A stretch of 64,000 bases of DNA from Bryoerythrophyllum caledonicum. Lineage: Eukaryota > Streptophyta > Bryopsida > Pottiales > Pottiaceae. The translations under genes and the position numbers were made by a program. The stretch lies in assembly GCA_963971425.1 (NCBI GenBank), contig OZ020519.1, positions 24,964,786 through 25,028,785 of the forward strand. The letters are read 5' to 3'. Shown here in pieces: positions 1 to 64,000 of this stretch. How positions within the stretch are numbered: the first letter of the stretch is position 1; the number at the start of each line of letters is the position of its first letter. Below the pieces are notes generated by a model. The model did no database searches. It saw only the letters and a list, made by a program, of their open reading frames with translations, and had not been told where the DNA came from.

Positions 1-180
1 ATGTAGAGTATTTTTATACGTACATGTAGAGTACTTTAATACTTGTATTTGTCATGTATAAATACAGTAGAACATACTATACGAATACATATTTATACGT
101 ACAAGTATAATACTTTTATACATACATGTACAAAGTATAAATACGATCTACCGTATACAAAACCGTATAAGTTTTGTACA
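1..180. repeat. AT-rich segment with repeated GTATA/TATAC words
   Basis: The first 180 bases are dominated by the words tatac, gtata and tacatgta on both strands, so the segment could fold into several short hairpins. The one ORF across it is an artefact of this composition. It may be the edge of a repeat that continues outside the window. Confidence 0.4.
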
Positions 181-1231
181 TACCTTCAAAATCCCGAATC
201 TCCCTCTAAAATAATAGCCAAACTTCAAATAACCACCAAATTAGCATAAACACTTCAAATCAAGAGTGCATTAGCTTTTTGGAAAGCTATCAAAGTGCTT
301 AATAGAGGGAAAGAAAGATTAAAGCTCTACAAGGTACTGTCAAGAGTCCATAGCTCGTCAAAGGTCGTACTCCCAAATTCAGCATCAGCTGCACCTCCCT
401 TTGCTTCACAGAGCACTCTGACTTCATACAAGCTTTGCCAAAGCTGAGTGATAGCTTCCTAGAAAGCTGATAACACCATCTAAGCTCTCTACAAAATTCG
501 TCTTCAGAATCTATACCAAACGTTTTCTATGCTCAGTTGAAGTTGGTGTTTACTTCCACTCTTGAATTTAGTCGGCAGCTCAACACCCTCTCACTTTCAA
601 AGCCATAACTTTGTCTCAAACAATCTAAATAAAAAGTTACAAAGCTCCATAGAAAACTAACACAATAACACTTGACTTGCTCAAATTTCATAAACAAAAA
701 CACTATAAACAAGTTTCTACAAGCTTTTGAAGTCTCGGTCTTCTAAATTTCTTTACAACAGACACTGTCCAACTCAAACACTCATAGAAATTACACACAA
801 ATCTCAAATAGAGCGTGCTATATCATTATGAAACCACAACGACAAGATGTACAAGCATTTAAAATCTCATAGTAAAACTCGTAGTACACACTGAGCTCTT
901 GCTCTCCAAAAACTGCACACCGAAAAACTCAACTCTCGTGGAGGAGAGAGGGGAACCCGACCCCTTTGCCTCCTCCCAAAGTCAACACCAGCCCATACCT
1001 ACGCCTCATGGGCCTCAACTAGTCATTGGCTAACTCCCTTAAGCTTACTTCAGCCTTATCTATCCCTTATCTTAGCCATAAGGCATCAAAAGTCTACCAA
1101 ATGGAAAACTATTTCTACCTTTCATCTACCAAACTTCTAACATGCAAGGTGAAGTTTGGAAACATTAAAAACTAAACAAATAAAATCAAATATATGTCTA
1201 AAAGAGCTTGAAAAGAATTTCAAGAGGAACT
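181..1231. other. Non-coding AT-rich spacer
   Basis: No coding, RNA or transposon-end signal was recognised. It contains several aagcttt-like words and one short GC-richer patch near 940-1020. Confidence 0.4.
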
Positions 1232-1696
1232 TCACTCCATCTGCAAGAACTTGAGGATGCGTTGAAGGATAAGAGCAACAAAGTCAGCACGAGCAGCCTT
1301 GGTCAATGGATTAATTGGACCTTCAAGCCAACGTTGATGACCGCGACTCCCTTTGACAGGCCTAAGACAACAAGAGTATTGATTGTCATTTAGGCCTTCA
1401 AAAATCCCTCCAAACGTCACATCTCGAGTACCAGGTTCAACACACCCAACCTGCAATAGAATCACCAGGGCACGAGCATCTTGTTGAAGATTGCCGTGCC
1501 ACCGCTGCTCCACACGAGGTTGCTTTGGCGGCCGAGAAGGCCCAGCTTCTTCTTGTGGACGCTCAAGCAGTGGTGCAAGACTAAGCGGTAGAAGAGTACA
1601 AACCGGCAGTTGAGATAAAGATAAATCTAGCTCAAGCTCTGGTTGAAGCTCTTCATCCTGAGACTCAGAAAAAACTCTCCAATTCGACATGTCCAA
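1232..1696 (-). pseudogene. Gag-like ORF fragment, family shared with 25689-26090
   Basis: This is a 154-codon minus-strand ORF of unusually balanced composition for this AT-rich area. It has an acidic/Leu-rich start (ELELDLSLSQL), a Pro-rich linker (LLERPQEEAGPSRPPKQPR) and then a conserved-looking core. The core contains VTFGGIFEGLNDNQY, GHQRWLEGP and a C-terminal RILKFLQ. The same order (RYFEATYEGPNQDQL, GHNRWLLGH, RTLRFLH) appears in the decayed minus-strand ORF at 25689-26090. I therefore read both as members of one repeated, probably transposon-encoded, protein family. The function is not recognised. VTFG.IF weakly recalls the costars/ABRACL fold, but the rest does not fit. The flanks show no clear element ends. 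Confidence 0.4.
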
Positions 1697-1896
1697 AAAA
1701 AATTCAAAACAACTACATAAAACTGATGAAGCTCTAAATGAACCTTCTTCTTATAACACAAATACTTTGTAGAAGGCGTCACCTTGAAGCTTTCCCAAAG
1801 ATGTGATCTCTTTTTCTCCAATCAAATCCACTCAAATAAAATATAAAATAAAATATAAAACAATGGATAGGGATATAAATCCCTTCAGCATGCTCT

Positions 1897-2125
1897 GATA
1901 ATCGCCAAGCCGCGGAAGTCCAACTGGTAAAGTGCTTCAAGCGCCATAGCACTGGTCCGGGTTCGAAACCCTTTGGACCCGTATGAGCATGCGAATGGCC
2001 ACGTGGCTTGGCACTGCTAGTGAAAACTAGGCAGGAAACTACCAGTTGGCGCCACCTACCCCCCCTGAGCATGTGAGAAGATGCAGAGACTCCAAGTTTC
2101 GTGGTTAAAACCACGGTCCTTTCTC
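1897..2125 (+). mobile_element. tRNA-derived SINE-like unit
   Basis: A B-box-like GGTTCGAAACC lies at 1960-1970. An A-box-like stretch (aactggtaaag) lies about 30 bases upstream, the spacing expected for an internal RNA polymerase III promoter. The tRNA-like head covers roughly 1912-1982. It is enclosed by an 8-bp stem, gccaagcc at 1904-1911 pairing with ggcttggc at 2005-2012. A tRNA-unrelated body follows to about 2125. No clear target duplication or poly-A tail was found, so the ends are approximate. A full functional tRNA is unlikely because the acceptor and anticodon arms do not fold cleanly. Confidence 0.5.
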
Positions 2126-2531
2126 TTCCCCCTTCATTCCTCTGATCTCCCCCCCTCCCTTTTGTCTATACTTTTATTTTTCTTAGTTTTATTTCTATTT
2201 GCTCTGAACACTACTCTCAATCCATTTCACACTGTATTTACATATTAAACCGTTTCTTTACACGACAACGTTGAGCTTCTTCGGCCTTGTATTCTTGGCT
2301 TCTTCTTTGTCCATTTTTTTTGTTCTTTCTTAGCTGTTGCTTTTATCTGTCTCTCTTTCAATTGTTGAGATACTGCAATATATGCCTAGGATGTTAGAAT
2401 AACAGAGTTCAAAAAATCCATGATTGGATCTCTTTTTCTTGAATTGAGCCCGATTATAGTAGTTAATAAGGTCAAAAATTGTGTGATGGGTGTATTTTGA
2501 GGTACCTCAGGCTCAAAACATGCTATCTCTT
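2126..2531. other. Pyrimidine-rich non-coding spacer
   Basis: C/T-rich sequence directly 3' of the SINE-like unit, with runs of cccccc and tttatttttc. No ORF or repeat end was recognised. Confidence 0.35.
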
Positions 2532-4175
2532 CTAATTCAACACAATTGTTCTTGTCTGCAGATACAAAAAATGTCTTATGGAAGGGTGTGGTTCTTGTGC
2601 AAAGTCAGATTCAAGAATGTTTGGCTCCAATTCAGATGAGTCTAATTCTTCCTCACTATTAACGTCCTTGTCCATACAAGTTTCTTTAGTAGAAATGTTG
2701 TCTTGAGCAATTGCCTCTTCTTCATCTTCTTCCTCACTATTAACGTCCTTATCCATACAAGTTTCTTTAGTAGAAATGTTGTCTTGAGCGATTGCCTCGT
2801 CTTCATCTTCTTCCTCCATAGCATGCACAAAAATTTCTCAAGGGTTCATATGTTTGTCTACAGCTGTTGCATTTTTAGGATAAATCCCGGTGGCTTCGAA
2901 TCCCTTTGAAATATTTATAGTTTTCAAGGCTTTTTTCAATCAAGCAATATCCAGTGTGCCAAAGAATCTTTTGAGGCAACAAGCCCCATGTTTGTTGATG
3001 TCCAATAGTTCCTATATTCTCTGAAAATTTGTTTGAATGGTTCCAAAATAGAGACATCCAAGGGCTGAAGAGCATGAGAAGTGTGTGAAGGTAATGTCAA
3101 GAAGTCCAGCCCCGCGCTCTTAGCCTCCTGCACAACATCCAATGTGACATGGGAATTGTGTCTATCTAGGATGAGGAGATGGCGGTTCTCCATCGAAATA
3201 GTGCCCAACGCCTCTCCAACTCTATCAAGTGTGAAATCCAAGCTGAAAATAAATAGAATGTCATCCACACACAAGGTTGCATTACCATTGTAGGTCTTTC
3301 TTAACACTTTTGAATGTAATTTGCTCTAAATCGTTTGCTTCTAAAAATTATAGAAAGAAGAATTTGCAATTCCATTTGCGTTGACACATACTAACACAGA
3401 TAGTCGAACTTCTCTTTGGTCAGGTATAATGGAATGTACTTAATGTGCACATGTTCAAGCTATTACCATTGCTCGAGCACCTTTTTTCCAACGTGTGCAC
3501 ATGTCTCATTGCAATTCCAAATGCAATTAGGGGAGTATTTGTACAAGGTACACATCTCCTCTAAGTTTTTGTAGAATGTGCTCACATTCTCTGCGCACAG
3601 ACCTCTAGTTCTTCAAACATCAAGAGCTTGTGCTACTCTTAAAATAACTCTAGATGGAGGCGTTTCCACCAACACATCCAATCTTTCTCTAGAATCTCAT
3701 TTTTAAATGGTGTCCACTTTTTCTTTGTTATCTCATAGACTTTCATCCTTAGGGCTGTAGGTGTCACAATCCATGCCCAACCTCAATCATCTAAATCAAC
3801 CTTTCTACTAACATTTGCTCCTCTTGAAGTGTTAAAACACTTTTGTCGCCCCGTTTTCTACAAGTACGTTGTCTATAACACCACTCTCTAAAAGTGGTGT
3901 AAGGAATTCCATAAGTTGCACTTTCTTTTCTTATAGACATACCATTGTTGAAATTGCCTTCCTCAAATTTTCATCCGTCCAGTGTTCGTTTTTAAAAAAA
4001 AATCTCCTACTTGCTTGTGAAGAACCACCTACATCTTCTAATATTGTCCTTGTACCTTCTGTATGCAAGGAAGATGCTAGAGTCGAAATGTCCTCCAATA
4101 GTTGTTGAGCAAAGCTTCTATGCTCACTATAGTCAATGGATTCTTGACCATGACAGAATTGCCAGTGCCGCAATT
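2532..4175 (-). pseudogene. Pogo/jerky-type (DDE_1) transposase, decayed
   Basis: Reading the minus strand from about 4175 down, pieces of a transposase appear in order but in shifting frames. An N-terminal psq/CENP-B-like helix-turn-helix shows WTDENLRKAISTM followed by YGIPYTTFRE and LQEEQMLVERL. Next comes KWTPFKNEI...DWMCWW, then GLCAENVSTFYKNLE, and IWNCNET...VGKKV. The C-terminal half is one ORF (2936-3307) with LLILDRHNSH and LPSHTSHALQPLDV, the DDE_1 catalytic signature. An acidic tail (2532-2828) contains an 81-bp (27-codon) tandem duplication. The family normally has a catalytic Asp in IWNCDET; here it reads Asn, so the copy is dead even apart from its frameshifts. Flanking inverted repeats were not found. 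The superfamily call is confident, the family less so. Confidence 0.75.
2651..2812 (-). repeat. 81-bp tandem duplication in the transposase acidic tail
   Basis: Two adjacent 81-bp units, offset exactly 81 between 2651 and 2732, differ at a few positions. On the minus strand they encode two copies of a 27-residue acidic block containing AIAQDNISTKETCMDKDVNS. Its length is a multiple of three, so it expanded while the frame was still open or by chance without disrupting it. Confidence 0.75.
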
Positions 4176-5779
4176 CACTAGCACCGGCACTACCACCAGA
4201 CTAAAATTGCACTTCAGGTGAGGGTTGGAATGATGTGCCAAGTAATGGATGGTGATGATACCTTGTGAACTTCTCGTGTTGTGTGATGATTGGCTTTGAT
4301 TTCCCCGCAAGTTGTTTGTGTATAGAGGAAGACTACCACTGCTAACTCTCCTTGATGTTGGTCGTAATGCACCTTGGAAAGCTGACCTCCATGACATAAT
4401 GTTGGCAAGGTCTTCTTGTGAGGGAAGCGGACGTCCATAACCACTTGATGTATCTCCACCTTTCTCTTTATGTCGTGAAGTCCTTGTGTAGATTTCTTGT
4501 CATAGTGCGTTGTAGTCCATGACTTGTGTATTCGGTTGCATATCATCCTCACTGTCAGTCTCTTTGTCATTGTGATGCAGTCTCTCTATCATTGTGATGT
4601 AGTCTCTCATAACCTTGGTGCAAACTAAGGACACGATTAGTGTCAAATATAGAAAACTTGGAATGTAGATCAAAAGGTTACAATTGGATGGATTTTTTTC
4701 TTTTTATAATTTTTTTTGAAGATTAGTCCATGTTTTATTTGAAGTAATTAATATTAAAGCTACTAAATCAAAGATTCACAATTTGACATAAATAAAGTTT
4801 AGTGATCTGCATCAAGCTGATTCTAGTTTTTTTTTAATCTTACTTGTACGATTGATGATTTTGATAATAAGTTTTACAAATATGCAGACTATCAATTGTA
4901 TCGCTATGGCATTTTGGGCTCATGTTTCAAAACATATGAAAAATAAGCTAGTTTGCAATATGGTTTGTACTATTCCAGTGGTGAATTTGAATTAGGTAGT
5001 CAAGAATCTTTTGTAAATTTTGGAACTTGTGATGGAATTGTAGAAATTATACAACATGCAAAAAATGTTTTCACCCTACTATGCCATCAAAGAGAAATTT
5101 TTAATCTACAAGATCTGAAAGTAGTATGAAAATTAGTAAGATTTTGGTGAATAGGAATTGAAACACAACGGTAAAAAGAGAGAACGATGAGAATGTGAAC
5201 TTAAGAGTTTGTAGAGTTATTGAGATTGTTACCAAAAATTTACAAAATCTAATTTAATAATTATTTGATTTATGTGGGGTTTTTTTAATTATCAATTTAA
5301 TACCATTTATGTATGTTTTTTTATTGTATTACTTTACATGCTTAATTTATATTCCAAATTTTTTTATTTGATTTTTTTGTATCAAATATTTTTAATATTA
5401 GGTATGAAACTTTATGATAAATTTATTGTGATATTTAGAAATATAAATCACACGGAAATAATAAAATTCACAAATATAAATTGTATACAAAAATATATTT
5501 CTCTCCAAAGCAATAAATTTAACTCTTTAATAGACTATTTATTATTTGGAGGACTTTTTATTTTTGGGCAAAATTTAGATTGTCTTAATCTTCATTACTA
5601 ATTTATGAAGGTTTTGTAAAAATATGGTATAATAGTAGTTTTGTGAGTATATAATTATTTTTTACATTCATTTTTAAAAACAAAATTTTGGCTATTTTAA
5701 GTGCAAAATTGGAAATTTTGGGCAGCAAAATTTTTTACCTAGAAGTTTTTACTCACCATAAGATCTATTATATGAATAA
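4176..5779. other. Non-coding, AT-rich spacer
   Basis: The 4180-4640 part may still be upstream sequence of the decayed transposase. From 4680 onward the sequence is very AT-rich with long T and A runs. The ORFs present are short and compositional. No element ends were recognised. Confidence 0.35.
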
Positions 5780-6086
5780 AAAATATTATGTTATTTGAAG
5801 GTGTCTATAAAATCTCTTATCTTTGGTTTAAGTTCTTATTTAAATCCATATGGAACATTTTTGTGCAAGAGAAAAAATACATTTTTCTTACATTTCAAAT
5901 GGTATAATCTTCATATTTGTATAGTGGATTGCAACAAAAAAATGATGGCAAGTTCATACACAATCTGTTCTAAGATCTTACTTTGGAAAATTCAAATTTC
6001 ACTATAAAATGCGATTTTTATGCCTCTATAATCATAGTGGGCATTTAAAATTAGTTTTGGTTGAAATTGTCAAGAAAATGTTGGGG
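5780..6086 (+). mobile_element. Fragment (right end) of the TTAA-family MITE
   Basis: The stretch around 5880-5945 (cttcatatttgta.agtggattgcaac) matches the interior of better-preserved TTAA-family members such as 31340-31564. The sequence then reaches a degenerate right end, ttgggg followed by TTAA at 6087-6090. No left end was identified. Confidence 0.45.
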
Positions 6087-6090
6087 TTAA

Positions 6091-6719
6091 AATATAATAT
6101 AATCCCTAAAAGATATAATTTTTTAGGTGGGCTTTAAAAAATTTAGATACATTCATTTGGTTGAATGTTAAATTTAAAAATCTTGAAAGCTTGGAGGAAA
6201 GTGTGGAAAGATTAAAGGTATTTGGAAATACTCATTATATTTTCATCGGACCAATAAAAAAAACTCATACTTTTTGAAAAGAACTTTTAGGAAGTGATCA
6301 TCATAGCCAAGTTTGTCAAAATATTCTTGGAATACCATATTAAATATGAAATCTTCAATACAATAATCATTAAATCCTTTTATATTGAAAAACAAAAAAA
6401 CTTGTGAAAATGGTATATATATCTAATTCAACATTTTCACACATTGTTACATAGCCTTGGATAAAATGTATAAATGACATAATACTTAAACGTCTTCATT
6501 TCTTTTGCTTTTTATTTTTTCTACAACATATGAAGTGTAAACCTTTTAATTGACTATTTAGATTATTATTTAAACACATTTTAAGTTCATAAAAAATTAA
6601 AACATGAGGAGCATTTATGGTTAGAGTTTAGAATTCAAAATTGAGAAGTATGATTTTGCAATAAATAATAAAATTGAATTGATTTTTTTACAATAAAAAA
6701 ACATTTATTCTAGTTAGGG
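6091..6719. other. Non-coding AT-rich spacer
   Basis: AT-rich, with scattered words similar to TTAA-family interiors (agatct..catatttt, cacacattgt). No boundary could be set. Confidence 0.35.
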
Positions 6720-7900
6720 AGGGATGGAAGTAGACCTAGCTTAGAGGGCTAGGGAGACGAGAGAGATGTAAGTGGGGTCAGACCAATGAGGTGGGGATCT
6801 GGAACAAGCACCTATTAAAGGTTGCCACATCAGCCCCTGCTATGTTGTTGACTAGGCTCAAGTGTAACCGATGATTGTTGAAGAAAGTATGACAAACAAT
6901 CCATTTTATACTGTAGTGTAGTCTCTCTTACAAACAATATGGGACTAGTATTTCATAAGTGCCTTTTGTCCGCTTCCTCGGCCAAGGTCAGTATACAGTC
7001 GCGTTGCCCGCCTCCAAAACCGACACCACCGGCCACCGCCACATCCTTAAAATCTATTGCTTCGCTAGCTCCCTATATTCTCATCTCTCACCTAAGACCC
7101 ACTTGTTGGGCAAGTAGCGGCACTTCCAAGAAAGCACATTTTCTCATCTAGTGGATCACAATAACCGCCTCACCTGTCCCAAATTGTTTATGAGTTTTTT
7201 TTCCTATTGCAGCATTTTGCTTCGGAATACATGTAAGATTTTGGCAATGACGCTCTGTAGGTTTTACCTCGGCCGCCGTTATTCTAGGATTTTCTGGGTT
7301 TTTGTTTTTTGTTGGTGGTATGGGTGTGTAGAGATCTATATGCATTTGCAGATTCTGGAGTGGAGATTTGGTTGCTTCTTCAGGAAATGAGTGTAGATCT
7401 GTCTAGACATTGCAGTCTAGTTTGCATTCATGGGGCTGAAAGGAGGAGGAAGAATGAAACGTAGTAGGTAGGTAGGGAGCCATTGGTTCTAGCGCATCGG
7501 GCTGAGATCTAGATAGAGGAGGACAACCATATTTGGTTGCAACAACATTTGTAATGCTGGATCATAAGTCTGTGATATGAGTCCAAGAAACAGTTGTACG
7601 AGGATAAGTTTGGGATAAAAAAGACCGACACCATGTGGCGGCTTATGCCCCGGTTCCAAACAGACTCCACCAACTCCTTGAGCTTGGGCCGCAAGAGAGC
7701 CGCAACATCTACATCGTCCGCCTCCTTGCAAAGCTCGACATGGCCACTCCTCCATTTTTCCGCCATCTTGCTATGCATGTGCATCCTTGGCATCCACCTC
7801 CTGCCTCCTTCAAAGTGCATGAACTTTGATGATCCCTTCACTAGCTTTGACCCCAATCAAAAGGTACCTTCAAATCGCAACCTGTGAACCAAATAAACCC
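6720..7900. other. GC-richer island without a recognised gene
   Basis: Base composition rises sharply relative to both flanks. Overlapping ORFs of 70-115 codons occur on both strands, notably at 7509-7856 (-) and 7594-7887 (+), but none has a recognisable motif and they shadow each other. It could be a decayed gene or repeat; I cannot assign a strand. Confidence 0.35.
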
Positions 7901-8690
7901 CCCTCAATGGAAGGGTTTATTGTGGACACCGAACCCTAAACCCTACTCACAAGGTTATCATTGCAAAGAGCTCATGCTCCCACATACACAAGATGGCAAG
8001 TGGTGGAAGTATTCTCTATCATATGGTTAGTAAAACTTGCTCAACTAAGTTAGGTATTTAATTCAATTAATGCACTTATCTTCACTTTACAGTCGTTGAC
8101 TCCTACGCCCTTCTTCTGATTTCTGGTTTACTCTTCTTTTATCTTCCTTGTACGGTTCTTTTACTGTTCTTTTCCTTCCGTTTATTTGTTTATTTATTTA
8201 TTTTATTATTATTTTTATTTAATTTTTAATTTTTAATTTTTTAACTTTTATTTAATTTTTATTACATTCACCTTCACTTTTGGTTCAGGTCCTTACTCCA
8301 CTTACCCCACCGTTAATACTGATCAGTAATTTCGATTTACTTCTTAAGATTGCACGTTATTGGCGTAACTTCAAAGCTTCATAACTTCTGGTGTAATCGT
8401 CCAAATCCGGTTTTTTAAACGCCTATTATAACTAACTTTTCACGACCGACTTAATGAGCAATCTACAACTTCAATTGGACATGTGTATTGACCCCATCCA
8501 AGGCGACCAGCAGTGATCTCCACAACAATTGTGCAACTATGACAATTCCATACACATTCCACCACAAGTCATTCCACCATGCAAGAACCAGCTACTAGTG
8601 TGGATGATTGACAATTGATTGGCAATTCATGCCTTAGTTCAATAACCTAATCTCCGTCAATTGGGCAGCGCTTCCGCGCTAGTTTTAACA
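7901..8690. other. Non-coding, includes (TTTA/ATTT)-rich low-complexity tract
   Basis: Positions 8180-8270 are a low-complexity tract of tttattta/ttaattttt words. The rest is featureless. Confidence 0.4.
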
Positions 8691-9995
8691 CAAGGGAAAT
8701 TAGGCAACTAACTCAACCACAACCAGGAGTCCTCTACAACCAAGAACAATCAGCTTGCACACAAGGAGGAAGGGAAGAAGATCGAGATAACCGAGAGCAA
8801 AGGATAGAAAACAGCAACAAAGAAGAGACTCCCTGCTCCTCGCTGCTCCAACGCTCCTCGTCTTTGGCCGCCCTAGAGCTTCTTCTTCCGCTGGACAACC
8901 ACAAACGCCCAAATTCCCTCCATACGTGCTTCCCTGGACCCTCACCAAGAACCCTAAATCGGAAAAAAGTGCCCGTCGGAATCGTGATCAGAATCACGGC
9001 GCAGCATCTCCGCAGGTCCTCTCGGCGTTGTGCGCTCGTTCTTTCACCACCGCTCGTAGACGTCGCACCTCACAGGAGCCCGATCGAGCCGCTATCGTCG
9101 CAGCTCCGACCTCACTTTCCGCTGCAGCTCTCCAACACCCACATGATCGCCGTATCTCTCCCACAGACTTGCGCCCTCCCGACTCCGAGCACCACTCCAG
9201 CACCTTGAATGGACAAGAACAGCGGCACTTCCGCTCCCTGTTGGCACCGCAGCTTTCTTCTCACCACCAGAACTGCGCTCTTCCTCGCAGCAGCCTTCCA
9301 GCACCAACACACCGCTCCGGATCCTCAACTCCAGTCCCTTTCCTTCTTCGTCGCACCCTACCGACTCGCGAACGCCTACTTCAGCCCTCCGAACCCTAGA
9401 TCAAGCAACTTCCCGCCGACGATTCTTCCCTGTGCACACACGCTGCTCGTAAATCTCATGCTGACCTGCTCTCCGCTCTTCTGCTTGGAGTCACGGCCTC
9501 CTTTGCACTCTGCACCGGAACTTCCCAAGCGTCTCCTGCTTGCTGCAAATAGCTCGCCGCTCCGTCCGTCGCCGAACCCTCCAGTCACTGCCGCCGATCT
9601 GCATTCACTCGACCGCCACTCCAACGTCGACGCCGCCTCCAGCCCACACTTACGAACTTGTTGCACTCTCAAAACCCTACTTCGCACACACTCTCACAGT
9701 CGGGGCTCTTCCCCTTCGCTGGTCTCCCTCAAAACTCTCCCTCCGGCTCTTCCGCCATTCCCCTCTCCAGACGCGAGACCCCACGACCAAAAAAACGAGG
9801 GGGCGAAAACAACTTCCTGTCCGCAGTCAACCCAGCGCCCTCCAGCTCCAACGGCAGCCGCGCACGTAACTCACGCTGGAAGTCCAGCGTTTCTTCAGCA
9901 GATTCCGGGGAATATTCCCCGGGAAAACCCAAAATTCCCCCTCGCCAGCTCGGGGGAAGGAAGAAAACAAAAAAAAAAAAAAGTTTTTTAAAGGT
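8690..9995. other. Pyrimidine-rich GC block with overlapping open frames
   Basis: About 1.3 kb is strongly C/T-rich on the plus strand and ends in a run of a's after gggggaagg. Up to five overlapping ORFs stay open (longest 9209-9991, 260 codons), because stop codons are rare in C-rich DNA. Their products are Ser/Pro/Leu/Arg-rich with no recognisable domain. It could be a GC-rich retroelement leader or a decayed gene. The mirror-image purine-rich block at 54.0-55.3 kb is similar in style, but homology was not shown. Confidence 0.35.
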
Positions 9996-10915
9996 AACTT
10001 CGGCATGCCATTAAGGGCAGCCCATGATCGCCAATAATTGGTGCTAATTTCTCCCCTCGTCACCACCTAACTTTTCTAATTTCTTCCAAGGCCATGTGCC
10101 ACTACTTCGTGCATGTTTTTTAAAAGATTAACTCAAAAGTGGCCACATCATGGTTGCACTCCGCATTTTGTTTACTTTTGTTTTTTGTTTATTTAATTAC
10201 TTATTTGTTTACTTACCTCCTTGGTTTTTTAGTGTGTTTTTCCCAAGGCTTCAACCCATTGTGTTAAAAACACATGTGGTTTGAGGTGTCTCCCTTTTTG
10301 CAAGAATTCTTTTCGTCTTCTAAGTTTTTCTTTTTTCCTCTTTTTTTTCTTTCTTTTAATTTTTAGGTTTTTAACAAAATTAGATCTCCACTTGGAGATG
10401 ATGACCTCTTCTAAATTAGGAAATGGCAAGTAAAAGGCCTTTTCAAGCCCTTTAACCACAATGGGTGGTTTAGTCTAACCATCTCACCCTAACTACCACT
10501 TTCTAATGCTAACTAGTTAATCTTAATGCCCAAATGACATCGTGAGCCGTTTTGGGGGCTCACACAACCCCTTCACATGCACACATAATCTCAAGTCAAA
10601 TTGGATACCAAATGAGCGTGGTTCAGGACTAAAATGAATATGGTTTTTCTTCAGATGATGAATCATTTGAATCTCTTATGATTGATTCTAATTATGTAGA
10701 ATTATGATTGATTCCAATTACGTTTTTATATTGGCAAATGGCAAGAGTTTCAAAGGAATGTGTTCTCGATTGGTGTTGTGCGAGGAAGGATAATGTGAAC
10801 TACTATTGTCACATTATATTCAGAAAAGGGTGTAGCTATTGTTTGATTTTCAAAAATAATCCAAGTACCATATCATTCCATGTCATCAACAACCAAGCAA
10901 AGTTAAACACTCTAA
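9996..10915. other. Non-coding spacer
   Basis: AT-rich with T-rich runs near 10160-10380. No recognisable feature. Confidence 0.35.
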
Positions 10916-11328
10916 GGGCCGCTTCACACCTAACGCCCGAGTTGAGAGTCCGTCGGTTTCCACCAATGAGATTGCTTGAATGGCCAAAGTCCGGCCTCTC
11001 GGCCTTCACACCAAAGGCCAAAGCCCAAAGGTCGTTACCTTCTAATGTGCCTATTTTAATGGCAGTACTTTTGAAGAGTTTTAGTGCCAAGGCGACGGAC
11101 TATTGAGCAAAACTTGGGTCGCCGTTTTTAGTCAACCCAAACTTCCTTCGAGAGTCCGTCGATTTTTCAATAAAATAATCAAAATTTGACAAGATCTGGA
11201 CTATTAGATGAAAGACGCCAAATTTTTTGGCTGATTTTTTTTTGGCTAGTTTTTTTTGGCGTAATGATATGGAATTTGGACTTTGGACTTAGGCTTTGGG
11301 AATTCACACCACACCCGCCCAAAGGCGG

Positions 11329-11368
<40 letters not shown>

Positions 11369-11485
11369 TATTTATTTATTTATTTTTCAATGCTTTTTTT
11401 TAATCCAAAAGTTTGGATTCTTGCCATAGTTTGGGCAAAAATTTTGACGGACGGACTCTTGACTCGGCCTGGTGTGAAGTGGCCC
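10916..11485. mobile_element. PIF/Harbinger-like MITE, copy 1
   Basis: The ends are inverted: GGGCCGCTTCACACC on the left and, read on the minus strand, GGGCCACTTCACACC on the right. The element is flanked on both sides by TAA, the 3-bp TWA duplication typical of PIF/Harbinger. Length is 570 bp with no coding capacity. A second copy in the opposite orientation lies at 22873-23466. The interior holds an (AT)n tract at 11331-11360 followed by (TTTA)n. Confidence 0.8.
11331..11384. repeat. (AT)n then (TTTA)n microsatellite
   Basis: A run of alternating at/ta about 30 bases long is followed by about five ttta units, inside the MITE at 10916-11485. Confidence 0.9.
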
Positions 11486-11488
11486 TAA

Positions 11489-12948
11489 GAACTGATAGAC
11501 TGCCATTGTGGGTGATCATTTACAATTCATTTTTTTCTTCATAGGTAAATATTAGTCTACAGTAACATTTTGATATTTTGGACAACTTTTGACAGTTTGA
11601 TAAGGTGATATAATCACCAAATGCATGAAGACATTTAGTTTGACTAGCAATATAATTCCGGAGTTAAGGAAAATTTTACTTTTTAGTCCAAGGCCTCAGA
11701 TTCACCTTATATGTCTTTTTCACAAATTTTCTCAATAGCAAATTATCTCTTTGATTCAGCAAGTAATCAAAAGGCAGAAAGAGAATTAGGGTTTCAAAAA
11801 TTATATAGATGTATTTAAAAAATAACCTTGGAATTGGATTCTAAACATCATTGTTGAGTAGTCTGATAAGAAGTTTCCAGAATTTTGGAGATCCTTTTAA
11901 AACTCTATTGGAATTCAAGGACTTTTACACTATTCCGGAATTTTGAAGGATTTAGAGAAAATTAGACAAAGAGCTCATTAAATGGAAAATTTATCAACTG
12001 GATTGACTTGATTTCTTGGCTAAGCTAAGCTACTTGGAAATTTTAGAAAAAGGAAACACTAATGATTTTAGTATAATTACATAGACCTAATTAACATCAT
12101 AGTAAAGGTAGTAGAGAAGGGATTAAGAGGTAATTGAGACTTCAGATTGCTGCAAGTGTGTTCAAAACACAACAACCTTTACTTCCTTCTAAGGTATCCC
12201 CCCGACCGACAGATTAAGCAATGTGCATATAAGGAGAACCCAAATAATAATACATTTATTTTTCAGTGATATCCAATAGAATTACAATCTCAACCCAAGT
12301 GTTTTCATATTTTTTTCAATGAAAATTGAATTAGTTATGAATTTTCAAAGTATGCTGTCATGTTTGGACTATTTTTGCCATTAGCTCCGACCAAAAGTTA
12401 TGGGTCTCAACCAACAGTAAGCCCTAATTTAGAGCTGACAAAGAGTGAGTGGGTGGAAATGGAGTGGATATGGAGTGGAATTGGAACCAAATATAGAGCG
12501 GCAGTGATAGGAAGGTGGCAGTGATGGGTAGTACCTTAGATTTAGTAAACCTGCAACTCCTCCTATTCTCTTGTTTAGCAACCAAACTTCTTAGTTTTAA
12601 CTTCTTGTAATAATCTTAGTTTTACTTCTCATAATAATAAACACTTGTCATAGCCAAATAACTCCAGTTCATAAGGATTTTTTTCACTAATAAGTCTAAA
12701 ATTATCCAAAACTATGCTAATTGTCTGTTTTCAACGAAAAACAAATGTGAGGAGTATTTGAAGGCTCACCACTCCTCATTCAAAGTGATTCATGAACCAA
12801 CTTTTTATGATGTGTCTTCAGAATTGCCGGTGATGCCTTCACAGGTGCCTAAATATCTTTGACATGTTGTGTGGCAACCTCTGCTGTGAGATCATAGAAG
12901 CTAGCACATCAAAATTGATTGATTTGATATTACTACGAATGATACTTA
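11489..12948. other. Non-coding spacer
   Basis: AT-rich. No gene, RNA or repeat end was recognised. Confidence 0.35.
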
Positions 12949-15132
12949 GGCCCGCTTTATACTATGGTGGAAAACTCCAACGACCAAGAATTCAAGGGAA
13001 ATGGAGCAATATGATTGAAGAACAATTTGTTCTTCACTGGATTGGGTTTACACTATGGCCAAGACTTGACCGGTGAAGAACTTCAAGCATGGATGAAAAA
13101 ATGACATGGATGCCTAGGTGGCAACATCTTTTTGAAGAGTTCTTCTCCTCTGAATTAGTTTCTTGTCCGACCTCAACCCCCCGACAGGAAACCAAACCAC
13201 TGGAGAAGAAGAACTTACTTAAAATATTCTTTCCCCTGCAAATTCGCACTTCCGTTACAAGTCCTCTGATACAACTTCCATCACCAGAGAGATGTTTCTC
13301 TTTGGCTTTGCATTACTCTGCGGAAGTCTTTAGTTGCCAAAGCACACTTGGTGAGTTCTCTAATCTTTCTGCATAGATGGTTAGTTTGATGTTTCTAAAA
13401 AAACCTAAATTTTTCTAAATATTACTGTAGCTCGAGTTCTTACTTTTTCTTCCATGAGTGTCTATTTTGAAAAAAAAATTGTTGGGTAAGTTGCGCATTT
13501 TTGTGTAATTTATGTGGTACAAATTTCAAGTCAGTTTGATTAGTATTGCATGAGTTACGTGCATTTTTGTGGAAGGGGGTTATGCCAAAAAACTAAGGGT
13601 CAATTTTGAACACTGCAACTTCGGCGTGCTGTAACTTCTTGGTGGAAGGTTTTTCTTTTGCACTTGCTTGTGACCAAAGATGCGCATTTTTGTCTAGTTT
13701 ATGTGATTGAAATTTCAAGTTAGTTCAATTAGTATTGAGTGAGTTACGTGCATTTTAGTGGAAGGGGGTTCTGCCAAAAAATTCAGGAACTTTTTACCAC
13801 ACAAACTAGACAAGTAGGACCATTTTTTCCAACAAGTTTTACTACATTTTTACACTTGATGGAAAATGTATAGATTCCGAAAGGTGATTGCGGCCAAAAA
13901 TGCATGGAGGACCTTATAACATTAAGTAGATGGGAGATATCCATCCTTTGTTCAAAGAAATCAAAAGCCAATTTGAAATATGATTTTTCATCTACAAAGA
14001 GTTGGCGCATAGAAGAAATTAAAAGGAAAAGACAAGATGACATTGGCAAAAAGCCGGAAGGAAATAAAGTAAAACAACTTATATTGATGGTACATGTTTT
14101 ATTTAGAATAGTTGCTCTTTAGTTTGACCTTATATTTGGACATCAGTCGTTGTTGAGGTATATCTTATTTTTATTTTTATTTTTATACTGAAATATTTTG
14201 AGATTTCTTTTTCACACTCTTCCAATGTGCAAAAATCATTTCATTTCTATTAGTTGGGTCAGTTATTGTCTACATAAAAAAACAATGTCCTAATGTTTCA
14301 TACTAATTTTTTTTCTTCAAACTATGTGTTGTTTTTCATATTTCATTTTTATAATTATTGTATTGAAAATATTGTATACCAACTTCATATCGTCTTTTTA
14401 CAATATGATCTCAAGAAAGATTGAAACAATATTGATTTTATGTCAATATTGATATGGAATGTGATTATGACCTATATGGAATCTATATGACCAATAAGAA
14501 ACATATATCTCTGATATATTTTACATATGAACAAAAGTGCCTTTGTTTTTCTTGATGTACTTTTTGATAAATAAATTTTGAACAACCAAATCAAAAAAAA
14601 ATTGTAGTATAAAAATTATAAAGTACAATCCACAGTAAGCACATAGATGTGTTGTTACTTAAACTAATGTCAACATCAACAAGCCTTATGTGGTAATTGG
14701 AAAAAAGGCAAGCAAATAATTAAAAGGTTTGAAATAGATAAATTATAACGTGCTAACAACATATATATTGTATATTGTATATTGTATGTTATTACATTTG
14801 GACATTTGATGCAAATGATATAAATTTTTGTAGTTCAACAGAGCCCATAATGTACATAATATGTCCATGGGGACCATTAGAGATTGTGGTTTCCATTGGC
14901 TAGCATAAACTTTCTTGATGGTGAAGTTCACCGGTGGTCTTCACCTTATAATAAAGTTGGCCGGTGGACTTTACGTTGGGTGTTTACACACTAACCGGTC
15001 AAGACTTCTTCATGCATTATTTTATTCTTTTTTTGTCTTGTCCAACATCCACCGCTCGCCTCAAGTAACCATATCTTGGCCGAGATTTCATGACCATACG
15101 GTGGAGTTCTCCACCGTAGTGTAAAACAGGCC
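12949..15132. mobile_element. Candidate 2.2 kb TIR element, non-autonomous
   Basis: The left end reads GGCCCGCTTTATACTATGG and the right end, on the minus strand, GGCCTGTTTTACACTACGG. The similarity continues for about 30 bp (gtggagaactcca-like) and then fades. Both subterminal regions carry ggtgaagaac/ccggtgaa-like words. The ends resemble those of the Harbinger-like MITEs (GGGCCGCTTCACACTA), so it may belong to the same broad group. The left flank is TTA and the right flank ATA, so no clean target duplication is seen. The interior has only short ORFs; 13904-14122 (+) is Lys-rich (KKSKANLKYDF, RIEEIKRKRQDD) but unrecognised. Confidence 0.45.
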
Positions 15133-15202
15133 ATATATTATGGCAAAAATCTTGCCACAAGAAATTTATTTAAAACTATGTTTTTTCAAGAAACTTAGAT
15201 TA

Positions 15203-15754
15203 AGGTAGTCTGTAGAGGCACGCAATTCCGATGGGCCACCCAATTCCGATTAGCAGAGTATGCATGGCATGATGCATGAAAATGGCAATTGCATGAAATG
15301 ATGCATGAAGTGACCCAAAATCGATAACTCAAAATCTGAAAACACCAGCCATTATCAGCATTGGGTCATGAAGTGTGCAATTTTGGGTTGCTCCACCTCA
15401 ATTGAGCTCTCATTGGTGCCCTTGCCTCAAAAGTCAAACAAGGCCGATCGGCATTAGATACCCTCCATGAGTTGGTTATCCATAGCATGTCTTCTCTCTT
15501 TTATTCACTCTTACTTGTTGGCATTGGGCAAAGGAGGCCACTAAATCTCACCTACTCTGTAGTTTGATTATGGGCTCCGATGGTTTTTGGGCTTCTAAAT
15601 TCAATATCAACTCCAAATCTTTGTGATTAAATTTGAAAAAATATTTGTTCAGTTTCATTCCAAATTCCGCATCTTTCTTCATAAATGTTTTTGACATACA
15701 ATGTCATTTGAGTCCCCAACTAGCTTAAGTGATCGGAATTGGGTGCCTCTACCT
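15203..15754. mobile_element. TIR MITE with AGGTAGAGGCAC-type ends
   Basis: The right end read on the minus strand is AGGTAGAGGCACCCAATTCC. The left end at 15203 is the same apart from a 7-bp insertion after AGGTAG and one substitution. Both ends are flanked by TA, compatible with a Tc1/mariner-type (Stowaway-like) target duplication. Length is about 552 bp with no ORF of note. It abuts the TTAA-family element that begins at 15758. Confidence 0.6.
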
Positions 15755-15757
15755 TAG

Positions 15758-17031
15758 CCCCTAAATGAAAAAAGTCCGGAGGTGGACTTTTGCATATCTC
15801 AGGCACGCTCCCGTGGTTGCAATTTATATATGCAATCCTTAAAATTTTGTACAGAGATGCAAGAAGAACAAGGCATACGTGGGAGTATCATTTTTATTCT
15901 CATTGGACTTATATAAAAAAATTTATGCCATCTTAAAGAAAAAATTGCCAAATGCGGGCATGTTGGGCAACTTCAAAAACCTTTGCTAGGACACTATTGG
16001 ATGTGAGATTTTCAATACTAGCAAGTAATATTATTTCCTTTCATATTGCCAAAAAACATTTTTTGTCTTTAGTGAAAAAATGCATTTTATCCTAGGTCAA
16101 AGATTTTCACATTGCCACACAATGTTGGGCAAGGAACCATAAAAACTTTTTTTTTCCACATAAAACTTATATATATTCAAGGCACCATGGCCTTGATGTG
16201 GTGGTTTGGATGATGGCACACTGGTGAGGTGGTTGTGAGTTCAAGTCCTACTGCCGGCGTGGTGCCTACCACCATAGTCCACCCAATTATGGTGGGGGGT
16301 CCCAAGGCCTTGTTGTATGGGGACCCGCAAAGCCCTTAGGGGAGATGACATGTCGGTTGTCACTAAGGCAATTAGTGTAGGGAAGCACTTAGTGTAGAAA
16401 AGTGTTTACCCTCGAAGGGGGGGCCATATGCTTAGTGAAGAGAATGAACAAACACTATATTCATGCCGGTCTCCTTCGGATATTGGAGTTCTTCTTCTTC
16501 TTAGATATATTCATATTTTTTACTTTTTATTTTTTCTATTACAAGACGTGGTGTGAACCTTCTTATTGGCGGCTTGGATTATCATGTTGAAACAAGTTTG
16601 TTCCCAAAAGTTTTAAAAGTGAATTGGCACTTTTTGAGCCTCTACTCCTTGCACAATTTCTTTTAATATGCTACACCCCTGCTCTACCTCTAAAAATTGG
16701 TGTACAAGGAGTTAATATCATGGTCAACATGATGATGTAAAATTTAGACCTTATGTAGTGCAAAACTTTGACACTAAATGAAGTCAAAGCCTGTTGATTC
16801 ACTCAACGCAAGGATGAAAATGAACCATTTCCCCTACTTCAAACACTATAATCTTTCAATCCATGCCGTCAAAGTTGGTAAAATTTTGTAAGTATGTCAT
16901 TTATAAAGTGGTAAATGAGATTCTACAGTAAAAACAAGAAATACAATTTTTTGTTTCCTTCCATGCTCATTATACTAGAATTAACAGTTTTGAAGTGTTT
17001 TTGGTGTGAAATTGTCAAGGAAATTTAGGAG
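15758..17031 (-). mobile_element. TTAA-family MITE interrupted by a SINE
   Basis: The left end is CCCCTAAATG preceded by TTAG (15754-15757). The right end is a degenerate tttaggag followed by TTAA (17032-17035). The interior matches the minus strand of the copy at 22606-24136, for example the gcatatctc..gcacg..gtggttgcaa stretch near 15800. The span is 1274 bp. Removing the SINE and its 9-bp duplication (334 bp) leaves 940 bp, the size of intact relatives. Confidence 0.7.
16180..16504 (+). mobile_element. tRNA-derived SINE with 9-bp target duplication
   Basis: The unit is flanked by the direct repeat ATATATTCA at 16171-16179 and 16505-16513. It starts with an 86-nt tRNA-sized head (16181-16266) whose ends, ggcacca and tggtgcc, form a perfect 7-bp acceptor-like stem. 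It contains a B-box-like gagttcaagtcct and an A-box-like tggatgatggcacactgg. It ends in (ttc)n followed by ttag. These are the hallmarks of a LINE-mobilised tRNA-type SINE. It sits inside a TTAA-family MITE, so it is the younger insertion. Confidence 0.8.
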
Positions 17032-17253
17032 TTAAAATATCAAATAAATCTAAATTACACTTTACATTGATATCGGAATACACACTGGCTTAGATATGTT
17101 TCAATGCACAAATGTCACAGACAATGTAGGTTTAGTAACTATAAATTAACTAGTAGTTATTACTTTGTTTGTAATATTACTCCAAATCAGATTAGTTTGA
17201 TTTCATTTCTATACCCAAAGTTCCTCGTAAAGTTCCAACGTGTAATCTAATCA

Positions 17254-17775
17254 TGAGGTTTTGACTTCCTTCATATTGTTTGAGGGAGCTCACTCGTTGC
17301 ACAACATCATAGGTATTGTACATTTGAAAACTCCTTTCAAGCAGTTCAAACGTGCATCATGAGGTTTTGACTCCCTTCATATTGTTTGAGGGATCTCCTT
17401 ATTGACCCTGGTCAAGCGTTGCACCAAACCTCAGCCTCGGGTGGGTCCATTTTTCTGGCCGTGCCCGTTTTAGGATCCTAGTGGCTTTTTTGGAATTTTT
17501 GGGGCCAAATTTGGAGCCCGTGGCCCCAAATTACCCTCATATAGGCCCCAAATTACCCTTTGATCACATAGGCCCCCCTTCCAAGATAAAAATAGGGGCC
17601 GGTTTTGTCCCTACCCTCCCCCACCCTTCCAAGAGTGAGGCTTGCTACAACGCTCGACCGGGGTATTTAGGCAAATCCTTGTTTGAGGGAGCTCACTTGT
17701 TGCTCAACATCATAGGTATTGTACTGTACATTTGAAAACTCCTTTCAAACAGTTCAAACATGCATGTTTCAGATT
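17254..17775. repeat. Local duplication split by a GC-rich insert
   Basis: A stretch containing gagggagctcac and cattgtacatttgaaaactcc-like words occurs at about 17254-17356, partly again at 17357-17400, and again at 17684-17770. Between the last two copies lies a GC-rich segment (about 17400-17683) carrying a run of aggccccaaattaccc words. Part of it, cccccttccaagataaaaataggggcc and what follows, resembles the LOR upstream regions near 31730-31820 and 50465-50560. Confidence 0.55.
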
Positions 17776-18435
17776 AGTGTTTTTTTTGTGGCACTATCTG
17801 CTTCTTCTAATCCAATCAAACTTGCTCCTCCCTCCATGTTTGGTCCACTCGTATCTATTCCCTCCATGTTTTTGTGCTAAAAAAAACCCTGGTTTGAGAT
17901 GGTAAACTTTTGGATTTATTTAGCCAATTACATTACCATTGGTAAGAAATAGAATGCATTGGAGGTGGTGCACCAATTTATGATGTGAATTAATTGATTA
18001 GTGAGCTTATGTTGTTTTCTAGCACCTTTACATGGCAAATTATAATAACATGGGTACATGTCTGAGCTGCTTGTTGTAGTTGGTACATAAGTGACATGCA
18101 TCACAAAAATCCGAGGGTCTTTGAATGATATCGTTCGCATATGAAAATCATATCGTTCCAAGGGGCTCTTGGGTATAATATATTCTGTATGTCGAAACGA
18201 TATCGTTTGCATCTTTTGAAAAAATTTATATCGTTATTATGTAAAATTTGTATCACAAAGTTTCAATGCGAGATTTAAACAAATGATATCTCAAATCCAT
18301 ATGAAAATAATTTTATAGAAATCTGATATGAAATTTTTGAAGGCACAATTAAAATCAATGAAATTGCAAAACATTGGTTACAACAAATGAAATGAAATAG
18401 AAGTATTCAGCTCGACACCATCGTATTCAGTGCCA
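17776..18435. other. Non-coding spacer
   Basis: AT-rich. Repeated cgatatcgtt/tatcgtt words occur at 18125-18235. No gene recognised. Confidence 0.35.
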
Positions 18436-18440
18436 CACCA

Positions 18441-18550
18441 ATGTATACCGTACCCCCATTGTGTACGGTACCCCTTTGTATACGGTATACCACTGTATAT
18501 GGTATCCCACTCTGTACGGTACTCCCACTGCATACGATACCCCACCATAT
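18441..18550. repeat. Degenerate 17-20 bp minisatellite
   Basis: About six imperfect units of the form TGTATACGGTACCCCAC follow one another. Substitutions keep the alternation of purine-pyrimidine tatac/gtata and ccca. Several units contain near-palindromic tatacggtata. The two ORFs across it are compositional. Confidence 0.7.
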
Positions 18551-18713
18551 TTGGTCCCAAACAGGTTTGAACTCATGTCATTCCCGTGTCTGTTTTCAGG
18601 TCTCTATTCAGCTACCATCACCATCGATGCCTGCGCAAATTCCATTCTCTATCGGGACATGGACAAGCTGCAGGCCTTGTGCATGATACCCATCAGGAGG
18701 ATTCTCTACTTAA

Positions 18714-19634
18714 CCCCTAAAAACCCAATCCATTTTTCCTCAAGAAACACTCCAAACCTACCACTACCGAAAAGAGGCAAGAACATTTAATTTTGAAGTA
18801 AAATTTTGGTCATTTAACCTTAGGATCTCAAACTAGATATCTATATAAAGTCACCATATTTTTAAGGCTATAATCCACCGCACGGATTGAGAGATTATCG
18901 TGTTTGAAATTTTAAAAATGGCTCATTCTTTTCCCTGCATTAAGTGGATCAGCAGGCTTTAACTTCACTTGGTATCAAATTTTTGCACTACATAAGGTCT
19001 AAATTTTTTACAATTGTGTTTAATATGATGTTAGTTGCCTACACACCAAGTTTTAGGCATAGAAAAAGAGTGTAGCATATTCAAAACACTTGTGCAAGAA
19101 GCGGAGGTTGAAATTTTTTGGAAAGTTTCTATATCACGAATTAACTTTTTGTGAACTCAATATACTTTAGAATGATAATCCAAACGATTGATAAGAAGGT
19201 TTTCACCACATGCTGTGGTCAAAAAAATAAAAAGTGGAAAATTTGAAGATATTTAGGTTTTATGTAGAAATAATGTTTTTTTTCCCCCTTTCCCGAAATG
19301 TGTGAAAATGTTTGACATGAGTAAAAATGCTCTTTTTACACTAAAGACTAGAATTTTTCTTTAAATCATAAAATAAGGTATTATTCCTTATATGTACAAA
19401 AAATCTCAATGTCAATAGAAACTTTTAGCAAATTGCCCGAACTTACCAGACTCCCCATATTGACCTTTAAATGGTGATAACTTTTGAATCATGAATCCAA
19501 AAATATATATAAAAATATCCCCACGAAGTTCTTACAAGGGACAATCTAGTCTAAAATTTTCATAAGACAATGATTTTTTCCGAATTTTAGGTACCTGCCC
19601 AAAATCCCTGTGGGTACACTTGGGCTTTTAGGGG
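18714..19634 (-). mobile_element. TTAA-family MITE
   Basis: The left end CCCCTAAAAACCCAA and the inverted right end CCCCTAAAAGCCCAA are flanked by TTAA at 18710-18713 and 19635-19638. Length is 921 bp. The interior runs opposite to the copies at 45689-46613 and 49202-50123; for example the ccaccgcacggattga stretch near 18877 is the complement of theirs. No coding capacity. Confidence 0.8.
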
Positions 19635-19638
19635 TTAA

Positions 19639-19754
19639 CTCCGAAAGGACCGTCATAATTTTACACCAAAAACATTTCAAAGTCATTGAATTTAGTGTAA
19701 TGAGTATGAAAGAAAACAAATCTTCTATTTCCAATTTTTGTGATAAGATCTCAA
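19639..19754 (-). mobile_element. Fragment (left end) of another TTAA-family MITE
   Basis: Immediately after the TTAA that closes the 18714-19634 element, the sequence begins CTCCGAAAGGACC. It continues with interior words shared with the left part of 22606-24136 (ccaattttt.gtgataagatct). It breaks off where the next element starts. Confidence 0.5.
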
Positions 19755-19758
19755 CTAA

Positions 19759-20637
19759 CCCCTAAAATTCCTTGACAATTTCACACCAAAACCTTTATCA
19801 AACTACCTCTCTAAGATGCACAATTGCAAGACTGATTGAAACAAAATTTTACTACTTTCAACCATAGGATCCTCAACTTAACTACTACAAGGTGACACTC
19901 AAAAAATTTCATAAACTTTGACCATACAGATTGTAAGATACATGCATTTGAAAAGTGCAGTGTGGTTTTTTCTTCCCGGCTTGAACAGGGTCAACATACT
20001 TTGAATCAAGATATTTGCATACTTTCCAATACACATTGCATAAAATTTATGGATATATGTTCTACCTTGTGGTAGGTCATTGCACACAAAAAAATCACAA
20101 GTAATGGAGGTCTTTGGATAAAGAAAGAAACTTGCAATGGCAAAGATATAGAAACTAGCCATTTTCTTAGGAAAGTAAGTTTATTCTCTAAGTAGAAAAA
20201 TGTTTTAAAATCCGAATGGTGGATAGAAGTATCATGCATAATTCCATCAACAGAAAAAAAAATTCTTCATGAAAAATGAAACCTTAATTTCTATGCGTTT
20301 TCAAGTAAAAACGATGAAGGTTGCTAAGAACTTTCCTTCATTGCTACCCACCACCAAAAAGTACACTATTCAGCTTTCTATTGGTACCATTCAAGCTCGA
20401 CAATAGTACTATTCAGCCCTACAATACCTTGCCCGCCCTGACCGCCCTCCCCATTTCAAACTTTGAACCTCAATAACTTTAGTTTTGTGTATTTGTTTCA
20501 AGAATTTGTTTTTCCACAAAGCTATTACTTAAACACATCTATGATAAAAAAATTGAAGATTCATGACCTAAATTGACACCGATGTAAGCTACTTAAAATC
20601 ACTAGAAGCCACCTTCGAACTTTTTTGCATTTTGGGG
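19759..20637 (-). mobile_element. Probable TTAA-family MITE, diverged
   Basis: The left end CCCCTAAAATTCC is preceded by CTAA instead of TTAA. The interior (aatttcacaccaaaacc, ccatagga.cctcaa) matches the minus strand of other members. The right end is uncertain; ttttgggg followed by TTAA at 20638-20641 is the best candidate and would give 879 bp. Confidence 0.45.
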
Positions 20638-20641
20638 TTAA

Positions 20642-22605
20642 TACTCATTAAATTTTATGTGGAAAAGAAGTTTCTTTGGTACCTTGCCAAACAATGTATG
20701 CCAACGTGTGAAAATGTTTGTCTTCGGTTCATATGTTATTATTCACTAAAGATAAAAAATACTTTTCACTAAAGACATAATCTTTGTATGGTAGTTGTAT
20801 CAAAGGGGCCAATAAGGATTATATGAACTCCAAATGGTTTTTACATCAGTTTAACCATCAATGAGGATATTCTTGATGTTTTGGACTCTTGACAGTAAAA
20901 TTTGGTCAAAAAGCTAATAAAAAAGTTGATTGAGAATTTGTAAAATGGTGAGGAAAAAATTAGTTTCTGACAATTGATTATGATCTACATAATTTATTTT
21001 TTCACACATAAAAAGAAATGGTGTTATTGGTAGGACAAAGACGTTGGAGGCTTCAAAATACATTGTAACATATTCTGGTTCCATTTTTATGTAAATGTTG
21101 TACTTGTATATGAAATCTATATATTTCCCATATTGTTTTTGTATACAAAATACTCTGTTTAGTATTTATATCGTTTCTGTATATGAAATACTTTAAATGC
21201 ATATCATATCAAGTTTAATTTATACAAATACTATATAATATTTTAATGTACACTATATTGTATTTTAGTATATATTTACAATATAAAGTTTTTTCCATAT
21301 AACATATGTATAAGATTTTAGACATATCACAATCATATCAATTTTATATAAAATTTGTATCAAAAGTCAAAACATATAAATTTCATATTGCAATTTTATG
21401 ATATGAATTCGAGGGGTATCAAGATGATTCGTTTGCAGTTAGATTTTATACACATTGTGTATGATTATCACATGCAAGTTGTATATGGTTTATCTCATAT
21501 AAAGAATATATATTTTTTGCATTACAACGAGGGTCTGGGATTTTCTTGATGTGGTGTAGAGTGATAGAACATCTTCTCATGAAGCATATCTATACAATCA
21601 GCCCCCCTTTACATCAACCTCGTTGATTTGTCCTGCTGTATGTAAAGGTTGCTATTTTGAGTGGTTGTTATAATGGAAAGGGAAGGTAAAGAGTGTAACA
21701 CCAAGTGTTGCTACTGTAAAAAGTGAAGGTTTGTTTCATTGTTCCTATACTAGATGCTTCTATAAAGGGAGTTGGCTGTACACAAGAATCTATTCCTACT
21801 TTGCACAAAATTGTCTAACCTTGATTGCATTTCACAAACAGAGTAGTAAGGTTCCAACCTCTACAATGCACATAATATTTTAGCTTGTTACAAGATTTTT
21901 AGTTAAAGGTATTAGAATAAAATTGCTTTGATTTATTAGAGTTTTCCTGAAAGTGCTACCGAAAGAGGCAAGCCAGGAGGAATACAATGCCAATCCATAT
22001 GAGTTTAAAAAAAGGAAAGAAAGGAAGCATGAGGAAGTCCACGTCCCTTTTTCTCTAGTCCAATGAAATGCTTGGCAATCAATGCTCTTGGGCCCTACTC
22101 CATGCAATCTAAAGCTCTCCATAGTACCCTAAGTTCTCAAAGAGTTGACCAATGTACCCCACACCTTTCCTAAGCCAAGTTATGTGCATCTAGTCCTAGT
22201 TACGAACATAAGACCCTAAGATTTGGGTTGATTATCCAATGTATTTTGGTGACTTTCAGGATAACTCAATTTTTATTTTTATTTTTAGAGTGTACAGTTT
22301 CTTTAAGTGTGTTTTGTTTTTTTTTCTTTGATTTGTGTTTATTTTTTGGGCCATTCCTTATTCTTTGGACCATACGTACATTTATCTTTGATATAGACCT
22401 ATGATTGTTTGCAATGATACCACCATATAACATTAAATTATTTTATCTACAATTACAATTCATCTTAGGACAAAAGCATAACATCAGGTTTTATGACATA
22501 CCTTTTTAAGTTACAAAACATAAGACATGTATTTTTTAGTTAAATTTTTGCCTTGAAATGTAGGTGGATGTACACAACACTGTTTAATATCATGTGGTGG
22601 TTTGA
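20642..22605. other. AT-rich spacer with scattered TTAA-family debris
   Basis: Positions 20655-20790 resemble the interior of the TTAA family (taccttgcc.aacaat, gtgtgaaaatgttt, actaaagac) without ends. 21060-21540 is a very AT-rich tract of tatat/catat words. 21600-22560 holds no recognised gene. The minus ORF 21880-22122 has no recognisable motif. Confidence 0.4.
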
Positions 22606-22872
22606 CCCCTAAATTTCTTTGGCAATTTCACATAAAAAACAATTCAAAACTCATAGTTCTAGTGCAATGAGTAAGGAATGAAAGGAAAACTATTATTTCC
22701 AATTTCAACTGTAAGATCTTATTCAAGACTTATAAAGTGACATTCTCACAAAGCTTCATAAAATTTGACTGCATAGATTCAAAGACCACAGTGTTTGAAG
22801 TTGAAAAAAAAATTCATTTTCTTCCCTGCATCGAGTAGATCAACAGACTTTGACTTCAATTAATGAATCTAA

Positions 22873-23466
22873 GGGCCGCTTCACACTATGCCCAAGTCGA
22901 GAGGCCGACCGTCAAAATGAGTGGCCAAACTATGGCGAGAGGCCAAACTTTTTTGCCAAAAAAATACATTAAATAATATAGATTGAAGGTTTGGCCGGTA
23001 GTGGTGTGAAGCCCCAAAGGCCAAGTCCAAAGTCCAAACCCCATATCATTACGCCAAAAAAAATCAGCCCAAAAAAATCAGCCAATCAAAATCAGCCAAA
23101 AAAAATCAGCCCAAAAAAATCAGCCAATCAAAATCAGCCAAAAAAAATCAGCCCAAAAAATCAGCCCAAAAATTCAGTCTCTTTCATCTAACGGTCTAGA
23201 TCTTGTCACTTTTTTATTATTTTAATATAAAAAATCGACAGACTCTCGATTGTAGTTTGGGTCGAGCAAAATGGGCGACCCAAGTTTTGCTCGAGAGGCC
23301 GTCGCTTTGGCGCCAAAACTACCCAAAAGTGTTGCCATGTAGGACGACGGCCTTTGGAGTTTGGGCACAAGTGTGAAGGCCCAAAGTCCGGACTTTGGCC
23401 ATTCTAGCAATCTCATTGGTGGAAATCGACGGCCTCTCGACTTGGCCACCAAGTGTGAAGCGGCCC
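22873..23466. mobile_element. PIF/Harbinger-like MITE, copy 2
   Basis: The ends are GGGCCGCTTCACAC and its exact complement GTGTGAAGCGGCCC, flanked by TAA on both sides (22870-22872, 23467-23469). Length is 594 bp. It is inverted relative to copy 1 at 10916-11485: ccatatcattacgcc here against ggcgtaatgatatgg there. Joining the flanks at one TAA restores a sequence that aligns with the other TTAA-family copies, supporting precise insertion. Confidence 0.85.
23055..23172. repeat. AATCAGCC-A(n) short tandem array
   Basis: About eight units of aatcagcc followed by caaaaaa, aaaaaaa or aatca lie inside the Harbinger-like MITE copy 2. Copy 1 has only two or three corresponding units, so the array expanded in this copy. 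Confidence 0.8.
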
Positions 23467-23708
23467 TAAGTTCACTACACAAGGTCTAAAATCATTACCA
23501 TCATGTCAAGCATGGTATAAATTCCTTGTACACCAATTTTAGAGGAAGAGAAGGGGTATATCATATTTATAAAAATTGTGCAATGAGTGGAGGTTCAAAA
23601 AGTGCCAATTCATGTTTTATTTTATTTTTGTGAATTTAATATTTTTTAGAATGAGAATCCATATGGCCAGTAAGAAGGTTACACAACATCTTGTAGTACC
23701 AAAATTAT

Positions 23709-25180
23709 AAAGTGAAAAATATGAAGATCTCTAAGTTTTATGTGGATATGAAGAAGTTCTTTTAGTACCTTGCCCAACAATATGTGACAATGTGTGAAAA
23801 TGTTTGACTTGGGATAAAATGATATTCTTACATCAAAGACAAGAAACGTTTTTTGACAATATGAAAGGAAAATATATTAGTTGCGAGTATTGAAAATCTC
23901 ACATTCAATAGAATGTTCTAGCAAAAGTTTTTTGGAGTTGCCCAACATGCCCACACTCGGAACATTTTTCTTTAAGATGGCATAAATATTTTTCTAGAGG
24001 TCCGATGAGAATAAAAAGTTGTGCTCTCATGTACCTCTCATGCAGCTTCAAACAAAATTTCAGGGATTTGAGATATAATTTGCAACCGTGGAAACGTGCC
24101 GGAGATATGCAAAAGCCCACTTTTATCATATAGGGGTTGAGAGCAACCAATCTTGTAACCAATAAAATATTAGAAGGTGGAGGAGTTGTATGCCGTGTTT
24201 TAAACAATCAACTTTGGGTCAAACTTGACGTTGTATCTCTGCCATGTCAAACAAGCGAGCCAGCATCGCTAGCGTGTCTTCACCGACACAAGGTACTCTA
24301 CCTTAGTGGTCCGAGTACTTCACAGCGTCGGCGAAGTAGCAAAGAAACCGAGCATGGCGCACCAAGTCGTCAAGTTCCACAAATACAAGATTCTCTACCT
24401 TAGTGATCCGACTATGACACAGCGTCGGCGAAGTAGCATAGAAACTGAGCATGACGCACCAAGTCGTAATTCTCTATCTGATGCATATTCCACCTTCAAT
24501 GAGCTGCCACAATGTGGACCCGACATCGCACTCAGGAGAATACAGACATGTAAGTTTATTCTTTCAGTGAGTTACACAGTCAAACTGCTTAAATTGTTAA
24601 TTTAATAATTAAAATCTAAAAAAATCTTATAAAAAGATCAACAGAAAACAAGCCTCGAAATATCACCTCGCCTGATGATTCACGTGACTCCTGTTCACCT
24701 CTTCATTCCACAATTAGGGTCTTACTAAGAAAACAATAAGTTGTGGACTTTGTCAAATTGCCCCTACTTCTAGTGTTGAACGATGATCTCCACTATAATT
24801 AGAGTCATGGAAACAAGCCAATTATTCCCCAAAGTAGCTACTATTTCAAAGGAAATTTTTCATCTAGCTAATTGACAAGGAGATAGAGAGAAACGTGAAC
24901 CTAGAAACCTCCATGAATCAAGCTTTTGTTTGGGAAAGTGCAATTATAAATGCCACTAAGACCCAAATAGTAAATGCTATCGTTACTTTCTCCTTTGAAG
25001 CCCTATAACCGTTTAACCTACTACTAAGTATCTCAAGAAGAACGGACATAGAATACTAACTACGAACTAAATCACTGAATGTTATGTGACAAAGATTACT
25101 TCCGAGTTTTGCTGTATATTATATCTGCCACTCGCTAAGACTACCACAATATTGTTCTATTACCCAACGGGTATCTCCTA
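23709..25180 (+). repeat. Segmental duplication, copy A left part (matches 45411-47829)
   Basis: From about 23709 to 25180 the sequence is nearly identical to 45411-47829, once the 925-bp MITE and its TTAA (45689-46617) are removed from the latter. Identity stops abruptly after gggtatctccta in both copies. On this side a LINE fragment begins. Confidence 0.85.
24137..24605 (+). CDS. Unrecognised ORF segment with 97-bp tandem repeat (copy A)
   Basis: Two overlapping frames (24137-24403, then 24306-24605) together carry a duplicated peptide: LYLSGPSTSQRRRSSKETEH, then LYLSDPTMTQRRRSSIETEH. The underlying DNA unit is 97 bp (24321 against 24418). This is not a multiple of three, so the two peptide copies lie in different frames. 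After the second copy the frame continues NSLSDAYSTFNELPQCGPDIALRRIQT and runs into gtaagt at about 24550, a good plant 5' splice site. It could be a decayed exon or part of a mobile element. The second copy at 46786-47254 is nearly identical. The protein is not recognised, and whether it is expressed is unknown. Confidence 0.3.
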
Positions 25181-25688
25181 TTAGTAAGAACTCCGGGCTT
25201 CTTAGAAGGTTGGCGTGAATGAAGTGTCTGTTCGTTCCTTTCACTATATCGATGCCCAAAAGACAAGGATAAGTGGTTGGGAACTACTTCCCCCTTTCGA
25301 GGGTAGACACTATGGAAAGTAGCAAGTGACCAAGGAAAGGAAAAGTATTTCTTTTCAAAGCGAGGTTAGAGAGAGGGATACAAAGAATTTATTAATTGAT
25401 TTAAAGTAATAATAACGGTTTTTTCTTTTTCTTTTTCTTTTGCTAATATAGAAGCTTGAAGATAATAGATATCCAACTGAAGCTCAAAGACAATCAGGCA
25501 AAATATAATTCTGCGATTTGAGTAAGCATAAGAAAATATGTTTAACAAAATATGGGTGTAGATTAGTAAGCTAGATTGTAATTAAGAAAGAATATATTCT
25601 AATTATTTTGGTAAGGATAATTGTACCAGTGAACTAAGTATCTTAGAGAATATAGGAATTGATGTTTGGTGATAAAGCTAGGAACAAG

Positions 25689-26090
25689 TTAGGGGAGGTG
25701 TAAGAATCTTAACGTTCTCTGCATCATGTCTCCAACTTGGGCCGACAATTGTTCTTCTAATAACTCTTTCGGATGTCCAAGAAGCCAACGATTATGACCC
25801 CAATGTGTTGCGCCCTCCTAGGGTGGTATTGGATTGGCGATTAGGCCCCATAGTTGGTCTTGATTGGGTCCTTCATATGTTGCTTCAAAGTAACGAATTG
25901 GTCCTTCAACCTCGGTCCTTCCGACCCATAGAAATTGGCTCAATACTCATGCTTGACCTCGAATGAGATCTCCAATGAATCTCACTTGAGCTCTATTCGT
26001 GGCAGAAGGCTCGGGTCTCTCTGGTATGCGAGTAGGTGAAGGGGGATAAATTGGAGGTCCTGGACAAAGAGGGGCTCTATCAGGACAACC
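25689..26090 (-). pseudogene. Gag-like ORF relic, family of 1232-1696
   Basis: The minus strand reads through about 130 codons with two stops. It shows QVRFIGDLIRG, EGPIRYFEATYEGPNQDQLW, THWGHNRWLLGHPKELLEEQ and MMQRTLRFLHLP before a terminal stop at 25689. The order and spacing match the intact-looking ORF at 1232-1696, so the two are homologous, although the protein is not one I can name. It lies in the same orientation as the surrounding LINE fragment but is absent from the larger LINE copy. It is therefore probably a separate insertion. Confidence 0.45.
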
Positions 26091-27227
26091 AAAGTTCAGA
26101 GGGCCTTTGAGTCTGGGTTGTTGGGAAGGTGGTTCTAAAACAAGTCAGTGATAGGTGGACATATGTGGTGTCTACACTGAGGAGAAGGTGGTTGTGTGAG
26201 AGGAAGATTGTGATCTAGAAGATCAGAAAATGAGAGCTCTTGCTCGGCATGTGTAGTTTGAGATACTATCATCGGTTAGGAAGCTATATTAGGAGAAGGT
26301 TGAGTATTGACATCTACAGGGTTGTCAGAGCTCGAGGAGCAATACCATATGGTGTTAGACATGGTGGTATGCGGCGTACAGGTGATGGGTGCTACTGATG
26401 TGGTTGGAAGTAGAGATGGTTGGGATTTTAGGGGCGTCTTTTTTATAAGGAAGTGTTGGTGGTCAGATGGATCTTTTAGACTGCTCCCGAATCACTTTTT
26501 TTGTCAGTGTGAGACAAATGTCAATATATGTGTGGACCGTTTGTTATTTTGTTTTGGGCATAAGTTGTGTGACGGTGGTTTTGTCTGTATGTACACAGTG
26601 TAGTAAGCATGAATCTCGTGTTGATTATTTTAGTCATAAAGTGGTTGTCAAGTGAGCATTGTCCGTGTTGTGCTTTAAAATCATGAATGTTTGTCATTTA
26701 GTGAGGTATTATTAATATAGCATTAGCTAATAGTAGGATGGTGTTTGGGAGGAGTTTGATGTAAGTGACTATGGGGGGTCATGGATTGTGGGTATTGGTT
26801 GGTTATTTTCAATGCGTCTTTTGTGTAATAATATAGACATGGCATGGTGGGTGGCGATGGTGTTAATATTTTTCAATGTGTGTTTAATGTTGGTGATTGG
26901 GAGTTTGAATCTCTCTACAAGTATTGTTATTGGTGGGATGTGTGATGTGGCTCTAGCTCCAGCTGTAACAATGATGATAGGATCAACTTTCCAGCCATGG
27001 CTAATTATACTATCAATTAGTGGTTGGTATTTAATGGTTTTGTTTAGAGTTGTTTGAGTTGAGAATCGGTCATTGCAGTATGCAAATTCAATAAATTGTA
27101 TTGTTAAATTTGGGTTTATATTGATGGGGGGGGTGGCGTTTAGTTGTAGGCCTTGAACACAGAGTATGTCAGGCCTAAATCGAGCATTACAATGGCATCT
27201 CGGAAGGAGGCATGTGCATGGAAGGAG

Positions 27228-27724
27228 TCATGAGGGGACGGTATTTTCCGGTGGGTTATTGTTGTAGGTGCCTACGTTCATGAGGGTGTAGCAGCGGAAT
27301 TTATTGGAGGAAATTAACTTTTTTTGAATTTCGCATACAACTTTGTTATGGCGTTTGTAATTAGGGCGTGGATGTGGGGGTGGTGACATTTTAACAAGAG
27401 ATGATGCCATGTGTCACGATCAGTGGAATTACATACGGAGCACGTTATATTGGGAAATCTGATATGTCCAAAGAATAATTGTTTTCGGGCGTTTCCCATA
27501 CATTGTCCAGTTTGGAATTTAATGAGACATGTAGTTTGGGCGTCAGTGATGGTTGAATTGTTCCAAAAGTCAATTGAGAGTTTTGTATTGATGTCAGTGT
27601 TATTAAGCCATTTTTCTATGTTGGAAAATTGTGTTGCTATGACTACTAAATTGTGAATTCTATCATATTTTAGTATGTATTTGTCTAGAAATTGTATTGG
27701 TCCATTGTCTGGTAAGTTTGTCAT
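27228..27724 (-). pseudogene. LINE ORF2 C-terminal part with Cys/His motif
   Basis: The ORF shows LIKFQTGQCMGNARKQLFFG, CSVCNSTDRDTWHHLLLKCHH and PHIHALI. This is the Cys/His-containing C-terminal region found downstream of the RNase H domain in many plant-type LINEs. It is co-linear with 36089-36898 (LIKFRTGQYVGNARKQLFFG, CPIYTSTNPDTWLHVLLKC). This copy keeps the second Cys, which the larger copy has lost. Reverse transcriptase and endonuclease are missing, so it is a truncated relic. Confidence 0.75.
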
Positions 27725-27778
27725 GTTAGGCCATTGGTCTTGGTGATAATTGTATGGGGTGTGATGTGCATATTCGTG

Positions 27779-29283
27779 AAGTCTGCAACCCCACTGGCCT
27801 CCTTGTGGCGCATTTTTACTGTCATAACCAACAACTCACTCAGACGGAGCAGAGGTTATACGACAAAGTCCTCAGCTTCTAGAAGTACGGAGGTGAAGAG
27901 ACAGAAGAAGAGTCCGGAGAGGCAGCGGAACCAATGCCGGACTTAGCAATAGCGGACACTCCGGAAGAAGACCGGAGGGCACAGAAGAGGGCTCGAGACA
28001 AGGAGTCAACATTGGAGAGTCCGGACACCAGTACTACGTTTGGATCGTCCGGTACAGACGAGTCCGGGCCGTTCGAGGAAGCCAGCCAGAAGAAGAGGAA
28101 GCTCGACCCAAAAGACTCTAAGGGCCATATGAAGGAGATCGACGACCTCCTGCGCGGGCTAACCTGGAGAGTGGCAGCTCTCAACGAGCTCAACTACGTC
28201 ATGAAGACAGGCGTGGAACAGGTCTTTCAGAGTCTTGATGTTGACCGGCTGGAAGATGCGATCCGCCGGGTGGAGGATTTCCGGAACAAGGAGATTTCCC
28301 TGAAGGCAGTGCATTTACAGGTTACCAACCTGTACAAATCCAACACAGCGTTGGAAAAGCAGGCAGTGCACTTGCGACAGGAGACAACACTGGCAGTGGT
28401 GGCCCGGAAACAAGCGGAGGCAAGAGCCAATGCATCGGCAGTCGCCTTGATGGAGGTTTGGGAGGCTGTGAACTTTCCGGTGGATACAGCCAACCGAAGC
28501 AAGCTCTTCACCGAACTGGTGGAGAAGGAGAAGAAGGTGACCCGAACTAACATCTTTTGGTTCCTCCTCGATCAAGCGGAGAAGATGGGCCAAACTTGGG
28601 CACAGATGCAGCTTTTGGTGAGCAACATCACTTAAGTGGATCTGGAAGATCAGGCGGCCCAAATACCGGAAGATTTCACGACCCCGGACTGGACCACGGC
28701 CCCATTGGAACCGCCACAGTCCGAGCCGGCTCCAGCTCCAGGGACCTCAGCGAATCTGGAGGACCTCGATACCCCATCACCACGGACATCGGCAGAAGGT
28801 ATAGTGTCTCCCAACCCCAACACAGAAGAGATACTGAAGAATCTGCTGACGCCCCCGACCATGCGCCTGCCGGATCCACCGGAGGAGATTGACTCCCAGG
28901 CACCATCCAAGTCCGTGTCCCGGAGGTTGGCACACGCCCCAGAGAGTCCTTCCGGAAGTTACAGGGACGTGATCAAAGAGGTCAAACCGACTGCCGAGCC
29001 GGAACCACTGTCGCCTCCAGTTCCGGAAGCTGCACTGGAACGACAACCGCCACCTCCGAACTCCAGGACTCCGGTAGCAAGGGTTTCTCAAGCCGCGGAA
29101 CCGTCGTCCCGTAAGGGCAACTTTTCTCCGGCAACATTGAAGAAGGGAAAGGGTAAGCAGCGGGTGCCTATGGAGATATCCCCCATGCGCAGAAGTAGGA
29201 GAAATCGGGCACCAGGTGCGCCGTCTTTGGGTAGGGTTAGATGTAGCATTTTTGGGCTGCAATTCCAGACCAGCAGCGATTAA
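27779..29283 (+). pseudogene. Gag-like coiled-coil/proline-rich ORF, two stops
   Basis: One frame stays coding-like from 27779 (VCNPTGLLVAHFYCHNQQ) to a stop at 29281-29283. It is interrupted by TAG at 27880-27882 and TAA at 28633-28635. The first part is charged (PDLAIADTPEEDRRAQKRAR). A helical, probably coiled-coil middle (LEDAIRRVEDFRNKEISLK to ARKQAEARANASAVALMEVW) follows. The C-terminal third is Pro/Ser-rich and ends in a basic cluster (KKGKGKQR, RRSRRNR). This arrangement resembles the structural (gag-like) protein of a retroelement, but no zinc knuckle, protease or polymerase is visible. It is much more GC-rich than its surroundings and begins exactly where the LINE fragment stops. 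Function is inferred only. Confidence 0.5.
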
Positions 29284-31330
29284 CGATGAGGCTCAAATTG
29301 CACCCGGCTGCGGACGGAATCAACTACCAATTTTTGTAGCTTAAGGTCGGAAATCCGGAGTCCGGAAACTTTCCCGAGATTATAGAATCTGAGATCCAAT
29401 CTGGAACTTTTCCAGATTTCTCGGATCTTGTAGATAAGATCCTCCGGATTCCTAACAGATAGGAGGAAGACTAAGTTTGGGAAACTTAGTTAGTACCTAG
29501 TAGTGCAGTTTTGGAAAAACTCCCCATCTTGTTTTCTTGCGTTGAATTTACTCCAGGCCTTCTACCTAGATTTGCTTCCTAGTCTCATTGGTGAGGAGTG
29601 TCGTCTTTGTGAGTAACGGATCCATTCTTGAGTGTGTTGTTGTGTAAGCATTCTTCCGGAGTGGAGTGATAAATTGGTTGCTAGAGAGAAACCGGTCAGA
29701 ATCCGTATTAGAAGATCGCCTGGGAGGGCTGGAGGGCTAGTGCAGAGGTGTTCCAGGTGGTCTCCAGGGTCTGGAAGTAGTCAGGAGGAGAAGAGATTAA
29801 CTCCAAAGGTGTCCCTGGTAATCTCTAGGACACGGAAGAATCCGTATTAACCTCGATTCCAGTCAAGGCCGGAGTTTTCCCTCAAGATAGGAAAAAGCCT
29901 GATACGTAGGTTTAGACGGAGTACTCCTGGTAAATGGTAACATCTGCTCTGGAGAATCACAACTATACTTACCGGAATGTTGTTGTAGTCCGGAATTGTC
30001 TCTGCGTGACTACGTTCGGAAGGCCATCCGGATGATGTGAGAGTACAAGTCTAGCAACAACAATCAATCATCGGATAGCGGAGTAGGGAGAGTGGGTATC
30101 CGGCCACTATAATTCCGGGGTAGTTGATATCTAGCCACTTAAAGTCACAAGGTAGAGGAGAATCCGGCCACTTACACAAAACAGGATCAGTGGCCTTCCG
30201 GTCACTCGCTTAACCCTAAAGGACCAATGTCCCCTTGGGGGACATTTTGAGTTTGGGTAAGGTACCACGTTCTCAATTCTAGGCATTATTTTATGAGATT
30301 TTTTATTGAATGGACAACTTTTGATTAGCTTTGCGTAGACACAAATTTCGTAGAATTCCGACTCACAGTTCAAAAGTTACAATTTATTTTCACTTACATA
30401 TACAAATAGTGCAGCAGTTTAGTGTGACATATCACAAGTACTGTCACCAAACTTTAATAACTTCTAAATTCAATAGAAATTCGAGTTTTTGTCCATTTAA
30501 AAGAAAGAAAATGTCTTCTTGGAAAGGAAATTGAGATCTTTGCATCTACCGTACGGATTTGTGAATTTCAAATATTTGAGAAGGATATGATATATACAAA
30601 AGATAAAGTGTATTGTTGATTCTCGGCACATAGTTGCATTGCAGGATTTTTTAGAACATCTTCTACACCTCTTCTACTTCTAAAATTTGGTGCACATGTG
30701 CCCAACATGATCCTTTTCAAGTTAACACAATAAAATCACAGCCCGTAGTGCAAAAAGTTGCCATAGAAGGTGGTCGAAGTTTGTTGAAGGTGTATAGTAT
30801 GACCTGAAAAAGAGATTATGTCGCACTTCAAAGGCTAATATCTTTCAGTCCGTGCGGTCAAACTTACCAAAAATTTTACCACATACTCTCATACAAGTCT
30901 AGTACAAGATCCTATGGTTAAATTTTCAAAAAAATGATTTTGTATCATTTTGTGTTGAATGTGCTGAAAATGGCAGTTTTGGAGTGTTTTTGAGGAAAAA
31001 TTGCCTTGGTCCTTTAGGAATTAAACCTTCCGGAAGACTCTCTGAGGAGGACCAGAGAATAATCAAACTACCTACCGGTTGCCCGGAACCTAGTTCCAGC
31101 AATCACTGTACAAATTTCGGACTCCGGAATGATCCGAATCCGTAATACATGAGTGAATAGAATGGCTAATCCATGAACGATTGATGTGGTAGTTTAGTTT
31201 TGGGGGATATTCTGAAAAGAACACTAGATGTCTGTCGGAACGAAACCGGAGTGGTTTACTTTGGAAGCATTTAGTGACGATTGAGTGCATTCCGGAGGAA
31301 TATTGACTCTACACACTGCAACATTGGCTG
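29284..31330. other. CCGGA-rich non-coding tail, possible LTR/UTR
   Basis: After the gag-like ORF about 1.2 kb of DNA, excluding the nested MITE at 30214-31020, is strikingly enriched in ccgga/tccgg words. It ends near 31320 where TTAA-family sequence resumes. The composition matches the ORF upstream, so both probably belong to one element. No second copy is present that would prove a long terminal repeat. Confidence 0.45.
30214..31020 (+). mobile_element. TTAA-family MITE, 0.8 kb subfamily
   Basis: The left end CCCTAAAGGACCA and the right end tggtcctttaggaa are flanked by TTAA at 30210-30213 and 31021-31024. Length is 807 bp. The interior (aatgtcc..gggacattttgagtttggg) matches 47895 onward, defining a shorter subfamily distinct from the 0.92 kb one. 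It lies inside the CCGGA-rich element. Confidence 0.8.
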
Positions 31331-31339
31331 ACCTTGCCA

Positions 31340-31564
31340 GTCAAGGGGGAAAAATACTTTTTCTTGCACTTCAAACCCTATAATCTTCACATCAGTGCGG
31401 TGGATTGCAACCAAATTTGTATTGTAAGTTCATATACATGTCTTTTTAAATATTGTACAATTGAAAGTCTAAAATTAAACTTTAATGTTAGATTTTGTTG
31501 CCACTCATTGATGATGGCAGTTTTGGAGTGTTTCATGAGGGAAAATGCCTTGGGCTTTTAGGGG
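31340..31564 (+). mobile_element. TTAA-family MITE, right-end fragment upstream of LOR copy A
   Basis: The segment contains the conserved interior gcggtggattgcaacc and ends in ttttaggggg-type terminus (cttttagggg) followed by TTAA at 31565-31568. The left part is cut off by the CCGGA-rich element. Confidence 0.7.
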
Positions 31565-33792
31565 TTAAACTATACATCGTCCAGTAAAAGCAGTCGGTGA
31601 ATACTGACAAAGTCCATTCGTAGAGTGCCTGAGAATATTTTGCAGAGTGCATGAACCTGCTTCGCAATTGCCTTGTAATTCGATGGTCGCTCTAGCCCAA
31701 AAATAAAATACGGCCAGATATTACTCTACAGGCCCCTCCTTCTGAAAATAGGTCACCCATCCAAAAATAAAATAGGGGCCAGGCTTTGGTTGCCCCACCT
31801 CCCACCGAGAAAAGCTCGTGAGCAGTCGGCGGGTCAACTTCGCTTGTTGTTCACGGCATTTGGTCGAAGCGCGGACTGAGCAACAGCTACATCACTCACT
31901 TTATGAGTACACTTCACCTGCAACGTCTCCGCTAGATCAGTCCATTCAGTTCGTGCAAGATCGATTAACTAGAGATCAACATTAGAATTTCCAGATCTGT
32001 CGCAGCTTTCACTTTCTCAACAGATCATTGCTGCATAGTAGATCAGGTCTGCAGCTTCACGTTTTCTGTTTGCACTGGTTTGTTTGGATTCTGCGAAAGA
32101 TCGATTAGCTAGAGACCCTTAGTAGTTCCAGATCAACTTGAATATCGTCGCAGCTTTCACTTTCTCTAAAGACTTGATGAAACACTATCCAACTGTTGCA
32201 TAAGAGATCAGGTCTGCAGCTTCATGTCTTTATAATTGTACTGGTCTGTCTGAATTTTTTTCTAATCTGTCGTTGATTTGGTGCAGTTGACGAGGTGAGT
32301 GAAGAAACTAGGGAAGTTTGACCTGGTGATGGAGTATGTGGAGACGGAGCCGTTGAATGAGCAGAAACGGGAGGCGGGCGCGGTGGTGGGATCGCAGTAC
32401 TGCCTCCAGAAGGCGGAGTAGTTCACCCTGGAGAATGCCGTCTTCTCCAAGGCGTGGTCCATCACCAACGCCGACGGCCAGGAGGTCTTCCGCGTGCGCG
32501 GCAAGCGAGTGGATTGGTGCAAAGCCAAGCGGGAGCTCGTCGACATGGACGGCAACACCATCGTCCTCATGGAACAGAAGGTACAACCACGGCTGTTAGC
32601 GGTGGACTTCAGTAGTGCTGGATCATGCATGGAGTATGTAGCTAGGGGCATGTTAGGATTATCAAATAAGTAGAGAAGAGATTTATCGATACAGGCTTTC
32701 TTCGTTTACTGATTTTCATGGAATCTGCTGAGTTTTCTTCTGTTGTTCGTTCAGCCATGGTCGTGGATGGGAGTCTGGAGAGCGTTTCAGCCCGGGAACA
32801 AAGAGCAGCCGCTGTGGACCATGAAGAAATCCACTTTCTGCAGCCTCGGCCCACAGCTGCAGATCTTCCTGCCTTCCAACGCGGAGAAAGAGGTCCCGGA
32901 TTACACCATCAAAGGCGAGTGGCTGTGTAAAAAGTGCACCATCTTCCTGGGCGAGCAGAAGGTGGCAGAGGTAATTATCAAGTATCAAAACCAGATTAGA
33001 GATGATTATTTGTTGCCAAAATGAGTTGCTCTCGGCTGATATCCAGGTCTACACAGGCGATACTAGTCTGAGAACTTGAGATACCTGGGTGATACTCGTG
33101 CAGTCACCGACACTTACAGAACATTATTATCCTGCGAAGGCTGCATGAGGTCATGAGTCTCGACATGTCCATGTTTGTACAGCCAGCCTTCCGAGGTGTA
33201 CGACGTTGTTTACTTGTCCATTTCGTGATGAAACACAACCTGAGATTTTCCATGCTGATTCTCTTCATGACTGGCAGGTGGTGCGTGATGCGTCGTTGAA
33301 GAATGTGTTGATTGAGAAGAGCATATTCCACGTGTTGGTGCAGCCGCGCGTGGACGCGGCCTTCATCTTCTCCCTCATCGTCATCATGGACAAGCTCTAC
33401 ATCCACAACATCAAAAGCCACGGAGGCGGTGGTGGCGCGCCCACTGGCGGCGCTTGAAACAATGTGCATACGTTGATGATGTTCCCTTCAGATTATTCCC
33501 TAGTTTTGCAGCTTCTTGCCTGTCAATCGCAGCCATGTTAGGCCAGGAAAATTTATACTTGAAAGTGATGTCTCACCGTTGCTTCCTTGTCCATGTCACC
33601 TCGATCACGAACGCCGTATTATCAACCGGGTGTAAGGGTGGGTGTTAGAGTAGTATCGCCTGCGTATTGCATGGGTGTCAGCCGAGAATTGGGCATACAC
33701 GAGTTGCTACGTTGGCAACCTGCAGCAGTCCAAGTAGGGAGTAGATTTTACAGCTAGAACAAGCAAGGACTCCATTTGGTTTGGGTATCTTC
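31565..33792 (+). repeat. Segmental duplication, copy A right part (matches 50124-52546)
   Basis: The segment carries the LOR gene with upstream and downstream flanks. It is nearly identical to 50124-52546, with coding coordinates offset by 18769. Differences include a 156-bp retroposon plus its duplication present only in the other copy, a short deletion in the upstream repeat here, and 15 extra bases near the 3' end of the coding region here. Identity stops after gggtatcttc at 33792. Confidence 0.9.
32329..33457 (+). pseudogene. LURP-one-related (LOR) gene, copy A, nonsense-mutated
   Basis: This is the paralogue of 51098-52211 with the same three-exon structure (32329-32580, 32755-32970, 33278-33457) and intact GT/AG splice sites. 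Codon 31, CAG in the other copy, is TAG here (32419-32421), which truncates the product just inside the LOR domain. Other changes are mild (KEQKW reads NEQKR). The last exon has 15 extra bases adding APTGG-like residues to the Gly-rich tail. The rest of the reading frame remains open, so inactivation looks recent. LOR proteins form a tubby-like C2 fold associated with the plasma membrane and, in Arabidopsis LURP1, with pathogen response. This copy is probably non-functional unless the stop is bypassed or a downstream start is used. Confidence 0.85.
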
Positions 33793-34268
33793 GAGAAGAA
33801 GAAGAATGCCGGTTACTGAAGGAGCCGGCGTGAATAAAGTGTTTGTTTGTTCCACCACTAAGACCATGCCCACCAGGCAAGGAATTAGTAGTATGGAGCT
33901 ACTTCCCCCTCTCGAGAGTAGACACTGTGTAACAAGTAACCATAAGGATGGAAATCATAATAGAGAAAAACCACAGTCAGGACAAGGGAGTGGGGAGAAA
34001 AGAAAAAGGAAAGAAAGGATAAGACAAAAAAGAGGGAAGGACTAAGAGGGTAGGGAGGGAGGAAATGAGTCGGGCACTGGGGAAGTTGGACGTTTTATGG
34101 TGTGTCATGTGGATGTGGGAGGGTTTGATTATTCTCTATTTTTCATTTATGTAATATTATGGACATGGCATGTTGGATTGCGATGGTGTTAATATTTTTG
34201 AAGGTATGTTTAATTGTGTCCATGGGTATTTTGAAAGTTTCTTCAAGGGTGTTCATGGGTGGGATATA

Positions 34269-35913
34269 CAATGGCAAGCACAAGTAATTGGACAGAGAGG
34301 CATCTCTCACAAATATGCCCACTGTAGCATAATTAATGAGTTCGTAAGATATTTTTTGGCATTGCTTTAGTCAACACACCACATGGCACCTTATTAACAT
34401 TGACTCCTTTAGAATTTGACACTTGTAGAGATTATACATGCCAAGATCATGAAGAGGTGCGTACGACTTATTATGCTCACAGGTTGTGCACACCATAATC
34501 TTTTCATTACATATCTATTGTAAAGCTTTTTGTTGTGAATTTTTTTGGTAAGATTTGGAGAGGCCCTTGGAGAGTAGCCATGGCTTCTAGAAGATCTGAG
34601 AATAATCCTAGAACAGTTCTTGAAATGTATGAGCGAGGGAACTCATATAGAGAGATTTAAGCACTTTTAGGCATTCCTCGAAGCACTTGTTCTGACATAG
34701 TGCGGCGATTTCGTGAGAGAGAGACCTTGAAAGACAAAACTTCACCTGGTAGACCTAGAATTCTTGATGAACGTGGTGACCGTGACATTGTGAGGAGGTT
34801 AAATGATCCACATACTAGTACAGCTGCAGCTGTAGGACATGCATTACGATGTGAGGGTATGCGATTGAGTGATGATACGGTGAAAAGAAGTCTTCGGAGG
34901 CAAGGGCTAAGAGCATGTGTGAAGACCAAGAAGCCACTTTTGACAAAGAAGCATCGAGCTCATCGTTTGCAGTGGGCAAAGAAGTGCAAACATGCAACTT
35001 GGGAATTTTGGAGTCATGTCATTTTTTCTGATGAATCGAAGTTCAATCTTTTTGGCTCGGATGGACGTCAATATTGTTGGAGAAAGAGTGGAGAGCGTCT
35101 TTTGGATCAGCACGTGCAACCTACAGTCAAATATGGGGGAGGAAGCATAATGGTTTGGGGTTGTATGAGTTGGGAAGGAGTTGGCAAGCTTCATTTGATT
35201 GAAGGGAAGATGGATAAATATGTATATCGCAATATTTTAGAGACGGAACTTATGGGCACTATACAAGTGCTTGAAGGTTTAGAAGAAGATCATGTTTTGT
35301 TTCAACACGACAATGACCCAAAGCACACTACACATTATGTTGTAGATTGGTTGCGTGCTCAAAAGTTTATTACTATTGGGCATCCTCCACAATCACCTGA
35401 CCTCAATCCAATAGAACATCTTTGGAATGAAGTAGATCGTCGTATGAGGAGGTTTGAGAGGAAACCTATCAGAAAAAGTGACTTGTGGGAGAAGATTCAA
35501 GAGATTTGGTACAACATAGAGGTTGATGTTGTCAGGAAGTTAATACGCTCTATGCCTCAAAGAGCTCTTGATGTCTACCATGCAAAAGGTGGATATACAC
35601 GGTGGTAGCGCTTGTGAGTGGTTAAGAGCTAAATCATTGAGTCATATAGTTATATTGTGACTTAATATATTGTTTTCTATAGCTGATATACAATAAAATG
35701 AATTCGTGCATAAAGAATTGGACAAGCTTGTTGCACATATGAATTATTGTGTGTTTTTCTAGTTCATACTTTATTGAAAACTTTGTGTTTTATGCTTGTT
35801 GCATCTATATACTCTGATGGTTATATTCTTGCTATTTTATGACAATTCATGTGGATGTGGTAGCTAATTTTCTAAAGAAGCTTCTATTGTACGACTATTT
35901 ATGCTTGCCACTG
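34269..35913 (+). mobile_element. Tc1-like DNA transposon (DD34E), TA target duplication
   Basis: The left end CAATGGCAAGCACAAGTAAT and the inverted right end CAGTGGCAAGCATAAATAGT are flanked by TA at 34267-34268 and 35914-35915. Length is 1645 bp, typical for Tc1 elements, with a single transposase gene on the plus strand. It is inserted in the 3' region of the minus-strand LINE and is therefore younger than it. Confidence 0.9.
34580..35608 (+). pseudogene. Tc1-like transposase, DD34E, one in-frame stop
   Basis: The frame starts at the ATG at 34580 (MASRRSENNPRTVLEMYERG) and runs to 35608. It has one in-frame TAA at 34658-34660 (codon 27), inside the first helix-turn-helix, where a single base change from a Gln codon would suffice. 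Downstream the 302-codon ORF from 34700 is uninterrupted. It contains the second DNA-binding region with GRPRIL (the GRPR motif), FSDESKFNLFG (first Asp), QHDNDPKHT (second Asp) and SPDLNPIEHLWNE (Glu). Thirty-four residues separate the second Asp and the Glu, so the triad is DD34E. The enzyme would cut and paste the element at TA dinucleotides. Most plant mariner-like transposases are DD39D, so a DD34E Tc1 member is notable here. The single stop makes this a very recently active copy. Confidence 0.9.
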
Positions 35914-36088
35914 TAGGTTGTGGCGCGGGCACCAGCCGTGATGACTATGAGGGGGCCTATTTTCCATCCGAGGTTTTTAATGTCGTCAATGACGGGTTGA
36001 TATTTGTTTATTTTATTTTTTATTGTTTCTGGTGAAAATCTGTCATTACAATACGTGAATTCAATAAATTGAATGGTATAGTTTGGGT

Positions 36089-37269
36089 CTATGTGGATGG
36101 GTGCCGGGTCGTTGTATGGTAGGCCTTTAACGGAAAGGATGTCAGGTTTAAATCTAGCATTGCAGTGGCATCGTTGGTTACACATGTACATGGGAGTAGC
36201 CAAGGTGGGACCGTTTTTTCTTGTGGGTTGTTATTGAAAAGGCCGGCATTCATGAGTATGAAACATCGGGATTTGTTATATGAGGTAATTAGTTTCCGGA
36301 TTTCCCATACTGCTTTGTTGTGTCTTTTGACAATGAGGGAGTGTATGTGGTGGTTTTGGCATTTAAGTAGAACATGTAGCCATGTGTCGGGGTTTGTAGA
36401 GGTATATATGGGGCATGTTATGGATGGGAAGCGTTCTATTCCGAAGAAGAGTTGTTTCCGGGCATTCCCCACATATTGACCGGTACGGAATTTAATAAGG
36501 CATGTAATTTGTGAGTCGGTAATGATGGGATTTTTCCAGAAATTTGTAGACAATTCATTGTCTATGTTATTATTGCCAGTCCATTTTTCTATGTGAGGGA
36601 ATTTTTCGAAGATCGTGTCAATTTCATTGTATGTGTCTTGTTTTATGAGATATTTTTCCAAAAATCGGACCGGGCCTTTGTCTGGGGTGTCATCTTTGGA
36701 GGGCCAATCCTCTTTTTGGAAGTAGTATGGGGTGGCATGTGCATGTTCATATGGGTCTTTGCCGTTTTTATGTGCTTTATCTCTTCCTTCTTTGGCTAGT
36801 TTACCGGCTTGTTCATTTCCTTCGATATTAGCGTGGGCTCTAACTTTATGGAGTGTAGTAGGTTGTGTTCGATTTTGTAGCGTTCGTACCATGGACATGA
36901 GTGTTATTTTGTCGGGGTGGCTATTGTGGAGAGTAGGGTGTGTTATTTGTGTATTTAGTAGATATAGGACATTGATGCAATCTGTAAAAATATGTGCGGG
37001 TTCGTTGGCATATTTTGTGTTGTGATTTGGAGTGTTTTATGTATGGCCATCATCTTAGCTCTGAGGATGTTTTGAAGTCCGTGAGGTCTTTTGGCTAATT
37101 TAATTTCTTTGATGGGATTGTATATGCCATATCCAGCTTTTTCTCTATGCCAGTGTCCAGGGCTACTTTCTACCGGTCCTTTGAAGGATCCATCCGTGTA
37201 GTAGCTATGTATGGGATCATATTTTGGGTGTGTATTTGTGTGGTAATTCGGGAGAGGGAAATTTGTCAT
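36089..37269 (-). pseudogene. LINE ORF2: RNase H and Cys/His C-terminal region
   Basis: Two minus-strand ORFs (36955-37269 and 36089-36898) form the end of the LINE polyprotein. The first has IHSYYTDGSFKGP, with the RNase H active-site Asp, and RAKMMAIHKTL, the usual position of the active-site Glu replaced or shifted. The second begins with TLHKVRAHANIEGNEQAGKLA, the RNase H motif around the last catalytic residues. It then has LIKFRTGQYVGNARKQ and a Cys/His segment (CPIYTSTNPDTW...LLKCQNHHIHSLI). A frameshift lies between them at about 36900-36955. The C-terminal segment lacks one Cys compared with the copy at 27228-27724. Confidence 0.8.
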
Positions 37270-39117
37270 AGAGTAGTTTAATGTGTTGTTATTGTATTCT
37301 AGTTTAGACCATTTTTTGCTTCGATTTACTAGTGTTTAGGGGGGTGTGGGCGAGGCAATGTTTGTGTGTATCCGGTTTATGTTCAGAGTTTTGGCTATGG
37401 ATGTGAGCGTGGTGAGTTGTTCTCAGGTTCCAATTGTTTTGTTTTGGTGATGGACACATAATATTTGTATTGTAGCTGGTTCAAGCCTAGGTTTTTTTTG
37501 TTCGGATGGGATAGTGGGTTCTTTGAATGTTATTGAGTCTGCTTCGATTAATGCAATGATGTGTGAATCAGGGAAAGGGCCTGAGTGTGGGTTAGGATTT
37601 TGGTACCACTTTTTGTTGGGAGTTATGATGAGGGTGGAGGTGTGGTTTGTGTCGTGTTTAGCCACGAGGCGGGCCCAATGTAGTGCTTGTTGTGTTTCTT
37701 CTTCATTGTGAGGGTGAGCTATAACATTGCCTATCCATTTGTAGTCAAAAGCTTTCCTAGTGATCTGAATATTTTATCTCTTTCAAACGGGGAGTAAAAT
37801 TTGTTAAATTTGATGGGGCATGTGACGGGGGAAGAGAAGTATGAATGTTGGATGTTGAATGTTGAAATTAATGAATTTAGTATAGGTGTGGGTAGTGTTT
37901 ATTGTGTAAGTTTAAGGGGGTTATTTTTAGGTATTCTATATTTGTATCTTTGGTATAGCCAAATTTCTTCGATTTCAAATGGTTGGGTTATTGGTTCAAT
38001 GTTTGTAGGGTTTTGTAGTTTAGTATTGTATTGGTTCCACAACCATGTGAGCCTAGTGACGGGGATGGTAAAGAGGTGTCATCCATCTTCTTCGTATAGG
38101 TGTGCTTGGTCTTTGTCTATTTTAATTGTGTTAAATGAGGTAAGGATGTCTCTTTTGGGGTTGCATTCCATTGTGTAAATGTTTAGTAGGGGGATTATTA
38201 TGGGTGGGGTGACGGACCTTGTGTCTTGGGGTTGATTTTGTGGATGGTGAGCTTGAATAATTTCGGTGTAGCATTTGTGTTGAATTCTTTGATAATATTG
38301 TGTCAATTTGTTGATATTATGTGTAATGGTATTTTGGTTGTGTCTTGGGAAGAGGTTTCTTTGGGGGAGCCACTTGTTGTAGGTGTTGTTATTGTGGATC
38401 CATAGGCATAAATATCTGGTGTAGTTGTTTTCAATTTGGTTATTATCTATTTTTTCCTTGTGTTCGTGGTGTATGATGTTGTTGATGGGGTATGTGGTGG
38501 ATTTTTGAAGATGTGGTTTGGGAGGCGGGGCTGGTGTGGGTGGGAGTGGGGAGGGTATATTGATGGTGGGGGGGTATTTCTTGAGATGATGTCGTTGTTT
38601 ATAGTGATGAATGGCTCTTTAAGTGTATAGGAGTATATATGTGTATTGGTATGAGTAGTGTGTGAGGGGGGGTGTATTGGATGGCAAAAGAGTTGTGCGA
38701 TTTTGAGGGCACTTTTAATTAGTTTTGATGGGGCGGAGTGGAAGGTTTTAAACTCTTCATTGTTCATGATGTGTGTTCCATTAGGTAGGGAGATTTGTTT
38801 TAGTTTGTAGATATTTTTTGATAGGAGTTTTTGTTATAATTTTTGGGATAATTGTGTGTTGAGTGTGCTATGATTTAGTGTTTCGAGGGTCCAAGCTTTT
38901 TCTAGTGTTGTTGGTTCTATAAGAAAGTTGGAGAGGGTACTTTTTAAGTGGACTTTTGCTACGTGTTTTAGTAAGAGGAAGGTACGTGCTATTGGTGATC
39001 TTGTACAATTCGTCTTTTTTATTCTGGGTATGCTTTGGCCCCCCCATATTGAATAAGGATGTGGTGTGTTAGGCCCCTATATATTATTCCAAGTCTACCA
39101 CTATCATTTAGAGCGTT
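37270..39117 (-). pseudogene. LINE ORF2: linker between RT and RNase H, highly decayed
   Basis: The minus strand holds short open pieces, for example 37423-37665, 38079-38306 and 38447-38767 (MNNEEFKTFHSAPSKLIK). These are rich in Asn, His, Pro and Ile and lie between the two catalytic modules. Composition (A/C-rich on the minus strand) is continuous with the neighbouring LINE modules. No catalytic motif is expected here. Confidence 0.6.
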
Positions 39118-40705
39118 CTATAATTGTTCTCCAATGCATCTAAGGTATGCATTTTTTATCGAAAAAGCTTCTAGTCCAAAGAGGTTGTGCGGTAATTGGG
39201 TTATTATATTAGACATGCATTTTGGCATGCCACATACGGTTTTTTGTGTGGCCGTTATCTTTTGGTCTAATTTTTTTATGGCAGGCATTGAGTATGGTAT
39301 TGCGTAGAAGCTGTATGCCACGCTCGGTCTTAAGACTGTGTCAATCATTTTTATTTTTGGTTTCATAGTGGCCGGGCAAGCTATTAGTTCTTTACATTTT
39401 TTAATTAGTTTTTTGGTGGTGGCATGGATTTGGATTTTCCATTTTAGGGAGGGGACAAGGTTTATTCCTAAGTGCATATAAGGTTCGTTTTGGTGTAGTA
39501 CGGGTATTGGTTGGTTTCGGTAATTAATGTTAGCGGTTTGTATTAGGGCTTTGAATGCAGTGGGATTTGTTTTTGATTTATTTAGGCATCCAATGACGGC
39601 ACATTTTGGGACACCTACATCCATACCTGTCCATTTGCAGTATCTGTCTATTTTGTTAAGTTGTATTTTTATAGCTTTGATTTTGTTGGTTATGGCGGCA
39701 AGATCATCCGCATATGCCGTGGAGTTAATGGTGGTTTGTGATGTCCCAAATGTATATCCATTGTTGCCTCTATCTAGCCATCTAAGTAGTGGTTCTAGGA
39801 ATATGATGAATAAGTATGGGCTTAGAGTATCCCCTTGTATTGTTCCCCTATGGATGGCTATGGCTTTAGTTTTTCCAAAGTGTTCTCCTATGTAGGAGGT
39901 GGAGGATTCAGAGTATATATTTCCCACTAGTGCGGTTGCGTCTTTGGGGTATCCAAGGTCCGTCATTATGGCTAGAAGTCTAGCGTGGTTTATAGATCCG
40001 AAGACATTTTTAAAGTCAACATACAATATGAATATGTCTTGGTTTGTAAAACGTGCATCTTCTAATGCGGCTATTATTGTTTGGATTTGTCTAGCGGTAC
40101 TTCTTTCTGTGCGGAACCCCTCTTGGCTACCATGCAATATTTTGTGTTTTTCGCCATATGATGATAGTATTGTTGCGAATGTGCCTGTAAATAATTTATA
40201 GATGGTGTTGGCTAATGCAATGGATCTATGGTTTGGTAGCATGGATGGATCACCTTTCTTGTATAATAGAATTGTTGCACTTATTTTCCAAGAGGCAGGA
40301 ATTTGTTTTTGTTTATAGCAGTGGGAGAAGAAGAGGTTTAAAAGTTTGTGGAACCTTGGGGGCATATTTTTTTAGTATGGAGTTCGGTATCCAGTCTGGT
40401 TCGGGGGCTTTATTATTTCCTAGGTTTCGTAGGCAAGTGTCATATGTAGCTTTAGTAAAGTATATGTGTAGTGGAATTTTCGGATCTCCTCTTTTTTCTA
40501 ATGTGTATCCGTCTAGGTCATGCCATGGATATTGTCGTACTGTGCATGTACATGTTGTGGGGTGGTCTGGTTGATAGTTGCATGTTTCTACTGTAGGTCT
40601 GTTGTTTTTTGTTTGTTGGTTAAATATTTCGTTTGCAATGTCCTTTGGGCTAGTTAGTATATTGTCATATTGGTCGGTGATGCAGTCTAATGGAGGTGAT
40701 TCCAT
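39118..40705 (-). pseudogene. LINE ORF2: reverse transcriptase domain
   Basis: The upstream piece (40313-40705) contains NNKAPEPDWIPNSILKK, corresponding to the KAPGPDGIPN entry motif with two changes. A frameshift leads to the 415-codon piece 39118-40365. There, ILLYKKGDP and NHRSIALANTIYKLF precede GFRTERST. YVDFKNVFGSINH holds the first catalytic Asp, GTIQGDTLSPYLFIIFLEPL follows, and AYADDLAAI is the YADD box with the other two Asp residues. The thumb region ends in AYLRCIGEQL, as in many LINEs. The catalytic residues are intact but the polyprotein is broken in several places. Confidence 0.9.
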
Positions 40706-41422
40706 AGTTTTGAATACTCTTCTGTTTATTTTCTTGGGGTTAGTTTCATACAGTTGTCTGTATTTTGAGATGGTTTTTCTAATGTTTTCTTGAGCATATT
40801 TGGTGGTAATCTCACGGGCTTATATGTTCGCATTTTTTGCAACTAGTGCTATATTACTTATCCAGGTGTCGTAAGGTAGATGTATGGGGGGTAGATTTGG
40901 AATTTGTGTGTGTTGAAGGTTTTGTAGTTCGTTGAGGATAGGATGGCTTCGCCATTGGGGGTTGTTATTTATGGTTCTTATGGTTTTCGTATAGTGTGGT
41001 AAATGGTTAAGTGTTGTTTCCATGTTTTAGATAGTTTACGAGGCAAATATCCACCTTGTTGTGATGTTCGTTTTGTCATTTGTGATATGGGTTGGGCTTT
41101 GCAGGATTGTTCAATTGTAATGGATATGTTGTTGATGAGTATGTCTAGGGCGTGACAAGCTTCTTGCCATTGAGTTTGGGAAAGATGATTATTAGATTCT
41201 AATGCGTTTTTTAGGGAATCAATGCGTAATGAGTTTTCCTCAAAGAATTTTGTGTTGAATAATTCTATGTTGTTTTGTGGGATGGGGTTGAGGATACGTA
41301 TGTGGTCATTGTTTGTGGTGTTTGGTGTACAGTTTATGAGTGTGTTGTTTGGAATGTGGAGTTGTATGGGTGAGTGATCGGAGTTTCGGTAAATGTTATT
41401 ATTTGTTGTGGAAGTAAATGTA
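40706..41422 (-). pseudogene. LINE ORF2: region between endonuclease and RT
   Basis: The minus strand reads short pieces such as METTLNHLPHYTKTIRTINN (40820-41023). Composition is continuous with the LINE. No motif is expected beyond the linker helix region. Confidence 0.55.
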
Positions 41423-42150
41423 TTATGGTTGGTTGCACGGAGTCACATAGAATCCATCAATTAGGCTCCAGTCTCTATAGTTGTGTTGTCCTTGTCTAGA
41501 GTATGTGGTGTTTGTCGGTATATAATTAAAGTTTAGATTTTCTGTAAAATGTTTCCATTGTAGGTCTGTCATTTGTGGTGGTATATATTGGTTTCCGTTT
41601 AGTCTTCCTATGAGGGCAATGTCTCTGTTGAAGTCACCACGTAAGATGTGGTTGTGGTTGGGGTTGTTGGTAATATGGGTGGTGATGTTAATTTTGATGT
41701 CCTGGGTGAGTCGAGTGTCTTCAGGGTGGGATGGCATGTATATGTGGTGGATGAGCCATGATTGTAGTGGGTGGTTGGAAATTTCCATAATTTGGAGGTA
41801 TGGGGATATATTCATCGGGGTGGGGATTTTTTTAACATTGCCTGGAAAGGCGTAGTTTTTGTGTATGAGAGTGAGGAGGCCTCCTCGTCCCGGTGTATAT
41901 GGTCTTCTTTGTTGTATATATCGTGTTAGGGCATGTGTATTGTTGAAGATAAGTTTGTAGTCGGGAAATAGTCTTTGTATGTATTTTGTGGATTTTGTGG
42001 CCGAGATTTTTGTTTTTTATATGACTATGAGTGTCGGTGGTGTGTTATTGTGCATAATTATGTTTTGTAAGTTTGGGAGTGTGATGTTAAGGGATGAGAC
42101 GTTCCATGTTATTATGCTTGTATTGTTATTGTTCGTGTCTGGGTTATGGT
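41423..42150 (-). pseudogene. LINE ORF2: APE-type endonuclease domain
   Basis: From about 42120 downwards the minus strand reads ITWNVSSLN, the start of an apurinic-like endonuclease. It continues through decayed sequence to RYIQQRRPYTPGRGGLLTLI. The C-terminal 130 codons (41423-41815) contain MEISNHPLQSWLIHHIYMPS, HILRGDFNRDI (the GDFN motif) and a final SLIDGFYVT, where other members have a SxID box. Target nicking by this domain primes reverse transcription. Stops and frameshifts show the copy is inactive. Confidence 0.75.
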
Positions 42151-42231
42151 TTTATGATGGGATGTGATTCGACGGTGGGGGTGGGTGTATGTATTCCGGG
42201 AGGGGGTTTAGGCATTTTAGTGATTCATTTA

Positions 42232-42759
42232 TTATTGTGTTTGGGAGGTAGGGAGATTTTTTTTTATCATGTCGTTTGATGGGGGTATATTTTGGTTGTG
42301 TATAAAGTCATATAATTCTTTGTTTATTGATGTGTTGTGGTTTATGGTGTTTAGGTTAGTTTCAAGAAATATTGTGTAGGGGTGTGGGATGTTAATGTGT
42401 CTTGCGGGTGGGTTTTGTAGATTGTGTAGAGTGTGTAGGAGTGTATTGGTCCATTGGGTTATGTTTTGATTCTTTGTATTTAGGAGTTGGTTGGAAAGGT
42501 CTATGTTTGGGTGTATGGTAATGACTAGAGCATATAGGGTGTGGGATGGTGGGTGTCCATTATGTTGGTTTGTATATCTGGCAATATGTGGGTATGTGTC
42601 ATTATGTGGTTGATGTAATATGTTTGTGGTTTTAAAAAGGGGGGCAAATTTTTGGGCAATGTGTTCGTATTCGGGTTGTAGTTTTATGGTATTTGGTATA
42701 AAATATATTTTGGCATTCTTTTTGTGTGAAGCGGGGTGTCTTTTTAATACGTTCGGCAT
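42232..42759 (-). pseudogene. LINE leader ORF preceding the endonuclease
   Basis: A 175-codon minus-strand ORF starts MPNVLKRHPASHKKNAKIYF. It is rich in Asn, His, Thr and Ile and ends with a stop just before the endonuclease start. It may be the N-terminus of ORF2 or the end of ORF1. No RNA-binding motif is obvious. Confidence 0.5.
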
Positions 42760-42879
42760 GGGTCCTGGGTTAGTCTCTTTGTCCCCTCCAAGTAGTATTA
42801 GTAGTTTGTAGTAGGTGTGTTTTTTGTTTTGTTTTAGAATTTTTTGTTTTTTTATGCGGCTTTGGTATTTGATTTTGTT

Positions 42880-43635
42880 CTTTTTTTATTGTATGTATTT
42901 ATCTTTGTATGTGTGTGTATGTGTATCTTTGATGGTATGTAGTTGTTTTTGTATTTGTGTGTATATGTGTATTTGTATTTGGATTTGTATTAATATTCAT
43001 GCGTATGTTTGTATTAGTATGCGTCTCAATATTCATCTTAGAATTCATTTCTGTATTTATATGAGTATTCGTATTGAGGTTGTGTGTATAGTCTAGGAGT
43101 TGATTTATGGAGTGTGTTTTTGTTGGAGTTTGTGTTTTTTGTTTTACCTGGTATGTGTGGGAAGTTATATATTATTATTATTATTTTTTCCATTTAGTGT
43201 ATTAATTTTTGTGGTGATTGATAAGTTGTTGTTTGAATATTTATTTTCTTGATTTTATGAGTAGTATCTATACTCATATCTGTATCTGTGTCCATATCCT
43301 TTCTCGTATTTGTATTCACATATGTGTTTGTATTTTTACTCGTACCTGTATTCGTACCTCTATTTGTACCTGTATTCATATCTATATTCATATCTACATT
43401 CATATCTATATTTGTATCTGTATTCATATCTATATTTGTATATGTATTCATATCTATATTTGTATATGTATTCATATCTATATTTGTATATGTATTCATA
43501 TCTATATTTGTATCTGTATTCGTATATCTATTTGTATTTGTACTTGTAATTGTATCTATATCTATATACGTATACCTATACATATTCCAGTATGTATATA
43601 CATATGTGTTTTTGTATTTAGTCGTGAGGAAATAC
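42880..43635. repeat. Degenerate TGTATN hexamer array with 24-bp higher-order units
   Basis: About 750 bp consists of variants of tgtatt, tgtatc, tgtata and cgtatt with a strict 6-bp rhythm. Between about 43404 and 43523 a 24-bp unit (tatctatatttgtat.tgtattca) repeats at least four times. Because the period is a multiple of three, frames on both strands stay open. This explains the apparent 79-147 codon ORFs here, including the minus-strand TNIDMNTY repeat peptide. Confidence 0.85.
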
Positions 43636-43779
43636 AATAAGTGTAGGAAATATCTAGTATATATTTGGAGATGTAGAGTGTGTAACTAAGAACTTGGAAT
43701 ACTATCCTATCAATGTTTTTAAGAAAATACGAGCTAGATGATCTAGAGTGCCTAAGATTGGTTACCTTCACATGTTTGA

Positions 43780-44193
43780 TCATCCTTCACCAAGTAAGTT
43801 AGGTGTCATGGTTCTCGTAATGCTTTGCATCATGCTGAAGGTCACTGCAACCGTTTCTTCGATCTTCATCATTTGAAGCCTGAGTTCTTTTAGCTCTTGT
43901 GCCTTCTCCGCAAGTGATTTAGCCTCCTCTCTCAGAACCTTATTATTGGCTTTAAAAGCCTCCGCCACGTCTTTTCTGGTGATCACATATGTGGGAGCTT
44001 GGAGCTTGAAGGCCTCTACTATGTTTACTATAGCCTTGTTCACGTCACTAAATCCATACTCAGCTAGTTGGGATTGAGATGGGGGGGGGTTAGCTCCATC
44101 TATGCTTCTAATGTGGGGTGCAAATAACACAAAGTGGCTATCTACTGAGACGGTCTTGTTAACAAAGGTTCTGTAAATTATCGGATTGGCCAC
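43780..44193 (-). pseudogene. Unrecognised coiled-coil ORF, C-terminal piece
   Basis: A minus-strand ORF of 137 codons has PIIYRTFVNKTVSVDSHFVL, then DVNKAIVNIVEAFKLQAPTY. It ends in a helical, charged segment (KANNKVLREEAKSLAEKAQE to LKELRLQMMKIEETVAV) that should form a coiled coil. The frame is closed upstream by a stop. The sequence between it and the ORF at 44511-45401 still looks coding-like (TPQ.AQKIEGQQVTAHQEIL), so the two are probably parts of one decayed protein. Not recognised; it may be the ORF1/gag of the adjacent LINE or of another retroelement. Confidence 0.4.
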
Positions 44194-44510
44194 ACCACGT
44201 TAGCACTACCATTGTGGCACGTTCCTACCTCTTTCTGATACCAAATAGAGCTGACTCCACTAGCTCCTAAGATCTTGAGGATGACACTTGTGGTGTCATG
44301 AGTAGAGAGGACTAGAGGGAGGTGGGAGAGGGTGAGGGTGAGGGTAAGCGCATCTTTTTTTGCCTTCTATTCCTTGCTCATAGGCATTCTTCCATGTGTA
44401 AGCTTTGGTTGGAGAATCTCTTGGTGCGCCGTCACTTGCTGACCCTCAATCTTTTGTGCTTATTGTGGAGTTGTTGACATGATGAAGGCAAAAAATTCAT
44501 CTCCTGTTTT

Positions 44511-45401
44511 CTACACACTTGTGATTTTGAACTCGTGTCCCTTCTTGAAGCTGGACACAAGGATCTCTTTGAAAAGATTGTTAGCTGTAATGCCACATAA
44601 AGAAGGAGATTGAATTTTTACTAATAGACTAGAATTGCAAGCAATGTTGTTGTAAGACTTACACACCTTACCTACCACATCAGTTTCGTCAATCTTAAGT
44701 ATGAAGGGCCGGAGCCCCTTGAGAAGAATTAGACCATCCAGCTCAAGTCGCATGAGATGGAGTTTGATCAGTCCAGACCAAACATGTTTCCGCCCTCCTC
44801 CTCCTTTGAAGCTCAGACAATGAATAGAAATAGGTTCTATGATTTTCTTACCAATTGGGATGTTCATTTTTGGAAGGCGGGCAGCTACCATTGCTTTGAC
44901 ATCGTCGTGCATCATGGGATGAGCATGTAGTTCAAATTGAATCGCTATGTGGAAATCCAAGGCTAGACCAGTGTTTTCATCAACTTTGATGTTTGCAGGA
45001 ACCTCAGTCAGATTGAAGTGCTGACCTCCAAGACCTCCAACAGCTCTTGATTGTGGGTAAAGAATTTGGGGGATGCGCGGAAAGGCTATTCTGGCGTTTT
45101 TGACTTCCCAAGCTTCTTCCTCTTCAATACCTCTAGTCATCATGTCTTCAATAGTTTCTCCACGGCAGCGTACGTCAAGTCCATCCGCCACTGCCAAGTC
45201 TTCCATCACCTGGAAACCAAAGCAAAACTTGAAGAAGATAAAGTCACGCACACTAGTCGAGTTCTTACCTGTTTCCTCCATGACTTCTTCAATCGTAACT
45301 CCTTTTAGTTTCTTGCTGGAGGTTGAATTAGTCTAATTCGACTTGTCGACTTGTTCAGCTTGAAGGCGTTTAAGGGTGTTTGGCAAGGGCTCTGTGTCCA
45401 T
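44511..45401 (-). pseudogene. Unrecognised ORF1/gag-like protein, one stop
   Basis: The minus strand opens at an ATG at 45399-45401 (MDTEPLPNTLKRLQAEQ). It has one in-frame TAG soon after (KSN.TNSTSSKKLKG) and then runs 256 codons from 45281 to 44511. A possible 60-odd-base intron (gtaagaactc to ttggtttccag) would remove KNSTSVRDFIFFKF-coding sequence, but the frame is open either way. The core contains NIPIGKKIIEPISIH, HVWSGLIKLHLMRLELDGLI, LLKGLRPFILKID and VVGKVCKSYNNIACNS. These look like a folded domain of the kind found in retroelement ORF1/gag proteins, but I cannot name it. It lies directly 5' of the minus-strand LINE and starts at the edge of the duplicated segment. Confidence 0.4.
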
Positions 45402-45688
45402 TTTATCGCTAAAGTATGAAAAATATGAAGATCTCTAAGATTTAGTGGATATGAAGAAGTTTTTTTGGTACCTTGGTCGACAATATGTGAAAATGTGTGA
45501 AAATGTGTGAAAATATTTTACTTGAGATAAAATGCTATCTTTCCACTAAAGACAAGAAATGTTTTTTGACAATATAAAAGGAAAATATATTAGTTGCCAA
45601 TATTGAAAATCTCACATTCAATAGAGTGTTCTAGCAAAATTTTTGTAGAGTTGCCCGACGTGCCTACACTCCGAACATTTTTCTTTAA

Positions 45689-46613
45689 CCCCTAAAGGAC
45701 CAGAGTCTCATTCGGGGGGATTTTTTTATTTTGGGCAAGTTCCAAAAATTCGAAAAAAAATCCTTTTTCTCTGAAATTTTTATTCTATATTGCCTCTTAT
45801 GAGAGCTTCGTGGACATATTTTTATTTTATTTTTTGGATTTGTGGTTTGTAAATTAGTACCACTTAAAGTCAAAAGTGGGGACTCCGGGCACCTCCAAAT
45901 TTTTTGACAAAAGTTTCTATTGACATTGAGATTCTTTACACATATAAAGAATAATTCCTTCTTTGGAAATTTTCAAAAAAACTCTTGTCTTTACTGTAAA
46001 AAGGCATTTTATTCCAAGTCACACATTTCACACATTGTCCGGCAACGGGGGAAAAAAACTTCATCTTTTCTACATAAAACCTAGAGATCTTCATATTTTT
46101 CACTTTTTATTTTTTCAACAACATTATGTGGTGAAAACCTTCTTATTGACCGTTTGGATTATCATTCAAATACATACGTAGTTCACAAAAATATAAAACG
46201 TGAAATGGCAATTTTTGAACTTCCACTCCTTGCACACTTGTTTTGAATATGCTACACCCCTTTTTTACCTCTAAAAATTGGTGTGTAGGGAAATAACATC
46301 ATGCTTAAGACAATGGTAAAAGATTTAGACCTTGTACAATGCAAAACTTTGATACAAAGTGAAGTCAAAGTCTGCTGATCTACTCAACGCAGGGAAGCAA
46401 ATGAACCATTGTTTTGACTTTAAACACTAAAATCTATCAATCTGTGCGGTGGATTGCAACCAAAATTTAACGGCATGTTGATATAGAAGTCTATTTTAAG
46501 ATCTTACGGTTGAAAATCCAAAATTCACTTTAAAATGTGATTTTCATGTCTCTTTTTGGCAGTGGCAGTTTTGGACTGGTTTTAGAGCGAAAGTGGTCGT
46601 GGTCCTTTAGGGG
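45689..46613 (+). mobile_element. TTAA-family MITE with a readable empty site
   Basis: The ends CCCCTAAAGGACCA and TGGTCCTTTAGGGG form an inverted repeat, except that the exact last bases differ slightly inside. TTAA lies on both sides (45685-45688 and 46614-46617). Length is 925 bp. The paralogous locus near 23981 reads ttctTTAAgatggc, whereas here it reads ttctTTAA, element, TTAAgatggc. Insertion therefore duplicated exactly TTAA. It is nearly identical to 49202-50123. No ORF; non-autonomous. Confidence 0.95.
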
Positions 46614-46785
46614 TTAAGATGGCATACCTCTTTTTCTAGAGGTCCGATGAGAATAAAAAATTTATGCTCTACTGTACCTCATGTCTGCTTGCAGCTTCAA
46701 ACGAAATTTCAAGAATTTGAGATATAATTTGCAACCATGGAAATGTGCCGGAGATATGCAAAAGCCCACTTTTATCATATAGGGG

Positions 46786-47254
46786 TTGAGAGCAACCAAT
46801 CTTGTTACCAATAAAATATTAGAAGGTGGAGGAGTTGTATGCCGTGTTGTAAACAATCAACTTTGGGTCAAACTTGACGTTGTATCTCTGCCATGTCAAA
46901 CAAGCGAGCCAGCATCGCTAGCGTGTCTTCACCGACACAAGGTACTCTACCTTAGTGGTCCGAGTGCTTCACAGCGTCGGCGAAGTAGCAAAGAAACCGA
47001 GCATGGCGCACCAAGTCGTCAAGTTCCACAAATACAAGATTCTCTACCTTAGTGATCCGACTATGACACAGCGTCGGCGAAGTAGCATAGAAACTGAGCA
47101 TGACGCACCAAGTCGCAATTCTCTATCTGATGCATATTCCACCTTCAATGAGCTGCCACAATGTGGACCCGACATCGCACTCAGGAGAATACAGACATGT
47201 AAGTTTATTCTTTCAGTGAGTTACACAGTCAAACTGCTTAAATTGTTCATTTAA
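46786..47254 (+). CDS. Unrecognised ORF segment with 97-bp tandem repeat (copy B)
   Basis: Paralogue of 24137-24605 with the same two overlapping frames (46786-47052 and 46955-47254). It has the same duplicated QRRRSS.ETEH peptide, the same 97-bp unit offset and the same gtaagt at the end of the CGPDIALRRIQT peptide. Only a few substitutions separate the copies, most of them outside the peptide repeats. Function unknown; a decayed exon or repeat-derived ORF are both possible. Confidence 0.3.
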
Positions 47255-47894
47255 TAATAAAAATCTAAAAAAATCTTATAAAAAGATCAACAGAAAACAA
47301 GCCTCGAAATATCACCTCGCCTGATGATTCACGTGACTCTTGTTCACCTCTTCATTCCACAATTAGGGTCTTACTAAGAAAACAATAAGTTGTGGACTTT
47401 GTCAAACTGCCCCACTTCATGTGTGGAACGATGATCTCCACTAGAATTAGAGTCATGGAAACAAGCCAATTATGCCCCACATTAGTTACCATTTCAAAGG
47501 AGAAATTTCATCTAGCTAATCGACAAAGAGATAGAGAGAAACGTGAACCTAGAAACCTCCATGAATCAAGCTTTTGTTTGGGAAAGTGCAATTATATACA
47601 TGCCACTAAGACCTGGATAGTAAATGCTATCCTTGCTTTCTCCTTTGAAGCCATGTAACCGTTTAACCTACTACTAAGTATCTCAAGAAGAATGGACATA
47701 GAATATTAACTATCAACTAAATCACTCAATGTTATGTGACGAAGATTACTTACGAGTTTGCTGTATATTATATCTGTCACTCGCTAAGACTACCACAATA
47801 TTGTTTTATTACCCAACGGGTATCTCCTAACCACATGGTCTCCTCCAAAGATTATTGTATTGATTTGTCAATGCACGTCAACCACAGAGCTTAG

Positions 47895-49197
47895 CCCCTA
47901 AAGGACCAATGTCCTCACGGCCCTCGAGGGACATTTTGAGTTTGGGTAGGGTCCTATGATCTCAAATTTAGGCATGATTTTTTTAGATATTTTGAGATGA
48001 ATTGACAGCTTTTTATTGGCTTTCCGTAGACATAAATTTTGTAAAAATCCGACTTACGGTTCAAAAGTTACAAACATTTTTAGTAACATATACAAATAGT
48101 GGAGTGGTTTAGTGTGACATATAACAAATAGTGTAGCAAAACTTTAATTAAATTATAAGTTCAATAGAAATTCAAGTTTTTGTCCATTTAAAAAGAAAAG
48201 TTCCTCTAAAGAAAGAAAATGGAAATCATTGCATCTACCGTACCAATCTTTGAATTTCAAAAGTATGAGAAGAATATGATATATGCAGAACTTGAAGTGT
48301 ATTTTAAATTCTCATCACATAATTGCATTGCAAGATTTTTAAGGACATCTTCTACCCCTCTTCTTACATCTAAAAATTGATGCACATGTGCCTGACAGGC
48401 TGGCATGATCCGTTTGAAATTATAATTAGAAAATCACCAACCGCACTGCAAAAAGTTTCCATAGAAGGTGATTGAAGTTTGTTGAAGGTGTTTAGTATGA
48501 CCTCAAAAAAAGTTCATGTCTCAATTCAAAGGCTAATATCTTTCAATATGTCTGATCAAACTGAATTTTTTTTACCACACTTGTACAACCCTAGTACAAG
48601 ATCCTATGGTTAGATATGTAAACAAATTGTGTTTATTTTCATTTTGTGCTGAATGCATCGAAACTGGCAGTTTTCAGCGAGTTTGGGAAACGGGCTAAAG
48701 TGTTGCGGTTCTTTAGAGCATCTCCAAAGTGAGATAGAGAACGGGTAGAATCACTCGATTTGGGGTTTTAGTGTCAAATCGATTCGCACCAGAGAGTGCA
48801 AAACGAGGAACTAGTGCTTTGTTTTCGAGGGATTCGGTGCGTTTAGAAGGAAAAACGTGCAATTTGTCGGAAGCACCAAAAATTTGGTGCATGGTTTCAA
48901 CTGATAAAGAACCGACACGTGTTGTCCTCCCATTGCCGGCGGCAGCATCCGCTTTTCCAAACATGCACAATCAATGATTTTTCCTGCACGAGGCACGAGA
49001 GACGATGGGCGGCATCATGCGGTAGGTTTGTTCCCACCAAGACCATCCCGCAGCTTCTCACGGCAAGAAACCGTTTCTCTGGCCCTGATACCCAGTTCCG
49101 GCTATTGTCATGGTGCAACCAAAACCCTCTTTGCAGTTCCCACTCCACGCCTTCTCCGTTGGTTTTTCCCTACTAGAGGTGGAGATGCTCTTACGGG
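47895..49197 (+). mobile_element. TTAA-family MITE, 0.8 kb subfamily, interrupted near its right end
   Basis: The left end CCCCTAAAGGACCAATG is preceded by TTAG. The right end is split: ggttct lies at 48707-48712 and, after the nested MITE, TTAcggg precedes TTAA at 49198-49201. Without the 475-bp insert and one TTA the element is 825 bp, similar to the 807-bp relative at 30214-31020, whose interior it shares. Confidence 0.8.
48716..49190. mobile_element. PIF/Harbinger-like MITE, GAGCATCTCC ends
   Basis: The ends GAGCATCTCC and GGAGATGCTC are perfect inverted repeats flanked by TTA on both sides (48713-48715, 49191-49193). Length is 475 bp. The GC-richer interior gives several overlapping ORFs without recognisable domains. 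It is inserted within the last few bases of another MITE. Confidence 0.85.
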
Positions 49198-49201
49198 TTA
49201 A

Positions 49202-50123
49202 TCCCTAAAGGACCAAATCTCCTTCGGGGGGATTTTTGATTTGGGCAGGTTTCTAAAATTCGAAAAAAAATCCTTTCTCTCTGAAAATGTTATTCTAGAT
49301 TGCCTCAGATAAGAGCTTTGTGGACATATTTTTATTTTATTTTATGGATTTGTGGTTTGTAAATTAGTACCACTTAAAGTCAAAAGTGGGGACTCCGGGC
49401 ACCTCCAAATTTTTTGACAAAAGTTTCTATTGATATTGAGATTCTTTACACATATAAAGAATAATTCCTTCTTTGGAAATTTTCAAAAAAACTCTTGTCT
49501 TTAGTGTAAAAAGGCATTTTATTCCAAGTCACACATTTTCACACATTGTCTAGCAACGGGGGAAAAAAATTCATCTTTTCTACATAAAACGTAAAGATCT
49601 TCATATTTTTCACTTTTTATTTTTTCAACAACATTATGTGGTGAAAACTTTCTTATTGACCGTTTGGATTATCATTCAAATACATACGTAGTTCACAAAA
49701 ATATAAAACGTGAAATGGCAATTTTTGAACTTCCACTCCTTGCACACTTGTTTTGAATATGCTACACCCCTTTTTTACCTCTAAAAATTGGTGTGTTGGG
49801 AAATAACATCATGCTTAAGACAATGGTAAAATATTTAGACCTTGTACAATGCAAAACTTTGATACAAAGTGAAGTCAAAGTCTGCTGATCTACTCAACGC
49901 AGGGAAGCAAATGAACCATTGTTTTGACTTTAAACACTAAAATCTATCAATCCGTGCGGTGGATTGCAACCAAAATTTAATGGCATGTTTACATAGAAGT
50001 CTATTTTAAGATCTTACGGTTGAAAATCCAAAATTCACTTTAAAATGTGATTTTCATGTCTCTTTTTGGCAGTGGCAGTTTTGGACTGGTTTTAGAGCGA
50101 AAGTGGTCGTGGTCCTTTAGGGG
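49202..50123 (+). mobile_element. TTAA-family MITE adjoining the previous one at a shared TTAA
   Basis: The left end TCCCTAAAGGACCA follows TTAA at 49198-49201, which is also the right flank of the element ending at 49197. The right end TGGTCCTTTAGGGG-type (cgtggtcctttagggg) is followed by TTCA, a degraded TTAA. Length is 922 bp, nearly identical to 45689-46613, so both moved recently. Confidence 0.9.
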
Positions 50124-50299
50124 TTCAACCATACATCGTCCAGTAAAAGCAGTCGGTGAATACTGACAAAGTCCATTCGCAGAGTGCTTGAAAATATTTT
50201 GCAGAGTGCATGAACCTGCTTTGCAATTGCCTTGTAATTCGATGGTCGCTCTAGCCCAAAATTAAAATACGGCCAGAAATTACTCTACAGGGCCCCTCC

Positions 50300-50455
50300 T
50301 TTTTTTTTTTTTTTCGACACAAGTAAAGGCAAAGAGAAGAGGGAGAACACACACAGAGCCCGGGCACACCCCGCCAGGTCCGGCGAGGCCGAGTTAGCAC
50401 CCAGACCAAGGGTAAGAAGTTAGTGTAGGGGTTAGAGCAAGAGACACTACTAAAA
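50300..50455 (-). mobile_element. Short retroposon (SINE-like) only in copy B
   Basis: A 14-bp direct repeat with one mismatch (TACAGGGCCCCTCC at 50286-50299, TACAGGGCCCCCCC at 50456-50469) brackets about 156 bp. The insert begins with a run of t's, i.e. a poly-A tail on the minus strand. Copy A has a single tacaggcccctcc at the corresponding place (near 31727) and no insert. Internal Pol III boxes are not clear, so it may be a SINE or a short retrocopy of another RNA. Confidence 0.8.
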
Positions 50456-50687
50456 TACAGGGCCCCCCCTTTCAGATAATAGTTCACCCATCCAGAAATA
50501 AAATAGGGGCCAGGTTTTGGTTGCCCCACCTCCCACCGAGAAAAGCTCGTGATCAGTCGGCGGGTCAACTTCGCTTGTTGTTCACGGCATTGGGTCGAAG
50601 CGCGGACTGAGCAACAGCTACATCACTCACTTAAGTGCACTTCACCTGCAACGTCTCCGCCAGATCAGTCCATTCAGTTCGTGCAAG

Positions 50688-51050
50688 ATCGATTAACTAG
50701 AGATCAACATTAGAATTTTCAGATCTGTCGCAGCTTTCACTTTCTCAACAGATCATTTGATGAAGCATTGTCCAACTGCTGCATAGTAGATCAGGTCTGC
50801 AGCTTCACGTTTTATGTTTGCACTGGTTTGTTTGGAGATTTTTCTACTCTGTCGTGGCTTCTGCGAAAGATCGATTAGCTAGAGAATCTTACTAGTTCCA
50901 GATCAACTTGAATATCGTCGCAGCTTTCGCTTTCTCGAACTCTTGATGAAACACTATCCAACTGTTGCATAAGAGATCAGGTCTGCAGCTTCCTGTCTTT
51001 ATGTTTGTACTGGTCTGTTTGAAAGTTTTTTTAATCTGTCGTTGATTTGG
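50688..51050 (+). repeat. Imperfect ~180-bp tandem duplication upstream of LOR copy B
   Basis: Two successive blocks share agatcgatta.ctagaga, tcgcagctttc, tccaactg.tgcata, gatcaggtctgcagctt and ttgtactggt-like words. The second ends in a pyrimidine-rich run and gtgcag just before the coding exon, which resembles a 3' splice site of a 5'-UTR intron. Copy A has the same arrangement at about 31967-32280, but its first block lacks about 20 bases. Confidence 0.6.
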
Positions 51051-51097
51051 TGCAGTTGACGAGGTGAGTGAAGAAACTAGGGAAGTTTGACCTGGTG

Positions 51098-52211
51098 ATG
51101 GAGTATGTGGAGACGGAGCCGTTGAAAGAGCAGAAATGGGAGGCGGGCGCGGTGGTGGGATCGCAGTACTGCCTCCAGAAGGCGGAGCAGTTCACCCTGG
51201 AGAATGCCGTCTTCTCCAAGGCCTGGTCCATCACCAACGCCGACGGCCAGGAGGTCTTCCGCGTGCGCGGCAAGCGAGTGGATTGGTGCAAAGCCAAGCG
51301 GGAGCTCGTCGACATGGACGGCAACACCATCGTCCTCATGGAACAGAAGGTACAACCACGGCTGTTAGCGGTGAACTTCAGTAGTGTTGGATCATGCATG
51401 GAGTATGTAGCTAGGGGCATGTTAGGATTATCAAGTAAGTAGAGAAGAGATTTATCGATACCGGCTTTCTTCGTTTACTGATTTTCATGGAATCTGCTGA
51501 GTTTTCTTCTGTTGTTCGTTCAGCCATGGTCGTGGATGGGAGTCTGGAGAGCGTTTCAGCCCGGGAACAAAGAGCAGCCGCTGTGGACCATGAAGAAATC
51601 CACTTTCTGCAGCCTCGGCCCACAGCTGCAGATCTTCCTGCCTTCCAACGCGGAGAAAGAGGTCCCGGATTACACCATCAAAGGCGAGTGGCTGTGTAAA
51701 AAGTGCACCATCTTCCTGGGCGAGCAGAAGGTGGCAGAGGTAATTATCAAGTATCAAAACCAGATTAGAGATGATTATTTGTTGCCAAAATGAGTTGCTC
51801 TCGGCTGATATCCAGGTCTACACAGGCGATACTAGTCTGAGAACTTGAGATACCTGGGTGATACTCGTGCAGTCACCGACACTTACAGAACATTATTATC
51901 CTGCGAAGGCTGCATGAGGTCATGAGTCTCGACATGTCCATGTTTGTACAGCCAGCCTTCCGAGGTGTACGACGTTGTTTACTTGTCCATTTCGTGATAA
52001 AACACAACCTGAGATTTTCCATGCTGATTCTCTTCATGACTGGCAGGTGGTGCGTGATGCGTCGTTGAAGAATGTGTTGATTGAGAAGAGCATATTCCAC
52101 GTGTTGGTGCAGCCGCGCGTGGACGCGGCCTTCATCTTCTCCCTCATCGTCATCATGGACAAGCTCTACATCCACAACATCAAAAGCCACGGAGGCGGTG
52201 GTGGCGCTTGA
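51098..52211 (+). CDS. LURP-one-related (LOR) protein, copy B, intact
   Basis: Three exons (51098-51349, 51524-51739, 52047-52211) are joined by phase-0 introns of 174 and 307 bp with GT/AG borders. They encode 210 residues. The start is the first ATG in frame, because a TGA lies 33 bases upstream in that frame. The product shows the LOR (DUF567, tubby-like C2) pattern: YCLQKAEQFTLENAVFSKAW, SITNADGQEVFRVRGKR, ELVDMDGNTIVLMEQK, then KKSTFCSLGPQLQIFLP and CTIFLGEQKVAEVVRDASL. The C-terminal helix is FHVLVQPRVDAAFIFSLIVI, followed by MDKLYIHN and a Gly-rich tail. The C-terminal hydrophobic helix is buried in the beta barrel in the family structure and is not a transmembrane segment. Known members are plasma-membrane-associated and some are linked to oomycete defence in Arabidopsis; the role here is inferred. 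Exons are GC-rich against AT-rich flanks. Confidence 0.9.
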
Positions 52212-52546
52212 AACAATGTGCGTATATTGATGATGTACCCTTCAGATTATTCCCTAGTTTTGCAGCTTCTTGCCTGTAAATCACAGCCATGTTAGGCCAG
52301 GAAAATATATACTTGAGAGTGATGTCTTACCGTTGCTTCCTTGTCCATGTCACCTCGACCACAAACGCCGTATTATCAACCGCGTGTAAGGGCGGTTGTT
52401 AGAGTAGTATCGCCTGCGTATTGCATGGGTGTCAGCCGAGAATTGGGCATACACGAGTTGCTACGTTGGCAACCTGCAGCAGTCCAAGTAGGGAGTAGAT
52501 TTTACAGCTAGAACAAGCAAGGACTCCATTTGGTTTGGGTATCTTC

Positions 52547-53990
52547 CACTGTATATCACCCGGTAGTTTAGGGTCATCTCGAACTATAAGTGTGGACACT
52601 TGTATGGAAGGACATCAATTGGAGGTCTCACATTATGGACTACGTGCGTAAGCCTCATATTATAATTTTAACTGATAATTTCCATGCTGTAGTTGATCCA
52701 TACTAGGCCAATCTAATCTTTAAACACTAGTTTAGTTTTTGGACTAGTATTTTTCAAAAGCAAATTATCTAAAAGTACCTGATCTAGTAAACATATGTAT
52801 GAAAAAAAAATGCTTTTTTTTGTATTCCAAGTTACGTAAAATTTGGATTTGGACTATCAAAAGGAAAGGAAAAAATTATCAAAGGTGATGTGCGTAGTGG
52901 AACATTATAAACATTTGAAGTACAAATTTTTAATTTTTATCCTACATTAACATGTTCAATGTGCACCTTATTCCTTCATAACACTTTATCAACAATAAAG
53001 ATATACGTAAAAGAAGAGATATGAGTCCCTTTCTTTGTAAACTATTTAGAATCAAATGATTTATTATGTAGCATACGAAGTGGTCCTACAAGTCCTTGAT
53101 CCTTAGTGGTGTAGATAAGGAGGAACATGGTTAGGTTTGGTTGGCTCCCTTGCCACAAGAAGGTGGTCTCAATTTCCATATATTATTAAGTTGTCTCCAT
53201 TACCATGTTTTGATATTTTGGAGCATAAAATGCAAAACATAAATTTTTAGAAAGTGAAGAATTAGTTATATGCAATGTCCTTAATTCTTTCTTTTCAGAC
53301 GATACTTTACATTCTTAGCTATAAAAACAAAAAGGTTCACAAGGGGCTACATGAGTGGCATGTGTAATAGTAAGTTCTTCATTTTTTGGGCCATACTTGC
53401 ATTTATCTCCACACGTGGACCTATGGCTACAATGTTCACCTTATATAGTGTGGATGTATTAGTAATATAAGTGAAAAATGATGTGTACTACATCAACTTT
53501 GTAATTGGAAGTGAACTAATGTTGATACCTTTGCATTGACTCCCTTCCCACAAACCGCCACCTCAACTACACCTCTCCGCTCCTCTAGCCACGTTTGCAG
53601 GGACTTGTTGAGACTGTGACTTTGACATTGTCTGCTCATCGTCCACACATATCCACATTAATTTTGTGTCAAAAGTACGGAAACAACCCATATATTTCTA
53701 TAGTACATGATTTGACAATGGATTGAGAATTAAGGTGGACCACTGTAATTTGGATTTCTAGAAAAAAGTGCATGCAATTTAAAATAGTCCACACAATTTA
53801 AGGTAAAAGGTGTAGACTGTGTAGTTGTATTTTTTAAGTGGTGTCGTACCACGAATTTTCAAAAAATTTAGTTAGCTAGTTAGAAATGTCAAGCTTGGAT
53901 TAAGTAGTGAAATTTGGGAGTTAATACTAAACTTAGTTCAATTCCTAGTTAGGATTAGAGAAAGAAAAATTACAGCTTAATTTAAAACCT
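52547..53990. other. Non-coding AT-rich spacer
   Basis: This is the unduplicated right flank of the segmental duplication. No gene, RNA or repeat end was recognised. Confidence 0.4.
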
Positions 53991-53999
53991 TAAACGTGA

Positions 54000-55260
54000 T
54001 AGAAGTTAACCTTGAGGTGGACTTTACCCTTAATGACCAAGGCCCATGACCGGGAAAGAGCTCGGGAAAGAAGTAGGAAGGAGTCGGAGTGAGGAGCCGT
54101 GCAAACAACGAACAAGCCGGAGTCGAAGTGAAGCGCATGCTGAAGGAAGCAACAGAGAATAAAGCCGAAGCTCGGAGCCCGGAGCCCGTGCAACAGCCGG
54201 AGACGAACCGTGCAATAGCAGCTAGCAAGCTCGGAGTGAAGTGCAGCAGTCGGAGAAGAGCCGAGCAACAGAGAGCCAAAGCAGGAGAGGAGCCCGTGCA
54301 ACAACAACTAGCAGGCCGAAGTAAAGCGCGAGCATCAACGAGCCGGTGCCAAAGAGGAGCTGTGCAACAACAGCTAGGAGCTGAAGAGGAGCTCGTTCAA
54401 CAATAGTGAGGAGCCGAGGAAGAGCCCGAGCAACAGCGAGCAACCCGAAGCTCGGAGAGGAGCCCGTGAAGCGCGAGCAAGTCCATAGCCGGAGAAATGC
54501 GCGTGCAGCACCAATGAGCCTGGAGTCAGAGGGAAATGCGTGGAGCAACGAGCGAGCTCAGAGAGGAGCTTGTGCAGCACCAACGAGCCTGGAGCCGGAG
54601 GGAAGCACGTGTAACAACGAGCGAGTCCGGAGGGGAACGACAGTAGCAGCAAGCCCAAAGTCTGGAAGGGAGCGATTGCAACAACAAGCTTGGAGCAAGA
54701 GGGGAGGAACAGTAGCAACTAGCCTAGATAAGAGTGAACCCGGAGTCCGGAGGGGAGCGATTGCAGCAGTGAGCCCGGAAGTGAGCCCGGAAGTGAGCCC
54801 GGAAAGCTATCCCGAGAGTCCCGAGTCTTGGGAGAGGCATAACTTCATTTATACTTGTCCAAATGGGACAAGTAAGGAGCTTATTGGCATTTCAGCAACG
54901 AGTAGATGTCAATCAAGTGGTCAATCGTCCCATTTGGATGCAGGACAAGGAAGATACACTGCCTAGAAGGTTGAGCCCGGAAGTGAGCCCGGAAAGCTGT
55001 CCTGGGAGTCCTGATTCTTGGGAGAGGCATAACTCCCTTGATATTTGTCCTAATGGAATGCGTGAGAAATCTATCGGCATCTACGCAACGAGTAGATGTC
55101 AATCAAATGGTCGATCTTCCCGTTTGGATGCAAGAAAAGGAAGATACGCTGCCTAGAAGGTTTGTAAAACACTTGGAGCTCGGATTGAGTGGGAGCTCGG
55201 ATAGGCAAGAGAGGATGAGCCCGGACCGAAAAGGGGCGGACGAGCCCGGACCGGGTTGAG
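54000..55260. repeat. Purine-rich block with degenerate repeats and a 190-bp tandem duplication
   Basis: 54060-54780 is G/A-rich and built of imperfect phrases such as gagcccgtgcaaca, gagccgg and gctcggag. Several frames are open on both strands, with Arg/Ala/Glu/Gln-rich products. From about 54780 a unit containing gtgagcccggaaagct, ttgggagaggcataac and gtagatgtcaatcaa repeats once with offset 190. One frame preserves VDVNQ..., PIWMQDKEDTLPRR in the first unit and PVWMQEKEDTLPRR in the second, hinting at former coding sequence. No known domain was recognised. Confidence 0.5.
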
Positions 55261-56516
55261 AAGACGAGCTCGGATATAAAGAGAAGACTCGAGGGGCTGG
55301 CTTAGAAGTAGGCCTCGAATCTTGTTTCGTAGGTCACTGTTCATTCGCAGATTAGGCCCCGGTTTGAACTTGGATTTGACTTGGTTTTGCCTTGGGATTT
55401 GTTTGATTAGATGCCTTTTCACTTGGCGCATAGAATTGGTGGGACCGTGGCCACCGCCATCAAGGTTAATTAATGTCGCCGATTTTAGTTGAAGGGCATC
55501 GTTTGCTTTTGGCATTTGTGTGTGTTTGAAAGCAGTATAAGTGAGGCGTCTCTTGACACCTCTCTTCACTGCTTGATGTGTGTATTTGCTTTTAGTTTAA
55601 TTCTTAACCTACACTCTCAAAGCCTTTCATAATTGGAGAGCTCGGATTCTATACATGACTGTGAGTACCATTTCAAGTAGTCCGCTCCTCAGTTCGTTCT
55701 AACCGTCGCATTGTTGTTTCCTTGCTCCATAATTTAGAGTAGTTAGATAGAGTGGGAATAATATGTGAGACAACGGGAGGGTTGGAAAGGTGTGAATCTG
55801 AAATTGAATGTTTGTTGTTGTTTCCTTGTGCAATTGCATAGAACTAGTTAAGGTAGGATGAGAATAACGGATGAGAATAACAGTTGAGACAACAAATGTT
55901 TAAAGGAGGAAGAGGGGGAAGTGACGGGTGAGAAAGGAGTTTTGGTACGTCTTGTGTGACCTATCGGTGGCAGTATGTAGCCGGTTGTGAAGGTGCAGTT
56001 CAAGTTCCAGATGCACCAACCTTAGGTCGGATGGTTGATTCATAGGAACTCCATATTACCTTAGCATCAAGTCTAATTTCAGTCCTTCCCTTTGTGAAAA
56101 TGTCTATTGAGGATGACTGAACCCAAGTCTTTGAATTATGGATTGAGTAGGACCTGGTTTGATCCCTTGTGCGAATGTCTATGCGGTTATAACTAGGAAT
56201 TACTCAAACAACTGGGATTGCCTTAAGAGAAGAAAGGAGATGTAACTCACCCCTTTGTGCGAATGTCTATTGGGGTGCTGGAAGAAGGACTTTGTTCTCT
56301 GGAGGAAAGGAGTAAAGTTGGTGGTCCCTTGTGCGAATGTCTATGTGGACCAGTTAGATAATACTCTTTTAGCCAGCCCGAGGTAAAGGAAGGACTCACT
56401 AGCTTGCATGGTAGGTAGGTAGACCAGTTACTTCCACGAGAGTTGCGTTTGTCCTAAGGGCCTAAGTCTTTATCCCCCTTACGGCGGAATTGCAGTGAAA
56501 TCACAACCATCCAAGT
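55261..56516. other. Non-coding region following the purine-rich block
   Basis: Includes the four-fold repeat phrase at 56088-56348. The 55400-55680 part is unremarkable and the minus ORF 55153-55569 has no recognised motif. It may be the untranslated part of an element that includes 54000-55260. Confidence 0.35.
56088..56348 (+). repeat. CCYTTGTGCGAATGTCTAT phrase, four copies
   Basis: The phrase occurs at 56088 (diverged), 56164, 56251 and 56326, i.e. every 75-87 bp. Each is followed by tg.gg or tgagg. The DNA between copies is not similar. It is too long and regular to be chance; meaning unknown. Confidence 0.75.
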
Positions 56517-56999
56517 AACACCATATTCGTTATATTGGGAGATTTAGTGACTCCCAAATTAACACATGTAGATCATAAGAGCTAAAGTGCACATCTAAAC
56601 TCTACAATATGGAGGGATATGAGTTTCCATTAAATTGGGAGGTAATGTTTTCTACAAAAACCCGTAGAAAAATAAGTACTACGGATAACATTACATTACG
56701 AATCTAACTATAACATTGAAAAGAAGAACACATTAGTTGACACTTCTTTTATACCACATGTGTTCATTGAATATGAATAGCTAAATATTCACACTCGATC
56801 CTACTAACCCGGATTAACACCATGCTCCAATTTAGCTAAAAGTGAGCTAAATGACGGACAAATATCCACTTGTAAGAGAATTAGCTTAACACATTTTGAT
56901 GAGCCCTTTTTGATTTAAAAGAATTTCAATTCTCCTTGTGGAATACACATTGGCAAAAAAAATATATAACGAGTTTCAAATGATGGTGCTCAGAAGTGG

Positions 57000-57190
57000 G
57001 AAAAAAATTGCACACACTACCTCTTTTCGAACTAAAGTGTCCCCATCACTTAGAGGTGCAATGAACTCAAAAAGGAAACTCCACACACTTTAGCTCCACT
57101 TGACCTAAAGTGCGCACCATTACTAAGTACACTGAACTAAATAAGAAGATTTGCTCACACTTTAGCTCCACTAGAGCTAAAGTGCGACCC
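57000..57190. repeat. Subterminal ~70-bp repeat array with TTTAGCTCC palindromes (left)
   Basis: Two clear units (palindrome centres 57099 and 57171) and a diverged one near 57030 each carry cacacttTAGCTCCACT..., an imperfect palindrome. They are separated by spacers of the form gtgc.ccatcactaag.gtgcaatgaac. A related array in the same orientation lies at 62400-62615. Confidence 0.65.
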
Positions 57191-57501
57191 AACATTTACT
57201 TTCTATAATTCACCATAAAGGCAATTACTGGTATTATTGGTTTCAAGACTAGAAGCAATTTACCACATTGTTATTATAAAAAGAAAATAAAACATACTGC
57301 AAATTATCACCGATACACAAAAAGAATGGAGAGAATATTTCATAGCAATCATTGGCATCACATATTATAGTCATACAGAGTGTAAATTAATGAAATACAA
57401 ATATCTATAATCCCAGCACCAATGGATCTAACCATACTACATGAAGTATTACGCATCAGAATCTAAAATCTAGGAAAAGGAAATCCATTTATCTAAGCCT
57501 A

Positions 57502-59651
57502 TTACGATTCGGAGCTAGCAAGTGCTTCCAAGGAGGCCTTGATAATTGCTACTTGCCCCTTCGGAATTTTTGTAGTTGAATCTTGCAGATGACCTCCATC
57601 CCTCTTTGAAGACCTAGGTTTCCATGCTGTCAAGATTGAATCGGTACTCTCCCACGTTATGGCTATCCCCTTTTCAATTGTCCAACGAAGGTTGCAATCT
57701 GTGTCCCAATCTTTATAGAACTTCATAACATCCCGATCGCGCGATATAGGGCGGAAGAATTGGATACGCACGGTGTTTGGCATATCCGGGTTAGAATTAG
57801 GATCTGAAATTGCTTGAGCAATCCAAAATGGGTGCTCGTCCCCATCACAAGGCCGCAATGCAACAAAATAGCCAGCAAAAAGATCACGACCAACTCTAAA
57901 AGAAGGAGGTGGACGATCGCGTCTTTGGCCAACAAAATGCTCATCTTCATGGTACTCCTCACAAACCTCACCCTCCGCTGAGAACTCATCTTCAATGGCA
58001 TGGGCAATTCGCGTCGTCGGCCAGAAGTCGTCTATCAATGATATCGGCGTATCCATTGGAATAATCAGAGCAGCTCTAACATCACGCCAATAATACGAAA
58101 GTGGCTCAAAACGCGATCGGGCTTCAACAGACTCCCGAGATGATTGCTCCCAGTGATCGATGAATCCTGAAAGTCCCTTCACCACCTCATGGAGATGCCG
58201 CATCATAGAAGGCTTCAATGCATCAGGTTCTCCGCGAGGCCATAAAGATCTTCCTTCACAATCCTCCTTCCACAATTTGATGCCACTACCTTCTCCTCCC
58301 TTAGGAAGCCAATCCTCATCATGACAAAGGATTTTATACTTCATTACCGGACAACCACTTGAATCCACATAAAACTTGAACTGATGAGCCTTTGTATGAC
58401 CCTCCAAAGCTTCATCACCGTCCGCAATCATACCCCCAATGAACTTCTTAAAGTCAGGAAGTACAAGTCCCGATGTGAGAAAGCAAAATCAATGTGAACC
58501 TGCATCTTCTTTTGCCATAGCAGTGATGCTTGTGTTCCAGGTTGAGTAAGCTTCTTCTGATCCTGGTATTTGTCACAAGTAGAACAACGGGCAAAGTTGT
58601 CTCCACCTTTCTTGGCATAGTACTCAGGGAAGCTCACACGCCGAATCTTACTCAAGCTTGAGGTTGAGATTGGCGGCAATCCGCAATCAGCGAGATGATC
58701 ATCAAGAAGCGGTATCTGATCCTTCCACTTAAAACTTGTAGGAAGGACCTTTGCCACAGCCTTCTCCCCAGATGGGAGAACACGAGACTTGTGAGGCATG
58801 TGGTCCGCATGTCTATCGAGAATGGCTCCAAGAGCGGCAGTAGCCACAACCGTATGACCTCTAGGCTTACGCAAACCGGTATTCCCGTGGTGTTGAGCGG
58901 CATGACCAGCGGCAACGTCCTTCGCATTCCAATAGAAAGTACTCGAACTTACACCCATGATTTTCATCCAGGCATGGGCACAAACGTCCACACCCTCTAG
59001 GGTCACAACCTTCCTACCCGCAGCGTCTCTATGAAACTGTCTGTGAACGTCGAGTTTGATATGATTTCTGAACTGCACGATGGTCTCACTGTACAAGCGC
59101 GTCCGAAGGACTCTTATTTTATCTCTAGGGTAGTGTTGAACACAGTTTTGACTGCAACAACTATTGCTCGCAACAGCGTTAATGGAAAGAGGGGTCATGA
59201 GAAATTCAGCATTCCTGGACACTATTGGACGTGTATTCCTTGAGGAATTGTCGTACGAACGGGAGCTCCCACCTAGTGGTCTGTTACGCTCAACCAACCA
59301 GACATTGTAAATGTCCCGAAGGCAATGATGGAAGAGACTCACACCGTTTAAGAAGACTTGTTGAATAGGCCAGGTCTTAAACGAGTACCTCCACTCATCA
59401 GGAGCTTCGTCTAAAACAAAAGTACTGGACACCTGTAGTACAACATTCGAATCCCCAAGAGGACCAGAGGAACCTAGAAGTGCACTGGACCGGACATTGC
59501 GAACCAACCCCTCCGCAACACGAACACCCGAACCATTGTGAAGCGAAACAGTCAGCCCGACCTAGAGACGGCGAGGAATAACATCAAACTCAGGCAGGTC
59601 TAGATTCACAGGAGCGTCAACATGAACATCGTCGCCCTCCGAAGACGACAT
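57502..59651 (-). pseudogene. Unrecognised transposase-like protein, stop plus frameshift
   Basis: The minus strand opens at 59651 (MSSSEGDDVHVDAPVNLDLP). It has one TAG at about 59562-59564 and is then open from 59507 to 58428. The second half is an ORF of 309 codons at 58431-57502 that overlaps the first by four bases (ATGA) in another frame. The N-terminal half contains a Cys cluster (NSCCSQNCVQHYPRD), then EGVDVCAHAWMKIMGVSSST, HHGNTGLRKPRGHTVVATAA and a CxxC (FARCSTCDKYQDQK). It ends VHIDFAFSHRDLYFL, where a DDE-type core would begin. The second half has FYVDSSGCPVMKYKIL, DWLPKGGEG and a C-terminal module GYFVALRP....FWIAQAI. This layout recalls large algal/plant hypothetical transposases with a DUF7869-like domain, from memory only. 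The central catalytic part looks shortened. Confidence 0.5.
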
Positions 59652-59988
59652 CCTGCATTCCAATGAGATACATAATAAATAACCCTGACAAATAAAAATG
59701 GGTAAACGCCTTGTAGGAATAGACATTTATGAAGAAGCATAGGAAGAGGGTAATTGATCTCAAATCGAGGTAAGGTCTGGCGCTTGAAAAGAAAAGTATG
59801 ATTCAAGTGAGCTGACATGGCAAACCATGTAAATTTAGCTTGACTTGAGGTAAACTCATGCGTTTTAACATGACAAGTATAAAATTTCATGCAATTAGCT
59901 ATAATCCGAATATGAAATTATTTCACCCTTGACAAAGACAACTAAGTCCGACCCGACCTAAATTTATGACTATCAGACTCATTGTTAT

Positions 59989-60337
59989 TTTAACTCGAGT
60001 CGAGTTAAACAGAAATAGGACATCAGGTGTGTCAGTTTAGCTCGAGTCGAGCTAAACTTTCCTTCAAAAGAAGGTAAGACAATTTAGCTCGACTCGAGCT
60101 AAACTATCGATAATAATATTTATCGACAGTTTAGCTCGAGTCGAGCTAAATTGTACTAGGAAAGAAGGTATGACAGTTTAGCTCGACTTGATCTAAATTG
60201 TCAATACAATATTGTAAGACAGTTTAGCTCGAGTCGAGCTAAACTGTCTTACCATCTTTCCAAGGACAGTTTAGCTCGACTCGAGCTAAACTGTCGATAA
60301 TAATACATATCGACAGTTTAGCTCGAGTCGAGCTAAA
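59989..60337. repeat. Array of eight 21-bp palindromes at 47-bp spacing
   Basis: Palindromes with 10-bp arms TTTAGCTCGA and TCGAGCTAAA around one central G or C are centred at 59999, 60046, 60093, 60140, 60187, 60233, 60280 and 60327. The steps are 47 bp except one of 46. The first is a TTTAACTCGA variant and the fifth is degenerate. Several extend outward to GACAG/CTGTC. Some spacers are themselves near-palindromic (for example tatcgataataatatttatcga). The array lies 340-690 bp upstream of the transposase-like gene, on its promoter side. Confidence 0.95.
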
Positions 60338-60785
60338 GTGTCCTTCCGTGATTTTCGGCGTCTTTTTAGGGATTCATATGGTAAAACTCTTCAGCATATG
60401 AATCTGACTCTCTGTGTACTACAACCCAAATCTTCCCGTTAGTCGTCACGAAACTCGCAGTGATGCTTCAAAATCACAGTAGCAACTGGAACCACCGCAA
60501 ATAACCCTACACACTGTCACATCCTAATTGCTAGAGACCGTGCACAGAGAATGCAAAAAGTATACATTGTGTACCTTATGAAGAAGACAACTGGTGCGTT
60601 GTTGCCTCGCGCAAGCGCCCTGCTCAACCGTGCGTAACCTGTAGATGTTACCCTCCTCAACCTCCGACAGTTCTTCTACCTCCAAGCCTCTCCACAACAA
60701 CCTTGCACAGCAACCAAAGTGAGAAAGGAAAGAAATGAAGAAAGTTTTCGAGGATCGGCGAGGTCACTCACGGACACACGACCGT

Positions 60786-60876
60786 TTCAGAATTGGCGGG
60801 AGGAAACTTCAGAATTGGCGGGGGGGCTTTTCCACAGCCCCTAAAAAGGTGCAAATTCGAAATCTTAGCGGGAAAC
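60786..60876. promoter_or_regulatory. Cluster of E2F-like words upstream of the transposase-like gene
   Basis: ttcagaattggcggg occurs twice (60786-60800 and 60810-60824) and tagcgggaaa once (60866-60875). The last matches the E2F core TTTCCCGC on the minus strand, and TTGGCGGG is a close variant. The cluster is about 1.1 kb upstream of the ATG of the minus-strand gene. A regulatory role is speculation. Confidence 0.25.
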
Positions 60877-60958
60877 AGAATCAACTATGTCCTGGCTGAC
60901 TAAAATAAGGAAGAGTATATACGTCGAATATACTCGCACATGCGAGTTATATACAAGG

Positions 60959-61083
60959 TTTTAGGGTAACGCTCAGGGTTAGGGTTAGGGTTAGGTTTAG
61001 GGTTTAGGGTTAGGGTTTTGGGGTTTAGGGTTTAGGGTTTGGTATTTAAGTTCAGGTTTTAGGGTTCAGGGTTTAGGGTCCTT
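60959..61083. repeat. Interstitial telomere-like tract (TTTAGGG/TTAGGG mix)
   Basis: About 125 bp of tttaggg, ttaggg and degenerate variants in one orientation, ending near ggtccttgg. Plant telomeres are usually TTTAGGG; here TTAGGG units are mixed in. It lies inside the inverted-repeat-bounded region, far from any visible chromosome end. Confidence 0.9.
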
Positions 61084-62399
61084 GGTGTAGGTGTTATCTT
61101 CTGATGTCATTTCATTTCAATATAATAATACTTTGAACATTCAAGATATTGACAATTCAACTAAGGTATAGGGAAATGTCGAGAAGATATTGAGATGATT
61201 AGAAATAATTTGTATTACAATCCAAATAGGACTTATCTATTATGTTGAAATCAAAGACCTTAACAAACAAGTAGCATTTTTTAAAAAAACATATTGTATG
61301 TGCACGTGTATTTTTAGCAAAAATTATGTATTCAAACATGCTTTGGACATCATTTCTTTGGGGTTTTAAAAATGTGCATCATGTTACTATTTTGTCATCA
61401 ATCTAGAATGTGCATTCTTTGGCAAGAATCCCAAGTGTCTCCATGGTCTGGATTTGGAATTGAAATTGGTTACTAATGTTTTGAATTAAAATATCTTATA
61501 TTTGAGTTCGCATTGCATTATCATGAGTTTAGGGTGTGGCAGTCTAAGCATGACATGAAAGATGGAAGAATTCTTGACCATACACAATTTATTTCATGTT
61601 TTGACGTGAAATTAAAGACTTTGTCATTTGTAACACATAGAGAGTGGAACAATATTAAAAGATTTCAACAAGGAACGGAGAGACCTCCTCATGACAAAAA
61701 AAGGATAATCAAAATATAAAATATAACCAATACAAAGTGTATCACTTAGTGCATCAGGCATAATTTAATGTTCGTAATGTAAGTAATTTTGAATTTATTT
61801 ATACATGAAAAAAAGGAATAATTAGTTTTTGAGCACGTTCTAGTGGTCGCAAATTATATTTGAAATTCTCAAAATTTTGTAGAAGGATGATAAAAGTCAT
61901 GAGGCATAATTATTAGTAATTTATTTTCTCAATGAACGTCTTCAATAAAAGTTATGCGAGCCAAAAGAGAAACTTCTCGATTGCCGGCACGTCGAGCAAC
62001 CTAAAAAACGTTTTGCTATGACTCAGTATGGAATGTGATATTTTGAATACATAGAAGTAATATTAGAACGAATGATATTGTGGATAAACATGTTATTCTT
62101 CTAGTGAAAAATAAGATTACATCCCAATTCATACATTTTCACACATTGTCACATATTATTGATTTAGGGTACCAAGAATACTTAGACTTCATATCCACTA
62201 AAGACTAGGGGATCGTCATATTTTTTTGCTTTTTAATATTACTATTGGAGATTTAGGTCCACATATTTTGAAAACCCTTTTAAAATTCAAAAGATTACTA
62301 TTTCACTTGTGAAATACTTAACCATAAAGAGAAGTACGGAGTTCAAAATGATTGTTTGTAGAAGTGGATATACACATTGCACATACATCAGCTCGATTT
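61084..62399. other. Non-coding AT-rich, partly TTAA-family debris
   Basis: 62090-62300 contains words of the TTAA family (cacattttcacacattgtc, actaaagac, gaaaaccc) without ends. The small ORF 61513-61719 (+) has no recognised motif. Confidence 0.35.
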
Positions 62400-62615
62400 T
62401 TAGCAAAGGTGTTCACCATCACTTTGTGCAATGAACCAAAAGGAGTGTGTGCACACACTTTAGCTCCAGTAGCGCTAACGTGTGCCTCGTCACTGGGTGC
62501 AGTGAACTAAAAAGAAAATATGCACAGTTTAGCTCTACTAGCGCTAAATTGTGCACCATCAGTAAATGGAGTAGATTAGAAAGCAAAAATGCACTATGTA
62601 GCTCCAGTATACAGA
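62400..62615. repeat. Subterminal ~70-bp repeat array with TTTAGCTC palindromes (right)
   Basis: Units are centred at 62469 and 62538, with a weaker one near 62605. They carry TTTAGCTCCAGTAGCGCTAA-like palindromes and spacers (cgtcactgggtgcagtgaac) matching those at 57000-57190 in the same orientation. Confidence 0.65.
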
Positions 62616-63111
62616 AGATGGCTTCTAGAGAAGTGGACACTAAATAGGAATCCATACAGTAATTGTAAAATAAACAATAAGTGTAGTGTCAAAACTATAC
62701 ATCACCCAATGTCAACTACTACTCTAAATGTCAATCCTAGTAAATAGTGGAACATAAAGTTTTTTACTTGTGGACAATTAGTTTAGGAAACCATAATCAT
62801 GGTTTGATTACATCTTGAGCATCATAGTAAGGAAGGGTTGAGTGCATGTAGAAAAGCAAGAATTTGCAAGAAAGAGCTTGGGAATAATCGGACGTAGGTA
62901 TGGAGCAAACGAAAAATATCAAAAATTGGACAAAGTAGAATGTAAAATATGGAGGGAAAATGAAACTGCAAGTAGAAGATTGGAAATATAAGAACATTCT
63001 TCTGGAAACGAAAATGAGAAAAGAAAGGAATATTGGAAAAGAAAAAACTTAAACATACAATAAATATAGAAATACAAGTAAAATACTCATTAGATATCCA
63101 TCACATATTAT
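62616..63111. other. Non-coding AT-rich spacer
   Basis: No feature recognised; the minus ORF 62797-62997 is compositional. Confidence 0.35.
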
Positions 63112-63349
63112 AACACCATACTCATTTTATTGGGAGATTTCCAGGATTTTGAAAGTTATGAACGGTTTTTCCAATACATTTTTTTGGTGCACATTCAGCT
63201 CGACTCAAGCTGAATATGTACCCATATTGTAGATATTGGACAAATTGCATTGTGCAAATTTACTAAATATTTGCATATTTAGGTCATTCTCAAGCTTCAA
63301 ATATTATTTTGGGAGGCTCCCAATCTCCCAATATAATGAATATGGTGTT
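63112..63349. mobile_element. Small TIR element (238 bp) related to the 6.8 kb region's ends
   Basis: Begins AACACCATACTC...ttattgggagatt and ends with the complement of AACACCATATTC...ttatattgggagatt. TTAT flanks both sides (63108-63111 and 63350-63353), a possible 4-bp target duplication. An imperfect palindrome cagctcgactcaagctg lies at 63197-63213. Confidence 0.6.
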
Positions 63350-63353
63350 TTAT

Positions 63354-64000
63354 GCATTCAATGTGCATTACATATTCAGTAAATATTCATTAAATACTTA
63401 TTGAATATTCAACTACACATTAATTTTACATTAGAAATTTATGCACTATTCATTATCTATTCATTAACAGTGCATTAAATACTCTATAAATAATCATTAA
63501 ATATACAAATATTAATTAAACTATCCTAAAATATACTTTTAAAACTTCAAACATTCATTAAGTAAAATTTAAATATTCTTTAATTGTGCATAGAAGTTTT
63601 AGATATACAAATATACATGAAGTATCCTATAAAAAATCATTACAAAGTCATTAGTTATTGGCTAATTATATGATTACACATTAAATATTCATTTGGATAA
63701 TATTAAAAAATATTAATAAAATGCAAGAGATGGGAATGAGAATAGTTGTGGATAAGACGATAAGAAATTGAGGTTGAAGATGAGACGAAGAATAAATGCA
63801 TGGCGTTCGGTAGGCATAACATATTGAGCTTATACAATTTATCAAGTATCAAAATTGTGTGCTAGGGAAGAGTTTTGATAGAGGGCTATTACAAAATGAA
63901 CTATAGTAGGTGAACAAATGAGGGATAATATTCATGACAATGGTGGCTAAAACTAGTTGCCAACTTGTTGACTAATCATACTACTAAAATCATATTCCAC
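63354..64000. other. AT-rich spacer to the end of the window
   Basis: Rich in cattaaatatt words, which repeat loosely between 63360 and 63720. No gene recognised. Confidence 0.4.

Follow-up and report, generated by a model that had tools for sequence, protein, structure and literature searches.

A palindromic site array upstream of a DUF7869 gene in a 19-kb DNA transposon of the moss Bryoerythrophyllum caledonicum

The palindromic array and its host element

The window analysed here, a stretch of 64,000 nucleotides from Bryoerythrophyllum caledonicum (contig OZ020519.1, positions 24,964,786 to 25,028,785), carries an array of eight palindromic sites, A1 (59989-60337; like the other site groups, the target duplication and the nested MITE below, given without strand). 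It precedes the inferred start codon of a DUF7869 gene by approximately 340-690 bp. Its sites start at 59989, 60036, 60083, 60130, 60177, 60223, 60270 and 60317, with spacings of 47, 47, 47, 47, 46, 47 and 47 bp in order. A previous sequence-only reading of the window described eight palindromes in perfect register. The register of 46-47 bp holds for all eight. Six sites have the exact form TTTAGCTCGA-S-TCGAGCTAAA and the site at 59989 (TTTAACTCGAGTCGAGTTAAA) bears a symmetric change that leaves its palindrome perfect, whereas the site at 60177 (TTTAGCTCGACTTGATCTAAA) has decayed. Scored over 20 positions, with at least 16/20 as the main threshold, decayed sites also lie to the left of A1 (59834-59962), one at 59834 (17/20) and one at 59942 (14/20), the latter a ninth site in A1 register. 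A chance origin of the palindromes is ruled out by 13 matches with up to three mismatches in the window against none in each of 100 dinucleotide shuffles. The degenerate palindrome TTTAGCTCNANTNGAGCTAAA gives 15 matches at the same tolerance, all between 56517 and 63349 (0.03 expected).

The central bases of A1 read G G C G C G C G from 5' to 3'. Reverse-complementing a G-centred site yields a C-centred one, so alternation of the centre means that neighbouring units are inverted. Such alternation, claimed for the array as a whole, begins at the second site, the first two both being G-centred, and strict alternation is not general in other copies. When all units are oriented to a G centre their flanks largely align (consensus TTATCGACAG..CTGTCCTACC), and because these asymmetric flanks are largely shared, the repeat unit is larger than the palindrome. 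The inversion of neighbours accounts for the partly self-complementary spacers, correctly noticed in the sequence-only reading, and for the long hairpins predicted between neighbouring units when A1 is folded as RNA (-223.7 kcal/mol, z -24); folded as DNA it gives z -26.

A1 lies within a 19,137-bp DNA transposon (C7:25021302-25040438) that begins at window position 56517 and ends 11.7 kb beyond the window. The region beyond was read via L003 and L004, and the 84-kb region examined consists of the element and 64,863 bp of other DNA. As in cut-and-paste DNA transposons the element has terminal inverted repeats, one at the left (approximately 28 bp, AACACCATATTCGTTATATTGGGAGATT, 56517-56544, plus strand) and one running inward from L004:1653, outside the window. 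The target-site duplication AAGT occupies 56513-56516 and recurs directly after L004:1653. Ends of the form AACACCATATTC..TTGGGAGATT are present in the window at 56517(+), 63112(+) and 63349(-). The last of these was rejected as the end of the element, since it closes a nested MITE (63108-63353 with its duplications; the MITE itself 63112-63349, 238 bp) that has similar ends, the 4-bp duplication TTAT on both sides and one palindrome at 63194 (17/20), while the AAGT of 56513 recurs after L004:1653. A second copy, C4 (30746103-30765067, 18,965 bp), is flanked by the 4-bp duplication ATTA, is without the nested MITE and is 87% identical to the C7 copy where the two align. Both include a degenerate telomere-like TTTAGGG patch (60961-61079, plus strand; approximately 175-320 of L037 in the C4 copy). 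The C3 copy has a large insertion inside and no duplication (TAAC/AGAA). Genome-wide, the terminal repeat has 648+676 = 1,324 exact matches and its reversed control none. Further insertions on C1, taken from exact terminal repeat matches, have a perfect 4-bp duplication in 14 of 16 cases against 2 of 240 mismatched pairs; by class, these are three of four long terminal repeat pairs and 11 of 12 MITEs.

Genes of the element and the placement of its sites

The DUF7869 gene of the window copy is a remnant on the minus strand (57505-59651), its start codon placed by similarity alone. It has an in-frame TAG (59562-59564) and a 675-bp deletion with 5-bp microhomology TCAGG (approximately 58454-58458), by which most of the DUF7869 core was lost and the frame changed. 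It was therefore rejected as a working transposase, and the earlier description of A1 as upstream of a transposase-like gene is right as to the adjoining gene of a transposon, although that gene is broken here. The window copy appears to be a defective, internally deleted member of its family that could move solely with proteins from other copies. A diverged relative on a stray contig, L001 (CADCWO010000071.1), the sole match of an exact palindrome search across 84,980 prokaryotic genomes, has an open DUF7869 frame of 963 codons (2,892-bp ORF). The L001 protein matches Pfam PF25273 (DUF7869) with E 1.7e-42 and 145.7 bits, above the gathering score of 26, and shares 72% and 74% identity with the two gene pieces of the window, which owing to the 675-bp deletion themselves reach at most 11 bits. 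Pfam's name for PF25273 gives no function, no paper naming the domain was found in the literature searches made and PDB sequence searches returned nothing informative; the DUF7869 protein is the probable transposase. L001 was deposited as a cyanobacterial MAG contig yet encodes a plant-type transposon gene, and is probably eukaryotic contamination, perhaps from moss.

The best 47 of 5,121 first-look genomic candidates for the DUF7869 gene were scored. All come close to full length, with 76-77% identity to L001, and 29 of the 47 are free of internal stops, with C866 and C867 perhaps one copy assembled twice. With dN/dS of 0.13 between the window family and L001, and of 0.066 for the core-bearing C3 piece, the comparison indicates that the gene family is under purifying selection. 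Between the C7 and C3 copies the ratio is higher (0.21-0.78), like that of decaying copies, which counts against the reading favoured below.

The right-hand gene unit runs on the plus strand from approximately L003 4554 to L004 860. When seven of its ORF pieces were compared with Pfam, a single one passed a cut-off, with a NIF phosphatase domain near the unit's end (PF03031, E 2.6e-12). Near its start the unit matches HTH_Tnp_Tc3_2 below threshold (E 0.0068, 17.1 bits, cut-off 31.5). Neither L001's protein nor any of the right-hand pieces scanned gave a DNA-binding domain above the Pfam cut-off, which also counts against the favoured reading. The NLI-interacting-factor-like phosphatase domain (L003 9386-10000 and L004 1-240) reads DLNG at the motif position where such phosphatases usually carry their second aspartate. 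The domain is perhaps captured cargo.

Sites scoring at least 16/20 number 34 in the element, one of them in the nested MITE, against none in the other 64,863 bp; at 15/20 or above the counts are 36 in the element and one elsewhere in the 84-kb region. Left of 56517, the 13 sites of at least 13/20 in the window are near chance (12 expected per window). The window copy has 12 sites of the exact form. None of the 34 falls within the 6,957 bp of inferred coding sequence, and all three predicted GT-AG introns carry sites (2, 3 and 1), intron borders and start codons having been placed by eye and similarity, without RNA. Each gene unit is preceded by an array, the DUF7869 gene by A1 with its 47-bp period and the right-hand unit by A2 (67260-67574 in extended window coordinates), which has seven sites, 51-53 bp apart, and a 52-bp period. 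Outside the arrays sites are single or 65-97 bp apart. They include a pair at 62459 and 62528 (62459-62548), 69 bp apart and equally spaced in C4, and three left-end sites (56831-57181) at 56831, 57089 and 57161 (16, 17 and 18 of 20) with counterparts in the C3 and C4 copies. Both ends have sites 0.3-0.7 kb away, the first at 315 bp and the last of at least 16/20 at approximately 640 bp, so that any contact with the ends themselves is conjectural, a point against the favoured reading. The proposal that a spacing of about 4.5 helical turns sets neighbouring sites on opposite faces of the helix fails as a rule, because A2 is spaced by 51-54 bp, or approximately five turns; the other sites are single or more widely set, and those of L001 are irregularly spaced.

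Conservation among copies, MITEs and a diverged relative

The exact 21-mer has 3,562 matches genome-wide and its reversed control none, which at 12 exact sites per copy would crudely correspond to some 300 copy equivalents. Among the first 60 listed positions, 23 of 25 successive distances of up to 250 bp are multiples of 46.7 or 52.3 bp, and seven of the 10 clusters formed from these positions lie within 10 kb of an exact terminal repeat match (0.6 expected). A 31-bp version of the site has 402 strand matches; in the first 100 of these as listed, 32 of 33 distances no longer than 300 bp keep the A1 register. Listed 31-mers that are 46-47 bp apart have the same orientation in four of six pairs, and those 92-94 bp apart in just four of 21. 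If orientation alternated strictly, neighbouring units would face opposite ways and units two steps apart the same way; these pairs contradict such a rule.

Array sampling covered 12 of the 47 scored gene copies, 11 of the 12 without a stop. A1 is in the same place in all 12, with 4-11 units and 81 of 83 gaps at 46-47 bp, the other two being 51 bp. A generic satellite unlinked to the gene family, the outcome that had been set against the sequence-only reading, is thereby ruled out. Judged by the upstream stretch that aligns with the window, the sampled copies form two subfamilies, with 84-87% and 95-96% identity to it, and the orientation pattern of A1 units differs between them. In the C3 copy A1 has gone along with the first codons of its gene.

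The single sites of the C7 copy have counterparts in C4 and vice versa, apart from the MITE site, an additional site in C4 and a weak one in C7; the arrays of C7 and C4 have 8 and 8 sites in A1 and 7 and 9 in A2. Sixteen single sites align ungapped with 305/336 identical positions, against 1144/1414 in their local non-coding flanks (Fisher 8e-6), and the array cores reach identities of 0.918 and 0.912 where the spacers reach 0.765 and 0.672. Compared with random non-coding 21-mers of the element, for which the ungapped average identity is 0.882, the excess is modest (133 of 5,000 random sets as high) and counts against the favoured reading, so that the argument for constraint rests on the contrast with local flanks. 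Just outside the core, 63/90 position pairs in 18 single sites show complementary changes, against 47.6 in shuffles (0 of 1,000 as high). Such outer changes are better explained by conversion between the arms, or by selection for a hairpin, than by half-sites that are read independently. Correction of one arm of a quasi-palindrome by the other would produce them with no selection at all, and they are the main observation that the protein-site model fails to predict.

The 12 MITEs sampled (seven of 163 bp and five of 237 bp) have all kept the ends and one palindrome of 16-18/20, which reads TTCAGCTCGASTCGAGCTGAA or differs from it by one or two changes; those of 237 bp have a second, weak match of 13-14/20. 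The smallest mobile forms sampled thus consist of ends and one site, in appearance a near-minimal requirement, although the two size classes resemble each other and share ancestry, so that the 12 amount to one or two independent observations. In L001, the 1,435 bp of flank hold 12 sites of at least 13/20 and the ORF is free of them, against 0.77 expected over the contig as a whole; seven reach at least 15/20 (0.02 expected). Palindrome, terminal repeat and protein scans of viral contigs found nothing informative, as was the case for searches of plasmids with the L001 protein and of phages with the array.

A proposed function and its alternatives

The element resembles En/Spm (CACTA) transposons such as soybean Tgmt* in being large, with short inverted ends and a motif repeated in both orientations that forms stem-loops, as the available text on Tgmt* describes it (PMC2613891). 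According to that paper, the protein TNPA acts as a regulator of the element and recognises its subterminal repeats (PMC2613891). In contrast, the ends here (AACACCATATTC) start with AACACC rather than CACTA, the starting base being fixed by the 4-bp target duplication, and that duplication is 4 bp and not 3. The sites here also keep a greater distance from the ends and occur within introns and in the interior of the element, each is itself a palindrome, and the gene carries DUF7869. The tnp2-type transposase domain, PF02992, had no match up to E 1 in the L001 protein and the seven right-hand ORF pieces.

VANDALs are Mutator-like elements. A Pfam comparison of the L001 protein and the right-hand ORFs scanned, taken to E 1, returned no MULE domain. 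In the arrangement of its motif the element is close to VANDAL21, which in the account available has a dense family-specific motif in introns, intergenic and terminal non-coding DNA and changes in tandem copy number (PMC5735166); the 34 sites here are likewise dense in non-coding DNA. VANC21 binds the VANDAL21 motif YAGTATTAY, which lies in one-orientation arrays and tandem repeats through the non-coding parts and, in the text that presents it, is not described as a palindrome, whereas the sites here are palindromic (PMC5735166).

A putative protein-binding array is the best-supported reading of A1. We lean, with modest confidence, towards a model in which a protein encoded by the element recognises the palindromes, both to mobilise the element and to control the two upstream regions. 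A dimeric protein would read the dyad-symmetric site. At the sites towards the ends and in the MITEs it would help to assemble or recruit the transposition complex, and at the dense sites of the two upstream arrays the same protein would control transcription of the DUF7869 gene and the right-hand unit, by auto-repression, activation or protection from silencing. The arrays would expand and contract by tandem duplication of 47- or 52-bp units, which would give their even spacing. Two published systems each show one half of such a mechanism, TNPA (PMC2613891) and, in the portion of the work available, VANC21 (PMC5735166).

The palindromes might instead serve as anti-silencing addresses, at which a VANC-like element protein is brought to all non-coding parts to remove or block DNA methylation, rather than to assemble a transposition complex. 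We consider this unlikely, although the layout of the sites resembles that described for VANC21 targets, with introns, intergenic and terminal non-coding DNA and tandem repeats of variable copy number (PMC5735166), and although the unit number of A1 ranges from 4 to 11 across the 12 copies. MITEs of 163-237 bp are too short for such a gene yet have retained one site, and VANC motifs are, as presented in the same source, dense and in one orientation, whereas the sites here are palindromic and many are single (PMC5735166). Binding by a host transcription factor or chromatin protein exploited by the element would suit the clustering of sites upstream of both gene units, but would be expected to leave sites at host genes as well; in a small sample of 15 ten-kb stretches elsewhere, taken at round coordinates, 14 had no site of at least 15/20 and the fifteenth lay inside the C3 copy of the element. 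This makes host-factor sites a highly improbable explanation.

The very stable predicted hairpins of A1, together with the changes outside the core that preserve complementarity, present both in single sites and in L001, could point to a source of hairpin RNA, in which array transcripts form long hairpins and then small RNAs that regulate or silence the family. This is improbable given the many isolated palindromes, whose own hairpin has a one-base loop, and given that unit orientation, which sets the long hairpins, varies between copies; nor is there an excess of complementary flanking pairs in A1 (28/40 vs 27.7) or A2 (22/35 vs 21.4). The same complementary changes also fit arm correction, and with it a passive repeat in which palindromes arise as a functionless, hitch-hiking by-product of tandem duplication and arm-to-arm correction. 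Constant 47- and 52-bp periods could be inherited from tandem duplication, unit number is variable and tandem repeats with the same core are reported, in the part of the work available, from Physcomitrella patens (PMC6302065). However, no tandem repeat is formed by the single sites, which occupy fixed places towards the ends and in introns; they are kept between copies approximately 13% diverged and also occur in L001, and sites are absent from inferred coding sequence and persist in MITEs. We therefore give the passive origin little credence.

In P. patens, Pp01_31 and Pp08_44 were published as 31- and 44-bp tandem repeats and, in the text that presents them, are given without a link to a transposon (PMC6302065). 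Both contain AATCAGCTCGAGTCGAGCTGATT (Pp08_44 when read in tandem), which has the same core with symmetric outer changes and is near the MITE form TTCAGCTCGASTCGAGCTGAA. The earlier statement that no described element with this arrangement was known needs qualifying, since the palindromic core itself had already appeared in print. Beyond that paper, searches with the palindrome or terminal repeat letters gave nothing relevant by title among the literature matches listed, and those for a moss DNA transposon with subterminal palindromes gave no moss element by title among the matches listed.

A wider conjecture, which we put forward as speculation and would not expect to hold in full, would place the DUF7869 elements in an undescribed superfamily of their own, made up of giant eukaryotic DNA transposons, with all their non-coding parts marked by a palindromic, orientation-free address. 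One element protein would read this address to mobilise the element, to control its promoters and to escape silencing. Over time the address would drift by paired changes (the TTTAGCTC, TTCAGCTC and AATCAGCTC forms) that define cross-mobilising families, and would at times surface as moss satellites. What looked like an odd array becomes the signature of an abundant giant transposon family, with many copies that have open genes, and DUF7869, a Pfam domain without assigned function, gains a concrete context. A possible origin is offered for the two orphan Physcomitrella repeats. How a transposon addresses its own copies also becomes testable, as the sites can be counted, removed and bound, and the 163-bp MITE provides a near-minimal substrate.

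Other features lie in and around the window. To the right of the element, L004 9655-9993 encodes part of a DUF7869-type protein, 33% identical to residues 753-862 of L001 and perhaps of a different family. Within the window are a stop-free 315-codon Tc1/mariner-type transposase frame (34661-35605, plus strand; HTH_Tnp_Tc3_2 E 8.4e-14, DDE_3 E 1.3e-12) and a fragmented LINE (36092-42885, minus strand) with a reverse transcriptase domain (RVT_1, E 6e-24) and, below threshold, a weak match to RNase H. Long direct repeats occur in two pairs, at 31727-33792 and 50456-52546 and at 23972-25180 and 46614-47829, with identities of approximately 94.6-94.7%.
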